This document shows, one piece after another, positions 1-64,000 of a DNA stretch of 64,000 bases (positions are counted from its first letter, which is position 1; every line of letters starts with the position of its first letter). The stretch lies in NCBI RefSeq assembly GCF_002220095.1, contig NZ_CP022372.1, forward strand, positions 4,622,501 through 4,686,500. Direction: 5' to 3'. A program made the position numbers and the translations under genes. Source of the DNA: Bosea sp. AS-1. GTDB taxonomy: Bacteria > Pseudomonadota > Alphaproteobacteria > Rhizobiales > Beijerinckiaceae. A model generated the notes under the pieces. The model saw only the letters and a list, made by a program, of their open reading frames with translations, was not told the origin of the DNA and searched no databases.

Positions 1-891
1 GATGGCTTACGCCAGCAGGTCGGCGCCGGGCTGGAGCGCAATGTCCAGCAGACCACCGAAAGCCTCGGCAAGCTGCAGGAGCGGCTGGCGGTCATCGACA
101 GCGCCCAGAAGAACCTGACTGACCTCACCTCCGAGGTGGTGACGCTCAGGGACGTGCTCGCCAACAAGCAGGCGCGCGGTGCCTATGGCCAGGGCCGGAT
201 GGAGGCGATCATCCGCGACGGTCTGCCCGCCGCGTTCTTCGCCTTCCAGCCGCAATTGTCGAACGGCAAGCGGCCGGACTGCCTCGTCACGCTGCCCGGC
301 GACGGGCGCGGGCTCGTCATCGACGCCAAATTTCCGCTGGAGAGCTTCACGCTGCTGCGGGAGGCGCGCGGCGACGACGCGAAGAAGGCGGCCGGCCAGC
401 GCGTGCGCAACGATGTCGGCGTGCATGTGAAGGACATCGCCGAACGCTATTTCCTGCCCGGCGAGACACAGGACGTGGCCCTGCTCTTCGTGCCATCGGA
501 ATCGATCTATGCCGATCTGCACGAGCATTTCGACGATGTCGTGCAGCGGGCACACCGGGCGCGCATCATGATCGTCTCGCCCTCGCTGCTGGCGCTGGCG
601 ATCCAGCTCATGCAGTCGCTGGTGCGCGACGCGCGGATGCGCGAGGAGGCGCAGGTCATCCAGACCGAGGTCGGCAAGCTGCTCGACGACGTGCGCCGAC
701 TCGGCGAGCGCGTCGACAAACTCGACAATCATTTCCGGCAGGCGCAGGACGATGTCGGCCAGATCAAGACCTCGGCCGGCAAGGTCACCAGCCGCGCCGA
801 GAAGATCGGCGCGCTCGATTTCGACGACGAGAAGAGCGAGCCGAAATTGCCCTTCGCCAAGGGGCTGGAGCTGAAGGCTGCGGCGGAGTGA
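1..891 (+). CDS. rmuC: DNA recombination protein RmuC, 3' part (5' end outside window)
   Basis: The frame is open from base 1, so the N-terminus (normally a membrane anchor and long coiled coil) lies upstream of the window. The visible 296 codons begin with coiled-coil sequence rich in Gln, Glu and Leu, then the RmuC core with GAYGQGRMEAII and the nuclease-fold-like stretch VIDAKFPLESF (D and K in a PD-(D/E)XK-like arrangement). A second coiled coil (LLDDVRRLGERVDKLDNHF) precedes a charged tail. The family limits inversions and rearrangement in Escherichia coli; its biochemical activity is unsettled. The gene converges directly on the OsmC gene: its stop ends one base before the next stop begins. 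Confidence 0.93.
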   Translation, partial: DGLRQQVGAGLERNVQQTTESLGKLQERLAVIDSAQKNLTDLTSEVVTLRDVLANKQARGAYGQGRMEAIIRDGLPAAFFAFQPQLSNGKRPDCLVTLPGDGRGLVIDAKFPLESFTLLREARGDDAKKAAGQRVRNDVGVHVKDIAERYFLPGETQDVALLFVPSESIYADLHEHFDDVVQRAHRARIMIVSPSLLALAIQLMQSLVRDARMREEAQVIQTEVGKLLDDVRRLGERVDKLDNHFRQAQDDVGQIKTSAGKVTSRAEKIGALDFDDEKSEPKLPFAKGLELKAAAE

Positions 892-1401
892 TCAGCCGCG
901 GTTGAGCGCGGCTGAGAGCTCCGGCTTCACGTTCAGCGTCTGAAAGACCACGCAGTAGCGCTCGGTGAGCTTGAGCAGCGTGTCGAGCTTCTCCTGCGGC
1001 GCGTCGGTCTCGACATCGAAGGAGAGACGGATCGCCTTGAAGCCGACGGCGGCATCCTTGGCGACGCCGAGCGTACCGCGGAAGTCGAGATCGCCCTCGG
1101 CGCGGACAACACCCTTCTTCAGCTCGATCTCCAGCGCGGTCGCGACCGCCTTCAGCGTAACGCCGGCACAGGCGACCAGCGCCTCCAGCAGCATGTCGCC
1201 GGAGCAGAGCTCCGCCCCCGAACCGCCCGTAGCCGGATGCAGGCCAGCCAGCGCGATGGCGCGGCCGGTCTCGACCTTGCAGGCGATGTTCTGGTCGTCG
1301 AGCTCGCCACGGGCCTTGAGCGTGATGACCGCGGCGTCCGGGTTGCTGCGATACGCGTCCTTGAGCGGCGCCTGCAAGGCGCGCAGCGCGGTGATGTCCA
1401 T
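892..1401 (-). CDS. OsmC family peroxiredoxin-like protein
   Basis: This 169-residue protein has the OsmC/Ohr fold signature. The two conserved cysteines are Cys78 (in LVACAGVT) and Cys150 (in ERYCVVFQ), the expected catalytic pair for thiol-dependent reduction of organic hydroperoxides. Other features are a glycine-rich GGSGAELCSGDM segment and the C-terminal core beta strand. OsmC-like proteins are cytoplasmic, and many in this subgroup are not experimentally characterised, so the peroxide substrate is inferred. The ATG at 1401 follows a GAGAGGGT purine stretch. It is convergent with rmuC with no spacer and appears monocistronic. Confidence 0.85.
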   Translation of the reverse strand: MDITALRALQAPLKDAYRSNPDAAVITLKARGELDDQNIACKVETGRAIALAGLHPATGGSGAELCSGDMLLEALVACAGVTLKAVATALEIELKKGVVRAEGDLDFRGTLGVAKDAAVGFKAIRLSFDVETDAPQEKLDTLLKLTERYCVVFQTLNVKPELSAALNRG

Positions 1402-1490
1402 GGAACCGACCCTCTCGTTCGAGCGGCGAAAATCGCGTCTCGCGGCTGATAGGCCGAAGCCGCGGCCCGCGCCAGCCCCGCCGGCCGGTC

Positions 1491-2261
1491 TCAGGCCGCC
1501 GCTGCCGGTTGCTCCTGCTGCGGCACTTCCTCGCGCGAGCAGCGCTCCAGAGCATGGCGCAACTCGCGCCTCGCCGCCACGAAGGCAGCCGAGCGCCGGT
1601 CGCGCGGGCGCGGAAGCAGGTTGTCGAGGGCGTAACGGATGCGGCCGGTTCCGGGCTGCGTCACGACGATACGGTCGGCCAGCGCCACGGCTTCCTCAAC
1701 CTCCCGCGTCGCGAAGAGGATCGCGGTGCGGCTTTCGCGCACTAGCGCCAGCAGCAGGTCGTAGAGCATCGCCCGCAATGCCGGATCGAGCGTCGCAAAG
1801 GGCTCGTCCAGCAGGAGCAGTTTCGGCCGCGCCACAAGGACCCGCGCTATGGCAAGGCGCTGCTGCTGTTCGATGGAGAGCTCGTCCGGCCGGCATGCCG
1901 CATGGCCGGCAAGGCCCGCGCGCACCAGCGCATTCGCCACCAGCCCCTCGCGTTCGAAGGCCGAGCGATGCGGCAGGCCGAAGCCGAGGTTCTCCGAGAC
2001 GCTGAGCCAGGGGAAGAAAACAGGTTCGCGCGCGATGGTCCCGATGTCGGCCCGCGAGCCAGCAACGGCCGCGCCGCCGAAACGAATCGCGCCGAGACCG
2101 GATTCACCGTGGCTGGCGGCGAACCGCGACAGGGCGCTCTTGCCGGAACCGTCACGACCGAGCACGGCCACGACCTCACCCCGCGACACCTCGAGGTCGA
2201 TCGCCTTCAGGGCGAGCGTCTCGTCCGCGCAAATCTCGGAAATCTGATCGAAGCTCGACAT
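1491..2261 (-). CDS. Orphan ABC-transporter ATPase-like protein with altered catalytic motifs
   Basis: This 256-residue protein resembles the NrtD/SsuB/TauB type of ABC ATPase. The ATG at 2261 is chosen over upstream starts because an AGAGGGA ribosome-binding site lies just before it. Walker A (GRDGSGKS, residues 35-42) and Walker B (LLLLDEP, 148-154) are intact. The Q-loop position reads AREPVFFPWL with Arg78 where Gln is normal, the signature is LSIEQ (128-132) instead of LSGGQ, and the H-loop His is Arg186 (FATREVEEA). No permease or binding protein is adjacent. The C-terminus ends in a poly-Ala tail. It may bind ATP but hydrolyse poorly; the transport partner, if any, is unknown. Confidence 0.8.
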   Translation of the reverse strand: MSSFDQISEICADETLALKAIDLEVSRGEVVAVLGRDGSGKSALSRFAASHGESGLGAIRFGGAAVAGSRADIGTIAREPVFFPWLSVSENLGFGLPHRSAFEREGLVANALVRAGLAGHAACRPDELSIEQQQRLAIARVLVARPKLLLLDEPFATLDPALRAMLYDLLLALVRESRTAILFATREVEEAVALADRIVVTQPGTGRIRYALDNLLPRPRDRRSAAFVAARRELRHALERCSREEVPQQEQPAAAA

Positions 2262-2523
2262 CAAACGATCCCTCTGTCGACGATACGAGGGATCGAAGCA
2301 GCCTTGCTGCCTCTTCCCACGCTTTAGCTGCATTTGTTTCGCGCCCGCAAGCTGCTGGCTCAAATCGGCGCGTATCCGCTTATTAGGTCCACGCGTTCTG
2401 TATGTCAAACAGCAGATCGCAACCGGGATGGCTCAACTCCCCCCGAGCGCTGCCAATCTTTGACGTTTCCCGTGTCGATCCCCACCATGTTAGAAGCAGG
2501 CTCCACCGCGAGACCAAGCTGCC

Positions 2524-5334
2524 GTGTCAGCCGCCCCCGACAAGCCCGCCCTTCCCCTGACCGAAATGCTGCAGGATGCCGAAGCCGGCGTGGCCCGGCT
2601 GCTGGATTCGGGCCACCGGCGCGACAAGGCACAGAAGCGCCAGCTTCTCGTCGCAGCGCTCCGCCGACTGCTCGACGACGGGCAGGCCTCGGCACGCAGC
2701 ATTCTCGAAAACCAGCGCAGCGGGCTTGCCTGCGCGCGCCGGCTGTCCGCCGTGATGGATGCGGTCATCGTGGCGCTGCACAAAGCGGCGACCAGCTATT
2801 TCTACCCGGCCGACAACCCTTCGCAGTCCGAGCGCATCGCGGTGGTGGCCGTCGGGGGCTATGGCCGCGGCACGCTGGCGCCGGGCTCCGACGTCGACCT
2901 GCTCTTCCTGTTTCCGCACAAGCAGACCGCCTGGGGAGAGAGCGTGGTCGAGTCGATGCTCTATCCGCTCTGGGATCTGAAGCTGAAGACCGGCCACTCC
3001 GTCCGCTCGGTCGACGACTGCATCCGCGAAGCCCGCGCCGACATGACGATCCGCACGGCCCTGCTGGAGGCGCGCTTCCTGGCCGGCGACCGGGCGTTGT
3101 TCGACGAGATGGTCCGGCGCTTCGACGCGGAGGTGGTCGAAGGTACGGCGGCGGCCTTCACCGAAGCCAAGCTCGCCGAGCGCGAGACGCGCGTGCAGCG
3201 CGCCGGCGCGTCGCGCTATCTGGTCGAGCCCAATGTGAAGGACGGCAAGGGCGGGCTGCGCGACCTCAATACGTTGTTCTGGATCGCGAAATACGCCTAT
3301 CGCGTGCAGGATGTGCGCGACCTCGTCGCCGCCGGGCTGTTCGACAAGCAGGAACTGCAGATGTTCCAGCGCTCGGAGGATTTCCTGTGGCGGGTGCGCT
3401 GCTGGCTGCATTTCATCACCGGGCGTGCCGAGGAGCGCCTTTCCTTCGATCTGCAGCAGCAGGTCGCGGCAGCAATCGGCTTCGCGGGGCGCAGCGGCCA
3501 GGCGCCGGTGGAGCGCTTCATGAAGGCGTATTTCCTCGTCGCCAAGGATGTCGGCGATCTCACTGCCATCGTCTGCGCCGCGCTGGAGGCGCGCCAGCAG
3601 AAGCCGCGCGCCAGCCTGTCGCGCCTGCTCGGCTCCTTCGCCAAGCGCAAGCGGGTGCGCGCGCTCGGCCATACCGATTTCACCCTGAAGGGCCAGCGCC
3701 TGGCTGTCATCGACGACAGCGCCTTCGAGCGCGACCCGGTCAACCTGATCAGGCTCTACCAGATCGCCAGCCGCGAGGATCTCGCCATCCATCCGGATAC
3801 TAGCCGGCTGGTGACGCAGTCGCTGAAACTGGTCACGCCGGGCCTGCGGAACGACCCGGAGGCCAACCGCATCTTCATCGAGATTCTGACCGCGCGGCGC
3901 TCGCCGGAGGTGGTGCTGCGGCGGATGAACGAATCCGGGCTGCTCGGCCGGTTCATCCCGGATTTCGGCCGGGTCGTGGCGATGATGCAGTTCAACATGT
4001 ACCACCATTACACGGTGGACGAGCATCTGATCCGCGCCATCGGCGTGCTGGCCGAGATCGATGCCGGGGGCCTGGAAGCCGAGCACCCGCTCTCGAACGA
4101 GATCATGCCAAGCATCGCCAATCGGCGCGCGCTCTATGTCGCGTTGTTCCTGCACGACATCGCCAAGGGGCGGCCCGAGGACCATTCGATCGCGGGCGCG
4201 CGCATCGCCCGCAAGCTCGGCCCGCGCTTCGGGCTGACGCCGGGCCAGACGGAGACGGTCGCCTGGCTGGTCGAGCACCACCTCGACATGTCGACCATCG
4301 CCCAGAGCCGCGACCTCGGCGACCCGAAGACGATCGAGAGCTTCGCCGCCACGGTCCAGACGCTGGAGCGGCTGAAGCTGCTGCTGATCCTGACGGTCGC
4401 CGACATCAAGGCGGTCGGCCCCGGCGTCTGGAACGGCTGGAAGGGCCAGCTCCTGCGCACGCTCTACTACGAGACCGAGATCGTCCTCACCGGCGGCCAT
4501 TCGGCAGTCGAGCGCAAGGTCCGCATCGGCCAGAAGCAGGACGGCCTGCGCCAGCGCCTCGCCGATTGGGAAGAAGAGGAGCGCGAGGCCTATATCGCGC
4601 GCCATTATCCGGCCTATTGGATCAAGGTCGACCTCGGTGACCAGGAGCGGCATGCCCGCTTCCTGCGCCAGGCCGAGAAGGCCGGCCGTACCACCGCCAC
4701 CATGGTCGAGACCGACCAGTTCCGCGGCGTGACCGAGCTCACCGTGCTCGCGCCCGACCATCCGCGGCTGCTCGCCATCGTCACCGGCGCCTGTGCGGCG
4801 GCGGGCGGCAACATCGTCGACGCGCAGATCTTCACCACCAGCGACGGGCTCGCGCTCGACACGATCTCGGTCTCGCGCGCCTTCGAGCGGGACGATGACG
4901 AGTTGCGCCGGGCCGAACGCATCGCCGCCGCGATCGAGCGGGCGCTGAAGGGCGAGATCAAGATCGCGGATCTGGTGGCGCAGCGGCGCGCGCCCCCGCC
5001 GCGCGGCCAGACCTTCCAGCTCGCGCCGGAGATCGTCATCGACAACGTGCTCTCGACCCGCCACACGGTTCTGGAGGTGTCCGGACTCGACCGGCCGGGC
5101 CTGCTCTACGACCTCACCACCGCGATCGGGAAGCTCAACCTGAACATCGCCTCGGCGCATATCGCGACCTTCGGCGAGAAGGCGGTCGACGTTTTCTATG
5201 TCACCGACCTGACCCATGCGAAGATCACCTCGACGGCGCGCCAGCTCACCATCCGCAAGGCCCTGCTCGAGGTCTTCGAGTTCGAGGGCGCCAAGGCGGC
5301 CTCGAACCGGACGAAAGTCCCGGCGCGTGCTTGA
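2524..5334 (+). CDS. glnD: Bifunctional uridylyltransferase/uridylyl-removing enzyme GlnD
   Basis: GlnD senses glutamine and reversibly uridylylates PII signalling proteins, controlling nitrogen assimilation. The 936-residue length is typical. The nucleotidyltransferase motif GGYGRGTLAPGSDVDLL lies at residues 111-127 (the G-S-D-x-D catalytic signature). An HD phosphohydrolase domain with ALFLHDIAKG is around residue 544, and two C-terminal ACT domains follow: one around residue 738 (LTVLAPDHPRLLAIV) and one around 852 (LEVSGLDRPGLLYDL). A GTG codon at 2524 gives the start matching the family N-terminus. A 262-base intergenic region separates it from the divergent ABC ATPase. grpE follows 117 bases downstream. 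Confidence 0.96.
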   Translation: MSAAPDKPALPLTEMLQDAEAGVARLLDSGHRRDKAQKRQLLVAALRRLLDDGQASARSILENQRSGLACARRLSAVMDAVIVALHKAATSYFYPADNPSQSERIAVVAVGGYGRGTLAPGSDVDLLFLFPHKQTAWGESVVESMLYPLWDLKLKTGHSVRSVDDCIREARADMTIRTALLEARFLAGDRALFDEMVRRFDAEVVEGTAAAFTEAKLAERETRVQRAGASRYLVEPNVKDGKGGLRDLNTLFWIAKYAYRVQDVRDLVAAGLFDKQELQMFQRSEDFLWRVRCWLHFITGRAEERLSFDLQQQVAAAIGFAGRSGQAPVERFMKAYFLVAKDVGDLTAIVCAALEARQQKPRASLSRLLGSFAKRKRVRALGHTDFTLKGQRLAVIDDSAFERDPVNLIRLYQIASREDLAIHPDTSRLVTQSLKLVTPGLRNDPEANRIFIEILTARRSPEVVLRRMNESGLLGRFIPDFGRVVAMMQFNMYHHYTVDEHLIRAIGVLAEIDAGGLEAEHPLSNEIMPSIANRRALYVALFLHDIAKGRPEDHSIAGARIARKLGPRFGLTPGQTETVAWLVEHHLDMSTIAQSRDLGDPKTIESFAATVQTLERLKLLLILTVADIKAVGPGVWNGWKGQLLRTLYYETEIVLTGGHSAVERKVRIGQKQDGLRQRLADWEEEEREAYIARHYPAYWIKVDLGDQERHARFLRQAEKAGRTTATMVETDQFRGVTELTVLAPDHPRLLAIVTGACAAAGGNIVDAQIFTTSDGLALDTISVSRAFERDDDELRRAERIAAAIERALKGEIKIADLVAQRRAPPPRGQTFQLAPEIVIDNVLSTRHTVLEVSGLDRPGLLYDLTTAIGKLNLNIASAHIATFGEKAVDVFYVTDLTHAKITSTARQLTIRKALLEVFEFEGAKAASNRTKVPARA

Positions 5335-5451
5335 TTTAGGGCGCCATAAGCCCGATATCGGCTGCGAACGCAGCCGCGCCCCCGGGCAATGTTCCACGAC
5401 GCCCGGCCATGTCCGGCGCGGCGGGCCAGATGAAGGGAATTGGAAGACGCG

Positions 5452-6069
5452 ATGACGCAGAACCCTGCGACGGAAGACCCGAACCTCGAAGCCGCAGCCA
5501 ACGCTCCTGAGCAGGCTCAGGCTACCGAAGGAGGCAGCGAGGCCCGGATCACGGCGCTTCAGGCCGAGCGCGACGACCTCAAGGACAAGCTGCTGCGCAC
5601 CCTCGCCGAGATGGAGAACCTGCGCCGGCGCACCGAGCGCGAGATTTCCGATGCGAAGGCCTATGCCGTGACCAGCTTTGCGCGTGACCTGCTCGGCTCC
5701 TCGGACAATCTGCGCCGGGCGCTGGAAAGCGTTCCGGACGCGGCCCGCAACGCCGCCGACGCAACGCTGAAGGCGCTGTATGACGGCGTCGAGCTGACCG
5801 AGCGCGAACTGCTCAAGACCCTGGAGCGTCATGGCGTCCGCCGGGTCGATCCCCAGGGCGAGAAATTCGATCCGAACCTGCACCAGGCGATGTTCGAGGC
5901 GCCCGACGCGGCCATCGCCAAGGGGCTCGTCTCCAAAGTCGTCCAGATCGGCTACAAGATCGGCGAGCGCGTGCTGCGCCCGGCCCTCGTCGGCGTCTCC
6001 TCCGGTGCGCCGAAGGCGGCCGAGCCCCCGGCGGGCGAGACCGGCGGCGACGAGCCCAAGCATCACTAG
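5452..6069 (+). CDS. grpE: Nucleotide exchange factor GrpE
   Basis: GrpE releases ADP from DnaK and so drives the Hsp70 cycle. The 205-residue protein has an acidic, disordered N-terminus, a long coiled coil ([19 protein letters not shown] onward, with [11 protein letters not shown]) and the C-terminal beta wing containing [11 protein letters not shown]. The ATG at 5452 is preferred over an in-frame TTG at 5440 because GGAAG sits about six bases before the ATG. The terminal Pro/Gly/Glu tail is variable in the family. dnaK and dnaJ are not adjacent. The next gene starts 31 bases downstream on the same strand. Confidence 0.95.
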
Positions 6070-6100
6070 CCAATCGCCATTGTCGGAAGGCCGCTGATCG

Positions 6101-6721
6101 ATGTTCGAGGGCGCCGGCGTCGCCATCTTCGCGCTGACCGGAGCCCTCGTCGCAGCCCGAAAGGGCATGGATCCGTTCGGCTTCATCCTGCTGGCGACCG
6201 TCACCGGCGTCGGCGGCGGGACGCTGCGGGAGCTGCTGCTCGGGCACAGTGCCTTCTGGGTGCGCGATCCCACCGACGTCGTCATCTGCACCGTGGTCGC
6301 GCTCGGCGGCTGGGTGCTGGCCTATCTCCGGCCGGGCGTGCTCGAAGGCTGGAGCGGGCGGCGCCTGCTGCTTTGGGCCGATGCGGCTGGCCTCTCCCTC
6401 TTCGCCGTCATCGGCACGCTGAGGGGCCTCGATTCCGGCGCCCCGGTGATGTCGGCGGTCGCGCTCGGCGCGATGACCGCGACCTTCGGCGGCATCCTGC
6501 GCGACATCCTCGCCGGTGACCGGCCGATGGTGCTATGGAGCCGCGAATTCTACGTCACCGCCGCGACGGCCGGCGCCGCGACCACCGCCTTGCTGGTCGG
6601 GCTCGGCCTCACCGGCCTCATCGTCATGCTCGGCGGCGTCGCGGTGGGGTTCGGGTTGAGGGCCGGCTCGCTCCTGTTCGGCTGGTCGTTCCCGCGACTG
6701 CCGGGAAAAGCGGCCGACTAG
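6101..6721 (+). CDS. UPF0126 / trimeric intracellular cation channel family membrane protein
   Basis: This is a 206-residue integral inner-membrane protein with about seven hydrophobic segments and an internal two-fold repeat. Each half carries a Gly-rich motif followed by Arg-Glu or Arg-Asp: GVGGGTLRELLLG near residue 40 and ATFGGILRDILAG near residue 130. These are hallmarks of the YicG/YadS family, whose structures resemble TRIC potassium channels. Ion selectivity is not predictable here. It lies 31 bases after grpE and converges with alkB, leaving one base between the stop codons. Confidence 0.85.
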   Translation: MFEGAGVAIFALTGALVAARKGMDPFGFILLATVTGVGGGTLRELLLGHSAFWVRDPTDVVICTVVALGGWVLAYLRPGVLEGWSGRRLLLWADAAGLSLFAVIGTLRGLDSGAPVMSAVALGAMTATFGGILRDILAGDRPMVLWSREFYVTAATAGAATTALLVGLGLTGLIVMLGGVAVGFGLRAGSLLFGWSFPRLPGKAAD

Positions 6722-6722
6722 C

Positions 6723-7343
6723 TCAATCCGGCTTGGTCACACGCCGCAGCGTCAGGTTGATGCGGCCACCTTCGGGCAGCAGCGTCGAGGAACCCGACAG
6801 GATGCGGTCGATGCCGTGATAGGCCAGCCGCGCCTCGCCGCCGAACAGCAACACATCGCCGGAAGCGAGCTTCAGCGACGTCGTCTTGCCACCGCGCGTC
6901 GTGCCGCCGATCCGGAAGAGCGCGGCATCACCAAGCGAGATCGAGAGAACGGGTGCCTCGAAATCCTGCTCGTCGCGGTCCTGATGCAGGCCCATCTTCG
7001 TGCCGGCCGCGTAGTAGTTGACGAGGCAGGCCTCGGGCGGATGCGGATAGCCGGAGAGTTCCTCCCACAGCGCCAGGAGCGGCGCGGGCAGGAGCGGCCA
7101 GGGCTCCTTCGTCTCGGGATGGAGCGGCTGGTAGCGATAGCCACTCTCGTCCGAGACCCAGCCAAGCGGGCCGCAATTCGTCATCCTGACCGAGAAGGGC
7201 TTGCCCGTCTTCGGCATGCGCGGCTGGAAGAACGGCGCCCGGCGCGCGACCGCGCGCAGCTCGGCCAGAAGCGCGCCCTGCTCGGCGGCCGAAAGCCGGC
7301 CCGGCCAGTGGAAGACGCCCGGAGCGACGACGAGGCGCGTCAT
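6723..7343 (-). CDS. alkB: Alpha-ketoglutarate-dependent dioxygenase AlkB
   Basis: AlkB oxidatively removes alkyl lesions such as 1-methyladenine and 3-methylcytosine from DNA or RNA, using Fe(II) and 2-oxoglutarate. The 206-residue protein has the iron triad His120, Asp122 (MGLHQDRDE) and His176 (LAYHGIDRI). The 2-oxoglutarate-binding arginines are Arg194 and Arg200 in GGRINLTLRR. It also has VNYYAAGTKMG and the YRYQPLHP nucleotide-lid region. The length is near the E. coli enzyme (216). dapB lies upstream on the same strand; co-transcription is possible, but the 21-base gap and unrelated functions make it uncertain. Confidence 0.93.
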   Translation of the reverse strand: MTRLVVAPGVFHWPGRLSAAEQGALLAELRAVARRAPFFQPRMPKTGKPFSVRMTNCGPLGWVSDESGYRYQPLHPETKEPWPLLPAPLLALWEELSGYPHPPEACLVNYYAAGTKMGLHQDRDEQDFEAPVLSISLGDAALFRIGGTTRGGKTTSLKLASGDVLLFGGEARLAYHGIDRILSGSSTLLPEGGRINLTLRRVTKPD

Positions 7344-7364
7344 GGCTGTGTCCGCTTTCCTCGC

Positions 7365-8180
7365 CTAGAGCGCGTCGAGGCCGAGCACATCGGCCATCGA
7401 ATAGAGTCCCGGCGCCCTGCCCCGGCCCCAGAGCACCGCCCTGATGGCGCCCTGCGCGAAGAGACTGCGGTCCTCCGCGACATGGGCGAGCTCCAGCCGT
7501 TCGCCAGCGCCGGCGAAGATGACCTTGTGATCGCCGACCACGGTGCCGCCGCGCAGCGCCGCGAAGCCGATCGTGCCCGGGGCGCGCGCGCCGGTGATGC
7601 CGTCGCGCCCGGCAACACGTTGCTCGGCCAGCTCGACGGCGCGTCCTTCGGCGGCCGCCTCGCCGAGCAGAACGGCGGTGCCCGAGGGGGCATCGACCTT
7701 CATGCGGTGATGCATCTCGACGATCTCGATGTCCCAATCGGTGCCGAGCGTGGCGGCAACCTTGCGGACGAGGGCCGCGAGCAAATTGACGCCAAGGCTC
7801 ATATTGCCGGAGCGGATGATCGGGATGCGCCGTGCCGTCTCGGCCAGCGCCTGCAGGTGAGACGGTTCCAACCCGGTGGTGCCGACGACATGGAGGATAC
7901 CGGCCTCGGCTGCGAGGCCGGCGAAAGCGACGGTCGCCTCGGGCGAGGTGAAATCCAGCACCGCATCGGCCATTGCGAAAGCCGCGGCAGGATCGCCGGT
8001 CACCGTCACGCCGAGTAGCGGCAGGCCGGCGAGCGGACCGGCATCGGCCCCGAGGGCCGGGGAGCCCGGGCGCTCCACGGCCGCGACGAGCCGGCAGCCC
8101 TGCGCCTGGTCGATCGCCTTGATCAGCATGCGGCCCATGCGCCCTGCGGCACCGACGACGACGAGACGCATGTCACTCAT
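7365..8180 (-). CDS. dapB: 4-hydroxy-tetrahydrodipicolinate reductase DapB
   Basis: DapB catalyses the NAD(P)H-dependent reduction step of the diaminopimelate/lysine pathway. The 271-residue protein starts at the ATG at 8180, giving the family N-terminus [16 protein letters not shown] with the nucleotide-binding GAAGRMG at residues 10-16. The catalytic region [15 protein letters not shown] carries the conserved His and Lys and the substrate-binding [12 protein letters not shown] and [10 protein letters not shown] are also typical. Upstream in-frame codons would add 27 unconserved residues and are rejected. A terminator-like hairpin for the neighbouring Tim44-domain gene lies just upstream. 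Confidence 0.95.
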
Positions 8181-8290
8181 GGGCAGGCTCCGAAACAGCT
8201 TCCGGCCGGAAGCGGGATGTAGACAAATCCCGCTATAAGCCGGTTCGGCGAGCCGCGACACCCGAAACCGCGCGAGAGGGAGCGCATACG

Positions 8291-8316
8291 AAAAACGGCC
8301 GGGTCACCCCGGCCGT
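8291..8316 (-). terminator. Rho-independent terminator of the Tim44-domain gene
   Basis: A perfect nine-base stem (ACGGCCGGG pairing with CCCGGCCGT, 8295-8303 and 8308-8316) encloses a four-base loop. Read on the minus strand it is followed by TTTT. It lies 32 bases past the stop of the gene ending at 8349. Confidence 0.8.
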
Positions 8317-8348
8317 CGCTGGATATCTGCGCTGGGCAATGCCCGCGT

Positions 8349-9335
8349 TCAGGCTGCCTGCTGGATGCCCGAGAGCTTCCACTCGCCGCCGCGCTCGCGC
8401 TGGAAGGTCCAGAACTCCCTGACCTCCTGCGGTGCGGTCGCATTGCCGTCGACGACGCGGCCGCTCTTGCGGTCATAGAGCGCGTTGATCAGGCTGAAGC
8501 GCATGGAGACCGTGGCGTAGTCGGTCGTGCCCTCGCGCCAGGCTTCCGACAGGTCGCCCTGCAGCAGCTTGACGTCGGTGACGCGGTCGGCGACCCCACG
8601 ACGGGCGTTCTCGGTCAGATCCTCGTCGAAATAGCCGAACATCTCCGGCGTGACGCGCTGGCGCAGGCCGGCCTCGTCCTCATTCGAATAGGCGGTGTTG
8701 ATCTCGCCGAGCAGGCGCTCGAAGGCGTTGAAGTCCGCGCCGTCGAGCTGGATCGGGGTGGACGCCGGCTGGGCCGCGCCACCGCCGAACCCGCCCATCC
8801 GCGCAGCAGCGGGCTGGGGCGCGTCGGGCCGCGCCCCCTGCGTCTCGCGGGCATAGGGCGCACCGGCACCAGCGAGCTGAGGCTCGGTGCGGCGGCGGAA
8901 GAAGCGGATAGCCAGCATGACGATGCCGACGATCAGGCCGATCTGCAGCAGGAAGCCGAGCAGGCCGCCGAGCGAGGCCAGGCCGCCGAAGAAGCCCGAG
9001 CCCGAGAGCAGACCGAACAGGCCCGCGCCGAGCAGGCCCGCGCCGATGCCCATCATCATGTTGCGGGCGAAGGACGGGCGCGCGGCCTGAGCGGCAGCGC
9101 CAGCGCCCATGCCCGGATTGGCATAAGAGGACGACGGAGCGGTGCTGCGCTGGAATGGCTGCGCGCCGCCGGGAATCGTATTGGTCGGCGCCGGGGCGCT
9201 GTTCGAATACCCTCCGCGGCTGCCCATGCTACGGCCGCCGCCGGGGCGCGCTTCCGCGGCCAGCGGTACCAGCATCAGGGCTCCAACGACCAGGGCGACG
9301 GCACGTCCGTGACGGGCGAGCGAGATCAGAGACAT
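8349..9335 (-). CDS. Tim44-domain membrane protein
   Basis: This 328-residue protein starts at the ATG at 9335, preceded by GGGAGGAA. A signal peptide or anchor (SLISLARHGRAVALVVGA) is followed by a Gly/Pro/Asn-rich low-complexity stretch. A glycine-rich hydrophobic pair of segments follows (GAGLLGAGLFGLL and GLLGFLLQIGLIVGIVMLAIRFF). The C-terminal Tim44-like domain (from about residue 195) contains FNAFERLLGEINTAYSNED and ends with FWTFQRERGGEWKLSGI. In mitochondria Tim44 tethers mtHsp70 to the import channel. The bacterial relatives are membrane proteins of unclear role. It is monocistronic, with its own terminator downstream. Confidence 0.85.
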   Translation of the reverse strand: MSLISLARHGRAVALVVGALMLVPLAAEARPGGGRSMGSRGGYSNSAPAPTNTIPGGAQPFQRSTAPSSSYANPGMGAGAAAQAARPSFARNMMMGIGAGLLGAGLFGLLSGSGFFGGLASLGGLLGFLLQIGLIVGIVMLAIRFFRRRTEPQLAGAGAPYARETQGARPDAPQPAAARMGGFGGGAAQPASTPIQLDGADFNAFERLLGEINTAYSNEDEAGLRQRVTPEMFGYFDEDLTENARRGVADRVTDVKLLQGDLSEAWREGTTDYATVSMRFSLINALYDRKSGRVVDGNATAPQEVREFWTFQRERGGEWKLSGIQQAA

Positions 9336-9422
9336 TGTTCCTCCCGGAGCCCCCATGGGCTCAACCTCCGGCAATATGGGAGAGGACAAGGCCGGCCGCA
9401 AGGCGGGCATTTGTTAACCGGC

Positions 9423-9442
9423 TGAAATATCTCACTATTTCA
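9423..9442. promoter_or_regulatory. Inverted repeat in AT-rich divergent promoter region
   Basis: The arms TGAAAT and ATTTCA form a perfect six-base inverted repeat with an eight-base spacer, in an unusually AT-rich stretch between the Tim44-domain gene and the small secreted protein gene. It could be a regulator site or part of the promoters; no partner is recognised. Confidence 0.3.
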
Positions 9443-9528
9443 AATCAGTACATAATCATTCGTCGCGATCGGTGCCCCGTGGTAAACTGTGGTTCCGCCC
9501 GGCCTCTCCAGGGCGGAGGGAGAGCGCC

Positions 9529-9825
9529 ATGTTCGCAGATGAAGCGAGGCCTCGCCGACACCGCCTGCTGAGCTGGCTCCTGGCTCTCGCGGTTCTGCTG
9601 CTTGTCACCGAAGCAGCCGCCGCGGAGCCAGCCATTCCGCTCGACGGCCCGCGCCTGGCCCAGGCGCCCGAGCCACTCTGCTTCTGCTGGAACGACGGCC
9701 GGAAGATCGCGGAGGGCTCCGCGTCCTGCATTCGCACGACCCAAGGTCGCAGGGTCGCGACCTGCGGACGCGTAACCAACATCATGTCCTGGCAAGTCAC
9801 CGAGACCCCCTGCCCCGAAAGCTGA
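9529..9825 (+). CDS. Small secreted cysteine-containing protein of unknown function
   Basis: The ATG at 9529 follows a GGAGGGA ribosome-binding site. The 98-residue product has a charged N-terminus (DEARPRRHR), a hydrophobic signal core (LLSWLLALAVLLLV) and a probable cleavage site after TEAAAA. The mature part of about 65 residues holds five cysteines, in CFCWNDGRK, ASCIRT, ATCGRV and ETPCPES, suggesting disulfides in the periplasm. I do not recognise a named domain. Similar short secreted CFCWNDG-type proteins may recur in Hyphomicrobiales, but that is from memory. A GC hairpin follows about 40 bases downstream. Confidence 0.7.
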   Translation: MFADEARPRRHRLLSWLLALAVLLLVTEAAAAEPAIPLDGPRLAQAPEPLCFCWNDGRKIAEGSASCIRTTQGRRVATCGRVTNIMSWQVTETPCPES

Positions 9826-9861
9826 AGTCTTCGCAGCAGGAAACGGTTCGCGGTAACAGAA

Positions 9862-9889
9862 ACGCCGCCGAGACATCTCCCGGCGGCGT
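9862..9889. terminator. Bidirectional hairpin terminator
   Basis: The arms ACGCCGCCG (9862-9870) and CGGCGGCGT (9881-9889) form a perfect nine-base stem with a ten-base loop. On the minus strand it is followed by TTTCTGTT, a usable U-tract for the 27-residue ORF. On the plus strand the tail is the weaker CACTTCTTA, after the small secreted protein gene. Confidence 0.65.
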
Positions 9890-9938
9890 CACTTCTTATG
9901 GCTCTTGTGGTCCTATCGACTGCGAGACTGACCCTTTG

Positions 9939-10022
9939 TCAGAACGCTCCCAAAACGATTGCCATCATGAAAACGAAAGCCGCACCCATGATCAACCGGT
10001 CGAGACGTAGCGTGACAGCCAT
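9939..10022 (-). CDS. 27-residue single-pass membrane peptide
   Basis: The ATG at 10022 is preceded by AGGAGG with a five-base spacer, among the best ribosome-binding sites in the window. The reading frame is 27 codons plus TGA. The peptide has a short cationic N-terminus with three arginines (MAVTLRLDRL) and then an uninterrupted hydrophobic helix of about 17 residues with two adjacent Met (FVFMMAIVLGAF at the C-terminus). It is followed by a hairpin with a T-rich tail on the same strand. No function can be assigned. It is too short for ordinary gene callers, but the start and termination signals support expression. Confidence 0.6.
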   Translation of the reverse strand: MAVTLRLDRLIMGAAFVFMMAIVLGAF

Positions 10023-10422
10023 CACACCCTCCTGTGTCATTGACCTGTCGCAGAACCTACCAGAACTGGCGGGGGCCGCAAGGGGGCAGCATCGTGGCAG
10101 CTCCGAGGCGAAGGCTAGATCATGCTTAAATCGAGGTTAAAGCATTGAATAGATTTGGGGATATTTCTGGCGACCAACAGTCTTTCCGACCGCCGGCGCG
10201 CAAGCTGTTCAGGGCCACCAAAGCGATCTTCTCGGAGGCTCGCAAGCCTGACCTCGCATTGATCGGGAACGCGAGGGAGAAGCGGAAGAATCGCGGCAGG
10301 TTAACGTCAAACACGCCCGATTAAGTCCGTATTCACCACTGTGCCAAAGTTAATCCGGCTGTGGCGGCCGGGGCGCAGTCGGTTGAGAAACCGTTCACCA
10401 AACGCTTCGCATTTGATTGGTC
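10023..10422. other. 400-base region without a recognisable gene
   Basis: It holds the upstream regions of the 27-residue peptide (leftward) and of the extensin-like lipoprotein (rightward). The middle is AT-richer than the flanks, with a short inverted repeat ATGCTT (10122-10127) and AAGCAT (10139-10144). A minus-strand frame of 62 codons at 10126-10314 lacks a convincing ribosome-binding site and is not called. Confidence 0.5.
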
Positions 10423-11586
10423 ATGCGACGCGTGAAACTCGCCCTCATCGCAGTTGGCCTCGCCGGCGCCGCCGGGCTGGCCGGCTGCGGCAAATTCCAG
10501 AAAGCCCAGCGTGCGCCCTGGCGTGACCAGGCTGAAGCGACCTGCCTGCAATCCGGCCAGGTGCAGATCTCGAGCTATGTCAGCCTGCACGGTAAGGCCA
10601 TCGACGGACCGGGAACCTGCGGCATGCAGCAGCCGCTCAAGGTCACGGCCCTGCAGAACGGCAGCGTCAGCCTGAAGAGCCCCGCCCTCCTCGCCTGCCC
10701 GGTCGTCGCGACGACCGACCAGTGGTTCGCCGAGGTGGTGCAGCCGGCTGCGATGAACATCTTCGGTGCACAGGTGATCGAGATCCGTGCCGGCTCCTAT
10801 TCCTGCCGCTCGATGAACAACGGCACCTATACGACGCGCACCTCGGAGCACGCCTTCGGCAATGCCGTCGACGTGTTCTCCTTCCGGCTGAACGACGGTC
10901 GGACCGTCACGGTCAAGGAAGGCTGGCGCGGCTCGCCGGAAGAACAAAACTTCCTGCGCGAGGTCTTCGTGGGTGCCTGCACCTATTTCGGCACCGTGCT
11001 CGGCCCGGGCGCCGACCCGATGCATTACGACCACATCCATATCGACCTCGCCCGCCACACCAAGGGCCGGCACATCTGCAAGCCGATCATCAAGTACACG
11101 CCGAACTACAACCTGCCTCCTGCCGATCCGGGCCGGACCTATTCCTCGGCGCAGAACGCGCCGGCCACGCCGCGCGGAAGCGCCCCCGCTGCCGCGGCCT
11201 ATGCCGGCGGCCCGATGCTGCGCCAGCCGAATGACGGCATGCGCCCGCCCGGCAGCGTGCAGGGTGGCTACCCGGTCGCGAATAACGGGCGCGGCCAGGA
11301 CCACAGTCTCGACGCGCAGATGCGCTTCTTGCAGGACTATGATGCGCGCCAGCGCCAGGGTCAGAGTCAGGGCCGGTCGCGCTTCCAGCCGCAGCCTCTG
11401 CCGAGCGAGCAGCGCGGGCCGCTCGCCCTGCCCGGCGCCGTCGAACCCTCAGAAGAAGAGGCCGTGCTCGGCGATGGCGGCGGCTCCGGCGTCGTCGACC
11501 AGCAGGGATCGGACGAGGCCCAGCCGATCTCGCCGGACCATGATCCTTTCGCCTACAGCTCCGGACGGGTGACGAAGCGCCGCTGA
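10423..11586 (+). CDS. Extensin-like domain lipoprotein (putative peptidoglycan D,D-peptidase fold)
   Basis: This 387-residue protein has a lipoprotein signal ending in the lipobox L-A-G-C, with Cys22 as the lipidation site. The extensin-like C domain (residues about 45-220) has paired Cys residues plus SEHAFGNAVDVFSF and MHYDHIHID. The latter two supply the His and Asp residues typical of LAS-type zinc D,D-peptidases such as MepA and VanX. The remainder (about 230-387) is a low-complexity tail rich in Pro, Ala, Gln and Gly. An envelope role in trimming peptidoglycan is inferred from fold and lipidation. It converges tail-to-tail with mepA, nine bases apart. Confidence 0.82.
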   Translation: MRRVKLALIAVGLAGAAGLAGCGKFQKAQRAPWRDQAEATCLQSGQVQISSYVSLHGKAIDGPGTCGMQQPLKVTALQNGSVSLKSPALLACPVVATTDQWFAEVVQPAAMNIFGAQVIEIRAGSYSCRSMNNGTYTTRTSEHAFGNAVDVFSFRLNDGRTVTVKEGWRGSPEEQNFLREVFVGACTYFGTVLGPGADPMHYDHIHIDLARHTKGRHICKPIIKYTPNYNLPPADPGRTYSSAQNAPATPRGSAPAAAAYAGGPMLRQPNDGMRPPGSVQGGYPVANNGRGQDHSLDAQMRFLQDYDARQRQGQSQGRSRFQPQPLPSEQRGPLALPGAVEPSEEEAVLGDGGGSGVVDQQGSDEAQPISPDHDPFAYSSGRVTKRR

Positions 11587-11595
11587 CCCCGGAGT

Positions 11596-12534
11596 TCAGG
11601 GCGAGGCCAGCACCTGCCGGCACTCCGGCGGCAGGGCATCGAGCGACATCGGCGGCTTGGGCTTGGGTTTCGGCCCCGGCTTCGGCTTGGGCGGATGGAA
11701 GATCGCCTTGTACTGACGCTCGACCCAGCCGGTCAGCTCCGCCCCGCAGCCATCGCCGAAATTCGGCGGCTCCTGCGGCACGCAACTCGCCATGCCGGCC
11801 GGACAGGCCAGCCGGATATGAAAGTGGTAGTTATGGCCCCAGATCGGCCGGACCTTGTCGAGCCAGCTCCGATCCCCGGGCTCGCGGCAAAGCGCGACCT
11901 TCAGCGCCGGATTGACGAAGATGCGCTCCACCTTCGGATCCGCTGCGACGGTCCGGAGCAGGCGGACATGGGCCGGTGTCCAGTAGCGCGGGTCGACATC
12001 ACGCCAGTCGGAGCGGGCCATGTTGACAGCAGGCATGTTCTCGCGCTGGTCGCGATCGAGCCGGCCCTTCGGCATCGGCGTTAGCCAAACGTCAGCGTCC
12101 AGGCCGATCTGATGCGAGGCATGGCCGGTCAGCATCGGCCCACCTCGCGGTTGCGACATGTCGCCGACCAGAAGCCCGGCCCAGCCGGTGATGCGCGGCA
12201 CGTCGCGGGCGAGCTTCTCGAGATAGTCGATCAGCACCGGGTGGCCCCAGTTGCGGTTGCGGTTGAGCCGCATCACCTGCCAACTCGGTCCGTCGAGGGG
12301 CAGTGCCGCGCCACCGGCGAGGCAGCCGCGGGCATAGGAGCCGATGGCCCGCGGCGGCAGATGCGCGGGCGTCGTCTTCTGGCCGAAGAGCGAGCGGGCG
12401 GCATCCGGCCAGTTGGCGATGTTGGCGGCACGCGTCCGCGCCTCCTGGTCAGCCGTGGACTGGGCCTGGGCCGAGACAGGCGCGAGGCCAGCCATGATGG
12501 CGAGGAAAGCAGCGATTCGGATGGCGTGGCGCAT
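11596..12534 (-). CDS. mepA: Penicillin-insensitive murein endopeptidase MepA
   Basis: MepA is a periplasmic zinc LAS peptidase that cleaves D-Ala-meso-DAP cross-links in peptidoglycan. The 312-residue product starts at the ATG at 12534, giving a clean Sec signal (ending VSAQAQS). The core shows RNRNWGHP, the metal-binding GHASHQIGLDADVW and the downstream GHNYHFHIRL, both diagnostic. Several Cys residues are likely disulfide-bonded. An unusual C-terminal extension has repeated Pro-Lys dipeptides (HPPKPKPGPKPKPKPP), followed by about 20 residues with a Cys. The gene ends nine bases from the extensin-like gene's stop. Confidence 0.92.
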   Translation of the reverse strand: MRHAIRIAAFLAIMAGLAPVSAQAQSTADQEARTRAANIANWPDAARSLFGQKTTPAHLPPRAIGSYARGCLAGGAALPLDGPSWQVMRLNRNRNWGHPVLIDYLEKLARDVPRITGWAGLLVGDMSQPRGGPMLTGHASHQIGLDADVWLTPMPKGRLDRDQRENMPAVNMARSDWRDVDPRYWTPAHVRLLRTVAADPKVERIFVNPALKVALCREPGDRSWLDKVRPIWGHNYHFHIRLACPAGMASCVPQEPPNFGDGCGAELTGWVERQYKAIFHPPKPKPGPKPKPKPPMSLDALPPECRQVLASP

Positions 12535-12655
12535 CGATGCAGGATCGTCGCCGCCAAGGTCGATGGTCAAGCAGGCGAATGGACAAGGCGAGCTGCTGAT
12601 TGCAGCGTAGCGGGGAAGGCGGCGAGGTCGCCGGATGCAAAAACGGAGGAAAGCC

Positions 12656-13636
12656 ATGCCAGCCCGCATCGATCGCCGCTCCCTGCTCGCCGGCACCGGC
12701 GCCGTACTGCTCAGTTCGGGACCAGGCTTCGCCCAGCAACCCTGGCCGCAAGGACGCCAGATCAAGCTCATCGTGCCGTTCACGCCCGGAGGCGCGACCG
12801 ACGTGCTCGGCCGGCTCGTCGCCGACAAGCTCAGCCAGACATGGGGCAATGTGATCGTGGTCGAGAACCGCCCCGGCGCCGGCAGCAATATCGGGATCGA
12901 GGCCGCAGCGAAGGCCGAGCCGAACGGCGATACGCTGCTGATCGCCTCGGTCGGGCTCGCCACCAACCGCTACCTCTATGCGAAGGTGAACTACGACCCG
13001 GTGAAGGATCTCGCTCCGATCACCATGGTGGCGCTGGTGCCCAATCTGCTCGTCGTGCGCAACGACCTGCCGGTGCAGAACGTCGCCGAGCTCGTCGCCT
13101 ATGCCAAGGCCAATCCCGGCAAGCTGACCTATGCCTCCTCCGGCGTCGGTACCTCGCTGCACCTCTCCGGCGAACTGTTCCAGAAGCTCACCGGCACGAA
13201 GATGGTGCATGTGCCCTATCGCGGCTCCGCCCAGGCAGTCCAGGACCTGATGGGCGGCCGTGTCGACCTGATCTTCGACAACATCACCTCGTCGCTGCCC
13301 CAGGCGAAGAGCGGCACCATCCGCGGCCTCGGTGTGACGACGGCCAAGCGCGCGCCGACGGCGCCGGAATATCCGCCGATCGCGGAAACCGTGCCCGGCT
13401 TCGACGTCTCGTCCTGGTTCGCGCTGTTTGCGCCGGCGAAGACGCCACAAGCGATCATCGACAAGATCCAGGCCGACACCAAGGCCGGTGTCGCCGACCC
13501 CGCCCTCCGCGCCAAGATGGACGCGCTGGCAGCGGAGCCAGGCGGCTGGGCGCCGGCCGAGTTGGGGGCGTTCCTGCAATCCGAACTGACGAAATGGGGC
13601 GGCCTGATCAAGGAGACCGGCATCAAGGCCGATTAG
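12656..13636 (+). CDS. Bug-family (TctC) periplasmic substrate-binding protein
   Basis: This 326-residue solute receptor belongs to the tripartite tricarboxylate transporter superfamily. The ATG at 12656 has GGAGGA five bases upstream. An earlier in-frame ATG at 12635 would place that site inside the gene. The signal begins RIDRRSLLAGTG, a twin-arginine-like sequence. The mature protein has the Bug hallmarks: LIVPFTPGGATDVLGRL near residue 45, VVENRPGAGSNIG and YRGSAQAVQDLMGGRVD. Ligands of Bug proteins are small carboxylates or amides and cannot be predicted here. No TctA or TctB membrane partner is nearby, which is common for orphan Bug receptors. Confidence 0.9.
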   Translation: MPARIDRRSLLAGTGAVLLSSGPGFAQQPWPQGRQIKLIVPFTPGGATDVLGRLVADKLSQTWGNVIVVENRPGAGSNIGIEAAAKAEPNGDTLLIASVGLATNRYLYAKVNYDPVKDLAPITMVALVPNLLVVRNDLPVQNVAELVAYAKANPGKLTYASSGVGTSLHLSGELFQKLTGTKMVHVPYRGSAQAVQDLMGGRVDLIFDNITSSLPQAKSGTIRGLGVTTAKRAPTAPEYPPIAETVPGFDVSSWFALFAPAKTPQAIIDKIQADTKAGVADPALRAKMDALAAEPGGWAPAELGAFLQSELTKWGGLIKETGIKAD

Positions 13637-13759
13637 AGCGTCTGCTGACGCGGAGCACAGTTTCCGCGGCGGCGGAGGCGCCATCGGGCGGAACAGCCCT
13701 TCTCAACCGGGGTTTCCTTGTCGACTGCGTCATTTGGCGCGAAGAACAAGGAAACCCTC

Positions 13760-13933
13760 ATGTCTACGCTTCTGATTGTCCTGCTGGTGATCCTGCTGCT
13801 CGGCGGCGGCGGATATTACGGACATCGCAGCTATGGACCGGCGGGACTCGGCGGTGTCGTCGGCCTGGTCCTGGTGGTCGTGCTGATCCTATGGCTTCTG
13901 GGCGCCATCGGCGGCGCTCCGCTCAGGGTCTGA
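13760..13933 (+). CDS. DUF3309 small membrane protein
   Basis: This 57-residue protein starts at an ATG preceded by AAGGAA. It has two hydrophobic helices (LLIVLLVILLLGGGG and GVVGLVLVVVLILWLLGAI) around the motif YYGHRSYGPAGLGG, matching the DUF3309 pattern (helix, aromatic-Gly linker, helix). The family is common in proteobacteria and has no assigned function. A GC-rich palindrome without a T-run overlaps the convergent end of the next gene at 13952-13973. Confidence 0.8.
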   Translation: MSTLLIVLLVILLLGGGGYYGHRSYGPAGLGGVVGLVLVVVLILWLLGAIGGAPLRV

Positions 13934-13959
13934 CGGAACGGGTCCGGTCGGCCGGCCGG

Positions 13960-14916
13960 TCAGGACCGGCCGGTGTCATGCTCCCAGACGGCCACCGCCG
14001 CGGCGAGATCCTCGAGCGCGACGCCGACCGACTTGAACAGCGTGATGCCGCCGCCGGCAACGCCGCCCTCGATGCGCCCATGGCAGAGATCGGCCAGCGT
14101 GCCGGCCACCTTGTCGGCGCTGTAGCTGCCTTCGGCGATCGCAACCGCGACATCGCCGCCCTCGTCGATCGCCTTGCTAGAATCGACCACCACACGGGCG
14201 CGATGCAACGCATCGGCATCGGCCTCGCGCATCTGCATGGTGAAGCCGCCGATCAGGTCGAGATGCGCCTCGCGCTTGAGCCAGTGCCCGTGGATCAGCG
14301 GCTCGGTGGCGTTTGTGGCGCAGGAAATGATGTCGGCCGTGCGGGCCTCGCCTTCGAGATCGGTCGTGGCGCGCGCGGCGATGCCGTCCTTCGCCAGCTC
14401 CGCCACCGTGGCCTCGGCCGCTTCCGGCCGCCGCGCCCAGATCGCGATGTCGGTCAGCGGCCGCACCGAACGGTGCGCCTTGACGATGAAGGGAGCGAGC
14501 GCCCCCGCTCCGACCATCAGCATGTGACTGGCTTCGGGATTGGACATGTAGCGCGACGCCAAAGCGGAAGCCGCGGCAGTGCGCCAGGTCGTCAGGCGAT
14601 TGCCGTCCATCACGGCGAGCGGCCGGCCGGTCGCACCATCCATCAGCAGATAGGCGCCCATCACGCCCGGCAGGTTGCGCTTGCCATTACCGAAGAAGAC
14701 CGAGACGATCTTGGTGCCGATATAGGGCTTTTCCGCCGCCGGGCCGCTCCAGGCGGGCATGGTCAGCAGAATGGCATCGTCCTCGCCCGGGCGCTCGATG
14801 GCGTATTGGCCGCGCTTGGGTGCGACGACCTCACCGCGAAACGCCTCGTCGAGGATATCGATCAGTCCCGGATAGTTCAGGGCCGCGTCGATCTCGGCCG
14901 CATCGAAAAGGCGCAT
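13960..14916 (-). CDS. Ornithine cyclodeaminase / delta1-pyrroline-2-carboxylate reductase family protein
   Basis: This 318-residue member of the OCD/mu-crystallin family is an NAD(P)-binding enzyme acting on amino or imino acids. It has the N-terminal dimerisation half, then GNRLTTWRTAAASALASRYM and the Rossmann motif MLMVGAGALAPFIVKAH around residue 120, and DIISCATNATEPLIHG downstream. Which substrate it uses (ornithine, alanine or a cyclic imino acid) cannot be told from the family alone. Its ATG overlaps the stop of lapA by one base (TGATG), so the two are translationally coupled, although the functions look unrelated. Confidence 0.85.
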   Translation of the reverse strand: MRLFDAAEIDAALNYPGLIDILDEAFRGEVVAPKRGQYAIERPGEDDAILLTMPAWSGPAAEKPYIGTKIVSVFFGNGKRNLPGVMGAYLLMDGATGRPLAVMDGNRLTTWRTAAASALASRYMSNPEASHMLMVGAGALAPFIVKAHRSVRPLTDIAIWARRPEAAEATVAELAKDGIAARATTDLEGEARTADIISCATNATEPLIHGHWLKREAHLDLIGGFTMQMREADADALHRARVVVDSSKAIDEGGDVAVAIAEGSYSADKVAGTLADLCHGRIEGGVAGGGITLFKSVGVALEDLAAAVAVWEHDTGRS

Positions 14917-15254
14917 CAATTCCGTCCGTCGGTCAGGGCGGGCAAAGCAGAATCAGGCACGGCCGAGCGCAGCGCCTGCGTTTCCGAACGCAGGACCTCG
15001 ACCTCGCGGCGGCTGCGACGCGCCGCCTTGCGATGCTTGCCCTGAGCCAGCCAGGAGGCCAGCCCACCGACGAGCACGCCCAGGAAGATCGCCGCCAGCA
15101 CGACCAGGAAGAGCGGGATTTCATAAGACAGCGTCGGCAGGTCGCGACTGAACGGGTCGAGCGAGATCCGGACCGGACCCCGGTTGGCAATCGAGAACAG
15201 CACGATCAGCAGCGCGATCGGCACCAGAACCAGCGCCTTGAAGAAGGCCTTCAT
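14916..15254 (-). CDS. lapA: LapA family (DUF1049) inner-membrane protein
   Basis: This 112-residue protein has two transmembrane helices (ALVLVPIALLIVLFSIANRG and PLFLVVLAAIFLGVLVGGLA), then a basic region (KHRKAARRSRREVEVLRSE) and a coiled-coil tail in the cytoplasm. The N-R-G-P-V between helix and loop is typical. In E. coli LapA/LapB regulate LPS synthesis through LpxC turnover; in alphaproteobacteria only the LapA domain is usually conserved beside ihfB, as here. It sits 46 bases downstream of ihfB on the same strand. Confidence 0.88.
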   Translation of the reverse strand: MKAFFKALVLVPIALLIVLFSIANRGPVRISLDPFSRDLPTLSYEIPLFLVVLAAIFLGVLVGGLASWLAQGKHRKAARRSRREVEVLRSETQALRSAVPDSALPALTDGRN

Positions 15255-15300
15255 CGCAATCTCCGTGCCGGCATGCGCGGAAGCTGCCGGCTCTCAGGGC

Positions 15301-15585
15301 TCAAGCCTTGCCGTTGAGGCGCAGGCGCAGCTCCTTGCCCGTCTTGAAGACGGGAACGAACTTCTCCTCGACCTCCACCGCATCGCCGGTGCGCGGGTTG
15401 CGGCCGATGCGGGCCGAGCGCGCCTTGCGGGAAAAGGCGCCGAAGCCGCGCAACTCCACCCGGTCCCCTCGCGCCAGCGCCTTCACGATCTCGTCCAGGA
15501 TCGCAGAGACGATGTTCTCGATATCGCGCTGATAGAGATGGGTGTTCTGCTCGGCGATCCGCTGAACGAGTTCTGATTTAATCAT
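15301..15585 (-). CDS. ihfB: Integration host factor subunit beta
   Basis: This 94-residue DNA-bending protein of the HU/IHF family forms a heterodimer with IhfA (not in this window). It has the N-terminal helices [20 protein letters not shown] and the [28 protein letters not shown] signature, with the Arg-Asn-Pro wedge at the arm tip. The C-terminal strand and helix read [18 protein letters not shown]. The ATG at 15585 gives the exact family N-terminus. It follows sppA in the order sppA-ihfB-lapA. Confidence 0.95.
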
Positions 15586-15613
15586 CGCTGGAGTATAACC
15601 ATTTGTATCAACA

Positions 15614-16585
15614 TCACTTTTCAGCGGCAGGCTGCCAGAGCGCCAGAGGCTCGTCAAGCCGCAAGCCGACAGGCTGATCCGCCGCCCGCGCAATCGTCGC
15701 CGCCAGCCCGTCGAGGCCGGCCAGACGCGCCGAGACCTCGGCCAGACTCCACAGCCCGAAGCGCGAAGAACTGCTGCGCGGGCGCCAGTCGCGGACCTTC
15801 AGGTCCTTGGCGACTTTCTTCTCCTTTTCGAGCCAGGCGATGCCCTCGCGCTCGCCGCCGAGCTCGTCGATCAATTTGAGGCCGAGCGCCTGCCGACCGG
15901 AGAAGACGCGCCCGTCGGAGGCCGTGCCGAGCTGCGCGTCATCGAGGCGGCGCCGGTCATGCACCATCTGCTTGAACCAGCGGTAATTGTCATCGACGAC
16001 GCTCTGCAGCGCGGCGCGCGCCTCCGGCGAGGTCGGTTCGAAGCCGTTCGGCGCCGCTTTCAACGGGCTCGACTTGATCTCCTCGACCTTGACGCCGACC
16101 GTGCCGAGAAGCTGGCTGACATTGGGATACTGGAAGAGCACGCCGATCGAACCGACGAGCGAGGTTTCACGCGCGACGATATGGTCGGTGCTCATCGCCG
16201 CGATGTAACCGCCGGAGGCGGCGAGGCCGCTGACCACGGTGACGATCGGCTTCTTGCCGGCCAGCTCGCGCAGCGCCACATGCAGCGCCTCGGCGCCAGA
16301 GGTCGTGCCGCCAGGGCTGTTGACGTCGAGCACGACGGCGGAAACCGTCTTGCTGTCGCCAACCGACTTGATCAGGTCGAGTGTGCGGCGATCGCCCGAG
16401 ATGAAGCCGGAGATGGAGACGCGGGCGATGTGCGGGCTGGACAAGGACACCGTGCCGTCATCGCGCCAGGCGAGGCCGCCGACGACCGCCGCGGCGATCA
16501 CACCGAGCACAGCCAGCACGCGCCAGAGCGTCAGCTTGCGCCGCAGGCTGCGGCGATCGGCAAGCAGGTCGGCATCGGAGGCCAT
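15614..16585 (-). CDS. sppA: Signal peptide peptidase SppA (short form)
   Basis: This 323-residue inner-membrane serine protease digests released signal peptides. It has one N-terminal membrane helix (residues 20-40, [20 protein letters not shown]) and a single periplasmic S49 domain. The nucleophile is Ser124 in [10 protein letters not shown]. The general base is Lys176 in [13 protein letters not shown]. The length fits the short SppA36A class rather than the 67-kDa enterobacterial form. It starts 73 bases after the Hsp70-like gene and is followed by ihfB, 28 bases on. Confidence 0.92.
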
Positions 16586-16658
16586 CGGGAAACTCCAGTA
16601 GGCTGCGGGCCCGTGATGTAGCCCCGTCCCGCCGGTCGGGCAAGGCGCGAGGCGTCGC

Positions 16659-17948
16659 CTAGGCCGCGACCGAGGCGCGCGCCCGGTCGAGCGCAACCAA
16701 AGCGAGCCCGCTCGCGACCGAGCGGAAGGCATCACCGATGTGAACCTTCTCTGCGCCGAAGCGCCGGTCGAACAGCGACCGCACAGCCGGCACATGCGAA
16801 GTACCGCCGGTCATGAAGACGGCCTCGATCCGGCCGCCATCGATGCCGGCTTCCGCCAGCGCCCGGTCGAGCGCCGTCTCGATGGCCCCGACATCCTCGG
16901 CGATCCAGCGCTCGAAATCGCTGCGGCGGATCGGCGTCTCGATCGCCACGCCCATCTGCACGAAGCGCAGCACCGTCTCGTCATGCTCAGAGAGCGCGAT
17001 CTTGGCAGCCGAGACGGCGCGATAGAGCTCGTAGCCGAGATCATATTCGATCACGGTCAGCAGGTCCTCGAGCTTGCCGGGTTCGACCGCTTCGCGGATC
17101 AGGGCATGCAGCTCGGCCATGGTCTCGCGGCTCTTCATCAAGGAGAGCTTGTGCCATTGCGCGAAGGCGGCGTGGTAATGCGCCGGCACCGGCAGGAGTT
17201 TGCCGAAGGAACGGTATTCCGTGCCCTTGCCCAGCGCCGGCGAGACGGCGTGCTCGATGATGCGATAGTCGAAGGTGTCGCCGGCGACGCCGACGCCGGC
17301 ATGGGAGAGCGGAATCGCCTCCAGCCCTCCGCGCTCGCCGGGCTCGAAACGCATCACCGAGAAGTCGCTGGTGCCGCCGCCGAAATCGGCGACCAGCATG
17401 GTCTGCGGGGTCTTCAAGTCGCGAGCGTACCAATAGGCGGCGCCGAGCGGCTCATAGGCGAAATCGACCTGATCCAGGCCCGCCTTGGCATAGGAGGCAC
17501 CGAGGCGACCGAGCGCCAGCTCCTCGTCCGGCCGCTCGCCGGCGAAGACGACCGGGCGGCCCGAGATCAGCGGCAGCATCGCCGCATCCTCGAGCCCTTC
17601 GGTCAGATCGCCGAGAAAGACGCCGATCAGGTCCTCCAGCCGGAAGAGCTTGCCGAAGAGCCGCGTCTCCTGGAAGGCGCGACTGGAAAGATGGGTCTTG
17701 AGCGATTGCAGGAAGCGGTGCTCGCTGGTCATGCCAAGCGCCATGTCCAGCGCATCGGGGCCGCTGACATGGGTGATGCGGGCATGCGGCGGGCGTCCCT
17801 CGCGCCAGAACATCAGCGCCGAGCGATAGGCGTCGACCGCGCCCTGCTTCGTCGCGAAGGAGCGTGTCACAACCGAGCCGTCGGCCCCTGCCAGCGCCAC
17901 GACGCTGTTGGTGGTGCCGAAGTCGATGCCGATGGCGGCGGGGGTCAT
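16659..17948 (-). CDS. Hsp70-family (YegD-like) ATPase-domain protein
   Basis: This 429-residue protein contains the actin/Hsp70 ATPase fold and no recognisable substrate-binding domain. Phosphate loop 1 is AIGIDFGTTNSVVAL at the N-terminus, loop 2 is LVADFGGGTSDFSV near residue 190, and the adenosine motif VFMTGGTSHVPAV is near residue 385. This matches YegD, a DnaK relative of unknown client. The ATG at 17948 is preceded by AAGGAG. It lies between the rpsA terminator and sppA on the same strand. Confidence 0.85.
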   Translation of the reverse strand: MTPAAIGIDFGTTNSVVALAGADGSVVTRSFATKQGAVDAYRSALMFWREGRPPHARITHVSGPDALDMALGMTSEHRFLQSLKTHLSSRAFQETRLFGKLFRLEDLIGVFLGDLTEGLEDAAMLPLISGRPVVFAGERPDEELALGRLGASYAKAGLDQVDFAYEPLGAAYWYARDLKTPQTMLVADFGGGTSDFSVMRFEPGERGGLEAIPLSHAGVGVAGDTFDYRIIEHAVSPALGKGTEYRSFGKLLPVPAHYHAAFAQWHKLSLMKSRETMAELHALIREAVEPGKLEDLLTVIEYDLGYELYRAVSAAKIALSEHDETVLRFVQMGVAIETPIRRSDFERWIAEDVGAIETALDRALAEAGIDGGRIEAVFMTGGTSHVPAVRSLFDRRFGAEKVHIGDAFRSVASGLALVALDRARASVAA

Positions 17949-18043
17949 GACGAGCTCCTTTCGCAAATGGACGGATCAGCCCTCGCCCCCAGAAACAGGC
18001 CTGCGCCTGCACCTCGGGTCGAGGGCTGTGAAGACAACCGAAA

Positions 18044-18075
18044 CAAAAGCCCGCGCGGATCGCTCCGCGCGGGCT
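18044..18075 (-). terminator. Rho-independent terminator of rpsA
   Basis: A perfect twelve-base stem (AGCCCGCGCGGA, 18048-18059, with TCCGCGCGGGCT, 18064-18075) closes on a four-base loop. On the minus strand it is followed by TTTTGTTT. It starts about 35 bases past the rpsA stop and is the strongest terminator in the window. Confidence 0.93.
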
Positions 18076-18110
18076 CTCTTGAATGTCCGGCCGCTTGCGC
18101 GGCCGAAGCC

Positions 18111-19811
18111 TCACTTCTTGTCGCTGGCCTTCTTGAGGGCCGCGCCCAGGATGTCGCCGAGCGAGGCGCCGGAGTCCTGCGAGCCGAACTGGGCGATCGC
18201 CTCCTTCTCCTCGGCCATCTCCAGAGCCTTGATCGAGACCTGGATCTTGCGGGCCTTCTTGTCGAAGAGAACGACGCGGGCGTCGACCTTCTCGCCGGGG
18301 GCGAAGCGCTCGGGGCGCTGCTCGGCGCGGTCACGCGCGAGCTCGGCGCGCTTGATGAAGGTCATCATGTCGGTGCCGACGATCTTGACGTCGAGACCCG
18401 AGTCCTTGACCTCGACCACCTCGCAGGTGACGACCTGGCCCTTCTTGAACTCGCCGGCATCCACGAAGGGATCGCCGCCGAGCTGCTTCAGGCCGAGCGA
18501 GATGCGCTCCTTCTCGACATCCACATCGAGAACGACGGCCTGCAGGACGTCGCCCTTCTTGTACTCTTCGATGACCTGCTCGCCCGGACGGTTCCAGTCG
18601 AGGTCCGAGAGGTGGATCATGCCGTCGATGTCGCCTTCCAGGCCCAGGAACAGACCGAACTCGGTCTTGTTCTTGACCTCGCCCTCGACAACCGAGCCCT
18701 GCGGATGCTGCTCGGCGAAGACTTCCCACGGGTTGCGCAGCGTCTGCTTGAGGCCGAGCGAGATGCGGCGCTTGACGGGATCGACCTCGAGGATCGCGAC
18801 GTCGACTTCCTGCGAGGTCGAGACGATCTTGCCGGGGTGGACGTTCTTCTTGGTCCAGGACATCTCGGAGACGTGGATCAGGCCTTCGATGCCCGGCTCC
18901 ACCTCGACGAACGCGCCGTAGTCCGTGATGTTGGTCACGCGGCCCTTGAGACGGGTGCCGACCGGGTAACGCTCGGCGATGCCATCCCACGGATCGGCCA
19001 GCAGCTGCTTGATGCCGAGCGAGATGCGGTGCGTGTCCTGGTTGATCTTGATGATCTTGACCTTGACCGTCTGGCCGATGGTCACGACCTCGGACGGATG
19101 GTTCACGCGGCGCCACGCCATATCGGTGACGTGCAGCAGGCCGTCGATGCCGCCGAGGTCAACGAACGCACCGTATTCGGTGATGTTCTTGACGACGCCG
19201 TCGATGACCTGGCCCTCTTCGAGCGAGGCGACGAGCTCGGAACGAGCCTCGGCGCGGGTCTCTTCGAGGACGGTGCGGCGCGACACGACGATGTTGCCGC
19301 GGCGGCGATCCATCTTGAGGATCTCGAAGGGCTGCGGCTGGCCCATCAGCGGGCCGACGTCGCGGATCGGGCGGATGTCGACCTGCGAGCGCGGCAGGAA
19401 GGCCACGGCGCCGTCGAGGTCGACGGTGTAGCCGCCCTTGACGGTGTTGAAGATCATGCCGGTGACCTTCTCGCGGGCCTCGAAGGCCTTCTCGAGCTTG
19501 ACCCAGCTCTCTTCGCGGCGAGCCTTGTCGCGCGAGATGACGGCTTCGCCGAGCGCGTTCTCGATCCGGTCGAGATAAACCTCGACCTCGTCGCCGACGT
19601 TCAGCTCCTGCTCACGGCCGGGGCCGGTGAATTCCTTGAGCGCAACGCGCCCTTCCGTCTTCAGGCCAACGTCGATGATCGCCATATCCTTTTCGATGGC
19701 GACGACCTTGCCCTTGATGACGGAGCCTTCGAGGGCTTCGTTCTTGGTGAAGGACTCTTCGAGCAGGGCGGCGAAATCCTCGCGGCCCGCGTAGCTTTCA
19801 ACTGCAGACAT
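18111..19811 (-). CDS. rpsA: 30S ribosomal protein S1
   Basis: S1 binds mRNA on the 30S subunit and helps initiation. The 566-residue protein has six S1 repeats, beginning near residues 27, 112, 198, 285, 372 and 457. The third to fifth carry clear cores ([57 protein letters not shown]); the first, second and sixth are more diverged, as usual. The ATG at 19811 follows AGGAG at a five-base spacing. A strong terminator follows. cmk and aroA, frequent upstream neighbours in alphaproteobacteria, are not seen. Upstream lies a 443-base gap and divergent lemA. Confidence 0.97.
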
Positions 19812-20254
19812 GTAATCTCCTGGGAGCCGGCCGCGTATCCCGCGGATGTCCGGCATGGCGCCGTTGGGTTGGTGTTGCAGGCCGGATCGCTGCCGTCGGC
19901 GCCTCCGCTCGGGAGGCTTCCGGCTCATCCAAGAGCCGCAGGCACCAGAGCCGCCGGAGATATCCGCATCCGAACACCGCGCCCCAGCATGAAACGGGAG
20001 CCAGCCTCAAAGGCCGCCCCCGGCGCATGATGGATCACGGCCATTCGGACAGGCGGGATTTAGTGCAATCGCCGCATCAGAGCAAGGGCCATTGGCCGGA
20101 TACGCGGCCGAGACGGCGCTTTTCTTCGCGACTGCGCGCCTTTCACGACCGTCGCAAGCCGTCAAGATCAACCTGAAGGGTGCGGCTTCCTTGCGCCCCG
20201 GGTTTCATGCCACTCTGTCGCGCAGCATTTCGCGGGCTTTGGGGAGAGCGCTTC
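19812..20254. other. 443-base divergent upstream region of rpsA and lemA
   Basis: No gene is supported here. The rpsA side (roughly 19812-20050) is GC-rich with short complementary tracts and is probably a long 5' leader. S1 synthesis is autoregulated in enterobacteria, but I cannot identify a known leader motif. Open frames in the region are extensions of antisense frames. Confidence 0.5.
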
Positions 20255-20812
20255 ATGGGCTGGATCATTCTGGGGCTGATCGTCGTCCTCGCGATCTATC
20301 TGGTCATGACCTATAACGGGCTGGTGACGATGCGGCAGCGCGTCAACCAGGCCTTCGCCGACATCGACGTCCAGCTCAAGCAGCGGCACGACCTGATCCC
20401 GAACCTCGTCGAGACGGTGAAGGGCTACGCCACCCACGAGAAATCGACGCTCGACGCCGTGATCGCGGCGCGCAACGCCGCGCAGGGCGCCAGCAGCGTG
20501 CACGACAAGGCGGCGGCCGAGCAGCAGCTTTCCGGCGCCGTCGGCCGGCTGCTCGCGCTGGGCGAGGCCTATCCCGATCTGAAGGCGAGCGCGAATTTCC
20601 AGCAGCTCCAGGTCGATCTCGGCAATGTGGAGGACAAGCTCGCCGCGGCGCGACGCTTCTTCAACAATGCGGTCGGCGAATTCAACGCCGCGATCCAGGC
20701 CTTCCCGGCGATGCTGTTCGCGCCGCAGATGGGCTTCACCCAGCGCGAATTCTTCGATGTAGGCCCGGAGACACGCGCCCAGATCGAGACCGCGCCCAGC
20801 GTGAAATTCTGA
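20255..20812 (+). CDS. lemA: LemA family protein
   Basis: This 185-residue membrane-anchored helical protein has an N-terminal transmembrane helix (GWIILGLIVVLAIYLVMTYN), with the outside part built of long helices. Conserved patterns include RQRVNQAFADIDVQLKQRHD, LIPNLVETVKGYATHE and ARRFFNNAVGEFNA, ending near FFD. LemA proteins are frequently encoded next to an M48 HtpX-like protease, exactly as here (gap 139 bases), implying a shared membrane-protein quality-control role. The molecular function is unknown. GGGGAGAG precedes the ATG. Confidence 0.92.
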   Translation: MGWIILGLIVVLAIYLVMTYNGLVTMRQRVNQAFADIDVQLKQRHDLIPNLVETVKGYATHEKSTLDAVIAARNAAQGASSVHDKAAAEQQLSGAVGRLLALGEAYPDLKASANFQQLQVDLGNVEDKLAAARRFFNNAVGEFNAAIQAFPAMLFAPQMGFTQREFFDVGPETRAQIETAPSVKF

Positions 20813-20887
20813 CGACAGGCGAGTTCCGGCCTGAAGCGCGTCGCAAGCCTTCAGTTTCGCTCTTGCGCTTCCGGTCTTTGGTGTTTC

Positions 20888-20932
20888 GCATGTCGTTATC
20901 GCAAAACCGCTGCGCACTTTCGCGCGACATGC
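20888..20932. repeat. Palindromic intergenic repeat between lemA and the M48 protease gene
   Basis: Perfect outer arms GCATGTCG (20888-20895) and CGACATGC (20925-20932) surround a core containing GCAAAACCGCTGCGCAC, with internal complementarity between GCGCA and TGCGC-type tracts. It is followed by TTTTT. The sequence resembles a dispersed intergenic element of Hyphomicrobiales genomes (memory-based). A partial relative may lie at 34687-34721. Confidence 0.55.
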
Positions 20933-20951
20933 TTTTTAGGGAGCGGCTGCG

Positions 20952-22025
20952 ATGGCGCAGGCCTTCGGGCTCTATACCCATCAGCGCAATAACCGGATCA
21001 GGTCGAACCTCCTGATCGCCGGGCTCTTCCTGCTGGTCTATCTCACCACCTGGGGGCTCTTGCTGATCGCCTATGGCTATGGCGGGGTGCCGCGCGGGCA
21101 CTCCGCCTTCAGCGAGGCGAACCGCGTCTTCCGGTCGTGGTTCCCCTTCATCACGCTGGCGACGATCCTGTGGGTCGTCATCGGCTTCCGCATGAATGTC
21201 GCGATGATCGGGGCCGTGACGGGAGCACAGGGCATCACCCAGGCGGAGAATCCCAAGCTCTACCGGATGCTGGAAAACCTCTGCATCTCGCGCGGCCTGC
21301 CGATGCCCAGGCTTGCCATCATGCAAAGCGACGCGCTCAACGCCTTCGCCAGCGGCGTCAACGACAAGCAGTTCACAGTCACCGTCACCAGCGGCCTGCT
21401 GGAACAGCTCAACGACCAGGAGGTCGAGGCCGTGCTGGCACACGAACTGACGCATATCCGCAATGGCGACGTCAGGCTGATGGTCATCGCCGTCGTCATC
21501 GCGGGGGTGATCTCGTTCGCCGGCGAGCTTGTCTTCCGCGGCTTCGGCCGCAGCAATATCCGCGTCTCCTCCGACGATTCGAAGAAGGGCAACGGGCTCG
21601 CCATCATCGTCGGCATCGCCGTGATCGCGATCTCCTGGTTCCTCGCGGTGCTGATCCGGCTGTCGCTGTCGCGCTCGCGCGAATACCTCGCCGATGCTGG
21701 CGCGGTCGAGCTGACCAAGAACCCCGACGCGATGATCTCCGCCCTGCTCAAGATCTCGGGGCGGGCCGACATCGACGGCGTGCCGTCGGGCGTCATGGAC
21801 ATGTGCTTCGAGAACGACCCGGACGATTTCGCCGACCTGTTCTCCACCCACCCTTCCGTCACCAAGCGCGTGCAGGCGCTGGTCGAGACGGCGGGCGGGC
21901 GGATGCCGGCGATGCCGCCGCATCCGCCGAAGATCGACCAGCGCCAGGACCTGCCGACGATGGTCGAGGAAAGCGCCGCGCGCGGGCCGTGGTCGCGCCC
22001 GCCGCAGGGATCGGGACCGGTCTGA
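20952..22025 (+). CDS. M48 family metalloprotease (HtpX-like)
   Basis: This 357-residue membrane zinc protease has two N-terminal helices (residues 20-40 and 65-85) and the HEXXH zinc motif with His164, Glu165 and His168 (LAHELTHIRNGD). Two further hydrophobic segments follow (MVIAVVIAGVISFAGELVF and LAIIVGIAVIAISWFLAVL). The third zinc ligand is the Glu of SREYLADAGAVELT. STHPSVTKRVQALV near the end is typical of the HtpX class. It degrades misfolded membrane proteins in known cases. It is paired with lemA and converges end-to-end with the next gene with no spacer. Confidence 0.9.
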   Translation: MAQAFGLYTHQRNNRIRSNLLIAGLFLLVYLTTWGLLLIAYGYGGVPRGHSAFSEANRVFRSWFPFITLATILWVVIGFRMNVAMIGAVTGAQGITQAENPKLYRMLENLCISRGLPMPRLAIMQSDALNAFASGVNDKQFTVTVTSGLLEQLNDQEVEAVLAHELTHIRNGDVRLMVIAVVIAGVISFAGELVFRGFGRSNIRVSSDDSKKGNGLAIIVGIAVIAISWFLAVLIRLSLSRSREYLADAGAVELTKNPDAMISALLKISGRADIDGVPSGVMDMCFENDPDDFADLFSTHPSVTKRVQALVETAGGRMPAMPPHPPKIDQRQDLPTMVEESAARGPWSRPPQGSGPV

Positions 22026-22934
22026 TCAGGCGACGAGCTTGGCGGGATCGATCTCGAAGACGAGCGGGTAGAACGTGTCCCAGCGGCTCCAGCGCTTCGA
22101 GCCGGCCTCGCTCGCGGCCCAGAGCTTGCCGTTCGGCGCGCAGCCCAGATCCTCGATGCCGCCCGGAGCCGGATAACGCGCCAGCACGGCCCCGGTCTTG
22201 GGGTCGAGGCGGGAAAGGGAGGCCGGCTTGTTCCCGGAGCTTTGCGAGATCCAGAGGCCCCCCTTCCGGTCAAAGGTCGCGCCCTGCACGAACAGCGGCA
22301 GGGGCAAGGTCGCCGCGGCATCGGACAAGCCGATCGGCCTTTCGCCTCCGGAGAGGACACGCGCCAGCGGCACCCCATAGAGGTTCGGCTCGCCTTTGCG
22401 GCGATAGGGCCCGAACCAGAGCGTGTCGGCCGTCGCAGCCAGAAAGGACGGCCCCATCGCCTTGTCGACCAGTCGCTCGCCGAGCGGAACGCATTCGCCC
22501 GCCGCGCAGGAGCGGGCGAAGTCGAGCACCAGCAGCCGGCCGGAATTGGCGACGAACACGTTATCCCCGACAGCCGCGAGGCCACCGGGATGACCGTAGG
22601 TTGCCGGCAGGGCGAAACTGCCGAGCAGGCGCCCGTCGGAGCGGGCCAGCCGATAGACGCGCGCCGGGCCGTTATCCTGCTCCAGCGTCTCGCTCTGATA
22701 GGCTGCGACGAGAATCTCGTTGCCGAAGACCGTCAGGCCCTGTGGGACGAAGCCGTCATTCAGCCCCGGCATCCAGTAGCGACGGCCGATCGCCGCCGCA
22801 TTGGGCACGGCACTGAGATCACGCGCATCGTAGCGCGGCTCGTCGCCGGGCAGGCGCGGCCGTGCCAAGGCGACGGCGGGCGCCAGCACGAAGCCGGCTG
22901 CGGAGAGCAAGGCACCGCGGCGGGTGAGATTCAT
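22026..22934 (-). CDS. Exported beta-propeller (SMP-30-like) protein
   Basis: This 302-residue protein has a twin-arginine-type signal (MNLTRRGALLSAAGFVLAP, cleavage near ALAR). The mature part consists of WD/NHL-like blades: FVPQGLTVFGNEILVAAY, GHPGGLAAVGDNVFVANSG, GATFDRKGGLWISQSSG and GGIEDLGCAPNGKLWAASE. Such periplasmic propellers include lactonases and binding scaffolds; there is no clear catalytic signature, so the function is open. The ATG is five bases after the stop of the upstream isomerase gene, so co-transcription is likely. Confidence 0.72.
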   Translation of the reverse strand: MNLTRRGALLSAAGFVLAPAVALARPRLPGDEPRYDARDLSAVPNAAAIGRRYWMPGLNDGFVPQGLTVFGNEILVAAYQSETLEQDNGPARVYRLARSDGRLLGSFALPATYGHPGGLAAVGDNVFVANSGRLLVLDFARSCAAGECVPLGERLVDKAMGPSFLAATADTLWFGPYRRKGEPNLYGVPLARVLSGGERPIGLSDAAATLPLPLFVQGATFDRKGGLWISQSSGNKPASLSRLDPKTGAVLARYPAPGGIEDLGCAPNGKLWAASEAGSKRWSRWDTFYPLVFEIDPAKLVA

Positions 22935-22938
22935 GACG

Positions 22939-23547
22939 TCAGCATCCGTCGCGGGCCCAATCGAGCGCTTCCTCCAGACGATCGTCTCCCCAGAACAGCT
23001 CGCTGTCCCCGGTGACGAAGAAGGGGGCACCGAAGATGCCGATCGACTTGGCATATTCGATCTCGGCGCGCAGGCGGCCCTTCACCTCCTCGCTGCGCGA
23101 GAGCGGGATCGCGGTGCCGGGCTCGCCGCCCGCTTCCTTCAGCGCGGCGCTGAGCACGGCCTCGTCGGCAATGTTGCGCCCCTCGCAGAACTGGGCGCGG
23201 AAGACCGCCTTGGAGAAGGCCGGTGTCCAACCGCCATCCCGCCCGGCAAGAGCGAGGCGCGCGGCCGTCAGCGAATTCTGCGGAAAATTCTCGGGCTTGA
23301 GCATCTCGATGCCGAGCCGCCGGGCGCGCCGGGCGGTATCGCGCCACATATAGCGTCCCTTGCTCGGGTAGAGCGCAAAGGGCGAGGTGTTCCAACCCTG
23401 TGCGGCGAAGATCGGCCCCAGCAGGAACGGGCGCCAGCGCAAGGTGACGCCGCCCTCCTCGGCCAATTTCTCGATTCTCAGGGCGCTCAGGCAGGAATAG
23501 GGCGACGCGAACTCATACCAGAAGTCCAGAACGGGACGATTCGGCAT
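22939..23547 (-). CDS. 2-hydroxychromene-2-carboxylate isomerase family protein (DsbA-like fold)
   Basis: This 202-residue protein belongs to the kappa-class GST/HCCA isomerase family. The N-terminal DFWYEFASPYSCLSALRIE carries the Ser that replaces the DsbA active Cys (FASPYS). The C-terminal thioredoxin element GIFGAPFFVTGDSELFWGDDRL is diagnostic. Family members isomerise HCCA in naphthalene breakdown with glutathione, but most genomic copies are of unknown substrate and no aromatic pathway genes are present here. It is the first gene of a probable two-gene unit with the exported propeller. Confidence 0.88.
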   Translation of the reverse strand: MPNRPVLDFWYEFASPYSCLSALRIEKLAEEGGVTLRWRPFLLGPIFAAQGWNTSPFALYPSKGRYMWRDTARRARRLGIEMLKPENFPQNSLTAARLALAGRDGGWTPAFSKAVFRAQFCEGRNIADEAVLSAALKEAGGEPGTAIPLSRSEEVKGRLRAEIEYAKSIGIFGAPFFVTGDSELFWGDDRLEEALDWARDGC

Positions 23548-23789
23548 TCAGCCTCCGAACAGGTCGTCATGTCGTGTCGCGCCCCGCGAGCTTGTGCCCT
23601 GCGAGGCCCGACGGCAAGCGCGCAGAACGCACGCTCACGATGCGGGAAGCGAAGCCAATCCAGGCCCACCCATCAGCGGATGACGCGTGATCGATCAGAA
23701 GGTTCCGATTGCGTCGCCTCCATGGCTGCGATAGTGCGCCATTGCGTCCGAAACGCGGCCTCCCGGCCGCCAGCAGGAATTTGACACAG

Positions 23790-25022
23790 ATGGCTGACAG
23801 CAGCGTGAAGAAGGTCGTTCTCGCCTATTCCGGCGGTCTCGACACCTCGATCATCCTCAAATGGCTGCAGACCACCTATCGATGCGAGGTCGTGACCTTC
23901 ACCGCCGATCTCGGCCAGGGCGAGGAGCTGGGGCCTGCGCGCGACAAGGCGCTGCTGCTCGGCATCAAGCCCGAGAACATCTTCATCGAGGACCTGCGCG
24001 AGGAATTCGTGCGCGACTACGTCTTCCCGATGTTCCGCGCGAACGCCGCCTATGAGGGCGTCTATCTGCTGGGCACCTCGATCGCGCGGCCGCTGATCGC
24101 CAAGAAGCTGATCGAGATCGCCGAGAAGACCGGCGCCGACGCCGTCTCCCATGGCGCCACCGGCAAGGGCAACGACCAGGTCCGCTTCGAGCTCACGGCC
24201 TATGCGCTGAAGCCCGACGTCGTGGTGATCGCGCCCTGGCGCGAATGGGATTTGCGCTCGCGCGAGCAGCTCATCGCCTTCGCCGAGCAGCACCAGATCC
24301 CGATTGCCAAGAACAAGCGCGGCGAGGCCCCCTTCTCGGTCGACGCCAACCTGCTGCACGCTTCCTCGGAAGGCCGTGTGCTGGAGGACCCGGCGGTCGA
24401 GGTGCCGGACTATGTGTATTCGCGCACCGTCTCGCCGGAAGACGCGCCGGACAAGCCGACGATCATCACGATCTCCTTCGAGAAGGGCGACGCGGTCGCG
24501 ATCGACGGCAAGAAGCTGTCGCCGGCAACGCTGCTCGCCAAGCTCAACGATCTCGGCCGCGACAACGGCATCGGCCGGCTCGACCTCGTCGAGAACCGCT
24601 TCGTCGGCATGAAGTCGCGCGGCATGTACGAGACGCCCGGCGGCACGATCCTGCACGCGGCCCATCGCGCGATCGAGTCGATCACGCTCGACCGCGGCGC
24701 GGCACATCTCAAGGACGAGCTGATGCCGAAATATGCCGAGCTGATCTATAACGGCTTCTGGTTCTCGCCGGAGCGCGAGATGCTGCAGGCCCTGATCGAC
24801 AAGAGCCAGGAGTTCGTCACCGGCGACGTGCGCCTCAAGCTCTACAAGGGCGGCGTCCACGTCATCGGCCGGTCGAGCGACTACTCGCTCTACGACCAGG
24901 ACCTCGTCACCTTCGAGGAAGGCGCGGTGGCCTATGATCACCGCGATGCAGCCGGCTTCATCAAGCTCAACGCGCTGCGCCTGCGCACGCTCGGCCAGCG
25001 CAAGAAGAAGCTCGGCCTGTAA
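23790..25022 (+). CDS. argG: Argininosuccinate synthase
   Basis: ArgG joins citrulline and aspartate with ATP, the penultimate step of arginine synthesis. The 410-residue protein starts at the ATG at 23790. The ATP-pyrophosphatase loop [12 protein letters not shown] is at residues 12-23, followed by [12 protein letters not shown], the citrulline/aspartate region [16 protein letters not shown] and the C-terminal [16 protein letters not shown]. The upstream region of about 240 bases shows no convincing operator. argH is not adjacent. A GC hairpin follows the stop. Confidence 0.97.
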
Positions 25023-25042
25023 CCGCCTCCGGCGACTTTCCG

Positions 25043-25064
25043 GCACGCGCGACGGCGCGTGCCG
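25043..25064 (+). terminator. Hairpin downstream of argG
   Basis: GGCACGCGC (25043-25051) pairs perfectly with GCGCGTGCC (25056-25064) across a GACG loop, 20 bases after the argG stop. There is no U-tract, so termination at this site is uncertain. Confidence 0.4.
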
Positions 25065-25102
25065 CCCTGTCCCCGCGAACCGCAGCCCTGTTCGCGCGTT
25101 CA

Positions 25103-25126
25103 GCACTCACCTTTCACCGTGAGTGC
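25103..25126 (+). promoter_or_regulatory. Inverted repeat just before a secreted-protein start codon
   Basis: GCACTCAC (25103-25110) and GTGAGTGC (25119-25126) form a perfect eight-base inverted repeat with an eight-base spacer, ending five bases before the ATG at 25132. In RNA this would occlude the ribosome-binding region; in DNA it could be an operator. The role is inferred from position only. Confidence 0.4.
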
Positions 25127-25131
25127 CCTGC

Positions 25132-25485
25132 ATGAACCGTTTCGCTTCCTTCGCCTCCGCCCTTGCCACGCTGCTGATCGCCGCGCCCGCCTTCGCGCAG
25201 GAAGTGCCTCCGAGCGGTAAACCGGCAACGCCCGAGATCGCGACCTGCAAGACCGCGGCGCTTCAGGCCGTCTCGGCCAAGGAACCGGATATCAAGGACA
25301 TCTACATCGACGAGGATGGCGCTACCGTCGCCGTGTCCGAGGCGGAGGTCGAGACCATCCCGGTGACGCGCATCATCATGGCCGAGGCCTATCTGCGCAC
25401 CGACCGCTCCGACAAGCCCCGCCGCTTCCTCTGCCTGCTCGGCGAGAAGAACAAGGTGCTGCTGACCTTCTTCACCTCGCGCTGA
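25132..25485 (+). CDS. Secreted protein of unknown function
   Basis: This 117-residue protein has a clear Sec signal (MNRFASFASALATLLIAAP, cleavage after AFA before QEV). The mature part of about 90 residues has two Cys (ATCKTAAL and RRFLCLLGE), an acidic central segment (KEPDIKDIYIDEDGATVAV) and a beta-rich end (KNKVLLTFFTSR). I recognise no named domain. The periplasm is the likely location. The start is taken at the ATG rather than the GTG at 25123 because it gives the compact signal peptide. A perfect inverted repeat lies directly upstream. Confidence 0.72.
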   Translation: MNRFASFASALATLLIAAPAFAQEVPPSGKPATPEIATCKTAALQAVSAKEPDIKDIYIDEDGATVAVSEAEVETIPVTRIIMAEAYLRTDRSDKPRRFLCLLGEKNKVLLTFFTSR

Positions 25486-25507
25486 GAGAGCAAAGGCCGC
25501 CCCGGGA

Positions 25508-25753
25508 TCAAGGCTCGTCGACGACCTCGGTCGAAGGCCGGTCGCGGCCATCGGCCAGTTCCTCGTGCCAATGACCTTCCCCGTCCTGATAGACGATGCC
25601 ATCGGTGTTGCCGGCGAGGGTCTGACGAGCCGCGGCCGAGGTGGCAGCCTTCAAGGCCGCCTCATGCGAGCGAAAGGTCTCCGACAGAACGTCACCGACC
25701 TTGTAGGCCCAGCCACCGTCATGCTCGACGACTTCGTACTTGACTATCGCCAT
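25508..25753 (-). CDS. DUF2188 domain protein
   Basis: This 81-residue protein has the DUF2188 pattern: a beta strand (YEVVEHDGGWAYKVGDVL), a helix (FRSHEAALKAATSAAARQ), then IVYQDGEGHWHEE. GGAGG precedes the ATG at 25753 by six bases. The family is small and cytoplasmic and has no known function; members often appear singly in stress-related contexts in alphaproteobacteria (weak recollection). The next gene downstream on the plus strand side converges. Confidence 0.8.
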   Translation of the reverse strand: MAIVKYEVVEHDGGWAYKVGDVLSETFRSHEAALKAATSAAARQTLAGNTDGIVYQDGEGHWHEELADGRDRPSTEVVDEP

Positions 25754-25794
25754 GGCAACCTCCGTCCAAAGACCGGGAAACCCGGCCCACGGGG

Positions 25795-26319
25795 TCAGGT
25801 TCCAGCTTGCTGCAACAGGAAACGCCGCAGATCCTCGACCTGCGCGGGCTCTAGCGCTCTCTTCGGTAGGATTTGATAGGTCGCCGGATGCGGCCAGAGC
25901 AACAGCAATCTGTCATTCTCAAGCCAGCGCCGGTAACTCGGCCAGCGATGCATGGAGTGGCCGGAAAGGGTTGCGGAGCTGAAGCCTTCCTCGTCCCAGC
26001 TGTAATGCAGCGGGCCCTGGAAGGCCGGCACGGCGCGCCAATTGCGCCGGGCCGCGCGCGGGCCGAGCAGCAGCACGATCAGCACCGGCAGGCCGAAGAC
26101 CAGCAGCAGCGAGCCGAAGGCCGATATGGCGACGGTTCCGGCCAGGCCACCCAGCAGCTCACCATATAGTATCATCGAGAAGAAGGCCGTCGCGACACCC
26201 CAGAGCAGCGCCTGCTTCCAGCGCTGCGGCGGCCGGCGAAAGCCGGCGCGCAGGATCAGTCTCTGGGCGGCGACAAGATCGGCGTGTCCGATCTCGACGA
26301 CCGTCTCCCGCCGGATCAT
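25795..26319 (-). CDS. YcxB-like membrane protein
   Basis: This 174-residue protein starts at the ATG at 26319, ten bases after the fabI stop. It has an N-terminal charged segment, two transmembrane helices (ALLWGVATAFFSMILYGEL and GSLLLVFGLPVLIVLLLG) and a C-terminal cytoplasmic YcxB-type domain. That domain shows HYSWDEEGFSSATLSGHSMHRWPSY and a terminal helix EDLRRFLLQ. The family is widespread, with no assigned activity. Its tight coupling to fabI suggests it is the last gene of the fabA-fabB-fabI transcript. Confidence 0.7.
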   Translation of the reverse strand: MIRRETVVEIGHADLVAAQRLILRAGFRRPPQRWKQALLWGVATAFFSMILYGELLGGLAGTVAISAFGSLLLVFGLPVLIVLLLGPRAARRNWRAVPAFQGPLHYSWDEEGFSSATLSGHSMHRWPSYRRWLENDRLLLLWPHPATYQILPKRALEPAQVEDLRRFLLQQAGT

Positions 26320-26329
26320 CCGCCCGCTC

Positions 26330-27160
26330 TCAGGCTTCGCCCTGATCGGCCGCCCGCAGCCCTTCAAGCACCGGCATCGAGGTGATGTGATAGCCGGCAT
26401 CGACGTGGTGGACGTCGCCGGTCACGCCGCCCGACAGCTCGGAGAGATAGTAGAGCGCCGCCCCGCCGATCTCCTCGAGCGTGACCGATTTGCGCAGCGG
26501 CGCGTTGGCGCGCTGCCAGGACAGCATGGCGCGCGCATCGGAGATGCCGGCGCCGGCCAGCGTCCTGACGGGGCCGGGCGAGAGCGCATTGACGCGGATG
26601 CCGCGCGGACCGTAGTCGCCGGCGAGATAGCGCACGCTGGCTTCCAGCGCCGCCTTGGCCACGCCCATGACGTTGTAGTTCGGCATGATGCGCATCGAGC
26701 CGCCATAGGTCAGCGTGATGATGCTGCCGCCATTCGGCATGCGCGCTGCTGCCCGCTTCGTCGCCTCGGTGAAGGAGAAGCAGGAGATCACCATGGTGCG
26801 CGAAAAATTCTCGCGGCTGGTGTCGGCATAGAGGCCCTTGAGCTCGTTCTTGTCCGAGAAGCCGATGGCGTGGACCAGGAAATCGAGCGTGTTACGCCCG
26901 GGGTCGCCGCCCCAGGCCTCGTCGAGCTGCGCGAAGGCTGCATCGACAGAGGCGATATCCTCGACGTCGCAGGGGATGACGAGGTCGGAACCGATGCTCT
27001 GCGCCAGCGGCTTCACGCGCTTGCCGAGCGCCTCGCCCTGATAGGTGAAGGCGAGTTCGGCGCCGTGCGCGTGCAGGGTCTTGGCGATGCCCCAGGCAAT
27101 CGAGTTCTGATTGGCGACCCCCATGACGAGGCCGCGCTTGTTCTGCATCAGGGGGAGCAT
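26330..27160 (-). CDS. fabI: Enoyl-[acyl-carrier-protein] reductase FabI
   Basis: FabI performs the last reduction of each fatty-acid elongation cycle, NADH dependent. The 276-residue SDR-fold protein has the N-terminal GVANQNSIAWGIAKTLH and the active-site Tyr and Lys in NYNVMGVAKAALEASVRY (Y-x6-K, the FabI spacing). ALSPGPVRTLAGAGI follows. The ATG at 27160 has GAGGG six bases upstream; ATG 27148 is an alternative. It sits seven bases after the fabB stop, so co-transcription is nearly certain. Confidence 0.95.
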   Translation of the reverse strand: MLPLMQNKRGLVMGVANQNSIAWGIAKTLHAHGAELAFTYQGEALGKRVKPLAQSIGSDLVIPCDVEDIASVDAAFAQLDEAWGGDPGRNTLDFLVHAIGFSDKNELKGLYADTSRENFSRTMVISCFSFTEATKRAAARMPNGGSIITLTYGGSMRIMPNYNVMGVAKAALEASVRYLAGDYGPRGIRVNALSPGPVRTLAGAGISDARAMLSWQRANAPLRKSVTLEEIGGAALYYLSELSGGVTGDVHHVDAGYHITSMPVLEGLRAADQGEA

Positions 27161-27167
27161 GATGCCC

Positions 27168-28394
27168 TCACGCCTCCAGGCGCTTCATCACGATGGTGGC
27201 GTTGGTACCGCCGAAGCCGAAGGAGTTCGAGAGGACGCAGCCCAGCTTGGCATTGTCGATGCGCTTGCGCACGATCGGCATGTCGGCGAAGGCAGGGTCG
27301 AGCTCTTCGATATGGGCGCTCTCGCAGATGAAATCGTTGTTGAGCATCAGCAGCGAGTAGATCGCCTCCTGCACGCCGGTCGCGCCGAGCGAATGGCCGG
27401 TGAGGGATTTGGTCGAGGCGATCGGCGGGGATGCATCGCCACTGCCGAAGACGTTGCGGATCGCCGCGATCTCCGGGCCGTCGCCGGCCGGTGTCGAGGT
27501 TCCATGCGGGTTGATGTAGTCGACCTTCGCTTTGACGGTCGCGAGAGCCTGCCGCATGCAGCGTTCACCGCCTTCGCCGGAAGGCTGGACCATGTCGTAG
27601 CCGTCCGAGGTCGCGCCATAGCCGACGATCTCGCCATAGATCTTGGCGCCGCGCGCCTTGGCGTGCTCCAGCTCCTCCAGCACGACGACACCGGCGCCAC
27701 CGGCGATGACGAAGCCGTCGCGATTCACGTCGTAGGCGCGGGAGGCGGCCGCGGGAGTGTCGTTGTATTTCGAGGACATCGCGCCCATGGCGTCGAAGAG
27801 GACGGAGAGCGTCCAGTCCAGTTCCTCGCAACCGCCGGCGAAGATGACGTCCTGCTTGCCCCACTGGATCAGCTCATAAGCGTTGCCGATGCAGTGGTTC
27901 GAGGTCGCGCAGGCCGATGAGATCGAATAGTTGACGCCCTTGATCTTGAACCAGGTCGCGAGCGTGGCCGAGGCGGTCGAGGACATGCCCTTGGGCACGG
28001 CGAAGGGACCGACCTTCTTGGAGGAGCCGCTCTCGCGCGCCTTGTCGTAGGCGTCGATGAGCGCACGGGTCGAGGGACCGCCCGAGCCCATGATGATGCC
28101 GGTGCGCTCGTGGCTGATCTCGCCGGGTTCCAGGCCTGAATCGACGATCGCCTGCTCCATCGCGACCTGATTCCAGGCGGAACCGCCGCCGTGGAAGCGC
28201 ATGGCGCGCCGATCCAGCACGCTCGCGGCATCCAGCGTCGGCGCGCCGTGGACGCGGCTGCGGAAGCCGTGCTCGGCGAAGTCCTGCGCGAAGGAGATGC
28301 CCGATTTCGCCTCGTGCAGCGAGGCCAGGACCTCCTGCGTGTTGTTGCCGATGGACGAGACGATGCCCATCCCGGTGACGACGACGCGTCTCAT
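27168..28394 (-). CDS. fabB: Beta-ketoacyl-ACP synthase I FabB
   Basis: FabB elongates unsaturated acyl-ACP intermediates in the anaerobic unsaturated fatty-acid pathway. The 408-residue protein starts at [17 protein letters not shown]. The catalytic triad comprises Cys in [14 protein letters not shown], His in [13 protein letters not shown] and His in [14 protein letters not shown]. The C-terminal [13 protein letters not shown] is the usual glycine-rich motif. It lies between fabA (114 bases upstream) and fabI (seven bases downstream). Confidence 0.96.
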
Positions 28395-28508
28395 ATTTGC
28401 TTCTCTCCAGCTCTCAGCCCACGGCGAGGCGAGCCTCGCCGCTCTGGATTCCTGATCGCGCAAATGGACCGTAAGGGCGCCGCACGCAAGGCCGCGGCAC
28501 GTTTTTCC

Positions 28509-29021
28509 TCAGGCCGCTTCGGGCTTGAACAGCCCCACGCGCATGTCGCTGACAGTGTAGATGCGCTTGCCGTCGGCTTCCAGCCAGCCATCGGCGATGC
28601 CGAGCACGAGCTTCGACTTGAAGACGCGCTTGAAGTCGACGCCATAAACGACACGCTTGACGCTCGGCAGCACCTGGTCGGCGAACTTGACCTCGCCGAC
28701 ACCCAGCGCCCTGCCCCGGCCCGGCAGGCCGAGCCAGCCGAGGAAGAAGCCGGTGAGCTGCCAAAGAGCGTCCAATCCAAGGCAGCCCGGCATGACCGGG
28801 TCGCCCTTGAAGTGGCAGTCGAAGAACCAGAGATCGGGCTTGATGTCGAATTCGGCGCGGACGAGGCCCTTGCCGTGTTCGCCGCCCTCTTCGGCGATCT
28901 CGGTAATGCGGTCGAACATCAGCATCGGCGGCAGAGGCAACTGCGCATTGCCCGGCCCGAACAGTTCCCCGCGACCACAGGCGAGGATCTCCTCGTAGCT
29001 GAAAGACGATTGACGCTGCAT
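28509..29021 (-). CDS. fabA: 3-hydroxydecanoyl-ACP dehydratase/isomerase FabA
   Basis: FabA dehydrates 3-hydroxydecanoyl-ACP and isomerises the product, the branch point to unsaturated fatty acids. The 170-residue protein has the hot-dog fold with the active-site His and Asp in [17 protein letters not shown] and [12 protein letters not shown]. The ATG at 29021 has GGAG at a five-base spacing; a GTG six bases earlier is less likely. With fabB and fabI downstream it forms the classic unsaturated fatty-acid operon. Confidence 0.96.
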
Positions 29022-29132
29022 TCCCACTCCGCTCGGTTGCGCCGGCCGGATTCGGCCACCACCTTCCCGCCGTGCCTAACACGGCGGAAGCGGGAAACGA
29101 AAGGGCGCGGGCACGGTTCCGCGGGCTGGCCG

Positions 29133-29768
29133 TCAAAAACCGCGCCACCCTTTCCACAACGTATAGGCGGCGGTCGCCATGAGAAGGAGACCGACGGCAC
29201 GCCCGGCCCGGTCGATGCCTGCCGCCCCTCCACGCCATGCCGAACGCGCCTCGGCCGCAGCCAGAGCGAGCCCGCCATAGACCAGGAGCTGCGTCGCCAC
29301 GATGATCAGGCCGAGCGCGGCCGCCTGCAATCCGATCCAGCCTCGCTCCGGCCTGAGGAACTGCGGGAACACGGCGAACATGAACAGATAGGCCTTGGGA
29401 TTGAGCAGATTAGTCAGAATGCCACTGCGAAAGGCGGGCCAGGCGCCGCCGGGCCGCCGCTTGCCAACAGGCTGCATCGCGGCGCCGTGCCGCAGCAGCC
29501 CAAAACCGAGCCAGGCGACATAGATCGCACCTGCGAGAAGCAGGAGATTGAAGGCCGCCGGCCAGAGCTGCAGGACGAGACCGATGCCGAGCGCCCCCAC
29601 GACGACATGACAGACCCCGCCGGCCATGACGCCGAAGGTCGCCAGCAATCCATCCCGCCGGCCTCCACCGAGCGCGTTGGCCAGCACCACCGTCATATCC
29701 ATTCCCGGAACGATCACGATCCCGAAAACGAACAGGAAGAACAGCCACAGATGCATCGCCTCGATCAT
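29133..29768 (-). CDS. LysE/RhtB family amino-acid exporter
   Basis: This 211-residue membrane protein has about six helices. The LysE signatures are FGIVIVPGMDMTVVLANALGGG at the N-terminus (PG-hydrophobic-G) and GILTNLLNPKAYLFMFAVFPQF mid-protein (NPK motif). Family members export lysine, threonine, homoserine or related compounds; the substrate is not predictable here. An alternative ATG lies 12 bases downstream. It lies between fabA and the divergent irr gene, a position that breaks the usual irr-fabA adjacency. Confidence 0.88.
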   Translation of the reverse strand: MIEAMHLWLFFLFVFGIVIVPGMDMTVVLANALGGGRRDGLLATFGVMAGGVCHVVVGALGIGLVLQLWPAAFNLLLLAGAIYVAWLGFGLLRHGAAMQPVGKRRPGGAWPAFRSGILTNLLNPKAYLFMFAVFPQFLRPERGWIGLQAAALGLIIVATQLLVYGGLALAAAEARSAWRGGAAGIDRAGRAVGLLLMATAAYTLWKGWRGF

Positions 29769-29955
29769 GGCCAGCCCTCGTCTCGACCGATCGAGGCGGC
29801 TTATGCGCGTGCGGCACGCCGCTAGCTGTCAGGAGCCGAAACGCGGGGCGCGCTTGCGGCAGGCGACCCGACACCTTACATTTCCCGGCGAAGGATCCAC
29901 TCAACTGGCGGGGGCGTTGCGGCATCCGTTGCACAGGAAGGGCACGAGAGAAGGC

Positions 29956-30420
29956 ATGAGCGATCTGACCTCCCAGGATCAGGGCTATGGATCGACCGTG
30001 CGACAGGGTTGCCCGTTCCATGACATCCGCCAGAAGCTGCGACATGTCGGGTTGAGGCCGACGCGCCAGCGCGTTTCGCTCGGCTGGGTGCTGTTCGCCA
30101 AGGGCGACCGCCACATCAGCGCCGAGATGCTGCACGAAGAGGCCGTGAAGGAGCGCATCCCGGTTTCGCTGGCGACGATCTACAACACGTTGCGCCAGTT
30201 CACCGAGGCAGGCCTGCTGCGCGAGCTCGCGATCGACGGCAACAAGACCTATTTCGACACGGCGAGCCACGACCACCATCATTTCGTGGTCGAGGGCGAG
30301 AACCGCGTCATCGATATTCCCGCGCAGGAAATCGACGTCGCCACCTTGCCGACGCCGCCTGAGGGCTACGAGATTTCCCATGTCGACGTCGTGGTGCGGC
30401 TGCGCAAGATCGACGGCTGA
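29956..30420 (+). CDS. irr: Iron response regulator Irr (Fur family) with heme regulatory motif
   Basis: Irr is a DNA-binding protein that represses or activates iron and heme genes under iron limitation in Hyphomicrobiales. The 154-residue Fur-fold protein has the winged helix (LRPTRQRVSLGWVLF, then SLATIYNTLRQFTEAGLL). Cys19-Pro20 in RQGCPFHD matches the N-terminal heme regulatory motif known from Bradyrhizobium Irr, where heme triggers degradation. The second heme-binding histidine cluster is SHDHHHFVVEG (His105, His107-109). The ATG at 29956 is chosen because it places this motif at the expected site. It is divergent from the LysE and fab genes. Confidence 0.94.
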   Translation: MSDLTSQDQGYGSTVRQGCPFHDIRQKLRHVGLRPTRQRVSLGWVLFAKGDRHISAEMLHEEAVKERIPVSLATIYNTLRQFTEAGLLRELAIDGNKTYFDTASHDHHHFVVEGENRVIDIPAQEIDVATLPTPPEGYEISHVDVVVRLRKIDG

Positions 30421-30453
30421 CACCTCCTCCGCCGCTTCCGGAGACCTCGCGAC

Positions 30454-31224
30454 ATGCGCTTCCCCGACTCGCCGATCTCGCGCCGCGCCCTAGCCGGGCT
30501 CCTGCTCGCGGCGACCGTTCCCGCGACGCCGGCGCTGGCCGCGCCCCGGACCCTGCGCGGCACCGTCACCTATCGCGAACGCATGGCCCTGCCGCCCGGC
30601 GCGGTCGTCGAAGTCAGGCTGCTCGATGTTTCGCTGGCCGACGCGCCGGCCCGCACCATCGCCGAGACGCGCGTCTACGGCCGCCGCATCCCGGCCCAGT
30701 GGATCCTGCGCTTCGACTCGCGACAGATCGAGCCTCGCCACAGCTATGCGCTGCAGGCCCGCATCCTCGACGGCGACCGGCTGCTCTTTATCACCACGGA
30801 GCGGCACAGCGTCTTCACGGGCGGCCGGGACGATACCGCCATTCGGGTTCAGCGCGTGGCCGGGCCGGATCAGCCGTCGACCCCGGCGGCGTCGCCCGTG
30901 GGAAGCTGGCGTCTCTCCAGCCTGGGAAGCACCCAGGTTCCGGTCTCGATCACGACGACCATGGACATCGCGGCGGACGGCAAGGTCTCCGGCCGGGGCG
31001 GCTGCAACGGCTTCGGCGGCAGCGCCACCATCACAGGCGGGGCGATCCGGTTCTCGCGCATAGTCTCGACCATGATGGCCTGCGCGCCGGATGTAATGAG
31101 CCAGGAACGCGGTTTCCTCGAGGGGCTCGCCAAGGTCCGCCGCTGGGAACTCCACCGCGGTTCGGGGCTGCTTGCCCTGCTCGACGGCCGCGGACGGCCG
31201 CTGATGACGCTGGCCCGGCAGTAG
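30454..31224 (+). CDS. YbaY-like plus META domain envelope protein
   Basis: This 256-residue protein has a signal peptide with SRRALAGLLLAATVPATPALA (twin-Arg-like, cleavage before APR). Residues about 32-135 form a YbaY-type lipoprotein domain (RTLRGTVTYRERMALPPGA and EVRLLDVSLADAPA), although no lipobox Cys is present. Residues about 145-250 form a META/HslJ domain with GSWRLSSLG, GRGGCNGFGGSATI and STMMACAPDVMSQERGFL. The pairing is seen in other proteobacteria. An envelope or stress function is inferred; the biochemistry is unknown. It starts 33 bases after irr. Confidence 0.8.
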   Translation: MRFPDSPISRRALAGLLLAATVPATPALAAPRTLRGTVTYRERMALPPGAVVEVRLLDVSLADAPARTIAETRVYGRRIPAQWILRFDSRQIEPRHSYALQARILDGDRLLFITTERHSVFTGGRDDTAIRVQRVAGPDQPSTPAASPVGSWRLSSLGSTQVPVSITTTMDIAADGKVSGRGGCNGFGGSATITGGAIRFSRIVSTMMACAPDVMSQERGFLEGLAKVRRWELHRGSGLLALLDGRGRPLMTLARQ

Positions 31225-31233
31225 CTCCCGAAA

Positions 31234-31764
31234 TCAGTCGACGTTCTCGTTCGGGTAGACGCCCCAGAGCTTCTCCTGGGGCAGGTAGCCGATGATATTG
31301 TGGACGCTGACGCGACACCAGTCATGGCTGCATGCGGCGACGCTGGTCACCACGCCGGGCTGCAGCTCGGCCACGACGGCGGCCTTGCCGTCGGCGGCGC
31401 TGCGCAGCGGGAGCAGTTCCTTCTTGTTCTTCGACCAGGGTGCGACGAGCGCGGTGCGGCGTCCGGAGAGCAGGCTGTGCAGCACCCAGCCCTCGGCCCC
31501 GTCGGAATCCCGCACGCGCCGCCAGGTCTCGAATTCCGCCGTCACCTCGACCGGCAGTCCCGCCCGCTGGTAGACCCAGCGCGTGCGGTGCTCCTTCGAC
31601 GGCCCTTCGCGCAAATTCACCCGGTCCGATTTCAGGCTGACATAGCGTGGCACCGGCAGCCCGGTGACCGAACCGGCCTGCATGTCCTGCGCGTGCGCTC
31701 CAGCCGTCATCGCAGCGACAAAGAAGCCCGCAGCGACAAGGCACCCTACCCGCACGCTTCGCAT
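31234..31764 (-). CDS. Exported SH3-domain protein
   Basis: This 176-residue periplasmic protein has a Sec signal (RVGCLVAAGFFVAAMTAGAHA). Two bacterial SH3-like segments follow: SLKSDRVNLREGPSKEHRT to EGWVLHSLL, and LRSAADGKAAVVAEL to IIGYLPQEKLWGVYP. R-V-N-L-R-x-G-P is the signature SH3b start. A pair of Cys sits in ACSHDWCRV. Bacterial SH3 domains often bind peptidoglycan. It is encoded convergently with the META protein gene (nine-base gap) and divergent from the dehydrogenase gene. Confidence 0.85.
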   Translation of the reverse strand: MRSVRVGCLVAAGFFVAAMTAGAHAQDMQAGSVTGLPVPRYVSLKSDRVNLREGPSKEHRTRWVYQRAGLPVEVTAEFETWRRVRDSDGAEGWVLHSLLSGRRTALVAPWSKNKKELLPLRSAADGKAAVVAELQPGVVTSVAACSHDWCRVSVHNIIGYLPQEKLWGVYPNENVD

Positions 31765-31939
31765 CGGCTGCTCTCCTACGCGCCCAACCGCTCTCAGGCG
31801 AAGGGTCAAGTTGTCATCCGTCACCGCGCCGCCTAGACAACAGGGAGCCGGCAGCACAGCCGCTCCATTCCTGAGCCACCAGGGTTAACGGTGGGTTGAG
31901 GAGGAGCGGTCAATCCGGCGAGACAGGAAGGGAGCCGCC

Positions 31940-32935
31940 ATGTCGAAGAAGAAGCCGCTGGTCGTGGTGACGCGCAAGCTGCCGGCCGTGGTGGAAACCC
32001 GGATGCGCGAGCTGTTCGATGCCCAGCTCAACATCGACGACAAGCCGATGTCGCAAGCCGCCCTCGTCGAGGCGATGAAGACCGCCGACGTGCTGGTGCC
32101 CACCATCACCGACAAGATCGACGCGGCGCTGATTGCTCAAGCGGGCGAGCAGCTGCGTCTCATCGCCAATTTCGGCAATGGCGTCGACAACATCGACGTC
32201 GCCAGTGCCGTGCAGCGCGGCATCACCGTCACAAACACGCCGGGCGTGCTGACCGACGACACCGCCGACATGACGATCGCGCTGATCCTCGCCGTAGCCC
32301 GTCGCATCGCCGAAGGCGCCCGCGTCATCCCGGACGACGACTGGGCCGGCTGGTCACCGACCTGGATGCTCGGGCGCCGGATCACCGGCAAGCGGCTCGG
32401 CATCGTCGGCATGGGCAGGATCGGCCAGGCCCTGGCCAAGCGCGCCGCCGCCTTCGGCCTCTCGATTCACTATCACAACCGCCGCAGGGTCGATCCCCGC
32501 ATCGAGGAAAAGCTCGAGGCGACCTATTGGGATTCGCTCGACCAGATGCTGGCCCGGATGGACATCGTCTCGGTCAACTGCCCGCATACGCCGGCCACCT
32601 ACCACCTGCTCTCGGCCCGGCGCCTCAAGCTGATGAAGCCCGAGGCGATCCTGGTGAACACCGCACGCGGCGAGATCGTCGACGAAACGGCGCTGGCGCG
32701 GATGCTGGAGGCGGGCGAGCTCGCCGGCGCCGGCCTCGACGTCTTCGAGCAGCAGCCGGCGATCAATCCGCGCCTGCTCAAGCTCGCGCGCCAGCACAAG
32801 GTCGTCGTGCTCCCGCATCTCGGCTCGGCCACCCATGAAGGCCGCGCCGACATGGGCGAGAAGGTCATCGTCAATATCAAGACCTTCATGGACGGCCACA
32901 AGCCGCCGGACCGCGTGCTGCCGAGCATGCTCTGA
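31940..32935 (+). CDS. D-2-hydroxyacid dehydrogenase (glyoxylate/hydroxypyruvate reductase-like)
   Basis: This 331-residue enzyme of the D-isomer-specific 2-hydroxyacid dehydrogenase family is probably D-glycerate dehydrogenase. The NAD(P)-binding motif is GIVGMGRIGQALAKRAAAFG (residues 154-173). Active-site residues are Arg in NTARGEIVDETAL and His in LPHLGSATHEGR, with a catalytic Glu between. Family substrates include hydroxypyruvate and glyoxylate; the coenzyme preference is uncertain. It is convergent with the HAD gene (16-base gap) and appears monocistronic. Confidence 0.9.
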   Translation: MSKKKPLVVVTRKLPAVVETRMRELFDAQLNIDDKPMSQAALVEAMKTADVLVPTITDKIDAALIAQAGEQLRLIANFGNGVDNIDVASAVQRGITVTNTPGVLTDDTADMTIALILAVARRIAEGARVIPDDDWAGWSPTWMLGRRITGKRLGIVGMGRIGQALAKRAAAFGLSIHYHNRRRVDPRIEEKLEATYWDSLDQMLARMDIVSVNCPHTPATYHLLSARRLKLMKPEAILVNTARGEIVDETALARMLEAGELAGAGLDVFEQQPAINPRLLKLARQHKVVVLPHLGSATHEGRADMGEKVIVNIKTFMDGHKPPDRVLPSML

Positions 32936-32951
32936 CGATCTCGCCGGCCCC

Positions 32952-33623
32952 TCAGGCGGCGGCGAGGCGGGCCGCCTCGCCCGGCCAGTCCCGATAGTCA
33001 TCGATGACTGCCGCCGCGCCTGCTGCGAGCAGGCGCTCGCGCATGACCGCCCTGTCATGGGCCGCCCCGGTGAAGCCCGCCACCCGCATGCCAGCGGCCC
33101 TGGCGGCCTGGACGCCCGGCACAGAATCCTCCAGCACCAGGCAGCACTCGGGCCGCGCCTGCATCTGCGCCGCGGCGAACAGGAAGACATCCGGCGCCGG
33201 CTTGCCGCGCGCGACCTGCGAGGCCGAGAAGACATGCGGATCGAACATGTCGAGCAGGCCGGCCAGGCCGAGATTGTGGCGCAGCGGCCCGAGACTGGTC
33301 GAGGATGCGACGCAACGCCGCCCGGCGAGCTCCGCGAGCGCCTCGCGCACCCCCGGCAAGGCTCGCAGCTCGCGCGTGAGCCGAGCGGCGACACCCGCCT
33401 CGATCCGGCTCTCGAAATCGGCGGGAAGCGGGCGGCCCAAGGCCGCCTCGATGACCTTGAACCCGTCGGCCAGGGGTATCCCGACGAGATTCTGCAGATA
33501 ATCGTCAAGTCTCCAGCTCGTCAGGCCGACCTCATGGCACAAGGCGAGGCTGACCTCGCCATAGAGCGTCTCGGTGTCGAGCAGCGTGCCGTCGCAATCG
33601 TAGATGACGAGGTCGAACGCCAT
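32952..33623 (-). CDS. HAD-superfamily phosphatase (beta-phosphoglucomutase/phosphoglycolate-type)
   Basis: This 223-residue protein has haloacid dehalogenase motif I as DCDGTLLDTE (Asp9 and Asp11, nucleophile and acid). Motif II lies in CVASSTSLGPLRHNL, motif III in the basic RGKPAPDVFLFAA segment and motif IV in CLVLEDSVPGVQAARAAG. The cap is helical (C1). This subfamily dephosphorylates small sugar phosphates such as 6-phosphogluconate or phosphoglycolate; the exact substrate is unpredictable. It follows the NDUFA9-like gene by 23 bases and is probably in the same transcript. Confidence 0.88.
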   Translation of the reverse strand: MAFDLVIYDCDGTLLDTETLYGEVSLALCHEVGLTSWRLDDYLQNLVGIPLADGFKVIEAALGRPLPADFESRIEAGVAARLTRELRALPGVREALAELAGRRCVASSTSLGPLRHNLGLAGLLDMFDPHVFSASQVARGKPAPDVFLFAAAQMQARPECCLVLEDSVPGVQAARAAGMRVAGFTGAAHDRAVMRERLLAAGAAAVIDDYRDWPGEAARLAAA

Positions 33624-33646
33624 GGCGCCGGCCTTGACGGCGATCG

Positions 33647-34651
33647 TCAGGCCGGACGGGCAGTTTCGAACTGCCCGGTCTTGCGGAAGCGCCAGAGGTA
33701 GGACGGCACCTCGACCTCGACCGAGACCGGCGCGATGCCGAGCCCCGCGAAATCGCGCCCTTCCTTAACCGCCTCCGGCGAGACGACATTGTCCTGGCCG
33801 AGCAGCAGGACCTGGTCCCGCGTCAGCTTCAGCTCGTCGGGCAGCAGGCCAAGCGTCAGCGTGTCGACCAGTTCCAGCACGCGCGCCATCACACCGGCCA
33901 GGGGCAAGGGCAGCGAGGCGATCAAGCGCTTGCGGCCGGTCACCTTGCAGACATCCTCGACGATCTGACGCAGGCTCATCACCTCGGGGCCGCCGAGCTC
34001 ATAGATCTTGCCGGCGGCGACAGTCCCATCAATGGCGCGGGCGACGACCTCGGCCACATCACCGGCAAAGGCCGGCTGCAACTTGGCCGCGCCGTCGCCG
34101 ACCAGCGGCAGGATCGGCAGCATCCGCGCCATCGAGGCGAAGCGGTTGAAGAACGTATCCTCCGGCCCGAACATCACCGACGGGCGCAGGATGACGGCCT
34201 GCGGCACGATCTGGTGCACGGCAGCCTCGCCTTCCGCCTTGGTGCGGGCATAGACCGAGCGCGATTCGGCATCCGCCCCCAGCGCCGAGATCTGCACGAG
34301 CCGATTGACGCCGACGGTGGCGCAGGCCTGCGCCACGGCGCGGGCGCCGTTCGCCTGCACGGCCGTGAAGCTCTGGCGGCCCTGCTCCTTCATGATGCCG
34401 ACGAGATTGATCACGGCATCGGAGCCCATCACCGCAGCGGTGACGGAGGCCGGGTAGCGCAGATTAGCCTGCACCGCATGAATCTGGCCGACGACGCCGA
34501 GCGGCTGCAGGAAGCCGGCAAGGTCCGGCCGGCGCACAGCGACCCGCACCCGGTAGCCGCGCTTGACGAGCGCACGCACGACATGGCGTCCAAGGAAGCC
34601 GGAGCCGCCGAAGACGGTGACGAGTTGCTGAGCCGGGGCTTGAAGGGCCAT
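33647..34651 (-). CDS. NDUFA9-like NAD(P)-binding protein
   Basis: This 334-residue short-chain dehydrogenase-like epimerase-fold protein is of the complex I NDUFA9 subfamily. It has TVFGGSGFLGRHVVRALVKRG at the N-terminus (Rossmann GxxGxxG) and lacks the complete YxxxK dyad of active epimerases; SVYARTKAEGE is the closest. The bacterial homologues are not always part of complex I, and no nuo genes are present. A role in electron-transport assembly or ubiquinone-related chemistry is inferred only from the family. A 23-base gap to the HAD gene suggests an operon. Confidence 0.85.
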   Translation of the reverse strand: MALQAPAQQLVTVFGGSGFLGRHVVRALVKRGYRVRVAVRRPDLAGFLQPLGVVGQIHAVQANLRYPASVTAAVMGSDAVINLVGIMKEQGRQSFTAVQANGARAVAQACATVGVNRLVQISALGADAESRSVYARTKAEGEAAVHQIVPQAVILRPSVMFGPEDTFFNRFASMARMLPILPLVGDGAAKLQPAFAGDVAEVVARAIDGTVAAGKIYELGGPEVMSLRQIVEDVCKVTGRKRLIASLPLPLAGVMARVLELVDTLTLGLLPDELKLTRDQVLLLGQDNVVSPEAVKEGRDFAGLGIAPVSVEVEVPSYLWRFRKTGQFETARPA

Positions 34652-34686
34652 CGGGAAAGCTCCGTTTAGAATGCTCCCGCCCTCCT

Positions 34687-34721
34687 AGATCATGTTCCGC
34701 AAAAGTGGAAATCCCTTTTGT
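34687..34721. repeat. Partial intergenic repeat (possible relative of the palindromic element)
   Basis: The sequence around GATCATGTTCCGCAAAAGTG, continuing with GGAAATCCC, resembles half of a dispersed intergenic palindrome of Hyphomicrobiales (recalled, not searched). It shares the CATG..CGCAAAA outline with the copy at 20888-20932. Its second arm is not visible, so this may be a truncated copy. Confidence 0.35.
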
Positions 34722-34879
34722 TGCGACGCGGCGCAAGACGGGCATGCGAGCGGGCAACGCAGCAAGCCCGCACGACCTGCGCGCGCCGACCGAGCTTCTG
34801 TCGAAGGACGGTCCGGCCGTCGCACGGCCTGCTTTTTCAACAACCGAAAAAAAGCCGACACAATTCTTTCGCGATGCCG

Positions 34880-34908
34880 TTGACAGCGCGCCGCGCCACC
34901 CGTAAACG
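34880..34908 (+). promoter_or_regulatory. Sigma-70-type promoter of tRNA-Leu
   Basis: A perfect -35 TTGACA (34880-34885), a 17-base spacer and a -10-like TAAACG (34903-34908) end ten bases before the tRNA 5' end. This is one of the clearest promoter matches in the window. Confidence 0.8.
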
Positions 34909-34918
34909 AGCCGCCGTT

Positions 34919-35005
34919 GCCCAGGTGGCGGAATTGGTAGACGCACCAGCTTCAGGTGCTGGCGCCTGCAAGGGCGTGGAGGTTCGAGTCCTCTCCTGGG
35001 CACCA
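34919..35005 (+). tRNA. tRNA-Leu (anticodon CAG)
   Basis: The acceptor arm GCCCAGG pairs with CCTGGGC (34995-35001), followed by the discriminator A and an encoded CCA (35003-35005). The D arm is GCGGAATTGGTAGACGC and the anticodon stem CCAGC-GCTGG closes the loop TTCAGGT with anticodon CAG (34953-34955), decoding CUG. The long class II variable arm (CGCCTGCAAGGGCG) is as expected for leucine, and the T loop is TTCGAGT. A promoter lies directly upstream and a hairpin follows. CUG is likely the dominant Leu codon at this GC content. Confidence 0.98.
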
Positions 35006-35040
35006 CTCTTTCTTCTCAGCAGGAGAAAGAGTCACGGTTT
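35005..35040 (+). terminator. Hairpin terminator after tRNA-Leu
   Basis: ACTCTTTCT (35005-35013) pairs with AGAAAGAGT (35024-35032), extended inside by C-T/A-G pairs. It is followed by CACGGTTTT. The T-run is short but the position immediately after the CCA end is right for a tRNA terminator. Confidence 0.7.
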
Positions 35041-35508
35041 TACAAATGCTTATCGCGTGACTGCTCTACACGGCGGTTTCACATTTGGCCTTTGTGGACC
35101 CCATCCCTTCGCTACCAAGTGGGGATCATATTACATCCATGTTCGCGTTCCGAGCGAACTGCGCGAGATCGCTCGGTGATCCAGCCGATCGCGGGTGAAT
35201 CCGTACCATCGCGCTTACCGGCAAGCTCTACGTCTTGCTGCGCTAAAACCGCGCATGGCAAAACGCCCATCCAGGCCGCCTTCGCGCAGCTGCCGCCTAT
35301 TGGGATTCGTTGCGCACATCTCCCCGGATACTGATTCCGCTCGAGGTCAATGCCCTCGCGGAAGAGCCCCATCGAGCAGGCAGACTCCAGCCCCGAGCGC
35401 GACGGCGATGCGCTTCGTGAACGATGGGCCTGGGTTTCCGCGGACATCGAAACCGCGAAATGGGGGCCTGCTCTTCGCGCAAGCCAACCGCTGCTCCTTA
35501 CTCAGCCT
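35006..35508. other. 503-base region between tRNA-Leu and the threonine aldolase gene
   Basis: It holds the tRNA terminator and the decayed integrase piece (35114-35246). From 35247 to 35508 I see only broken short frames in all directions and no second copy of the tRNA 3' end that would mark an attachment repeat. Confidence 0.5.
35114..35246 (+). pseudogene. Degenerate N-terminal fragment of a tyrosine-type integrase
   Basis: One frame reads TKWGSYYIHVRVPSELREIA, the pattern seen at the start of DUF6538-type phage/island integrases (YY-x-R-x-R-V-P-x-x-L-R). After a +1 frame change near 35165 the sequence continues as RSLGDPADRG, then a stop, then IRTIALTGKLYVLLR and a stop, matching the following integrase stretch (RRSL..D...A..LA.KLY..L). 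No catalytic domain follows. Lying about 110 bases past tRNA-Leu, it is best read as the scar of an element once integrated at that tRNA. The identification is by eye. Confidence 0.5.
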
Positions 35509-36555
35509 TCAGCCTGCTCTGTGCAATCGGGCACGTGCTGCCTGCTTGTCGAAGAAGACCGCACAGGCCTCGGCGACGCGCGCCACCGCAGCGTCGTCGA
35601 CATCGAGATGGGTCACCCAGCGCAACGTGCCGTAGCGCCCGCCGACGGCAATGCCGCGCTCTTGCAGGAACGTGGCGAAAGTGGCGGTGTCGAGCTCCTT
35701 CGGCGTCATGAACACCATATTGGTGCGAGCTGGGCCGGCACCGAGCGCGGGGAAGCGCGCCAGCACCTCCGCCAATGCTGCCGCGCGCCGGTGGTCCTCT
35801 CCGAGCCGCGAGACATTGTGCTCCAGCGCGTAGATCGCAGCCGCGGCGATCACGCCGGTCTGGCGCATGCCGCCGCCGAGCATCTTCCGGATGCGGCGAG
35901 CCTTCTCGATGAAATTCTTCGGGCCGACCAGGATGGAGCCGATCGGGGCGCCGAGCCCCTTGGAGAGACAGAGCGAGACCGTATCGAACTGCCCGGCGAT
36001 CCAGGCCGCATCCCGGTTGCTCGCTGCGGCGGCGTTCATCAGGCGGGCGCCATCGAGATGGGTGGCAAGGCCCCGCGAGCGGGCGAGCCCGGTTGCAGCC
36101 TCCAGATAAGCGTCAGGCAGTACGATGCCGTTGAAGGTGTTCTCCAGCGCCAGCAGGCGCGTCATCGCGAAATGGAAATCGTTCGGCTTGATCGCGTCTG
36201 CGATGGCGCCGAGCGCGATCGTGCCGTCTGGCTCGTTGGGCAGGGGTTGGGGCTGGATCGAGCCGAGCACTGCCGCGCCACCGCCTTCCAACCGATAGGT
36301 ATGGGCCATCTGGCCGACGAGATATTCCTCGCCGCGGCCGCAATGAGCCATCAGCGCAGCGAGATTCGCTTGCGTTCCAGTCGGAAAGAAGAGGGCTGTT
36401 TCCTTGCCCAGCCGCTCGGCGGTCATGGCTTCGAGGCGCTTGGTCGTCGGGCAATCGTCATAGACGGCGTCGCCAACTTCAGCCGCCGCCATGGCGGCAC
36501 GCATGCCGTCGCCAGGGCGCGTCACCGTATCCGAACGGAAGTCATTCACGATCAT
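35509..36555 (-). CDS. Low-specificity threonine aldolase
   Basis: This 348-residue PLP enzyme cleaves L-threonine or L-allo-threonine to glycine and acetaldehyde. The PLP lysine is Lys199 in LCLSKGLGAPIGS. The N-terminus FRSDTVTRPGDGMRAAM, HTYRLEGGG, ENTFNG and the Asp-binding THLDGARLMNAA all match the beta-eliminating lyase-like fold of threonine aldolases. L- versus D-stereospecificity is not read from the sequence, although this fold type is the L form. It is the first of three adjacent minus-strand amino-acid catabolic genes, separated by 79 bases from sdaA. Confidence 0.92.
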   Translation of the reverse strand: MIVNDFRSDTVTRPGDGMRAAMAAAEVGDAVYDDCPTTKRLEAMTAERLGKETALFFPTGTQANLAALMAHCGRGEEYLVGQMAHTYRLEGGGAAVLGSIQPQPLPNEPDGTIALGAIADAIKPNDFHFAMTRLLALENTFNGIVLPDAYLEAATGLARSRGLATHLDGARLMNAAAASNRDAAWIAGQFDTVSLCLSKGLGAPIGSILVGPKNFIEKARRIRKMLGGGMRQTGVIAAAAIYALEHNVSRLGEDHRRAAALAEVLARFPALGAGPARTNMVFMTPKELDTATFATFLQERGIAVGGRYGTLRWVTHLDVDDAAVARVAEACAVFFDKQAARARLHRAG

Positions 36556-36634
36556 CGATCCGATCCTATAGGCTTGTGCGTCTACCCTATCGGGCGCCAG
36601 CCGGGCATATCATGCAAAAATGGAAGGGGTGGGC

Positions 36635-38014
36635 TCAGCATTCCGGCAGGTTGACCGCCAGCCCGCCGAGGCTGGTTTCCTTGAAGCGCTCATTCATCGC
36701 TTCGCCGGTCTGCCGCATCGCCTCGATGCAGTTGTCCAGCGGCATGAAATGCGAGCCGTCGCCGCGCAGCGCAAGCGACGCGGCCGCCACCGCCTTGATC
36801 GCGCCGATGCCGTTGCGCTCGATGCAGGGTACCTGCACCAGCCCCGCTGCAGGGTCGCAGGTCATGCCGAGGTGATGTTCCAGCGCGATCTCGGCAGCAT
36901 TCTCGATCTGGGCGGGCGAGCCGCCGAGCACGGCGCAGAGCCCGGCCGCGGCCATCGCGGCGGCGGAACCGACCTCGCCCTGGCATCCCGCCTCGGCTCC
37001 GGAGATCGAGGCATTGTGCTTGATCAATCCGCCGATCGCGGCTGCCGTCAGCAGAAAGTCCGAAACCTTCTCGGGTTCCGCCCCAATGCAATGGTCGAGG
37101 TAGTAGCGCAGCACCGCGGGCACGACGCCGGCGGCCCCGTTGGTCGGCGAGGTCACCACCCGTCCGCCAGCCGCGTTCTCCTCGTTCACCGCCATGGCGT
37201 AGACGCTGAGCCAGTCGGTCGAGGCATGCGGCTGCGAGCGGTTGGCCAGCTTCTCGGCGGTCAATTGCCGGTGGATGCGCGCCGCCCTGCGCCGCACCCG
37301 CAGACCGCCGGGCAATTCGCCCTCCTGGCTGAGCCCCCGCTCGATGCAACCGTTCATCACCGACCAAAGGCGAGAAAGGCCACGATCGACCTCCTCTTCC
37401 GGCTGGAGATGGATCTCGTTAGCGCGCTTCATCTGCGCGATCGACAGGCCGCTCTCACGCGCCATGCGCAGCATCGCCGCAGCGTTCGCGAAGGGATAGG
37501 GCCAGGATGCCGCCTCTATCGCAGCTGCAGGGGCTTCACGCTCCTGCGCCGTCACCACGAAGCCGCCGCCGATCGAATAATAGGTCTCGGACAACAGCTC
37601 GGTCCCACTGGCAGCGCGGGCCCGGAAGACGAGCCCATTGGCATGCCCCGGCAGGGGCGGCCCGTAATCGAAGACGATGTCTGTCGCAGGGTCGAACGCC
37701 AGGGGCGGCAAGCCCTCATGGTGCAACTGATGGCTGCGGCCGAGCTCGTCGAGCTGGCGCTCGGCCGCGTCGAAATCGAAGGTTGCGGGCTGCCAGCCGA
37801 GCAAGCCGAGCGCCACGGCCCGATCCGTGGCATGGCCTTTCCCCGTGAAGGCGAGGGATCCATGAAGGGTCACATCGACGGCCGAGGCATCATGGCGAGA
37901 CCGATATTGCCGCAGACGATTCAAGAACTGTCCTGCGGCGGTCATCGGCCCCATCGTATGTGACGATGACGGGCCGATCCCGATCTTGAAGACATCGAAC
38001 ACGCTCAGGAACAT
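36635..38014 (-). CDS. sdaA: L-serine ammonia-lyase (serine dehydratase)
   Basis: This iron-sulfur enzyme deaminates L-serine to pyruvate. The 459-residue single-chain form has the beta domain first ([20 protein letters not shown] at residues about 10-30). The alpha domain follows, with [20 protein letters not shown] and Cys residues that can ligate the Fe-S cluster ([23 protein letters not shown]). The ATG at 38014 has GGAGGG five bases upstream; a TTG three bases earlier is rejected. The neighbouring aldolase gene makes glycine, and the GGT gene lies upstream, giving an amino-acid breakdown set. Confidence 0.95.
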
Positions 38015-38074
38015 CAATCCCTCCAGCCGGGCGTGGTCCTAAACGGCCGCGGCGACAGAGCAAGCTGCGTAATC

Positions 38075-39688
38075 TCAGACGGAGATCGCCATGCCGTCGC
38101 GCTGCGGATCGGCTCCGCCCGCGCACAGGCCATCGGCGATTCCGATCGCATGAAGGGCGGCGAAAGGGAATGTCTGGGCAGAGCGTTTGACGTCATATCC
38201 CGCGGCAGTGAGCTCGGCGCTGACATTGCGGCGGATGCGGTTGGAGATGTCGATCATGTTCGAGACTGCCATAACCCGCGGCGCCGCGACGGCCTCGAAG
38301 GGCGACATGCCGAAATCGATCATGTTCATAATGCCTTGCGCGACGGCCGGGGCGATATAGCTGCCGCCGGGCGCGCCGATGACGATGCGCGGGGTCTCGC
38401 CGTCAAACACGATAGTCGGGGCGGCCGAGGAGGCGCGGCGCTTGCCCGGCGCGATCGACGCCGCCCGCCCGGGGCGCGGGTCGAAGCGGCTCATGGTGCC
38501 GTTATAGATGAAGCCGAGTCCGTCGGAGATCGCACCGGACGGGCTACCCAGGGTATGGGTCAACGCCACGGCGTTGCCCTCGCGATCGACGACCGTGACA
38601 TGGGTCGTCTCGCGCTGCGACTTGTCCAGCCTGCTGATCACAGCGCGCTCGCCGCGCTTGATCGCCGACGCCTGCTCAGCCGCATGCTCCTTGGAAATCA
38701 GGCGGTCGACAGGCACGTCGACATAGGCTGGATCGCCCATGAAGCGATCCTTGTCGATAGTCATGCGGCGCATCGCCTCGGCGAGCAGGATGATGTGCTC
38801 CGCGCTGCCATGCTTGAGTGCGCCGATGTCGAAATTCTCGAGGATGTGCAGCATCTGCAGCATCGACATGCCACTGGCTGGCGGCGGGCTCGTCGAGATG
38901 CGGTAGCCACGATAGGAGCCCCAGATGGGCTTCGCGACGGAGAGCCCGTAGGCCGCGAAATCACGCTCGCCGATCAGCCCGCCCTGGGCCGCGAAATCGG
39001 CCGCCATGCGGGCTGCCAGCGCGCCATGGTAGAAATCGTCCGGGCCACTGCTCGCGAGATTCTCCAGCGTGGCGGCGAGATCGGGGTTGAGCAGGATGTC
39101 GCCGACGCGCTTCGGCGTGCCGTCGGGCCGGAAGTAGACCTCGCGCCCGGTCTTGCTGTAGCGCAGCTTGTCGCCGGTATTGACCTCGCCGCCGCCGCTC
39201 TGGTCCTGGCTCCAGAACCAGTGCATGTGCGGACGGACGAGCACGCCCTCATGCGCTTGCCGGATCGCAGGGGCCATCACGTCGCGCCAGTCCATCGTGC
39301 CGAATTGCGAGAGCGCATAGGCATAGCCCTTGACGCTGCCGGGCGTGCACACGGCAAGATGGCCGAACTCGTTGATGCCGCCCTTGAGCAGGAAGGCGAA
39401 GCCGTCCCGCGTCTGGCCCAGGAGATTCGGCAGCCACATGTCCGGCGTCGCTGCCAGCGGAGCCCTGGCGTAGAACTCGACGATCTCGTGGACGCCGCGG
39501 CGCGGCATATAGACCTGCATCGAGCCGAAGCCACCGATGCCACACATCAGCGGGTCGACCACGCCCTGCATGAAGGCGCAGGCGATGGCCGCGTCGATGG
39601 CATTGCCGCCGCGTTCGAGAACCTCGGCCCCGGCTTCCGCCGCTTCGGGCTGCGGCGCGACGATCATCGCATTCTTCATCGTCACCAT
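38075..39688 (-). CDS. ggt: Gamma-glutamyltransferase family protein (no signal peptide)
   Basis: This 537-residue Ntn-hydrolase precursor is expected to self-cleave before the catalytic threonine. Thr361 in RETTHVTVVD aligns with the nucleophile (Thr-Thr-His), giving subunits of about 360 and 177 residues. GMSMLQMLHILE, APGGSYIAPAVAQGIMNMID and an acceptor-site MDWRDVMAPAI are typical. Unlike E. coli GGT, no signal peptide is seen (the N-terminus is MVTMKNAMIVAPQPEAAEAG), so it may be cytoplasmic and act on substrates other than glutathione, such as acyl or oxamate amides. The assignment to the superfamily is firm, the substrate open. Confidence 0.85.
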   Translation of the reverse strand: MVTMKNAMIVAPQPEAAEAGAEVLERGGNAIDAAIACAFMQGVVDPLMCGIGGFGSMQVYMPRRGVHEIVEFYARAPLAATPDMWLPNLLGQTRDGFAFLLKGGINEFGHLAVCTPGSVKGYAYALSQFGTMDWRDVMAPAIRQAHEGVLVRPHMHWFWSQDQSGGGEVNTGDKLRYSKTGREVYFRPDGTPKRVGDILLNPDLAATLENLASSGPDDFYHGALAARMAADFAAQGGLIGERDFAAYGLSVAKPIWGSYRGYRISTSPPPASGMSMLQMLHILENFDIGALKHGSAEHIILLAEAMRRMTIDKDRFMGDPAYVDVPVDRLISKEHAAEQASAIKRGERAVISRLDKSQRETTHVTVVDREGNAVALTHTLGSPSGAISDGLGFIYNGTMSRFDPRPGRAASIAPGKRRASSAAPTIVFDGETPRIVIGAPGGSYIAPAVAQGIMNMIDFGMSPFEAVAAPRVMAVSNMIDISNRIRRNVSAELTAAGYDVKRSAQTFPFAALHAIGIADGLCAGGADPQRDGMAISV

Positions 39689-39698
39689 CGGTGCACAC

Positions 39699-40388
39699 TC
39701 ATTGCAGGGCTGCAGTTGCGGTAAAGGTATAGCCCACGCCGTAGACGACCTTGATCGGTGCCGATAGCCCTGTGCGTTCCTCGATCTTCCGGCGCAATCG
39801 GCTGACGATGGCGTCGAGATGGCGGTTGCCGAATTGCGACCTGGGGCGGGCGAGCATCTCCATCAAGTCGTCGCGCTGGCAGGTGCCGCCGCGGCTGCAC
39901 AGCGCATCCAGGAATGCGAACTCGGTCGCAGTCAGCTTGAGCGAACGATGGTTGGGCGCGGTCAGAAGCCAGTTCGTGCCGTCCAGCACCCATTGATCGC
40001 CATTGCCAGCGGAGCCCGGCGAGCTGCCGTTTCGCCGCAGCAGGCTGCGGATCGCCGCTTCGATCTCGCGCAGCGTGCTGTGCTTGACGAGATAGATATC
40101 GGCGCCGCTCTCGAAACCGTGGATGCGATCGTCGCTGTCACCGAGCGCAGTCAGCATGATGATGCCGCAGCGATGGCTTTCGCGGATCTCACTCGCCAGC
40201 TCGAAGCCGTTGCCGTCCGGCAGCCCGACATCGAGGACGATGACGTCGGGCGAACGGGTTTCCGCCAGGGTCTGGCGCAGCTCCAGCGCCGTAGACACTC
40301 CGCTGGCCGAGAATCCGCACAGCCCGAGGAAATCGACCAGGTCCTTGCGCAGCCTCGCTTCGTCCTCGACGATCAGAACATGCGTCAT
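39699..40388 (-). CDS. OmpR-family response regulator
   Basis: This 229-residue transcription factor has a receiver domain at residues 1-115 with VEDEA at its start. The phosphoacceptor is Asp53 in VIVLDVGLPDG, with Thr80 and Lys102 (YLVKHSTL) completing the switch set. The C-terminal OmpR winged helix (about 130-229) contains TEFAFLDALCSRGGTC and SRLRRKIEERTG. The stop of the downstream histidine-kinase frame overlaps this start by four bases (ATGA), so the pair is translationally coupled. Its operator may be the 10-bp-period direct repeat at 41946-41963. Confidence 0.92.
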   Translation of the reverse strand: MTHVLIVEDEARLRKDLVDFLGLCGFSASGVSTALELRQTLAETRSPDVIVLDVGLPDGNGFELASEIRESHRCGIIMLTALGDSDDRIHGFESGADIYLVKHSTLREIEAAIRSLLRRNGSSPGSAGNGDQWVLDGTNWLLTAPNHRSLKLTATEFAFLDALCSRGGTCQRDDLMEMLARPRSQFGNRHLDAIVSRLRRKIEERTGLSAPIKVVYGVGYTFTATAALQ

Positions 40389-41833
40389 GCTGTCGTCTCC
40401 TCCGGCAGTTCGATCTTGGATCCCTCGCGAGACGCAGGCAGGCGCAGGGTAGCCGTCGTTCCCCCTCCGTCGCTCGAAGCGAGCTGCAGCGTTCCGCCGT
40501 GATAGGCCAGGAACCTGTGCGCTACATAGAGCCCGAGACCGGTGCCTGTGCACGCCTTGGCGTTGGAGGCCCGGAAGAAGCGGCGTCCGATCTTGCTGGC
40601 TTCGGCCCGCGGAATGCCGATGCCGCGATCGTGGACCTCGATCACGATGGCCCCCTCTTCCCGCCGGGCTTCGATGCGGATCGAAGGGTCGTCGGGTGCA
40701 TATTTCAGAGCGTTGTCGATCAGATTGATCAGCACCGTTCCGAGCATGTCCGGGTCGGCATGGAGATAGGCTGTTTCGTCGGCTACATGAAACTGCAGCC
40801 GATCCCCGCGCGCGGTCATTTCGAAATGCAGCCGTGCATCGCCGATCAGGGAGCCAAGCTGCACCGGCTCCGGCTGGAAGCCATTGTCGCGGTCGTCCGC
40901 CATGAACCTGTCGATCAGGGAAAAGAGGCGATTGAGGGCCTCGCCGATCCCTGCGAGACGCTCCCGGGTAGCGGCGGAGGATGTGTCGCCGATGAGCCCG
41001 ATCATCTCGACCGCATTGCGAATGATCGCGAGCGGCGTGCGGAACTCGTGGCTGACGACGCGCATGAAGTCGGCCTGCTCGTCGCGCAGGGCGCGCTCGG
41101 CCTCCAGGCTGGCGCTCAGCCTGCTCTCGAGTCGCCTCCTCTCCTCCACTTCACGCAACAGCGCATCATGCTTGCCGCGCAGATCGGCGGAGAGCCGCGA
41201 ACTGACCATGAAGAGAAGGCAGGCGAAGAACGCAATCAGGAAAAGCGTGCCCTGCAGCAGATACCAGGCGTTCCGGTCGGCCAGGATCGGGGCGCTGTCG
41301 AAATCGGCAGGCAGGCGATATTCGAGAACACTCTGCAGGATGCTGGCCGCCATATACTCGGCGAGGATGCCGATGGTGATCCAGCGCAGAAGCGTGGGCT
41401 GGGTCCTGTCGCGCGCAAGCCCCAGGCACATCACCGACATCATGATCACGGTGAAGATGGTCGAGCTGTGAATCCGGATCGCGACGTTGTCGGGGTCGGT
41501 CGCGACCGCCGTGCTCCAGACAATGAGCTGGAAGACGAGGAGCGAGATACCGATCCAGCTATGGCGAGGTTGCCCCAGGAAGCGGGCGAGGCCCTCGGCA
41601 AGCAGGACGAGCCCCAGCTTGATGACGGTGTTGTGCAGGACGATCGCGACGGCGCCCGGCTCCGCGCCACGAAGGATCATCAGGAGCAGGCCGATGGCGA
41701 TGGCCCCGAAACCGGCGGCAAGGAACTTGAGCTCGTAGAGATGGCGCCAGGCCCGCCACACGAAGACCCAGGCGACGGCCTGCAAGCTTGCGGTCGCCAG
41801 GGCGACGACCAGCACGGTCTTGAGATCAAGCAT
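40385..41833 (-). CDS. Membrane sensor histidine kinase
   Basis: This 482-residue protein has six to seven hydrophobic segments in residues 1-212 (among them TVLVVALATASLQAVAWVFV, FGAIAIGLLLMIL and FLIAFFACLLFMVSS), an integral sensor module without a large periplasmic loop. A coiled coil (RLESRLSASLEAERALRDEQ) leads to the HisKA domain with phosphorylated His262 in VVSHEFRTPLAI. The ATPase core follows: N box LINLIDNALKYAP, G1 HDRGIGIPRAEAS and G2 GTGLGLYVAHRF. The ATG at 41833 is used; a TTG nine bases earlier is possible. The stimulus is unknown. Confidence 0.93.
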   Translation of the reverse strand: MLDLKTVLVVALATASLQAVAWVFVWRAWRHLYELKFLAAGFGAIAIGLLLMILRGAEPGAVAIVLHNTVIKLGLVLLAEGLARFLGQPRHSWIGISLLVFQLIVWSTAVATDPDNVAIRIHSSTIFTVIMMSVMCLGLARDRTQPTLLRWITIGILAEYMAASILQSVLEYRLPADFDSAPILADRNAWYLLQGTLFLIAFFACLLFMVSSRLSADLRGKHDALLREVEERRRLESRLSASLEAERALRDEQADFMRVVSHEFRTPLAIIRNAVEMIGLIGDTSSAATRERLAGIGEALNRLFSLIDRFMADDRDNGFQPEPVQLGSLIGDARLHFEMTARGDRLQFHVADETAYLHADPDMLGTVLINLIDNALKYAPDDPSIRIEARREEGAIVIEVHDRGIGIPRAEASKIGRRFFRASNAKACTGTGLGLYVAHRFLAYHGGTLQLASSDGGGTTATLRLPASREGSKIELPEETTA

Positions 41834-41945
41834 TTCGATCAAAATTCATGAATCAGCCCCGCCGACGCGCGAGAATATCTGAAAATTTATACCTTACTAG
41901 ATTTGCGTTGAGATCTATGAGAAGGGCAATTGTCAGTTTTCGTCA

Positions 41946-41963
41946 GAATTCAATCGAATTCAA
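41946..41963. promoter_or_regulatory. Tandem GAATTCAA repeat upstream of the two-component and autotransporter genes
   Basis: GAATTCAA occurs at 41946-41953 and 41956-41963, an exact 10-bp period, the spacing with which OmpR-type regulators bind tandem half-sites. It lies between the divergent kinase gene and the autotransporter gene. For the kinase operon a -10 TATAAA is visible on the minus strand at 41886-41891 with no good -35, fitting an activated promoter. No clear promoter is seen on the autotransporter side. Confidence 0.45.
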
Positions 41964-42121
41964 CGGTAGTTTGACCCGACTTCGGATTCTACTCTGCCGT
42001 CGCTGACGGACCGCTTGCCGAGTGGGCGGCGAAGCAGCGCCGCTGCGTCGAAAGCATAACGCGGGACGCGGGATGGAGGGCGAACGGATTCCTGATCCGT
42101 TCGTGCGGCAGGGGGGCTTTG

Positions 42122-45100
42122 ATGACGGTTCGTGGCCACGGTTCGCTGACGCACCCATTTTTAACACGCGCGGCCGCGGCAGCCTCCCTACCAGGATCGG
42201 CCGCTTCCTCCCTTGCCGCCGCGAGAGGAGAGATCGACACGCAGGCGAGTTCCGCCCCCAGGCGGCAGATCCTACGCTTGACGACATCCCGGACCTGCCT
42301 GGGCCTCGCCTTGTCGCTTGGTGCGGGGCTGCCGCTATGGTCTCAGGCAGCGTCCGCGCAGCAGATCACCCAGGGCGGCGGCAACGGCACGGGCTATTCC
42401 TTCGGGAGCGGCGGCCTCGCAGGCGGCGGCGGCGGGAGCGGCGACCGCACCATCGGTATTTTTGGGGGCGATGGCGGCTCGGCAGCACAGACACCCGGCG
42501 GTTCGGCGACGGCGGGAACGCGTGGTCACGACGATGCCGGCGGGCTGGGCGGAGCAGGCGGGGCGCCAGGCGCTCCCAATGACCTCTCTGCTGGCGGCGG
42601 TGGCGGCGGCGGCCGCGGCAGTTATGATCCCGGATTCCCCCGCAATGGCGGAGCGGGTGGAGCCGGCGGCGGTGGCAACCTCCTCACGACAACCTCTCCG
42701 CTCTCCCTCGGCTCGGCTTATGCCGGTGGCACGGGAGCGGCCGGGTCCTTTGGCGGCTCCCAAGCCGGCAGTGGCGGCGGTGGCGGTGGCGGTGGCGGCC
42801 TCATCCTGACGGGCGCTGGCGTCACCATGAATACGAACGGGTTCGCTGTCTCGGGCGGTGGCGGCGGCAGCGCCGGCGGCGCCGGTGCGGGCGCAGGAGG
42901 TGGCGGCGCCGGGCTGGTGCTGCTCAATGGCGGCGCGATCACTGTCGCCGCCGGAGCGGGCGGCGTCAGCGTCATCAGCGGCGGCCGGGGCAGTGATAGT
43001 TATGAGGGCGGGCACGGCGGTGCCGGACTGTTCCTGTACAATGGCGGTAGCTTGTCCCACCAGGCTGGCTCGATCAGCGGCGGTGCGGGTGGGGCGTGGG
43101 CCTGGGCCGGCTCCGGCGGCGCCGGTGTGCTGAGCAATCTCGGCATCATCGACAACCGGGCCGCGATCACAGGCGGCAAGGGAGGCGATTCGAACGCAGG
43201 CGGGACTGGCTACGGCCGAGGCGGCGCCGGCCTGGAAGCCTGGGGCGGCTCGATCGCCAACATGGCGGGCGGCAGCATCGCGGGCGGGGCGGGCGGGAAC
43301 CAGTCCGACGCCAACCCTGTCTATGTCGCGGGAGGCGGCGGCGCCGGCATCGTCTTCCGGGACGGCCAGACCGCAAGCCTGGACAATGCCGGGACGATTT
43401 CCGGCGGCAATGGCGGCACTGCCGCTTCCAGCAGCCATGGCGCGGGCGGCGTCGGCATCGTCGGCGCGGCGAGCGGCGGCATCTCCATCATCAATTCAGG
43501 AATGATCGCGGGCGGGCTTTCCGGCGACGGCGTGACGCGCGCCAACGCGGTCGCGCTCTCCGGCAGCAACAACCGCTTCGAGATCCGGGCGGGCTCGAGG
43601 ACCGATGGCAATGTCGTGGTTCAGGGCGGCGGCACCAACAATGTGCTGGCGCTGGGCGGAAGCTCCAACGGCAGCGTCAATATCGGCAATCTGGTGAGCA
43701 GCCATACCGGCTTTTCGGCTTACGAAAAGACGGGCTCGTCGACCTGGACGCTATCGGGCGGCGGTAGCCAGCGCTGGCTCATTCGTGAAGGGACGCTCAG
43801 CGGCAACTCCTCCAGCATGGCTGGTGACTTGACCTTCGATACAGGGGCAGGCACGCGCGGCGTCGTCTTCACCCAGGGGACGGGCGGCACCTATTCCGGG
43901 ACGATCTCGGGGGATGGCGGCTTCGCCTTGACGGGAGCGTCGGGCGGCGGCCTCACGCTGACCAGCGCGCAGAGCTTTACCGGAACGACCACGATCCAGA
44001 ACGGAACGCTGAAGATGGGCGCGCCGAACGCGCTGGCGTCCTCTGCAGGGATCGCCCTCACCGCAGGCACCTGGGACCTCAACGGCTACAATCAAACCGT
44101 GAACAGCCTGGTCGGAGACGCCGGTACCCGGGTCGCGTTGGGGTCGGCGACACTGACCATCAACAACAGCGCCTTGGCAGGCTATGTCGGCGATATTTCC
44201 GGCTCTGGCAGTTTGACAAAGTCGGGGACGGGCTGGCTCACGCTGGGGGGAACCAACACCTATTCCGGCCCAACCAATGTCACTGAAGGGACGCTGGCGA
44301 TCCGCCAAAACGGATCCCTTCGCAACTCGTCCGCGATCAACATCTCCAACGGCGCCCGGTTCAACGTCTACGAGCCCAACGCCCTGTCGCCCACGGCGCC
44401 GGTCAACCTGACCGGGGCTGGTTCGGACTTCTTCCTCGCTTTCGACCAACAGATCGGTTCGCTCAGCGGCGGGGTCGACACGCAGGTATCGTTCAATGCC
44501 GGAGCTGTGCTGACCACGGGAGGAAACAACACGGACGCCATCTTCAGCGGCTATCTGGGCGTAAATGGCCGGGGAGCCCTGACCAAAGTCGGCACGGGCA
44601 GTTTCACGCTGAATGAGACGAACAGCTACCCTGGGCCGACGATCGTCGACGGCGGCTCGCTGATCGTGAACGGCTCGATCGTGTCATCCTCGGGCGTGAC
44701 GGTCGCGGCCGGCGCGCTGCTGGGTGGCTCGGGGGTCGTCCCGACGACGGTCATCAATGGCGGAACGCTTTCTCCGGGCAACTCGCCCGGAACGCTGGAG
44801 GTCCGCGGGAACCTGACCTTCAATCCCGGCTCGACCTATCTGGCCGAGATCCATGGAGCGGTTTCGGACCGGGTGGAGGTCGGCGGCACGGCGGCACTGG
44901 CAGGAACGCTGCGGCTGGTACCATTGGGAGGCGCCTACAGCTTCAACAGTCCCTATATGCTGCTCTCCGCGAATGACGGGGTTACGGGCACCTTCAGCCC
45001 GGTCAACACGACGGGAAGCTTCGGCGACGGCGTCGCCACAACGGTAAGCTACACCGCCAACGAAGTGCTGCTGACGCTCGCGCCGAAGCCGCTGACACCC

Positions 45101-46324
45101 GTCGACCCATCGGTCACGACGCCGGGGGACCCTCCGGCAGGGCCTGTCTTCATCGGGGTGAGCGGGCCGAGGAACGCCTATGCCATCGGCAAGGCGATCG
45201 ACGGAGCCGTGGAAAATGGCGGTGACCCATCCGTACTGTTCGGAATCTACAACCTGCCGGCCGCCGCGATCCCGGCGGCGGTGAACAGCTTGTCGGGCGA
45301 GATCCATACGGCAGCACCGGCGATGGCGAGCCTTGCCTCCGACCAGTTCCTGCGCGCGATGCTTGACCCGACAGCGGCCGGGCGACTTGGGGCCGTCCCC
45401 ACCGGGCCAGGCCTGGCGGCCTTCTCCGGCCGCCAGCGCAAGGGCACGGATGAGCCCTTCGCTCCCTCGCGGCTCGACGTACCGTTCTATTCGGTCTGGG
45501 GCTCGGCTTACGGTTCCTACGGGCGCACCGACGGTAATGCCACCATCGGCTCGGTGAAGCGGACGATCGATGACGCGCACCTGGCCACTGGTATCGATCT
45601 TCGGCTGCTGCCGGGAACGGTGGCCGGCATCGCGGTTTCGGGCGGGCGGGCGCGTGCCTCGCTGCCGGGCGTGCTCGGCAAGATCGACGCGGATGTGTTC
45701 CAGGCGGGTCTGTACGGCGTGGCGCAGCTCGGGCCGGTGAAGCTCGGCGGGGCCTTGAGCTATGCGCGGCTGGATAACGACGTCAGCCGCGGGATCCCTG
45801 CCCTGGGCTCCAACCTCTCCTCCTCCTACGTGACGACGGCCTGGAGTGGACGGCTGCAGGCGAGCGCAGCGCTGCCCGGCTGGAATGGTTTCTCGCTTTC
45901 GCCGCTGGCTGCGGTCCAGGCGATCCGGGCGCGCAGTCCGGCAGTGATCGAAACGAACTGGGCCGGTGCCAATGCCGGCGCACTGGCCTTCGGCAAGCGC
46001 AGCGACATCACCGCCCGCAGCGAGCTCGGCTTGCAGCTCGACGCCGACACCTTGCTCGGCGGCGTGCCAGTGACCGGCTATGTCCGGGCAGCCTGGGCGC
46101 ACTATTTCCGGCGCGATGCGGACCTGACCGCGAGCCTGATCGGACTGCCCGGCGCAAGCTTCACGGCGACCGGCGCCCAGCTCGACCGCAACAGCGCGCT
46201 CGTCAGCGCCGGTATCACAGCCAGGTTGAGCGAGCGCGTCACACTCGGCCTCAACCTCGACGGCGAGCTCTCCGCCAACGGCAACCGCATCGGTGGCGCC
46301 GCTCAGATCAGCGTCAGTTTCTGA
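42122..46324 (+). CDS. Glycine-rich autotransporter adhesin-like protein
   Basis: This is a 1400-residue type Va secreted protein. An extended N-terminus (residues 1-79) ends in a signal core and a likely cleavage after Ala79 (PLWSQAASA). Residues about 82-460 form an exceptionally Gly-rich passenger with runs such as GGGGGGGRGSYDPG. A beta-helix with PATR-type repeats follows (GSLTKSGTGWLTLGGTNTYS near residue 700 and ALTKVGTGSFTLNETNSYPG around 825). The C-terminal beta-barrel (about 1121-1400, starting FYSVWGSAYGSYGRTDGNAT) ends in the required aromatic residue (ISVSF). Function in adhesion or surface structure is inferred. The ATG at 42122 is preferred over a TTG three bases earlier. Confidence 0.88.
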   Translation: MTVRGHGSLTHPFLTRAAAAASLPGSAASSLAAARGEIDTQASSAPRRQILRLTTSRTCLGLALSLGAGLPLWSQAASAQQITQGGGNGTGYSFGSGGLAGGGGGSGDRTIGIFGGDGGSAAQTPGGSATAGTRGHDDAGGLGGAGGAPGAPNDLSAGGGGGGGRGSYDPGFPRNGGAGGAGGGGNLLTTTSPLSLGSAYAGGTGAAGSFGGSQAGSGGGGGGGGGLILTGAGVTMNTNGFAVSGGGGGSAGGAGAGAGGGGAGLVLLNGGAITVAAGAGGVSVISGGRGSDSYEGGHGGAGLFLYNGGSLSHQAGSISGGAGGAWAWAGSGGAGVLSNLGIIDNRAAITGGKGGDSNAGGTGYGRGGAGLEAWGGSIANMAGGSIAGGAGGNQSDANPVYVAGGGGAGIVFRDGQTASLDNAGTISGGNGGTAASSSHGAGGVGIVGAASGGISIINSGMIAGGLSGDGVTRANAVALSGSNNRFEIRAGSRTDGNVVVQGGGTNNVLALGGSSNGSVNIGNLVSSHTGFSAYEKTGSSTWTLSGGGSQRWLIREGTLSGNSSSMAGDLTFDTGAGTRGVVFTQGTGGTYSGTISGDGGFALTGASGGGLTLTSAQSFTGTTTIQNGTLKMGAPNALASSAGIALTAGTWDLNGYNQTVNSLVGDAGTRVALGSATLTINNSALAGYVGDISGSGSLTKSGTGWLTLGGTNTYSGPTNVTEGTLAIRQNGSLRNSSAINISNGARFNVYEPNALSPTAPVNLTGAGSDFFLAFDQQIGSLSGGVDTQVSFNAGAVLTTGGNNTDAIFSGYLGVNGRGALTKVGTGSFTLNETNSYPGPTIVDGGSLIVNGSIVSSSGVTVAAGALLGGSGVVPTTVINGGTLSPGNSPGTLEVRGNLTFNPGSTYLAEIHGAVSDRVEVGGTAALAGTLRLVPLGGAYSFNSPYMLLSANDGVTGTFSPVNTTGSFGDGVATTVSYTANEVLLTLAPKPLTPVDPSVTTPGDPPAGPVFIGVSGPRNAYAIGKAIDGAVENGGDPSVLFGIYNLPAAAIPAAVNSLSGEIHTAAPAMASLASDQFLRAMLDPTAAGRLGAVPTGPGLAAFSGRQRKGTDEPFAPSRLDVPFYSVWGSAYGSYGRTDGNATIGSVKRTIDDAHLATGIDLRLLPGTVAGIAVSGGRARASLPGVLGKIDADVFQAGLYGVAQLGPVKLGGALSYARLDNDVSRGIPALGSNLSSSYVTTAWSGRLQASAALPGWNGFSLSPLAAVQAIRARSPAVIETNWAGANAGALAFGKRSDITARSELGLQLDADTLLGGVPVTGYVRAAWAHYFRRDADLTASLIGLPGASFTATGAQLDRNSALVSAGITARLSERVTLGLNLDGELSANGNRIGGAAQISVSF

Positions 46325-46392
46325 AAGAAAACCCCTCGCTCAAGCACGATCGTTCCGTCGGCGAGCGCCCTTTCGGCCAGCAGCGATGCGCT

Positions 46393-47133
46393 TCAAAGAG
46401 ACAGATCCAGGACTTTTCCCTCGAACAGGCGGTCGTAGGACCCCTGGATATGTCGGCGCATGGCGTCGCGCGCTTCGACCTCCTTGCGGTCGCGAATCGC
46501 GGCGAAAATCGCATCGTGCTCGTCGAGCACACCGACCAGTCCGCCGGCCGGCCCCAACAATGACAGGCCGTGCAGTTTCATGCCGACATTGATGTGGTCC
46601 TTCAGCGCCTGCATCGAGGACAGGAAGAAGTAGTTGTTCGCCGCTTCAGCGATGGCGATGTGGAAGGCATAGTCCGCATCCTCTCGGTGACCATGGGCAC
46701 GGGTCGTGTCGCGCATCAGTTCGAGCGCTCGGCCGATCGCAGCGAGCGCGACGTCGTTGTGCCGCTTGGCAGCGTAGAAGGCGTTCGCCGGCTCGACCTC
46801 CAGACGGAATTCGTAACAGCGCTGCACGTCGGCGATGGTGCCCACGGGGGCGAAAGCCAGCGCCTTGCCCTGCTCTGCTTCGCTGCCGCGCACGAAAGAA
46901 CCGGCCCCCTGTCGCGAAAACACCAACCCGTCATCACGCAGCCGCCGCAGCGCCTCGCGGATCACGGGGCGTGAAACGCCGTAGAGCGCAGCGAGATCAT
47001 GCTCGCCGGGCAGGCGCGTGTTCGCCGCATATTCACCCGAGGCGATCCGGGCGCGTAGCTGGTGGTGCACGCGCTGCACGAGCGGCGAAGGAGGGGCGCC
47101 GGCGGAAGGCTGCGATCCGGAAAGCTGATCCAT
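46393..47133 (-). CDS. FCD-type GntR regulator of the adjacent catabolic cluster
   Basis: This 246-residue transcription factor has an N-terminal GntR winged helix (residues about 20-85: LRARIASGEYAANTRLPGEH, then LYGVSRPVIREALRRLRDDG) and an all-helical FCD effector domain (about 95-240). The latter carries Asp/His metal ligands such as DADYAFHIAIAEAANN and a late DEHDAIFAAIRDR. It is divergent from the aldolase gene and faces the end of the autotransporter gene. FCD regulators commonly respond to an intermediate of the pathway they control. Its own promoter overlaps an operator-like motif. Confidence 0.9.
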   Translation of the reverse strand: MDQLSGSQPSAGAPPSPLVQRVHHQLRARIASGEYAANTRLPGEHDLAALYGVSRPVIREALRRLRDDGLVFSRQGAGSFVRGSEAEQGKALAFAPVGTIADVQRCYEFRLEVEPANAFYAAKRHNDVALAAIGRALELMRDTTRAHGHREDADYAFHIAIAEAANNYFFLSSMQALKDHINVGMKLHGLSLLGPAGGLVGVLDEHDAIFAAIRDRKEVEARDAMRRHIQGSYDRLFEGKVLDLSL

Positions 47134-47140
47134 GACCTCA

Positions 47141-47261
47141 TGCTTACAAGCAATTACAACTTCGTCAAGTCCGCCATTTTCAGCCTAAGATTCCGGTGTC
47201 ACCGCCGATTTTCGCATGAAAATTACAACATGTTGACATGTAGTCAGCATTGCGCTTCCAT
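47141..47261. promoter_or_regulatory. Divergent promoter and operator region of catabolic module A
   Basis: The motif AATTACAAC occurs at 47152-47160 and 47221-47229. The second is part of a perfect palindrome CAACATGTTG (47226-47235) that overlaps a perfect -35 TTGACA (47233-47238) on the plus strand, with a weak -10 (TTCCAT, 47256-47261). On the minus strand TTGACG (47163-47168) and TAAGCA (47141-47146), 16 bases apart, form the regulator promoter, with the first motif in its spacer. This fits autoregulation plus repression by the FCD protein. The pairing is inferred from layout. Confidence 0.6.
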
Positions 47262-47378
47262 AAGCGCAAGGTCCGCAGAGGCCAGCGACAGGAAACGCCC
47301 ACGACACCGCCCTATGGCGGGTTCGCACACGAACCTCTCCTGGCTCGCTCTCCCTGGACCCTGGACAGCAGGTGGATG

Positions 47379-48146
47379 ATGGCCGACGTCAGGACGAACC
47401 GTTTCAAGCGCGATCTGGGCAAGCGACAACAGCTCGGCATCTTCTCGACCTTCGCGAGCCCCGCGCTCACCGAAATGTTCGCCCAGCTCGGCTTCGACTG
47501 GCTGCTGCTCGACACCGAGCACAGCCCGAACGAGCCGTCGGAGGTCGTCGCTCAGCTGCAGGTCATGGCAGCGCTGCCGGCCGAGCCGATCGTGCGCCCG
47601 GCCTGGAATGACATGGTCATGGTCAAGCGCTGGCTCGATTTCGGAGCGCAGACCCTGCTCTTCCCCTATGTCCAGAATGCCGAGGAGGCGACGCGCGCCG
47701 TCAGCTACACGCGCTATCCGCCCCATGGGGCGCGCGGCGTCTCCGGTTCGTCGCGGGCGGCGGCCTATGGGCTGATCCCGGATTATTTCGCCAAGGTCCA
47801 GAAGGAGATCTGCGTCATCGTGCAGATCGAGACGACGGAGGCGCTGTCGCGGATCGAGGAGATCGCGCAGGTCGACGGCGTCGACGCCGTCTTCATCGGC
47901 CCTGCCGATCTCGCCGCCTCCATGGGCCATCTCGGCAATACGCAGGCTCCCGAAGTCCAAGCTGCAATCGACGACGGCTTCAGGCGCCTGAAGGCGATCG
48001 GCAAGTCGGCCGGCTATCTCACGAACAACGAAGGCGAAGCGGTACGCCGCGTCGCCCAAGGCATCGATTTCGTCGGCGTCGCCAACGACACGACAATCGT
48101 CGCCCGTGGCGCCCGCTCGCTCCTCGCCACGGTGAAGGGCGGCTGA
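47379..48146 (+). CDS. HpcH/HpaI-family class II aldolase
   Basis: This 255-residue metal-dependent aldolase is of the GarL/RhmA/HpaI type, which cleaves 2-keto-3-deoxy acids to pyruvate and an aldehyde. Active-site marks are Asp45 and His48 in LLLDTEHSPNEP, Arg73 in VRPAWND, the metal-binding Glu in VIVQIETTEAL and Asp in FIGPADLAASMG. TRYPPHGARGVSGSSRA is the family glycine-rich loop. The start at ATG 47379 is preferred; ATG 47376 is three bases earlier and equally close to AGGTGG. It is the first gene of the cluster, one base before the kinase gene. Confidence 0.87.
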   Translation: MADVRTNRFKRDLGKRQQLGIFSTFASPALTEMFAQLGFDWLLLDTEHSPNEPSEVVAQLQVMAALPAEPIVRPAWNDMVMVKRWLDFGAQTLLFPYVQNAEEATRAVSYTRYPPHGARGVSGSSRAAAYGLIPDYFAKVQKEICVIVQIETTEALSRIEEIAQVDGVDAVFIGPADLAASMGHLGNTQAPEVQAAIDDGFRRLKAIGKSAGYLTNNEGEAVRRVAQGIDFVGVANDTTIVARGARSLLATVKGG

Positions 48147-48147
48147 G

Positions 48148-49275
48148 ATGACGATGTGCCGGCAACCCCTGCGGCTGCTCGCCGACGACCTGACGGGCGC
48201 GCTCGACGCGGCAGCCGCCTTCGCGTCGCCGTCCGAGCCGGTCGCGGTCTGCTGGCGCGGCGAGGTGCCCGGAGCAGGCGCGATCGCGCTCGACAGCCGC
48301 TCGCGCGAAGCCTCGCCCGAGGCGGCGAGCGCCGCCGTCGCCGCTGTGGCGCCCGCACTTTTCGCCGCCGGAACGGGCCTCGCCTTCAAGAAGATCGACA
48401 GCCTGCTGCGCGGGCAGGAGGCGGCGGAGCTCGCCACCATCCTCGACCTGCTAAGGCCGTATCGCTGCATCATCGCGCCGGCCTTCCCGGCGCAACGGCG
48501 TGTCACGCGCGGCGGGCGCCAGCATGTTCTCGAACCCGCGGGGGTTCGTCTCCTGCCCGCCGATCTCGCCGCCGACCTTGCGGGGGCCGGACATGACGTC
48601 GCCAAGGCGGCGCCCGGTGATGCCGTGCCCAAGGGCGTGAGCCTCTGGGATGCCGAGACCGATGCCGATCTCGATATGATCGTCGCAGCGACGAGCGGGC
48701 CTGGCGAGGTTCTCTGGATCGGCAGCGCGGGCCTGGCTGCGGCGCTGGCGCGAGCAATGGGCTTCCAAAGTGCGGAAGCGGTGGTTGCCCTGCCCAAACC
48801 GATCATCGGTTTCGTCGGTTCGGAGCACGAGATGATGCATGCACAGCTCGCGGCACTGGGCACACGGCATTTGCGGCTTTCCGCGCGAACAGGCGGCGAG
48901 GCTGCCGAGATCGACCGCCGGTTGGCCGACGATGGCATCCTCTTCGCCAGTGTCGAGCTTCCAGCCGGCCTCTCCCGGGGAAAGGCTGCCCAGGCGATCG
49001 AAGCCCGGTTCGGCGCGCTGTTGGCGGAGCTGGACCGACCGGCCACTCTCTTCGCGGCCGGCGGCGAGACCTTGCGGGGACTGTGCGAGGCGCTGGGGGC
49101 CGAGCGGCTGGACGCTATCGGCGAGGTCGCGCCAGGCGTGCCGCGCTCGATTCTGCGCGGTGGGCGCTGGGACGGTGTGACGATCGTCTCGAAATCCGGG
49201 GCCTTCGGCGGCTCCAGCCTTCTCATCGACATCTTCGCGGACAACGCCGCGACACTCGCCGGAGCGGCAGCATGA
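48148..49275 (+). CDS. Four-carbon acid sugar kinase (DUF1537 family)
   Basis: This 375-residue protein has the DUF1537 N-domain (ADDLTGALDAAAAF at residues 12-25, the substrate and Asp motif) and C-domain (LFAAGGETLRGLCEALG and SKSGAFGGSSLLIDI near the end). Characterised relatives phosphorylate threonate, erythronate or 3-oxo-tetronate on C4. The start is one base after the aldolase stop and the end overlaps pdxA by four bases, so the three are translationally coupled. No signal peptide. The substrate stereochemistry cannot be read from the sequence. Confidence 0.88.
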   Translation: MTMCRQPLRLLADDLTGALDAAAAFASPSEPVAVCWRGEVPGAGAIALDSRSREASPEAASAAVAAVAPALFAAGTGLAFKKIDSLLRGQEAAELATILDLLRPYRCIIAPAFPAQRRVTRGGRQHVLEPAGVRLLPADLAADLAGAGHDVAKAAPGDAVPKGVSLWDAETDADLDMIVAATSGPGEVLWIGSAGLAAALARAMGFQSAEAVVALPKPIIGFVGSEHEMMHAQLAALGTRHLRLSARTGGEAAEIDRRLADDGILFASVELPAGLSRGKAAQAIEARFGALLAELDRPATLFAAGGETLRGLCEALGAERLDAIGEVAPGVPRSILRGGRWDGVTIVSKSGAFGGSSLLIDIFADNAATLAGAAA

Positions 49276-50327
49276 AACCCCATCTCGCCATCACCATGGG
49301 CGATCCCGCCGGTATCGGTCCGGAGATCATCATCAAGGCCTGCCTTAAGCTGAAGGACCGGCTCACGAAGGGCGATCTGCGCCTGCTGGTGATCGGCAGC
49401 AACCCCGCCCTGGCGGCGGCACGCCGCATGCTCAGCGCCGAGATCGCTATTCCCGAGGTGGCCGAACCCGATGACTGGCCGAACCTCGCCTGTCTCCAGG
49501 CCGGGCCAGAGGGCGAGCCGATCAGGCCGGGCGAGCTCAGCGCCGATGGCGGCCGCTTCGCCTATCTCGCGGTCGAGACAGCGGTGCGTCTTGCTCAGGC
49601 CGACCGCATCCAGGGCATCGTCACCGCGCCGCTGAACAAGGAAGCGCTGAACAAGGCCGGCTACAAATTCGCTGGCCATACCGACATGCTGGCGAGCCTC
49701 ACCGCCTCCAAGGGGTCGGTGATGATGCTCGCCCACGGCAATATGCGGGTCAGCCACGTCACCACCCATGTCGCTCTCAGGGACGTGCCGGACAAGCTGA
49801 CGCCGGAGCGCCTGCGCTATGTGATCGAGCGCACGGACGAGGCGTTGCGGGCGCTCAAACTCGGCCGCCGGAGAATCGCCGTCGCCGCCCTCAATCCCCA
49901 CGCCGGCGAAGGCGGCCTGTTCGGCAGGGAAGACGATGAGGTTTCGGCGCCGACCATCGCCAAGGCGGTGGCGGATGGGTTCGACGTGGTCGGCCCCGTG
50001 CCCGGCGACACCGTCTTCGTCAAGCTGCGGGCCAGGCAATACGACGCCGTGGTCGCGATGTACCACGACCAAGGGCATATCCCGGTCAAGCTGCTCGGCT
50101 TCAACGTCAATCCGCTGACCGGCACCTGGGATGCGCTATCCGGCGTCAACATCACCCTCGGCCTGCCGATCGTTCGCGTCTCGGTGGATCACGGCACGGC
50201 TTTCGACATCGCCGGCAAGGGCATCGCCAACGAACTCAGCCTGATCGAAGCCATCGAATACGCCGAGAAACTGGCCGCGGCGCGCGGCATCGCCGCGGCG
50301 TCGAACGCTGTCGACAGCGCGGCGTAA
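49272..50327 (+). CDS. PdxA-family dehydrogenase (4-phospho-threonate/erythronate dehydrogenase candidate)
   Basis: This 351-residue NAD- and metal-dependent enzyme is of the PdxA family. It has ITMGDPAGIGPEIIIKA at the N-terminus, His136 in FAGHTDMLASLT, RVSHVTTHVALRDVP, and the metal His in MYHDQGHIPVKLLGF around residue 265. NPHAGEGGLFGREDDE is the family signature. True PdxA makes vitamin B6, but this copy is coupled to a DUF1537 kinase, the pairing known for PdxA2, which oxidises 4-phospho-D-threonate with loss of CO2. The catabolic role is thus inferred from context. ATG at 49272 lies in the ATGA overlap. Confidence 0.9.
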   Translation: MKPHLAITMGDPAGIGPEIIIKACLKLKDRLTKGDLRLLVIGSNPALAAARRMLSAEIAIPEVAEPDDWPNLACLQAGPEGEPIRPGELSADGGRFAYLAVETAVRLAQADRIQGIVTAPLNKEALNKAGYKFAGHTDMLASLTASKGSVMMLAHGNMRVSHVTTHVALRDVPDKLTPERLRYVIERTDEALRALKLGRRRIAVAALNPHAGEGGLFGREDDEVSAPTIAKAVADGFDVVGPVPGDTVFVKLRARQYDAVVAMYHDQGHIPVKLLGFNVNPLTGTWDALSGVNITLGLPIVRVSVDHGTAFDIAGKGIANELSLIEAIEYAEKLAAARGIAAASNAVDSAA

Positions 50328-50340
50328 GGGAGGCACCCCG

Positions 50341-51501
50341 ATGAACATCCACAGCCCGAAGCCGCTCACGGCCACGAGCCTGGCGACGCCGATCACGATC
50401 CAGCGCCCGCGGATCATTGAGTTCGGCGCCGGCACAGCCGCACTCGCCGGCCGCTGGGCCGCCGAGCAAGGGTTCGACCGCATCCTCGTCGTCGCCGACG
50501 CTTTCAATGCACACCGTGTCGCGACGCTGGAACTGAAGGGTACGGTCACGGTGTTCGGCACCGTCCGCCCGGAGCCGGACGTGCCAAATCTCGAGGACGC
50601 GCTCGCACTGGCGAGCGAGGTAGAGCCGGATCTCGTCATCGGCTTCGGCGGCGGCAGTGCCATGGATCTCGCCAAGCTGGTCGCGGTCCTGCCGGGCTCC
50701 GGCCAGACGCTGCATGAGGTTGTCGGCCCCGAGAAGGTGGCGCGCAAGGCCGCTGCGCTGATGCAGGTGCCGACGACGTCCGGCACGGGCTCGGAAGCTG
50801 GCACGCGCGCTCTCGTCACCGACCCGGCGACGCAGAACAAGCTCGCTGTGCAGAGTCTGCACATGCTCGCCGACATCGCGATCATCGACCCTGCGCTGAC
50901 GCTGACCGTACCGCCGGCTGTGACGGCAGCGACCGGCGTCGACGCGATGGCGCATTGCGTCGAGGCCTTCACCAGCAAGAAGGCCCACCCGCTGATCGAC
51001 ATGTATGCGCTGGAGGGCGTGGCACTCGTCGGCCGTTTCCTGGCGCGGGCCATCTCGGACGGTTCCGATATCGAGGCGCGGGCGGGCCTCTCGCTCGCCT
51101 CGCTCTATGGCGGCTTCTGTCTCGGGCCGGTGAACACAGCGGCGGGCCATGCCGTGGCCTATCCGCTCGGCACACGCCACCACATCGCCCATGGCGCGGC
51201 GAATGCGTTGATCTTCCCGCATACGCTCGCCTTCAACGCCCCCGCGGCGCCGGAGAAGACGGCGGCGATCCTCGCCGCGCTCGGCCTGAAGGGCGGCTCG
51301 CGCGAGGAGGATGTCCTTGCCGCCGCGTATCGCTACTGCGCCGATCTCGGCTGCGAGATGACGCTCTCGGGCTTGAAGGTGCCACGCGACGATCTGCCGG
51401 CGATGGCGAGCGAGGCGCACGCCATTCGCCGCCTGCTCGACAACAACCCCCGCGACATCAGCCGCGCAGAGATCCTCGCCATCTATGAGGAGGCCTATTG
51501 A
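50341..51501 (+). CDS. Iron-containing alcohol dehydrogenase
   Basis: This 386-residue group III alcohol dehydrogenase has a nucleotide-binding region GFGGGSAMDLAKLVAVLPG around residue 100 and PTTSGTGSEAG around 145. Metal ligands are in TGVDAMAHCVEAF (Asp, His) and AGHAVAYPLGTRHHIAHG (His, His). Family substrates range from lactaldehyde and 1,3-propanediol to maleylacetate. In this cluster it could reduce or oxidise the aldehyde released by the aldolase, an inference. GGGAGG precedes the ATG. The stop overlaps the sialidase-like start by one base (TGATG). Confidence 0.88.
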   Translation: MNIHSPKPLTATSLATPITIQRPRIIEFGAGTAALAGRWAAEQGFDRILVVADAFNAHRVATLELKGTVTVFGTVRPEPDVPNLEDALALASEVEPDLVIGFGGGSAMDLAKLVAVLPGSGQTLHEVVGPEKVARKAAALMQVPTTSGTGSEAGTRALVTDPATQNKLAVQSLHMLADIAIIDPALTLTVPPAVTAATGVDAMAHCVEAFTSKKAHPLIDMYALEGVALVGRFLARAISDGSDIEARAGLSLASLYGGFCLGPVNTAAGHAVAYPLGTRHHIAHGAANALIFPHTLAFNAPAAPEKTAAILAALGLKGGSREEDVLAAAYRYCADLGCEMTLSGLKVPRDDLPAMASEAHAIRRLLDNNPRDISRAEILAIYEEAY

Positions 51502-52712
51502 TGGGTGCTCATTCGACCGTCATCGAGCCGGCAGGCCTCTCCGAGCGCAACGGAGCCTTGCATCCGCGCGAGGGTGATGCCGCCCGCACCGAGGCTTATC
51601 TGCCGAGCCCGTGCGTACAAAACCACGCCGCCAATCTCGCCGTGCTCGGCAATGGCGATCTCACCTGCGTCTGGTTCGGCGGCACGCAGGAAGGCATTCC
51701 GGACATCTCGGTCTACTTCTCGCGGCTGGCGAAAGGCGCGGAGCGCTGGAGCGCTCCGGAGAAGCTCTCCGATGATCCGGGCCGCTCCGAGCAGAACCCG
51801 GTCCTGTTCACCACGCCGAAGGGCGAGCTCTGGCTGATCTGGACCGCGCAGATCTCGGGCAATCAGGATACCTCGCTCATCCGCAAGCGCGTCTCGCGCG
51901 ATCACGGCGTTACCTGGGGGCCGATCGAGACGCTGTTCGAGGCACCTGAGGGCCATGGGCTGTTCGTGCGCCAGCCGCCCGTCGTCCTCGACGACGGAGC
52001 CTGGGCGATCCCGGTCTTCCACTGCGTCAGCGTGCCCGGCCGGAAATGGGTCGGCGACCGCGACGTCAGCGCCGTGCGGATCTCGACCGACGAGGGTAAG
52101 ACATGGAACGAGCATGTCGTGCCGGGCTCGCTCGGCTGCGTGCACATGAACGTGCTGAAGACGGCGGGAGGGCTCGTCGCGCTCTACCGCAGCCGCTGGG
52201 CCGACCATGTCTATATCAGCCGCTCGACCAATGGCCGCGACTGGTCCGCGCCGGAGCCAACCGAGCTGCCGAACAACAACTCCTCGGTGCAGGCGACAGT
52301 GCTGGCCGACGGGCGCATCGCGCTGGTCTTCAACAAGGCGAGCCGGCTCGATGCCACCGATCGCCGCACCGGCCTCTATGACGACATCGAGGACGAAAGC
52401 GAACCGGTCGTCGCGGCTGCCGAGACTCCCGTCCCCTCGGCCTCCGAGCACACCGCCTTCTGGGGAGCGCCGCGCGCGCCGATGACGCTCGCGATCTCCG
52501 CCGATGGCGGCCGAAGCTGGCCGGTGCAGCGCAATCTGGAAGAGGGCGACGGCTACTGCATGACCAACAACTCGAAGGACGGGCTGAACCGCGAGTTCTC
52601 CTATCCCTCGATCACGCAGACGCCGGACGGCGAGATCCAGATCGCCTTCACCTATTGGCGCCGCGCCATCAAGCACGTCCGCGTCGCGCCCGGCTGGGCG
52701 GAGCGCGGCTGA
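51501..52712 (+). CDS. Sialidase-like (BNR repeat) beta-propeller protein, cytosolic
   Basis: This 403-residue six-bladed-propeller-type protein has four Asp-box motifs: SRDHGVTW (132-139), STDEGKTW (195-202), SRSTNGRDW (240-248) and SADGGRSW (333-340). Pfam-type BNR_2 sialidase relatives include exo-sialidases but also hydrolases and lyases of unknown substrate. There is no signal peptide, no clear arginine triad for sialate binding by eye, and no sialic-acid catabolic gene nearby, so a true sialidase role is doubtful. Translational coupling with the alcohol dehydrogenase gene implies it acts on the imported substrate or an early intermediate. Confidence 0.8.
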   Translation: MGAHSTVIEPAGLSERNGALHPREGDAARTEAYLPSPCVQNHAANLAVLGNGDLTCVWFGGTQEGIPDISVYFSRLAKGAERWSAPEKLSDDPGRSEQNPVLFTTPKGELWLIWTAQISGNQDTSLIRKRVSRDHGVTWGPIETLFEAPEGHGLFVRQPPVVLDDGAWAIPVFHCVSVPGRKWVGDRDVSAVRISTDEGKTWNEHVVPGSLGCVHMNVLKTAGGLVALYRSRWADHVYISRSTNGRDWSAPEPTELPNNNSSVQATVLADGRIALVFNKASRLDATDRRTGLYDDIEDESEPVVAAAETPVPSASEHTAFWGAPRAPMTLAISADGGRSWPVQRNLEEGDGYCMTNNSKDGLNREFSYPSITQTPDGEIQIAFTYWRRAIKHVRVAPGWAERG

Positions 52713-52747
52713 ACGACATCAGAAGAACCTCGAACAGGGAGACGCCC

Positions 52748-53560
52748 ATGGCCGCCCTCGCTCAAGTCCACCCCATCTCGGAGGCAAAGGCCCTGATGCC
52801 GCGCGACCTCATCCGCATCGACGGCCTCGAGAAGACCTATGCCGATGGCTCGGTCCACGCCTTGTCGAACATCGACCTCAACATCAAGGACGGCGAGTTC
52901 GTCTGCGTCGTCGGTCCTTCGGGCTGCGGCAAGTCGACCCTGCTGCGCATTCTCGCCGGGCTCGACGATTACGACAGCGGCGAAGCCGCGCTTGATGGGA
53001 GATCGATCACCGGCCCTTCGCGGGATGTCGGTGTCGTCTTCCAGGCGGCGAACCTGCTGCCCTGGCTGACTGTACGCGAGAACGTCGCACTGCCCTTGCG
53101 GGTCGGCGGCAAGCAGGTGGGGCAGGCGGAGGATGTCGACCGGCTGCTCGATGTCACCGGGCTCAAGGATTTCGGGCACCGCTATCCTTACGAGCTGTCG
53201 GGCGGCATGCAGCAGCGCGCCGGCATCTGCCGGGCGCTGGTGCGCTCACCGCGCGTCCTGCTGATGGACGAACCATTCGGCGCGCTCGACGCGCTGACCC
53301 GCGAGCGCATGAACCTCGAACTCCAGCGCATCTGGCAGGCGAGCCGCAAGACCGTGATGCTGATCACCCATTCGATCTCGGAAGCGATCTTCCTCGCCGA
53401 CCGCGTGGTGGTGATGTCCGCGCGCCCCGGCCGCGTCATCCGCGAACTGGACGTGCCGATCCCACGCCCCCGCTCCAACGACAGCATCATCAGCCATCCG
53501 GCCTATCCGGCGCTGGCCAAGGAAATCCGGGGTCTGCTCAACGCCCAGGGAGACGAATGA
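52748..53560 (+). CDS. ABC transporter ATPase (taurine/nitrate/sulfonate type)
   Basis: This 270-residue ATPase is of the SsuB/TauB/NrtD family and energises the neighbouring permease. It has Walker A GPSGCGKSTL, Q loop VFQAANLLPWLTV, signature LSGGMQQRAGICRAL, Walker B VLLMDEPFGALD and H loop LITHSISEAIFLAD, all intact (contrast with the lone homologue at 1491-2261). The ATG at 52748 has AGGGAG about seven bases upstream. Its stop overlaps the permease start. The substrate is not predictable from the ATPase. Confidence 0.92.
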   Translation: MAALAQVHPISEAKALMPRDLIRIDGLEKTYADGSVHALSNIDLNIKDGEFVCVVGPSGCGKSTLLRILAGLDDYDSGEAALDGRSITGPSRDVGVVFQAANLLPWLTVRENVALPLRVGGKQVGQAEDVDRLLDVTGLKDFGHRYPYELSGGMQQRAGICRALVRSPRVLLMDEPFGALDALTRERMNLELQRIWQASRKTVMLITHSISEAIFLADRVVVMSARPGRVIRELDVPIPRPRSNDSIISHPAYPALAKEIRGLLNAQGDE

Positions 53561-54432
53561 TGAGCCAGGCGCAGACCACCATCGTCGCCGATCCCGTTGC
53601 GATCGAGAAGGCGGCCCCCAAGCCCGGGACGGCTGCTGGCAAGCGCAAGCAGAAGAAGGGCATCAACGGCACGGCGATCACGCTCGTCGGCCTCGCCCTC
53701 CTGTTCGCCGGCTGGGCGGCGGCGGTGAAGTATCTCGACATTCCTTCCTACATCCTGCCTTCACCGGTGGCGGTGTGGAACGCACTCTGGTCCGGCATCG
53801 CCGTCAGCCCATCGAGTCCACTCGGCTACTACCTGCCACTTTGGGGAACGCTGAAGAACGCGGCCATCGGGCTCGCCATCGGCTCGGGGCTGGGGCTCAC
53901 GCTCGGCTCGCTCATGGCCGAGAGCCGGCTGATCGAGAAGCTGGTGATGCCCTATGCCTTCGCATTGCAATCCCTGCCGAAGGTCGCGATCGCGCCGCTG
54001 GTCGTGATCTGGTTCGGTTTCGGCGACGGCTCGAAGATCGCGATCTCGGCGCTGCTCGCCTTCTTCCCGATGCTGATCAACAGCTTCACCGGCCTGCGCG
54101 CCGTCGAGCCTGAGCGCATCGACCTGATGCGCTCGCTCTCAGCCTCGCGCTTCGAGACCTACCGGATCGTCAAGCTGCCCAATGCCGCGCCCTACATCTT
54201 CGCCGGGCTCGACATGGCGGTTGTCTATGCGCTGCTCGGCACCATCGTCGCCGAATTCCTCGGCGCCCAGCAGGGCATGGGCGTCGTCATCACACAGGCG
54301 CAGGCCGTAACGGACGTGGCCGGCGTCTTCGCCGCGCTCGTCATCCTGGGCGCGATGGGAATCCTGCTCCACGGCATCGTCCGCGGGCTGGAGGCACGAA
54401 TCGTCCATTGGGGAGACCGCGGCCGCAAGTGA
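53557..54432 (+). CDS. ABC transporter permease (taurine/nitrate/sulfonate type)
   Basis: This 291-residue inner-membrane permease of the SsuC/TauC family has about six helices (first at residues 38-58). The EAA-type coupling loop is in LMRSLSASRFETYRIVKLPNAAPYIFAGL. FALQSLPKVAIAPLVVIWFGFG is typical. ATG 53557 overlaps the ATPase stop by four bases; a second ATG three bases on (53560) has better spacing from GGGAG and may be the real start. It is followed by the binding protein gene 42 bases later. Confidence 0.92.
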   Translation: MMSQAQTTIVADPVAIEKAAPKPGTAAGKRKQKKGINGTAITLVGLALLFAGWAAAVKYLDIPSYILPSPVAVWNALWSGIAVSPSSPLGYYLPLWGTLKNAAIGLAIGSGLGLTLGSLMAESRLIEKLVMPYAFALQSLPKVAIAPLVVIWFGFGDGSKIAISALLAFFPMLINSFTGLRAVEPERIDLMRSLSASRFETYRIVKLPNAAPYIFAGLDMAVVYALLGTIVAEFLGAQQGMGVVITQAQAVTDVAGVFAALVILGAMGILLHGIVRGLEARIVHWGDRGRK

Positions 54433-54474
54433 ATCGACCGCAACCATAAACAAGCAAGGGAAAGGGAGAACGTC

Positions 54475-55545
54475 ATGATCAACCGCAGACAATGGCTCCA
54501 GGCCAGCAGTGTCTTCGCGACCGCGCTGGCGCTCGGCCCGCGTTCCGCCTTCGCGCAGCCTGCCAAGACGGTGAAGGTCGGCGTCGGTCTCAAGTCAATC
54601 AACGCCAGCGTCATCAACCTGCTGGTGGGCGAGGCGCTCGGCTACAATGCCGAAGAGGGCTTCAAGGTGCAGGGGCTGGCACTCGGCGGCAACGCCAATG
54701 TCCAGGTCGCGACGGACAAGGGCGATGTCGATGTCGGCATCGGCGTGCCGTCCTATGCGCTGCCGATCCTCGCCAGGGGCGAATGGGGCCAGTCGCAATG
54801 GTTCTACCAGTACACCTATCCCTATAAATGGGATGTGGCGGTGAAGCCGGGCTCGGCCGTCAAGAGCTATGCCGACCTCAAGGGCAAGAATATCGGCGTC
54901 TCCGATTTCGGCGGCACCGAATATCCCGTCACCCGCAACGTGCTGAAGTCGCTGGGCATCGACCCCGACAAGGATGCGAAGTGGACGGCGGTCGGCGCCG
55001 GCGTGCCGGCGGGCGTGGCGCTGCAGCGCGGCGCGATCGATGCGCTGGCCTATTACGACACGGGCTTCGGCATCATCGACGGCGCCGGCATCCCGCTCGA
55101 GCTCGTGAAGCGGCCCGACAACCTGCCGATGATCGGTGGTCAGTTCCTGATGGGGCTGCGGCCACGCATCGAGAAGGAGCGCGCCACCTTCGTCGGCTTC
55201 GGCCGCTCGACGGCCAAAGCCTCATATTTCATCCTCGAGAACCCAACCGCCGGCGCAAAGGCATTCCTGAAGCTCTATCCGGAAACCGCCCCGCGCGGCT
55301 CCAGCGAAGAACAGGCGGTGAAATCGGTGCTGGAAGCGATCAGCCGGCGCATCAAGCTCTACGAACCGCCTTATCAGGGCGCCAAAATGGGCTCGATCCG
55401 GGTCGACGAATTCGTGACGGAAGCCAAGATGAACGACTGGGACATCAAGGACTTCTCGAAGATCTACACCAACGACCTGATCGGTGAGATCAATAATTTC
55501 GATGTCGAGAAGATCAGGGCGCAAGCGCGCGCCTACACTGGATGA
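54475..55545 (+). CDS. ABC transporter periplasmic substrate-binding protein (NMT1/TauA-like)
   Basis: This 356-residue receptor has a twin-arginine-type signal (MINRRQWLQASSVFATALAL, cleavage near SAFAQ). The two-lobe type 2 fold shows VINLLVGEALGYNAEEGFKV and GDVDVGIGVPSYALPIL in lobe one, YADLKGKNIGVSDFGGTEYP and LQRGAIDALAYYDTGFG in the hinge region. Receptors of this class bind nitrate, sulfonates, thiamine precursors or aromatic and other small acids, so ligand identity needs experiment. Strong local operon order with the kinase/PdxA genes suggests a sugar acid or its conjugate. The stop overlaps the SDR start by four bases. Confidence 0.88.
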   Translation: MINRRQWLQASSVFATALALGPRSAFAQPAKTVKVGVGLKSINASVINLLVGEALGYNAEEGFKVQGLALGGNANVQVATDKGDVDVGIGVPSYALPILARGEWGQSQWFYQYTYPYKWDVAVKPGSAVKSYADLKGKNIGVSDFGGTEYPVTRNVLKSLGIDPDKDAKWTAVGAGVPAGVALQRGAIDALAYYDTGFGIIDGAGIPLELVKRPDNLPMIGGQFLMGLRPRIEKERATFVGFGRSTAKASYFILENPTAGAKAFLKLYPETAPRGSSEEQAVKSVLEAISRRIKLYEPPYQGAKMGSIRVDEFVTEAKMNDWDIKDFSKIYTNDLIGEINNFDVEKIRAQARAYTG

Positions 55546-56249
55546 GTGATCCGTCTTCCGAAACCGGCGAGCGCCCAAAACATGCGCTCGTCACCGGCGT
55601 CAGTTCCGGAATCGGCGAGGCGACCGCGAAGCGCCTCCTCGCCGAAGGCTGGAGCGTCATCGGCTTCAGCCGTGGCGCGCCGGCCTTCGCGCATGAGCGC
55701 CTGAAGCATGTCTCCGTCGACATCGCCGACCCGACGGCGCTGGCGCAAGCACTGGCCGGCATCGGCATGCTCGACGCGATCGTCCACGCCGCCGGTATCT
55801 TGCGCGTCGGCACCCTTGGCCAGCTCGACCCGGCAAATGGTCATGCGATGTGGCGACTGCACGTGGATGCGGCCGAGCAGATCGTCGAGGCGCTCGCCGG
55901 GGCGCTACCGGAGGGCGCACGTATCGTCTTCATCGGCAGCCGGACGGCAGCGGGCACGGCCGGCCGAGCCCAGTATGCCGCAACCAAGGCGGCACTGGTC
56001 GGCATGGCCCGCTCGTTCGCGATCGAGCTGGCGCCCCGGCAGATCACCGTGAACGTGGTCGCGCCGGGAGCGACCGACACGCCGATGCTGAAAGACCCGA
56101 AACGAGCTGCGGTCGCGCCGAAGATGCCACCGATGGGCCGGCTAGTGAAACCGGAAGAGGTGGCCGCGACGGTGTGCTTCCTGCTCTCTGAGGGGGCTGC
56201 GAGCATCACCGGGCAGCAGATCCTTGTCTGCGGTGGCGCCTCGCTCTGA
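55542..56249 (+). CDS. Short-chain dehydrogenase/reductase
   Basis: This 235-residue SDR has TGVSSGIGEATAKRLLAEG at residues 16-34 (NAD(P)-binding GxxxGxG). The catalytic Ser is in FIGSRTAAGT, and Tyr/Lys are in QYAATKAALVGMARSF (YxxxK). VAPGATDTPML follows. The substrate is unknown; family members act on sugars, polyols and hydroxy acids. It is the last gene of the cluster, coupled by ATGA to the transporter receptor gene. A 316-base gap follows. Confidence 0.88.
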   Translation: MSDPSSETGERPKHALVTGVSSGIGEATAKRLLAEGWSVIGFSRGAPAFAHERLKHVSVDIADPTALAQALAGIGMLDAIVHAAGILRVGTLGQLDPANGHAMWRLHVDAAEQIVEALAGALPEGARIVFIGSRTAAGTAGRAQYAATKAALVGMARSFAIELAPRQITVNVVAPGATDTPMLKDPKRAAVAPKMPPMGRLVKPEEVAATVCFLLSEGAASITGQQILVCGGASL

Positions 56250-56565
56250 GGTGCCGGCCCGGCCCAAGAACTCTCTACGCGTGAGCCGCAAATACCCCCC
56301 GTTCGGTGGTCTCCGACGGCAGCTGCAGGCACATCTCCGCTCGGCAGCCCGCCACTACATGGCGGCGCGGGGGTCGTGTTTGGCGATCCTGGCGAGCCGC
56401 CATTGCCGGTCAGGGTCGAAATCGGCCGCTGCGAACTCGCAAGGCGCTTCGAACGCAGCTCTCACTACTTCTGCGCCCACATCCCACGCGACCTCCAAAG
56501 ACGATAGAGAGGCCACGAGACGGCCTCGCCGTGGCTACCTCCGGGTCGTCGGAGAATGCGCCCTC
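56250..56565. other. 316-base gap with a possible 53-residue ORF
   Basis: It lies between the two convergently transcribed clusters (last SDR gene, and the last ATPase gene of module B). A minus-strand frame is open from a GTG at 56516 to a stop at 56355 (53 codons, with a weak GGCGAGG upstream). Its product would contain LEVAWDVGAEVVRAAFEA and end in KHDPRAAM. I recognise no family and no homology is claimed. It may be a relic or chance. I see no terminator hairpin or repeat. Confidence 0.25.
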
Positions 56566-57552
56566 TTACCTACTCACCTCCTGCCGAATGCAGGCCTTGA
56601 AGTGGCCGGGCGAAACCTCTTCGAGCGGAGGCACCACCCTCGCGCATTCCTCGATCGCGTGTGGGCAGCGGGTACGGAACACGCAACCCGAAGGCGGATT
56701 GGCCGGGCTGGGGATATCGCCCTTCAGGATCTGGCGAGAGCGGGCCTTGGCCGGATCGGGGGACGGAATCGCCGAGAGCAGCGCCCGCGTGTAGGGGTGA
56801 TGGGGCTCGCGATACAGTTGCTCGCTCGATGCGATCTCCATGATGCGACCGAGATAGAGCACGATGACCGTGTCGCAGATGTATTCGACGACAGCCAGAT
56901 CGTGCGAGATGAACAGCATCGACAGACCGAGGCGGAGCTGCAGATCGCGGAGCAGGTTGACGATCTGGGCCTGGATCGAGACGTCGAGCGCCGAGACGGG
57001 CTCGTCGGCCACGATCAGCTGCGGCTCCAGCGTCAAGGCGCGTGCGATGCCGATGCGCTGGCGCTGCCCCCCGGAAAACTCGTGCGCGTAGCGATCGAAA
57101 GCGTCGGCTGGCAGGTCGACTGCCGCAAGCGCCACCCTGGCCCGCTGGGCTCGCTCCGGGCGCGTCCCGATCCGTTGAATTTCGAGCCCCTCGGTCAGGA
57201 TCTGCCCGATGGTCATGCGCGGCGACAAGCTCGCGAACGGATCCTGAAAGATATACTGCATGTGCCGGCGCTGGGGACGCATCTCGGCGGCGGAAAGTTT
57301 GGTCAGGTCGACGCCGTTGAAGCGCACCTCGCCCGAAGTCGGCTCGATGAGGCGCAGCACCGAACGCCCGATCGTCGTCTTGCCGCTGCCCGACTCGCCG
57401 ACGAGGCCGACGACCTTGCCGCGCGGCACGTCGAAGGAGACGTCTTCGAGCGCGCGTACGACAGCCCCGCGAGCAAAGCCCGCCGGCTTGAAATGTTTGG
57501 TCAGGTTCCTGACCGAAAGCAGCGCGTCCGTCACGCTCAAACCTCCTGCCAT
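56566..57552 (-). CDS. Oligopeptide/dipeptide-type ABC ATPase (DppF/OppF type)
   Basis: This 328-residue ATPase has Walker [18 protein letters not shown] loop [15 protein letters not shown], signature [18 protein letters not shown], Walker [13 protein letters not shown] and H loop [15 protein letters not shown]. The C-terminal oligopeptide ABC domain has a Cys-containing [16 protein letters not shown] (Fe-S or structural Cys cluster typical of DppF/OppF). The ATG at 57552 overlaps the partner ATPase gene by 16 bases; a GTG at 57534 is an alternative. It is the last gene of module B. Confidence 0.9.
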
Positions 57553-58547
57553 CTCAGGCAGCGGCTCTTCTTGCCGTTACCTGCATCAAACAAGGGCGGA
57601 ACATCGGCCCGGCACGCATCGATCGCGTAAGGACACCGCGGAGCGAAGGAACAGCCCTGCGGGAGCTGGATGAGGCTCGGCACGGAGCCCGCGATCGTCG
57701 GCAGGGGAATTCCCTGCCGTTTCAACGCGGTCGCCTCCCCCAGCCTCGGGATGGAGCGCATCAGGCCGATCGTATAGGGGTGTCGCGGATGCGCGAATAC
57801 GTCGGCGACGGCCCCGATCTCGACGATGCGGCCGGCATACATCACGGCCACCCGGTCGGCGATCTCCGCCACCACGCCGAGATTATGGGTGACGAACAGG
57901 ATGCCCATGCCACGTTCCGCCTGCAGCTTCTGCAGCAGGTCGAGGATCTGGGCCTGGATGGTCACGTCGAGCGCCGTGGTCGGCTCATCCGCGATCAGCA
58001 GAACCGGATCGCAGGCAAGCGCCATGGCAATGGTGGCGCGCTGGCGCATGCCGCCGGACAGTTCGTGCGGGTATTGCCGGGCGCGCCGCTCAGGGTCCGG
58101 GATGCCGACATCGGCCAGGAGCTGCACCGCCCCGGCAGCGGCCTCCTTGCGGCTGCTCCCGAGATGGATGCGCATGGGCTCGGCGATCTGCTCGCCGATG
58201 GTATAGACCGGGTTGAGGCTGGTCATGGGCTCCTGGAAGACCATGGCGATGTCATTGCCCCGGATCTGCCGCATGGCTTCGGCGTCAAATCCGGTGAGGT
58301 CCCGCGTCTCACCTGATTTGCCCCTGAACAGGATGTGGCCCTGATCGACCCGGCCCACCCCTCTCGGCAGCAGCCCCATGATCGAGAGGCTGGTGACGGA
58401 CTTGCCCGACCCGGACTCGCCGACCAGTGCCAGCGTCTCCCCCGGCGCGATCGTCAGGTCCAGGTCCTGCACGGCAGCGACCTGCCGGCCCCCGATGCGG
58501 AAGACCGTCTTGAGCCCCGCTATATCGAGGATCGGGGCGGCGTCCAT
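57537..58547 (-). CDS. Oligopeptide/dipeptide-type ABC ATPase (DppD/OppD type)
   Basis: This 336-residue ATPase starts at the ATG at 58547, four bases from the DapA-like stop. It has Walker [17 protein letters not shown] loop [15 protein letters not shown], signature [15 protein letters not shown], Walker [13 protein letters not shown] and H loop [15 protein letters not shown]. The C-terminal Cys cluster is [15 protein letters not shown]. It pairs with the downstream DppF-type ATPase to energise the DppB/DppC permeases. Tail-to-head overlap with dppF indicates one transcript. Confidence 0.91.
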
Positions 58548-58551
58548 CGCG

Positions 58552-59469
58552 TCAGCGTCCAAGCCCGGCGGCGCGGACCATCTGCGCGACCTTCGCCGAC
58601 TCTTCGGCATTGAGCGACCGCTGCGGCCGCGCCATCGTGTTGGTGGCGATAATGCCAAGTTCGCGCATGGCGGTCTTGAAGGCGCCGACACCGGCGGAAC
58701 CAGCGCTGGTCCGAGGCAGAGAAACCCAGACCATTTCGAACAGCTGGCACAGACGCTCCTGTTCCTTGCGCGCGGCGTCCCAGTCCCCGGCCCGGGCGTG
58801 CTTCCACAACCGCACGTAGCCATGTGGGTCCACATTGGCGAGGCCCGGCACGACGCCATGCGCGCCCATCTGGAGCGCGTTGTCGACCACGATCTCCGAA
58901 CCCGTCATGAGAAACACGTCGGGCTTGTCGGCGAGATCGAGCAGGCAGAAGCGGAAGGTGCCATCGTCACCGCTCGAATCCTTGAGCCCGGCGATGGTGC
59001 CCTCGCGAGCCAGCGTCACGGTCGTCTGGCGCTCCAGCTTGGTATGGACGCAGACGGGGATGTCATAGGCGATCACCGGAACGTCGAGCGCCTGGCGCAC
59101 GTAGCGGAAATGGTCGACCACCTCCGGCTGACTCGTCCGGGTATAGAAGGGAGCCGTCACCACCACGGCATCGACGCCGATCGCCTGCGCCGCCTTCGCA
59201 TGGCCGATGACCCGGTCGGTGGTCGGATCGATGACGCCCGCCAGGACCGGCAGGCGCCCGTTCACCACCTTCACGGTGTGCTCCAGGATCCGGCGCCGGG
59301 TGGCCTCATCGTGGAAGATCACCTCGCTGGTCGAGCCGAGCACGAAGAGGCCGTGCACGCCGCCCGCGATCAGGTGCTCCAGAACCCTGGTATAGGAGGG
59401 GTAGTCGACCTCGAAATTCTCGGTGAGAGGAGTGACGACCGGAGGGACGACGCCGTGGAAGCTGGTCAT
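58552..59469 (-). CDS. DapA-family aldolase/lyase embedded in the transporter operon
   Basis: This 305-residue class I aldolase of the dihydrodipicolinate synthase / N-acetylneuraminate lyase superfamily has the Schiff-base Lys163 in [12 protein letters not shown] and Tyr135 in [12 protein letters not shown]. The loop GSTSEV (residues 45-50) replaces the GTTGE motif of true DapA, favouring a sugar-acid or related substrate rather than lysine synthesis. dapA function is therefore not claimed. It lies between dppC and dppD, with 20 and four base gaps, so the cleaved substrate probably arrives through this transporter. Product and substrate are unknown. Confidence 0.85.
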
Positions 59470-59489
59470 GGTAAGCCTTTGCCGCTTGG

Positions 59490-60371
59490 TTATTGAAGAT
59501 CCGAACGAGGGTCGAAGGCATCGCGCAGGCCATCGCCGACGAAGTTGATCGCCAGCACCGTGATGACGAGCGCCGCACCCGGGAACATCCACTGCCAGAC
59601 GTATTGTTCGAGCACGACAGTCGAGCGCGCCGCGTTCAGCATGTTGCCCCAGCTGGCCTCCGGGGGAGCGATGCCGAGCCCGAGAAAGGACAAGCCCGCC
59701 TCCAGCAGGATGGCATTGGCGATCTGCAGGGTGGCGTAGACCACGAGAATGTCGATGCAGTTCGGCAAGCCATGCCGGAACAGCAGGGAGCCCATCCCGG
59801 CGCCCATGCCGCGCGACGCGACGACGAAATCGCGCTCGCGCAACTCGAGAAGGCGGGCCCGGACCATGCGCGAGAGCACGGGCCAGGACAGCAGCGAGAT
59901 CACGGCGACGGTCGGCACGATGCCGGTCCCGACGATCGAAGCCAGCACGAGCAGCAGGATCACCGGTGGCAAGGTCATGGCGAGGTCGACGAGGCGCATG
60001 ATGACGCCGTCGACCATCCGGCCGCTGAAGGAGGATACGGCCCCGACGAGGAAGCCGATGACCAGCGAGACCGCCACCGAGGCGACCGCCACTAACAGAG
60101 AGATGCGACCGCCCTGCATCAGGCGCGCGAGGATGTCGCGTCCCACGCCGTCCGTGCCGAGCCAATGACTGGCGTTCGGCCCCTTGTTGAGCGCACGCAG
60201 GTCGATCTGGTTCGGCGCATAGGCCCACCACATCGGATAGGTCAGGATCGCAAGGAGGATGAGAGCGAGCGTAACGAGACCCAACACGGCGATGTGGTTG
60301 GTGGCGAAGCGACCCAGCGCCCGGGCGGTCGGTCCTTTGCTCGATCCCGAAGCGGCTATTGCGGCACTCAC
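59490..60371 (-). CDS. Dipeptide/oligopeptide-type ABC permease (DppC type)
   Basis: This 293-residue inner-membrane permease has an N-terminal helix ([19 protein letters not shown]) and a conserved periplasmic [20 protein letters not shown] followed by five helices. The EAA loop includes [27 protein letters not shown] at 60371, two bases after the dppB stop, is the start; ATG codons inside would remove the first helix. DppC-type subunits pair with DppB to form the translocation pore. Confidence 0.9.
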
Positions 60372-60373
60372 GA

Positions 60374-61333
60374 TCAGGCCACCTGGATACGAGGGTCGAC
60401 CGCGGCATAGGCGATGTCGGTCAGGAGATTCACCAGGATGACGCAGGCCCCGATGATCAGCGTCGCCCCCATGATCACCGGATAGTCGCGCGTATCGACG
60501 GCGTTGATCAGCAACAGGCCCATGCCCGGCCAGTTGAACACGCTCTCGATGAAGATCGCGCCGCCCACTGCAATACCGATGGTCGACCCGATCAGGGTAA
60601 CGACCGGCAGAAGCGCGTTTCGCACCGCATGCTTCATGATGACCCAGAACTCCTTGACACCTTTGGCACGCGCGGTGCGGACGTATTCCTGGTTCAGCAC
60701 TTCGAGGAGCGAGGCGCGCATGTAGCGCATGATCAATGCGGCATGGCCGATCGACAGAAGACAGGCCGGCAGGACGAGATGGGCCAGAAGGTCCCCGATC
60801 GAGAACGGAGCCCCGGGAGTCAGCATGCCACCCGACGGCGCCCAGCGAAGGACGATCGAGAACAGGTAGAGCCCGAGAAGCGCGGTCAGGAAGGCAGGGC
60901 TCGAAATGCCGAGGAAGGCGACCACGGAAAAGCCGACATCGGTCGGAGAGTTCCGCCGGACGGCACTGAAGATCCCCGCAGCGATGCCGACCACGATGGC
61001 GATGGCCAAGCCCGCACCCATGAGCATGACGGTCGGCCCGATGCGCTCGAGCACGAGCGGCAGAACCTTCACGCCATTGCGCTGGATCGAGTAGCCGAGA
61101 TCGCCGGTCGCGGCCGTGCGCAGCCATGCCAGGTATTGGACGGGGAGCGGCTGATCGAGGCCGAGGCGCGCACGCAGGGCATCCATTTCGCCCTGCGACA
61201 TGGCGACGTTGGGATTGACATAGGCGTCGATCGGATCCCCCGGCGCCAGGCGCAGCAGGGCGAACACGAGCATGCTCAGCGCGACGAGCATCAACGGACC
61301 GGCGACGAGACGCCTTGCGACATATGACAGCAT
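60374..61333 (-). CDS. Dipeptide/oligopeptide-type ABC permease (DppB type)
   Basis: This 319-residue permease starts at the ATG at 61333 with a first helix [20 protein letters not shown], then periplasmic [20 protein letters not shown]. Five further helices follow. The EAA region has [30 protein letters not shown]. These match DppB/OppB/GsiC. Its stop is two bases from the dppC start. It follows the binding-protein gene by 80 bases. Confidence 0.92.
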
Positions 61334-61413
61334 GAGCAGGCCTTCGTGATCTGGAGCGAGAAGGCGGCCGGACTGCGCTGATCCGCCTTCTCGGAAGCGT
61401 CGGGCAGGTTCGC

Positions 61414-62997
61414 CTACTTCTCGATCGACCACTTCTCGGGGTGGGCATTGTAAGGACCGCCAGCCGGAGCGGGCACCCAGACGAAGTCCTTCAGCTGCGT
61501 GGAGGCCACGCCGTAACGATTGGCCACCCACATCGTGGCCCAGGGAAGCCCGGCGTTCATCGCCTTGCAGACATCCTGGTAGCGCGCGTTCAACTTCTGC
61601 GGATCGGTTTCCGCGAGCGCCGTATCGAACGCCTTGGTCAGATCCGGCATCTCGATGCGCAGGAAATTCGCCCCCGCGGGCGGCTTCTGTGCCGCGTTCA
61701 GGCCGATATTGAGCCCCGACGGATCAGGTCCGTTCTGAAGGCCGGCATAGACGAGCGGGAACTGGCTGAAGTCAGGATTGGCCGCGTAGATGATGCCGTT
61801 ATAGGTCGGCGTGTCGACCACGCGCGGCACCACATTGATGCCGACCTGCCCAAGCATCGCCTGCACGGCAGCCATCACATTCGCGGCCTGGGGCGTATTG
61901 TAATAGGTCAGCCAGGTGATCGGCTTGTTGCCGTTGATCTTGTCCCAGCCAGCCTCCGTCAGCAGGGCCTTGGCCTTGGCCGGATCGTATTTGTACGGGT
62001 TCAGCCCTTCGGGAACGAGCTGCTTGGCGACATAGCCGCAATTGGCGACGGTAGCCGCGCCGCCATAGAGGCTGTCGATAATGGTCTGCCGGTCGATGGC
62101 GTGCATCACCGCCTGGCGCACGCGGACGTCCTTCCAGAGCGGAACCTGCTGGTTGAAGCCGAGGTAGTTGGCAACGAAGGACTGCCCCTCGATGACCTTG
62201 AAACCCTTGTTGTCCTTGAACGCCGCAACGTCGTCGGGCTCGACATAGGTGAACTGGATTTCTCCCGCTCGCAGGGCGGCGACGGCCGCGGCCGCGTTCT
62301 TGAAATAGCGGTTGATCACCCGATCGACCTTCGGACGGCCGAGACGATAGTCGTCATCAGCGACCAGCTCGACGTATTGGTCGGTCACGTATTGCTTGAA
62401 CTTGAACGGCCCGGTCCCGATCGGCTTGGTCGCCCACCATGTGCTGGTCGCCAGTTCCTTTGGCGTCATGCCCGCGAGCGCGTGCTCGGGCAGGATCATC
62501 AGCTTCGTCAGGGTCGCGAGGAAACCGGCATCCGGACGCGAGAGCTTGATGACCACTGTCCGCTCATCGGGCGTCTCCACGGATGAGACTGCGTTCAGGC
62601 GCGCGGCGAAGACCGTTCCCGTCTCGCCGTTCTTGGCGAGATCGACCGTGAACTTCACATCCTTGGAGGTGAAGGGCTTGCCATCGTGCCAGGTCTCTTT
62701 GGCGAGCTTGAAGGTGTATTCGGTCTTGCCGGCATTGAGGGAATACTCGCTGGCGAGCGCACCCTCGATCGCCGACAGATCGGCATTGTAGTTGATCAGG
62801 GGCTCGAAATAGACATTGAGCCAAGTGAATCCACCCGTCGCCGCCAGTGGGTTGAAATTACCCTGGAAACCACCGGGGCCCACATCGAAGCCGCCGCTGA
62901 TGGTCTTCGGTTCCTGAGCGGCAACCGAGGTGGCCAGCGCCGTCGCCCCAAGCATCGCGGCGGTGGAGACGGCTCGAATAAAAGTTTTCAGCTGCAT
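61414..62997 (-). CDS. Extracellular solute-binding protein family 5 (DppA/OppA-type)
   Basis: This 527-residue receptor has a signal peptide [20 protein letters not shown] (cleavage after SVAA near residue 27). Domains I-III of family 5 binding proteins follow, with [39 protein letters not shown] and [19 protein letters not shown]. These proteins bind oligopeptides, nickel, heme, oligosaccharides or glutathione depending on the subgroup; the presence of a DapA-like aldolase in the operon suggests a non-peptide ligand, an inference. It follows the regulator by 12 bases. Confidence 0.92.
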
Positions 62998-63009
62998 CGT
63001 TCCCTCCTG

Positions 63010-63732
63010 TCAATTTTTGGCGGATTTCCTGTTGCTCGCGATGACCGCGAGGATCCCTTCATAGTGTTTGTCGAGCCTCTCCCGGGCTCGTTCGACATCG
63101 CGTGCCGCAATCGCCTCGACGATCTCATGATGGTCGCGCCAAGTGGAAAGCGGATCGGAATTGGCGAGATTGGCGAAGTCCGAAGCCTTGTAGAAGGCGC
63201 GCCAGAAAACCGCGATCAGACCGGTGAGCATCCGGTTGTTCTGGCAGCGGAACAGCAGCTGGTGAAACTGCTCGTCCTCTTCGGCGAAGCTCTCGTTGCG
63301 CTCGGCCCGCTCGCGCATCCGCTCCGTGATCTGACGCAACGCGGCGAGATCCTCCTCGTCGATCATGTCGATCGTCTTGTGAATGAGGCCGACCTCGAGA
63401 ACGCTGCGCAGTTCGCGCAACTCCTCGATATCGCGCAGCCCGCCGGCCAGGCCGTAGGCGAGATTGTCGAGGAGCGGCTGGAACGAGAACTCCTTCACGA
63501 AGACGCCGATGCCGCGGCGGGTCTCCAGGATCCCCAGGGACTCCAGCGCCTTGATCGCCTCGCGCACGGAGTTGCGGCTGACGCCGAGCTGCTGGCCAAG
63601 AAAAGACTCGGGCGGCAGCGCGTCGCCGGCCTTGAGCTGATTGTCCTCGACATAGCTGCGCAGGCTCTCCTGCACGCTCACATGCAGTGATGGAGGCCGC
63701 CTCAACGGCTTGAGCCGCTTCTCACCTGGCAT
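63010..63732 (-). CDS. FCD-type GntR regulator of module B
   Basis: This 240-residue transcription factor has a GntR winged helix at residues about 14-80 (VQESLRSYVEDNQLKAGDAL, then LGVSRNSVREAIKALESLG) and an FCD effector domain (about 90-230: LRELRSVLEVGLIHKTID, SFAEEDEQFHQLLFRC and HHEIVEAIAARDVERARE, with Asp and His metal ligands). The ATG at 63732 is preceded by GAGGGGAGG. It leads the transport operon and is divergent from the Gfo/Idh/MocA gene. A 24-base palindrome between them is the probable operator. Confidence 0.9.
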   Translation of the reverse strand: MPGEKRLKPLRRPPSLHVSVQESLRSYVEDNQLKAGDALPPESFLGQQLGVSRNSVREAIKALESLGILETRRGIGVFVKEFSFQPLLDNLAYGLAGGLRDIEELRELRSVLEVGLIHKTIDMIDEEDLAALRQITERMRERAERNESFAEEDEQFHQLLFRCQNNRMLTGLIAVFWRAFYKASDFANLANSDPLSTWRDHHEIVEAIAARDVERARERLDKHYEGILAVIASNRKSAKN

Positions 63733-63791
63733 GCCCGGACCGCCTCCCCTCTCACGAGATCCACGAATGAAGCCGGGATCCTTGATGACAC

Positions 63792-63827
63792 TTGTCCAAT
63801 ATCAGCTTGTAGGATATCCATCAAGCT
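63792..63827. promoter_or_regulatory. Operator palindrome and divergent promoters of module B
   Basis: A 24-base palindrome (63804-63827) has arms AGCTTG and CAAGCT and core GGATATCC; 22 of 24 positions are symmetric (only the TA/AT pair breaks it). It covers the minus-strand -35 TTGATG (63819-63824) of the regulator gene, whose -10 TATTGG (63796-63801) is 17 bases on, and the plus-strand -10 TATCCA (63815-63820), whose -35 TTGTCC (63792-63797) is also 17 bases away. Repression of both directions by the FCD protein is inferred. Confidence 0.6.
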
Positions 63828-63863
63828 AGTTTGCAGGCGGACCGAACATCGGACTTGAGCCCC

Positions 63864-64000
63864 ATGAAAGTTGCCTTGCTAGGCGTGGGCCACTGGCACG
63901 CGCGGATGCATCTGGACGCCGTCACTTCGTCGGGCGGCGAGGTCACCACGGTCTGGGACCCCGATACGACGACGGCAAAGCGGTTTGCCGCCGACCATGG
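63864..64000 (+). CDS. Gfo/Idh/MocA family oxidoreductase, 5' part
   Basis: The first 45 codons are visible; the window ends within the gene. They read MKVALLGVGHWHARMHLDAV, then VTTVWDPDTTTAKRFAADH, the N-terminal Rossmann strand with GxGxxHxxxH and an acidic strand end (WDPD) that recognises the ribose of NAD(P). This is the start of a Gfo/Idh/MocA oxidoreductase acting on sugars or polyols. It is divergent from the FCD regulator and probably under the same operator. Confidence 0.8.
   Translation, partial: MKVALLGVGHWHARMHLDAVTSSGGEVTTVWDPDTTTAKRFAADH

What the first reader, a model, noticed from the sequence alone, without database searches (positions are those of the whole stretch)
47379..56249. 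Acid-sugar catabolic cluster with an unexpected sialidase-like propeller and taurine/nitrate-type importer
Nine genes on one strand, with stop-start overlaps at several junctions, join an HpcH/HpaI aldolase, a DUF1537 kinase, a PdxA-like dehydrogenase, an iron-type alcohol dehydrogenase, a propeller, a three-part ABC importer and an SDR. Kinase plus PdxA2 is the known D-threonate/erythronate route (product DHAP), but that route needs no pyruvate-forming aldolase, no propeller and usually another transporter type. The cluster may break down a larger conjugate or a different acid, with both pyruvate and triose phosphate as products.
Basis: partly seen in the sequence, partly recalled or inferred. 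Interest (0 to 1): 0.72.

Follow-up and report, generated by a model that had tools for sequence, protein, structure and literature searches.

The report
Predicted operon for a pectin sugar
A soil bacterium carries a nine-gene operon whose parts fit together as a so far undescribed route for eating an unusual sialic-acid-like sugar of plant cell walls, and relatives of the operon turn up in many plant-associated bacteria and in about a fifth of the complete E. coli genomes searched.

Summary
In detail: nine co-directional genes, a divergent GntR/FCD regulator and one conserved predicted operator (47222-47239, the only exact match in the genome). The grouping is not accidental. Kinase, PdxA, iron-ADH, a pyruvate aldolase and the propeller recur together in Azospirillum, Rhizobium, Caballeronia, Klebsiella, Bacillus and E. 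coli. Two unrelated aldolase families swap (HpcH or DHDPS-type), which suggests that a pyruvate-releasing cleavage is needed; the importer type varies. In E. coli (locus in 1043 of 5426 genomes) kinase and PdxA pass the curated D-threonate models and sit beside a sialic-acid-anomerase-type YhcH and a citrate-transporter-family permease. Best explanation: a C7 2-keto-3-deoxy diacid is split to pyruvate and a C4 semialdehyde, reduced to D-threonate, then phosphorylated and oxidised to DHAP. Of eight stereoisomers two lead to D-threonate, and one of the two is Dha of pectin RG-II. The propeller has a sialidase fold but a His in place of a sialidase Glu; I infer that it frees Dha from a small conjugate. 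Substrate and propeller chemistry are inferred; the window's own kinase, PdxA and HpcH miss the specific curated cut-offs. Literature listings showed no description of Dha breakdown.

The parts
46393..47133 (-). GntR/FCD regulator, divergent
   Evidence: Pfam GntR + FCD; a relative in the same place in Bosea, Azorhizobium and several Azospirillum loci
47222..47239 (+). predicted operator ATTACAACATGTTGACAT (core CAACATGTTG)
   Evidence: core 10-mer in 13 of 13 regions compared between regulator and first gene; only exact match in the 5.84 Mb genome, two more with 3 mismatches, 0 for the reversed-pattern control
47379..48146 (+). HpcH/HpaI class II pyruvate aldolase (predicted: Dha to pyruvate + C4 semialdehyde)
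   Evidence: PF03328; best model HpaI TIGR02311 300.1 bits (cut-off 368.8), next 2-keto-3-deoxyglucarate aldolase 269.9; best PDB hit HpaI 4b5s
48148..49275 (+). short DUF1537 four-carbon acid sugar kinase (predicted D-threonate 4-kinase)
   Evidence: PF07005/PF17042; NF047819 D-threonate kinase 113.5 bits, below cut-off 450
49272..50327 (+). PdxA-family dehydrogenase (predicted: D-threonate 4-phosphate to DHAP + CO2)
   Evidence: PF04166; passes general TIGR00557 (351 of 290.35); D-threonate-4-P model NF002891 286.5, below 583
50341..51501 (+). iron-containing alcohol dehydrogenase (predicted reductase of the C4 semialdehyde)
   Evidence: PF00465/PF25137; orthologue in 28 of the 32 propeller genomes of the order sample
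51498..52712 (+). BNR_2 six-bladed propeller with sialidase fold; no signal peptide by eye
52745..53560 (+). ABC importer ATPase (Tau/Ssu/Nrt type)
   Evidence: PF00005; below the curated cut-offs
53557..54432 (+). ABC importer permease
   Evidence: PF00528
54475..55545 (+). ABC importer receptor, NMT1/THI5-like; twin-arginine-like N terminus by eye
   Evidence: PF09084; weak PDB hit 3qsl
55542..56249 (+). SDR oxidoreductase, frequent partner of the propeller, role open
   Evidence: PF13561; an SDR of this group in 72 of 80 named loci; not found in the Rhizobium, Agrobacterium and S. meliloti loci L136-L138

Best explanation
[quoted passage not shown] The importer brings it in. The sialidase-fold propeller acts at its anomeric C2, most likely splitting a ketosidic bond (inferred, weakest step). 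HpcH (a DHDPS-family lyase in most other loci) splits open-chain Dha to pyruvate and a C4 semialdehyde acid. The iron-ADH reduces the aldehyde to D-threonate. The DUF1537 kinase makes D-threonate 4-phosphate, and PdxA oxidises and decarboxylates it to DHAP. Shown by computation: gene content, linkage, aldolase swapping, sialidase fold, D-threonate models met in the E. coli locus, stereochemical consistency. Inferred: every reaction in this bacterium, the substrate, the propeller reaction. The SDR is unexplained.
For: 1) Linkage: kinase+PdxA+Fe-ADH in the same stretch as the propeller in 39 of 80 named loci; 37 of these 39 also hold a DHDPS-family or HpcH aldolase. All 20 Bradyrhizobium genomes searched whole that lack them locally carry a 74-76% PdxA directly beside a 67-69% Fe-ADH elsewhere. 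2) Aldolase identity changes (HpcH in 4 of 80 named loci, DHDPS-family in 42) while the partners stay; the DHDPS-type proteins of the two clusters looked at keep the G-x-K and Y-x-x-P segments in 41 of 41 (their active-site roles are recalled). 3) D-threonate: E. coli kinase 531 bits (cut-off 450) and PdxA 681.6 (583), Pantoea PdxA 668.2 (583). 4) A YhcH-family protein lies beside the propeller in Pantoea, Klebsiella and E. coli; in sialic acid breakdown YhcH opens the cyclic 2-keto acid for its aldolase (PMC8141875, passages). 5) Di/tricarboxylate-type permeases stand in for the importer: CitMHS family in Paenibacillus and E. coli; tripartite tricarboxylate receptors are annotated beside the Comamonadaceae and Roseomonas clusters. 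6) Bookkeeping: of 8 heptulosarates only D-xylo and D-lyxo (= Dha) give D-threonate. 7) Kdo and Dha are in plants found only in RG-II and resemble sialic acid (PMC12168206, passages). 8) The 297 plasmid records with a relative are mostly from Rhizobium, Sinorhizobium, Pantoea and Agrobacterium.
Against: The window kinase, PdxA and HpcH score below the curated cut-offs for D-threonate kinase, D-threonate-4-P dehydrogenase and HpaI; so do the Bacillus, Paenibacillus and Caballeronia kinases and the Bacillus and Caballeronia PdxA. The Bacillus and Paenibacillus DHDPS-type proteins pass the lysine-pathway DapA model (233.7 and 235.1 of 206.15). Dha is reached by elimination and stereochemistry, not by a ligand. 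The propeller has His216 where aligned sialidases have Glu; if a diacid permease imports the free monosaccharide, no ketosidase is needed. Propeller-free clusters with the same core add a 2-hydroxyacid dehydrogenase (L151, L154, L155, L157) or FAD oxidase (L153), so the core may serve other acids. The own genome has no GH28 polygalacturonase. Of 27 genomes searched whole, G318, G319, G321 and G322 lack a close Fe-ADH; G320 and G323 have it but only a 45-48% PdxA. 4 of 32 propeller genomes of the order lack the Fe-ADH. L054 and L060 show no aldolase; Roseomonas L140 shows no kinase or PdxA and Bacilli L160 only a DHDPS.
Confidence: 0.5

Rival explanations
1. Same C7 diacid core, but the propeller is not a glycosidase: it opens or epimerises the ring (an anomerase, as the propeller NanM does for sialic acid) or opens a lactone of the free sugar acid.
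For: His216 in place of a sialidase Glu; no signal peptide by eye; small-acid permease families as partners; among 108 loci a YhcH was found by tblastn only in L133 and L105, so most would lack an anomerase.
Against: E. coli, Pantoea and Klebsiella have YhcH beside the propeller, which would be redundant; one Arg (231) aligns with a sialidase Arg and Tyr369, weakly, with a sialidase Tyr.
Confidence: 0.25
2. The core handles another 2-keto-3-deoxy acid (the D-xylo isomer, or a C6 acid such as 2-keto-3-deoxyglucarate giving tartronate semialdehyde), with kinase/PdxA serving a separate tetronate.
For: HpcH also resembles 2-keto-3-deoxyglucarate aldolase (269.9 and 259.2 bits); propeller-free clusters with hydroxyacid dehydrogenases exist.
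Against: A C6 acid leaves a C3 aldehyde, so kinase/PdxA would have no link to the aldolase, yet 37 of 39 kinase/PdxA/Fe-ADH loci have one; I know of no natural source of the D-xylo isomer (recall).
Confidence: 0.15
3. The kinase/PdxA pair recycles 4-hydroxythreonine for vitamin B6, and its neighbours are unrelated.
For: Suggested for the DUF1537/PdxA2 pair of the E. coli BEN2908 locus (PMC12928451, passages, citing Thiaville 2016); the window PdxA passes the general PdxA model.
Against: Recurrent catabolic partners and a dedicated predicted operator; E. coli kinase and PdxA pass D-threonate models, though that PdxA passes the general model too.
Confidence: 0.05
4. A sialic acid or sulfonate operon.
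For: Sialidase fold; Tau/Ssu-like importer.
Against: No ManNAc kinase or epimerase and no sulfonate enzyme among the nine genes; importer is replaced elsewhere; receptor scores 26.6 against the SsuA cut-off 163.5.
Confidence: 0.05

Closest known systems
DtnK/PdxA2 D-threonate pathway (recalled: Zhang et al. 2016; not read)
   Same: DUF1537 kinase plus PdxA-type dehydrogenase giving DHAP; the E. coli locus has both enzymes above the curated cut-offs, the Pantoea locus the PdxA
   Different: Here an aldolase and an iron-ADH would make the D-threonate inside the cell, with a sialidase-fold protein in front
Sialic acid catabolism (importer, YhcH anomerase, NanA aldolase)
   Same: Sialidase-fold protein, YhcH in enteric versions, DHDPS/NanA-family lyase releasing pyruvate from a 2-keto sugar acid
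   Different: No amino-sugar enzymes; the aldehyde would be reduced and go to D-threonate
HpaI in homoprotocatechuate breakdown (recalled)
   Same: Splits a C7 2-keto-4-hydroxy diacid into pyruvate and a C4 semialdehyde
   Different: Substrate would carry two more hydroxyls; no aromatic pathway genes among the nine
BT1020 (GH142/GH143), Dha hydrolase of RG-II in Bacteroides (recalled; PDB 5mqr)
   Same: Acts on Dha (recalled); 5mqr gives a weak one-stretch hit (E 0.009)
   Different: 1108-residue protein of a polymer degrader; the window protein has 404 residues and looks cytoplasmic
E. coli BEN2908 region GR6, nagE..glnS (PMC12928451, passages read)
   Same: COG4692, DapA-type, Fe-ADH, DtnK-like, PdxA2-like, NanQ-like and CitT-like genes together; the paper also notes a similar cluster in S. 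meliloti
   Different: In the passages seen no substrate is given for the set and B6 synthesis is cited for the pair

Membership tests
D-threonate (DtnK/PdxA2) pathway | DUF1537 kinase next to PdxA-family dehydrogenase | tested here: met
D-threonate (DtnK/PdxA2) pathway | window proteins pass curated D-threonate kinase / 4-phosphate dehydrogenase cut-offs | tested here: not met
   113.5 vs 450 and 286.5 vs 583; met by the E. coli pair and the Pantoea PdxA, not by the Bacillus and Caballeronia proteins
D-threonate (DtnK/PdxA2) pathway | activity on D-threonate | not testable with these tools
   needs enzyme assay
GH33 sialidase | six-bladed sialidase fold | tested here: met
GH33 sialidase | catalytic Glu | tested here: not met
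   His216, invariant in the 48 aligned members, stands opposite the Glu of NanB and NanC (that this Glu is the catalytic one is recalled)
GH33 sialidase | Tyr nucleophile and arginine triad | tested here: inconclusive
   Tyr369 aligned to a sialidase Tyr only in an insignificant stretch; Arg231 aligned; the other two Arg not aligned by any search
HpaI (4-hydroxy-2-oxoheptanedioate aldolase) | passes TIGR02311 | tested here: not met
   300.1 vs 368.8, yet the best of the four aldolase models listed
HpaI (4-hydroxy-2-oxoheptanedioate aldolase) | active-site segments kept | tested here: met
   window against 4b5s; 5 of 5 relatives by pattern; residue roles recalled
GH143 Dha hydrolase | homology to BT1020 | tested here: inconclusive
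   weak hit to 5mqr; not among the 50 rows listed
Taurine/nitrate importer | passes curated Ntr/Tau/Ssu models | tested here: not met
   ATPase 234.8 vs 291.8 (NtrCD) and 231.7 vs 357 (taurine); permease 98.8 vs 347 (SsuC); receptor 26.6 vs 163.5

The most novel reading that the evidence does not exclude
A widespread, undescribed bacterial pathway eats Dha, an orphan sugar of pectin RG-II: a new cytoplasmic sialidase-fold enzyme frees it, a pyruvate lyase and an aldehyde reductase turn it into D-threonate, and this explains why bacteria keep D-threonate kinases. It operates in plant-associated bacteria and, as a gut cross-feeding trait, in about one fifth of E. coli.
Probability: 0.4. Interest if true: 0.85.

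Novelty: new variant of a known kind. Interest (0 to 1): 0.68.

Why it matters
If true it gives a catabolic fate to a sugar of plant cell walls, a physiological source for D-threonate, and a function for a large protein family (4192 relatives at E <= 1e-10 among 7998 scored candidates) that records often name 'exo-alpha-sialidase' or 'sialidase family protein' and that would then be misnamed in rhizobia, Pantoea and E. coli. It also makes a common E. coli genomic region testable.

Tried and rejected
Importer as the clue to the substrate: rejected, importer types are exchangeable. Kdo as substrate: aldol cleavage would give arabinose, which leaves kinase/PdxA unexplained (reasoning, no call). 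Neighbouring - strand Opp/DHDPS operon (56566-63732) as part of the system: set aside, since no such set follows the cluster in the close relatives L053-L058; not tested further. An RG-II polysaccharide locus around the propeller in Bacilli: propeller in 4 of 398 genomes, one of them the centre G321; GH88 in L109 and GH78/GH1 domains in L113 nearby, suggestive only. YhcH as a general partner: only L133 and L105 by tblastn in 108 loci, later also L162 and L163. A GH143 homologue was not seen among the listed fold matches. A FAD oxidase as mark of propeller-free clusters: not exclusive, since L093 (Pfam) and, by clustering, L057 and L096 have one as well as the propeller. Automatic gene calling in high-GC loci picked some antisense frames, so counts use tblastn. 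Literature: searches showed, in titles and abstract starts, no paper on Dha catabolism or on COG4692 function; I opened passages of PMC8141875, PMC12168206, PMC12928451 and PMC6353982 and no whole paper; many subscription papers are not in the library; Zhang 2016, Thiaville 2016 and Ndeh 2017 are recalled or seen only as citations.
Full report
WHAT IS THERE. The window lies in a 5.84 Mb genome, probably a Bosea: the closest named relative of the propeller is from Bosea sp. UNC402CLCol (93%). Upstream and divergent is a GntR/FCD regulator (46393-47133). Between them lies ATTACAACATGTTGACAT at 47222-47239. The 10-mer AACATGTTGA, part of it, occurs in 13 of 13 regions compared. With up to three mismatches the 18-mer is found 25 times in 23 of the sequences searched (2.6 Mb), against 1 site in one mononucleotide shuffle. 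In the own genome it has one exact match, this one, and two matches with three mismatches. So the operon looks like a regulon of its own.

LINKAGE. 80 named loci (the best 80 of 166) were examined by tblastn: kinase in 42, PdxA 41, iron-ADH 41, DHDPS-family 42, HpcH 4, SDR 72, GntR 22, sodium:solute symporter 64, Tau-type ABC permease and receptor 11. Presence means anywhere in the stretch held, up to 10 kb on either side. Kinase+PdxA+Fe-ADH occur together in 39, and 37 of these 39 have an aldolase of one or the other family (exceptions L054, L060). 39 loci have no PdxA in the stretch, most of them Bradyrhizobium with propeller and SDR. Of these 39, 28 were given to a whole-genome search and 27 were held (L078 not). 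All 20 Bradyrhizobium have a PdxA of 74-76% directly beside an Fe-ADH of 67-69% elsewhere, and Telmatospirillum G317 one of 77% beside 65%. Five such regions were read, four Bradyrhizobium and G317; all 5 also hold kinase and a DHDPS-family gene. The other six: G318 and G319 lack both; G321 and G322 have only a 43-47% PdxA and no close Fe-ADH; G320 and G323 have an Fe-ADH of 70-75% but only a 45-48% PdxA, which may be the housekeeping one. In a sample of 297 genomes of the order (the own one included) propeller 32, Fe-ADH 36, both 28, one-sided Fisher p 6e-28, not corrected for phylogeny.

BEYOND CLOSE RELATIVES. Azospirillum TSH58: kinase-PdxA-FeADH-DHDPS-propeller-ABC-SDR. Comamonadaceae: kinase-PdxA-FeADH-DHDPS-propeller-SDR with a tripartite tricarboxylate receptor gene upstream. 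Caballeronia: kinase and PdxA fused in one 768-residue protein. Rhizobium, Agrobacterium and S. meliloti: DHDPS, propeller, PdxA, kinase, Fe-ADH (in S. meliloti only as two tblastn pieces) and an Opp-type importer, no SDR of the group. Roseomonas L140: SDR, Fe-ADH, propeller, DHDPS and a tricarboxylate receptor, no kinase or PdxA in the stretch. Pantoea ananatis: PdxA (named D-threonate 4-phosphate dehydrogenase) divergent to FeADH-DHDPS-symporter-propeller-YhcH-SDR, no kinase in the stretch. Klebsiella: the same plus kinase. Bacillus safensis: DHDPS-FeADH-symporter-propeller-regulator-kinase-PdxA. Of three more Bacilli regions, L159 and L161 have DHDPS, Fe-ADH, kinase and PdxA, L160 only DHDPS. 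E. coli: DeoR-PdxA-dtnK divergent to FeADH-DHDPS-TerC-propeller-YhcH-SLC13 between glnS and nagE; 1043 of 5426 complete E. coli genomes cover at least 80% of this locus. The window propeller is about 60% identical to the E. coli one. The region has been listed in print as GR6 of E. coli BEN2908 (PMC12928451, passages); in the passages I saw no substrate is given for the set.

WHAT THE PARTS SAY. (a) E. coli kinase and PdxA pass the curated D-threonate models (531 of 450; 681.6 of 583), as does Pantoea PdxA (668.2). The window proteins and those of Bacillus and Caballeronia, and the Paenibacillus kinase, do not, but have the same partners. The substrate of PdxA in B6 synthesis has, from my own knowledge, the D-threo arrangement. 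(b) Two unrelated pyruvate aldolase families replace one another: HpcH (closest model HpaI, whose known substrate is a C7 keto diacid giving a C4 semialdehyde, recalled) and DHDPS-type lyases, which keep the G-x-K and Y-x-x-P segments in 41 of 41 members of the two clusters. Caution: the Bacillus and Paenibacillus lyases pass the DapA model; the E. coli and Pantoea ones do not. (c) The Fe-ADH scores with aldehyde reductases and 4-hydroxybutyrate dehydrogenase among others, no model passed. (d) YhcH opens cyclic sialic acid for its aldolase (PMC8141875, passages); its presence in the enteric versions suggests that the aldolase substrate is a cyclic 2-keto sugar acid. (e) Permeases of the citrate-transporter family serve in E. 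coli and Paenibacillus. A 2-keto-3-deoxy acid that gives pyruvate plus a C4 semialdehyde acid, reducible to a tetronate, must be a C7 diacid. Of the eight 3-deoxy-heptulosarates two give D-threonate, D-xylo and D-lyxo. The D-lyxo form is Dha of RG-II; Kdo and Dha occur in plants only there and are related to sialic acid (PMC12168206, passages).

LIMITS. No reaction was measured. The own genome has no GH28, so the bacterium would scavenge. The SDR (72 of 80 loci) and the TerC protein in E. coli are unexplained. Searches for Dha breakdown, for COG4692 and for acid sugar kinase plus sialidase showed no prior description, judged from listings in an open-licence library; of the two papers with 'heptulosaric acid', one passage was read (PMC6353982, pectin composition only) and the other (PMC6854810) was not opened.

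Noticed in passing
L163:5952-14931 (E. coli SCU-125, between glnS and nagE): Related operon with dtnK, D-threonate-4-P dehydrogenase, YhcH and SLC13 permease; at least 80% of the locus in 1043 of 5426 E. coli genomes, at >=99% identity in 1034 records.
   Followed up: partly
window 56566-63732, - strand: Separate operon: dipeptide-type ABC importer, DHDPS-family lyase and a second GntR/FCD regulator (63010-63732); perhaps another keto-acid route.
   Followed up: partly
L135:6049-8355 (Caballeronia SBC2): Kinase and PdxA fused in one 768-residue protein, which supports consecutive steps.
   Followed up: partly
L056:12941-15995 and L057:12995-16033: Two receptor genes in the ABC importer operon of Bradyrhizobium CSA207 and Bosea OK403, which may widen ligand range.
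   Followed up: no
L151, L153, L154, L155, L157: Propeller-free DHDPS/Fe-ADH/kinase/PdxA clusters with a 2-hydroxyacid dehydrogenase (with TctA in L154, L155, L157) or with a FAD-linked oxidase (L153).
   Followed up: partly
G000:C3:4047839-4048519 (L001): A second DUF1537 kinase in the same genome, scoring higher on PF07005 (257 bits against 76).
   Followed up: no
L163:11207-11965: TerC/YkoY-family membrane protein inside the E. coli operon, role unclear.
   Followed up: no
window 42119-46324: 1401-residue open frame, by eye a glycine-rich autotransporter-like protein, next to the regulator.
   Followed up: no
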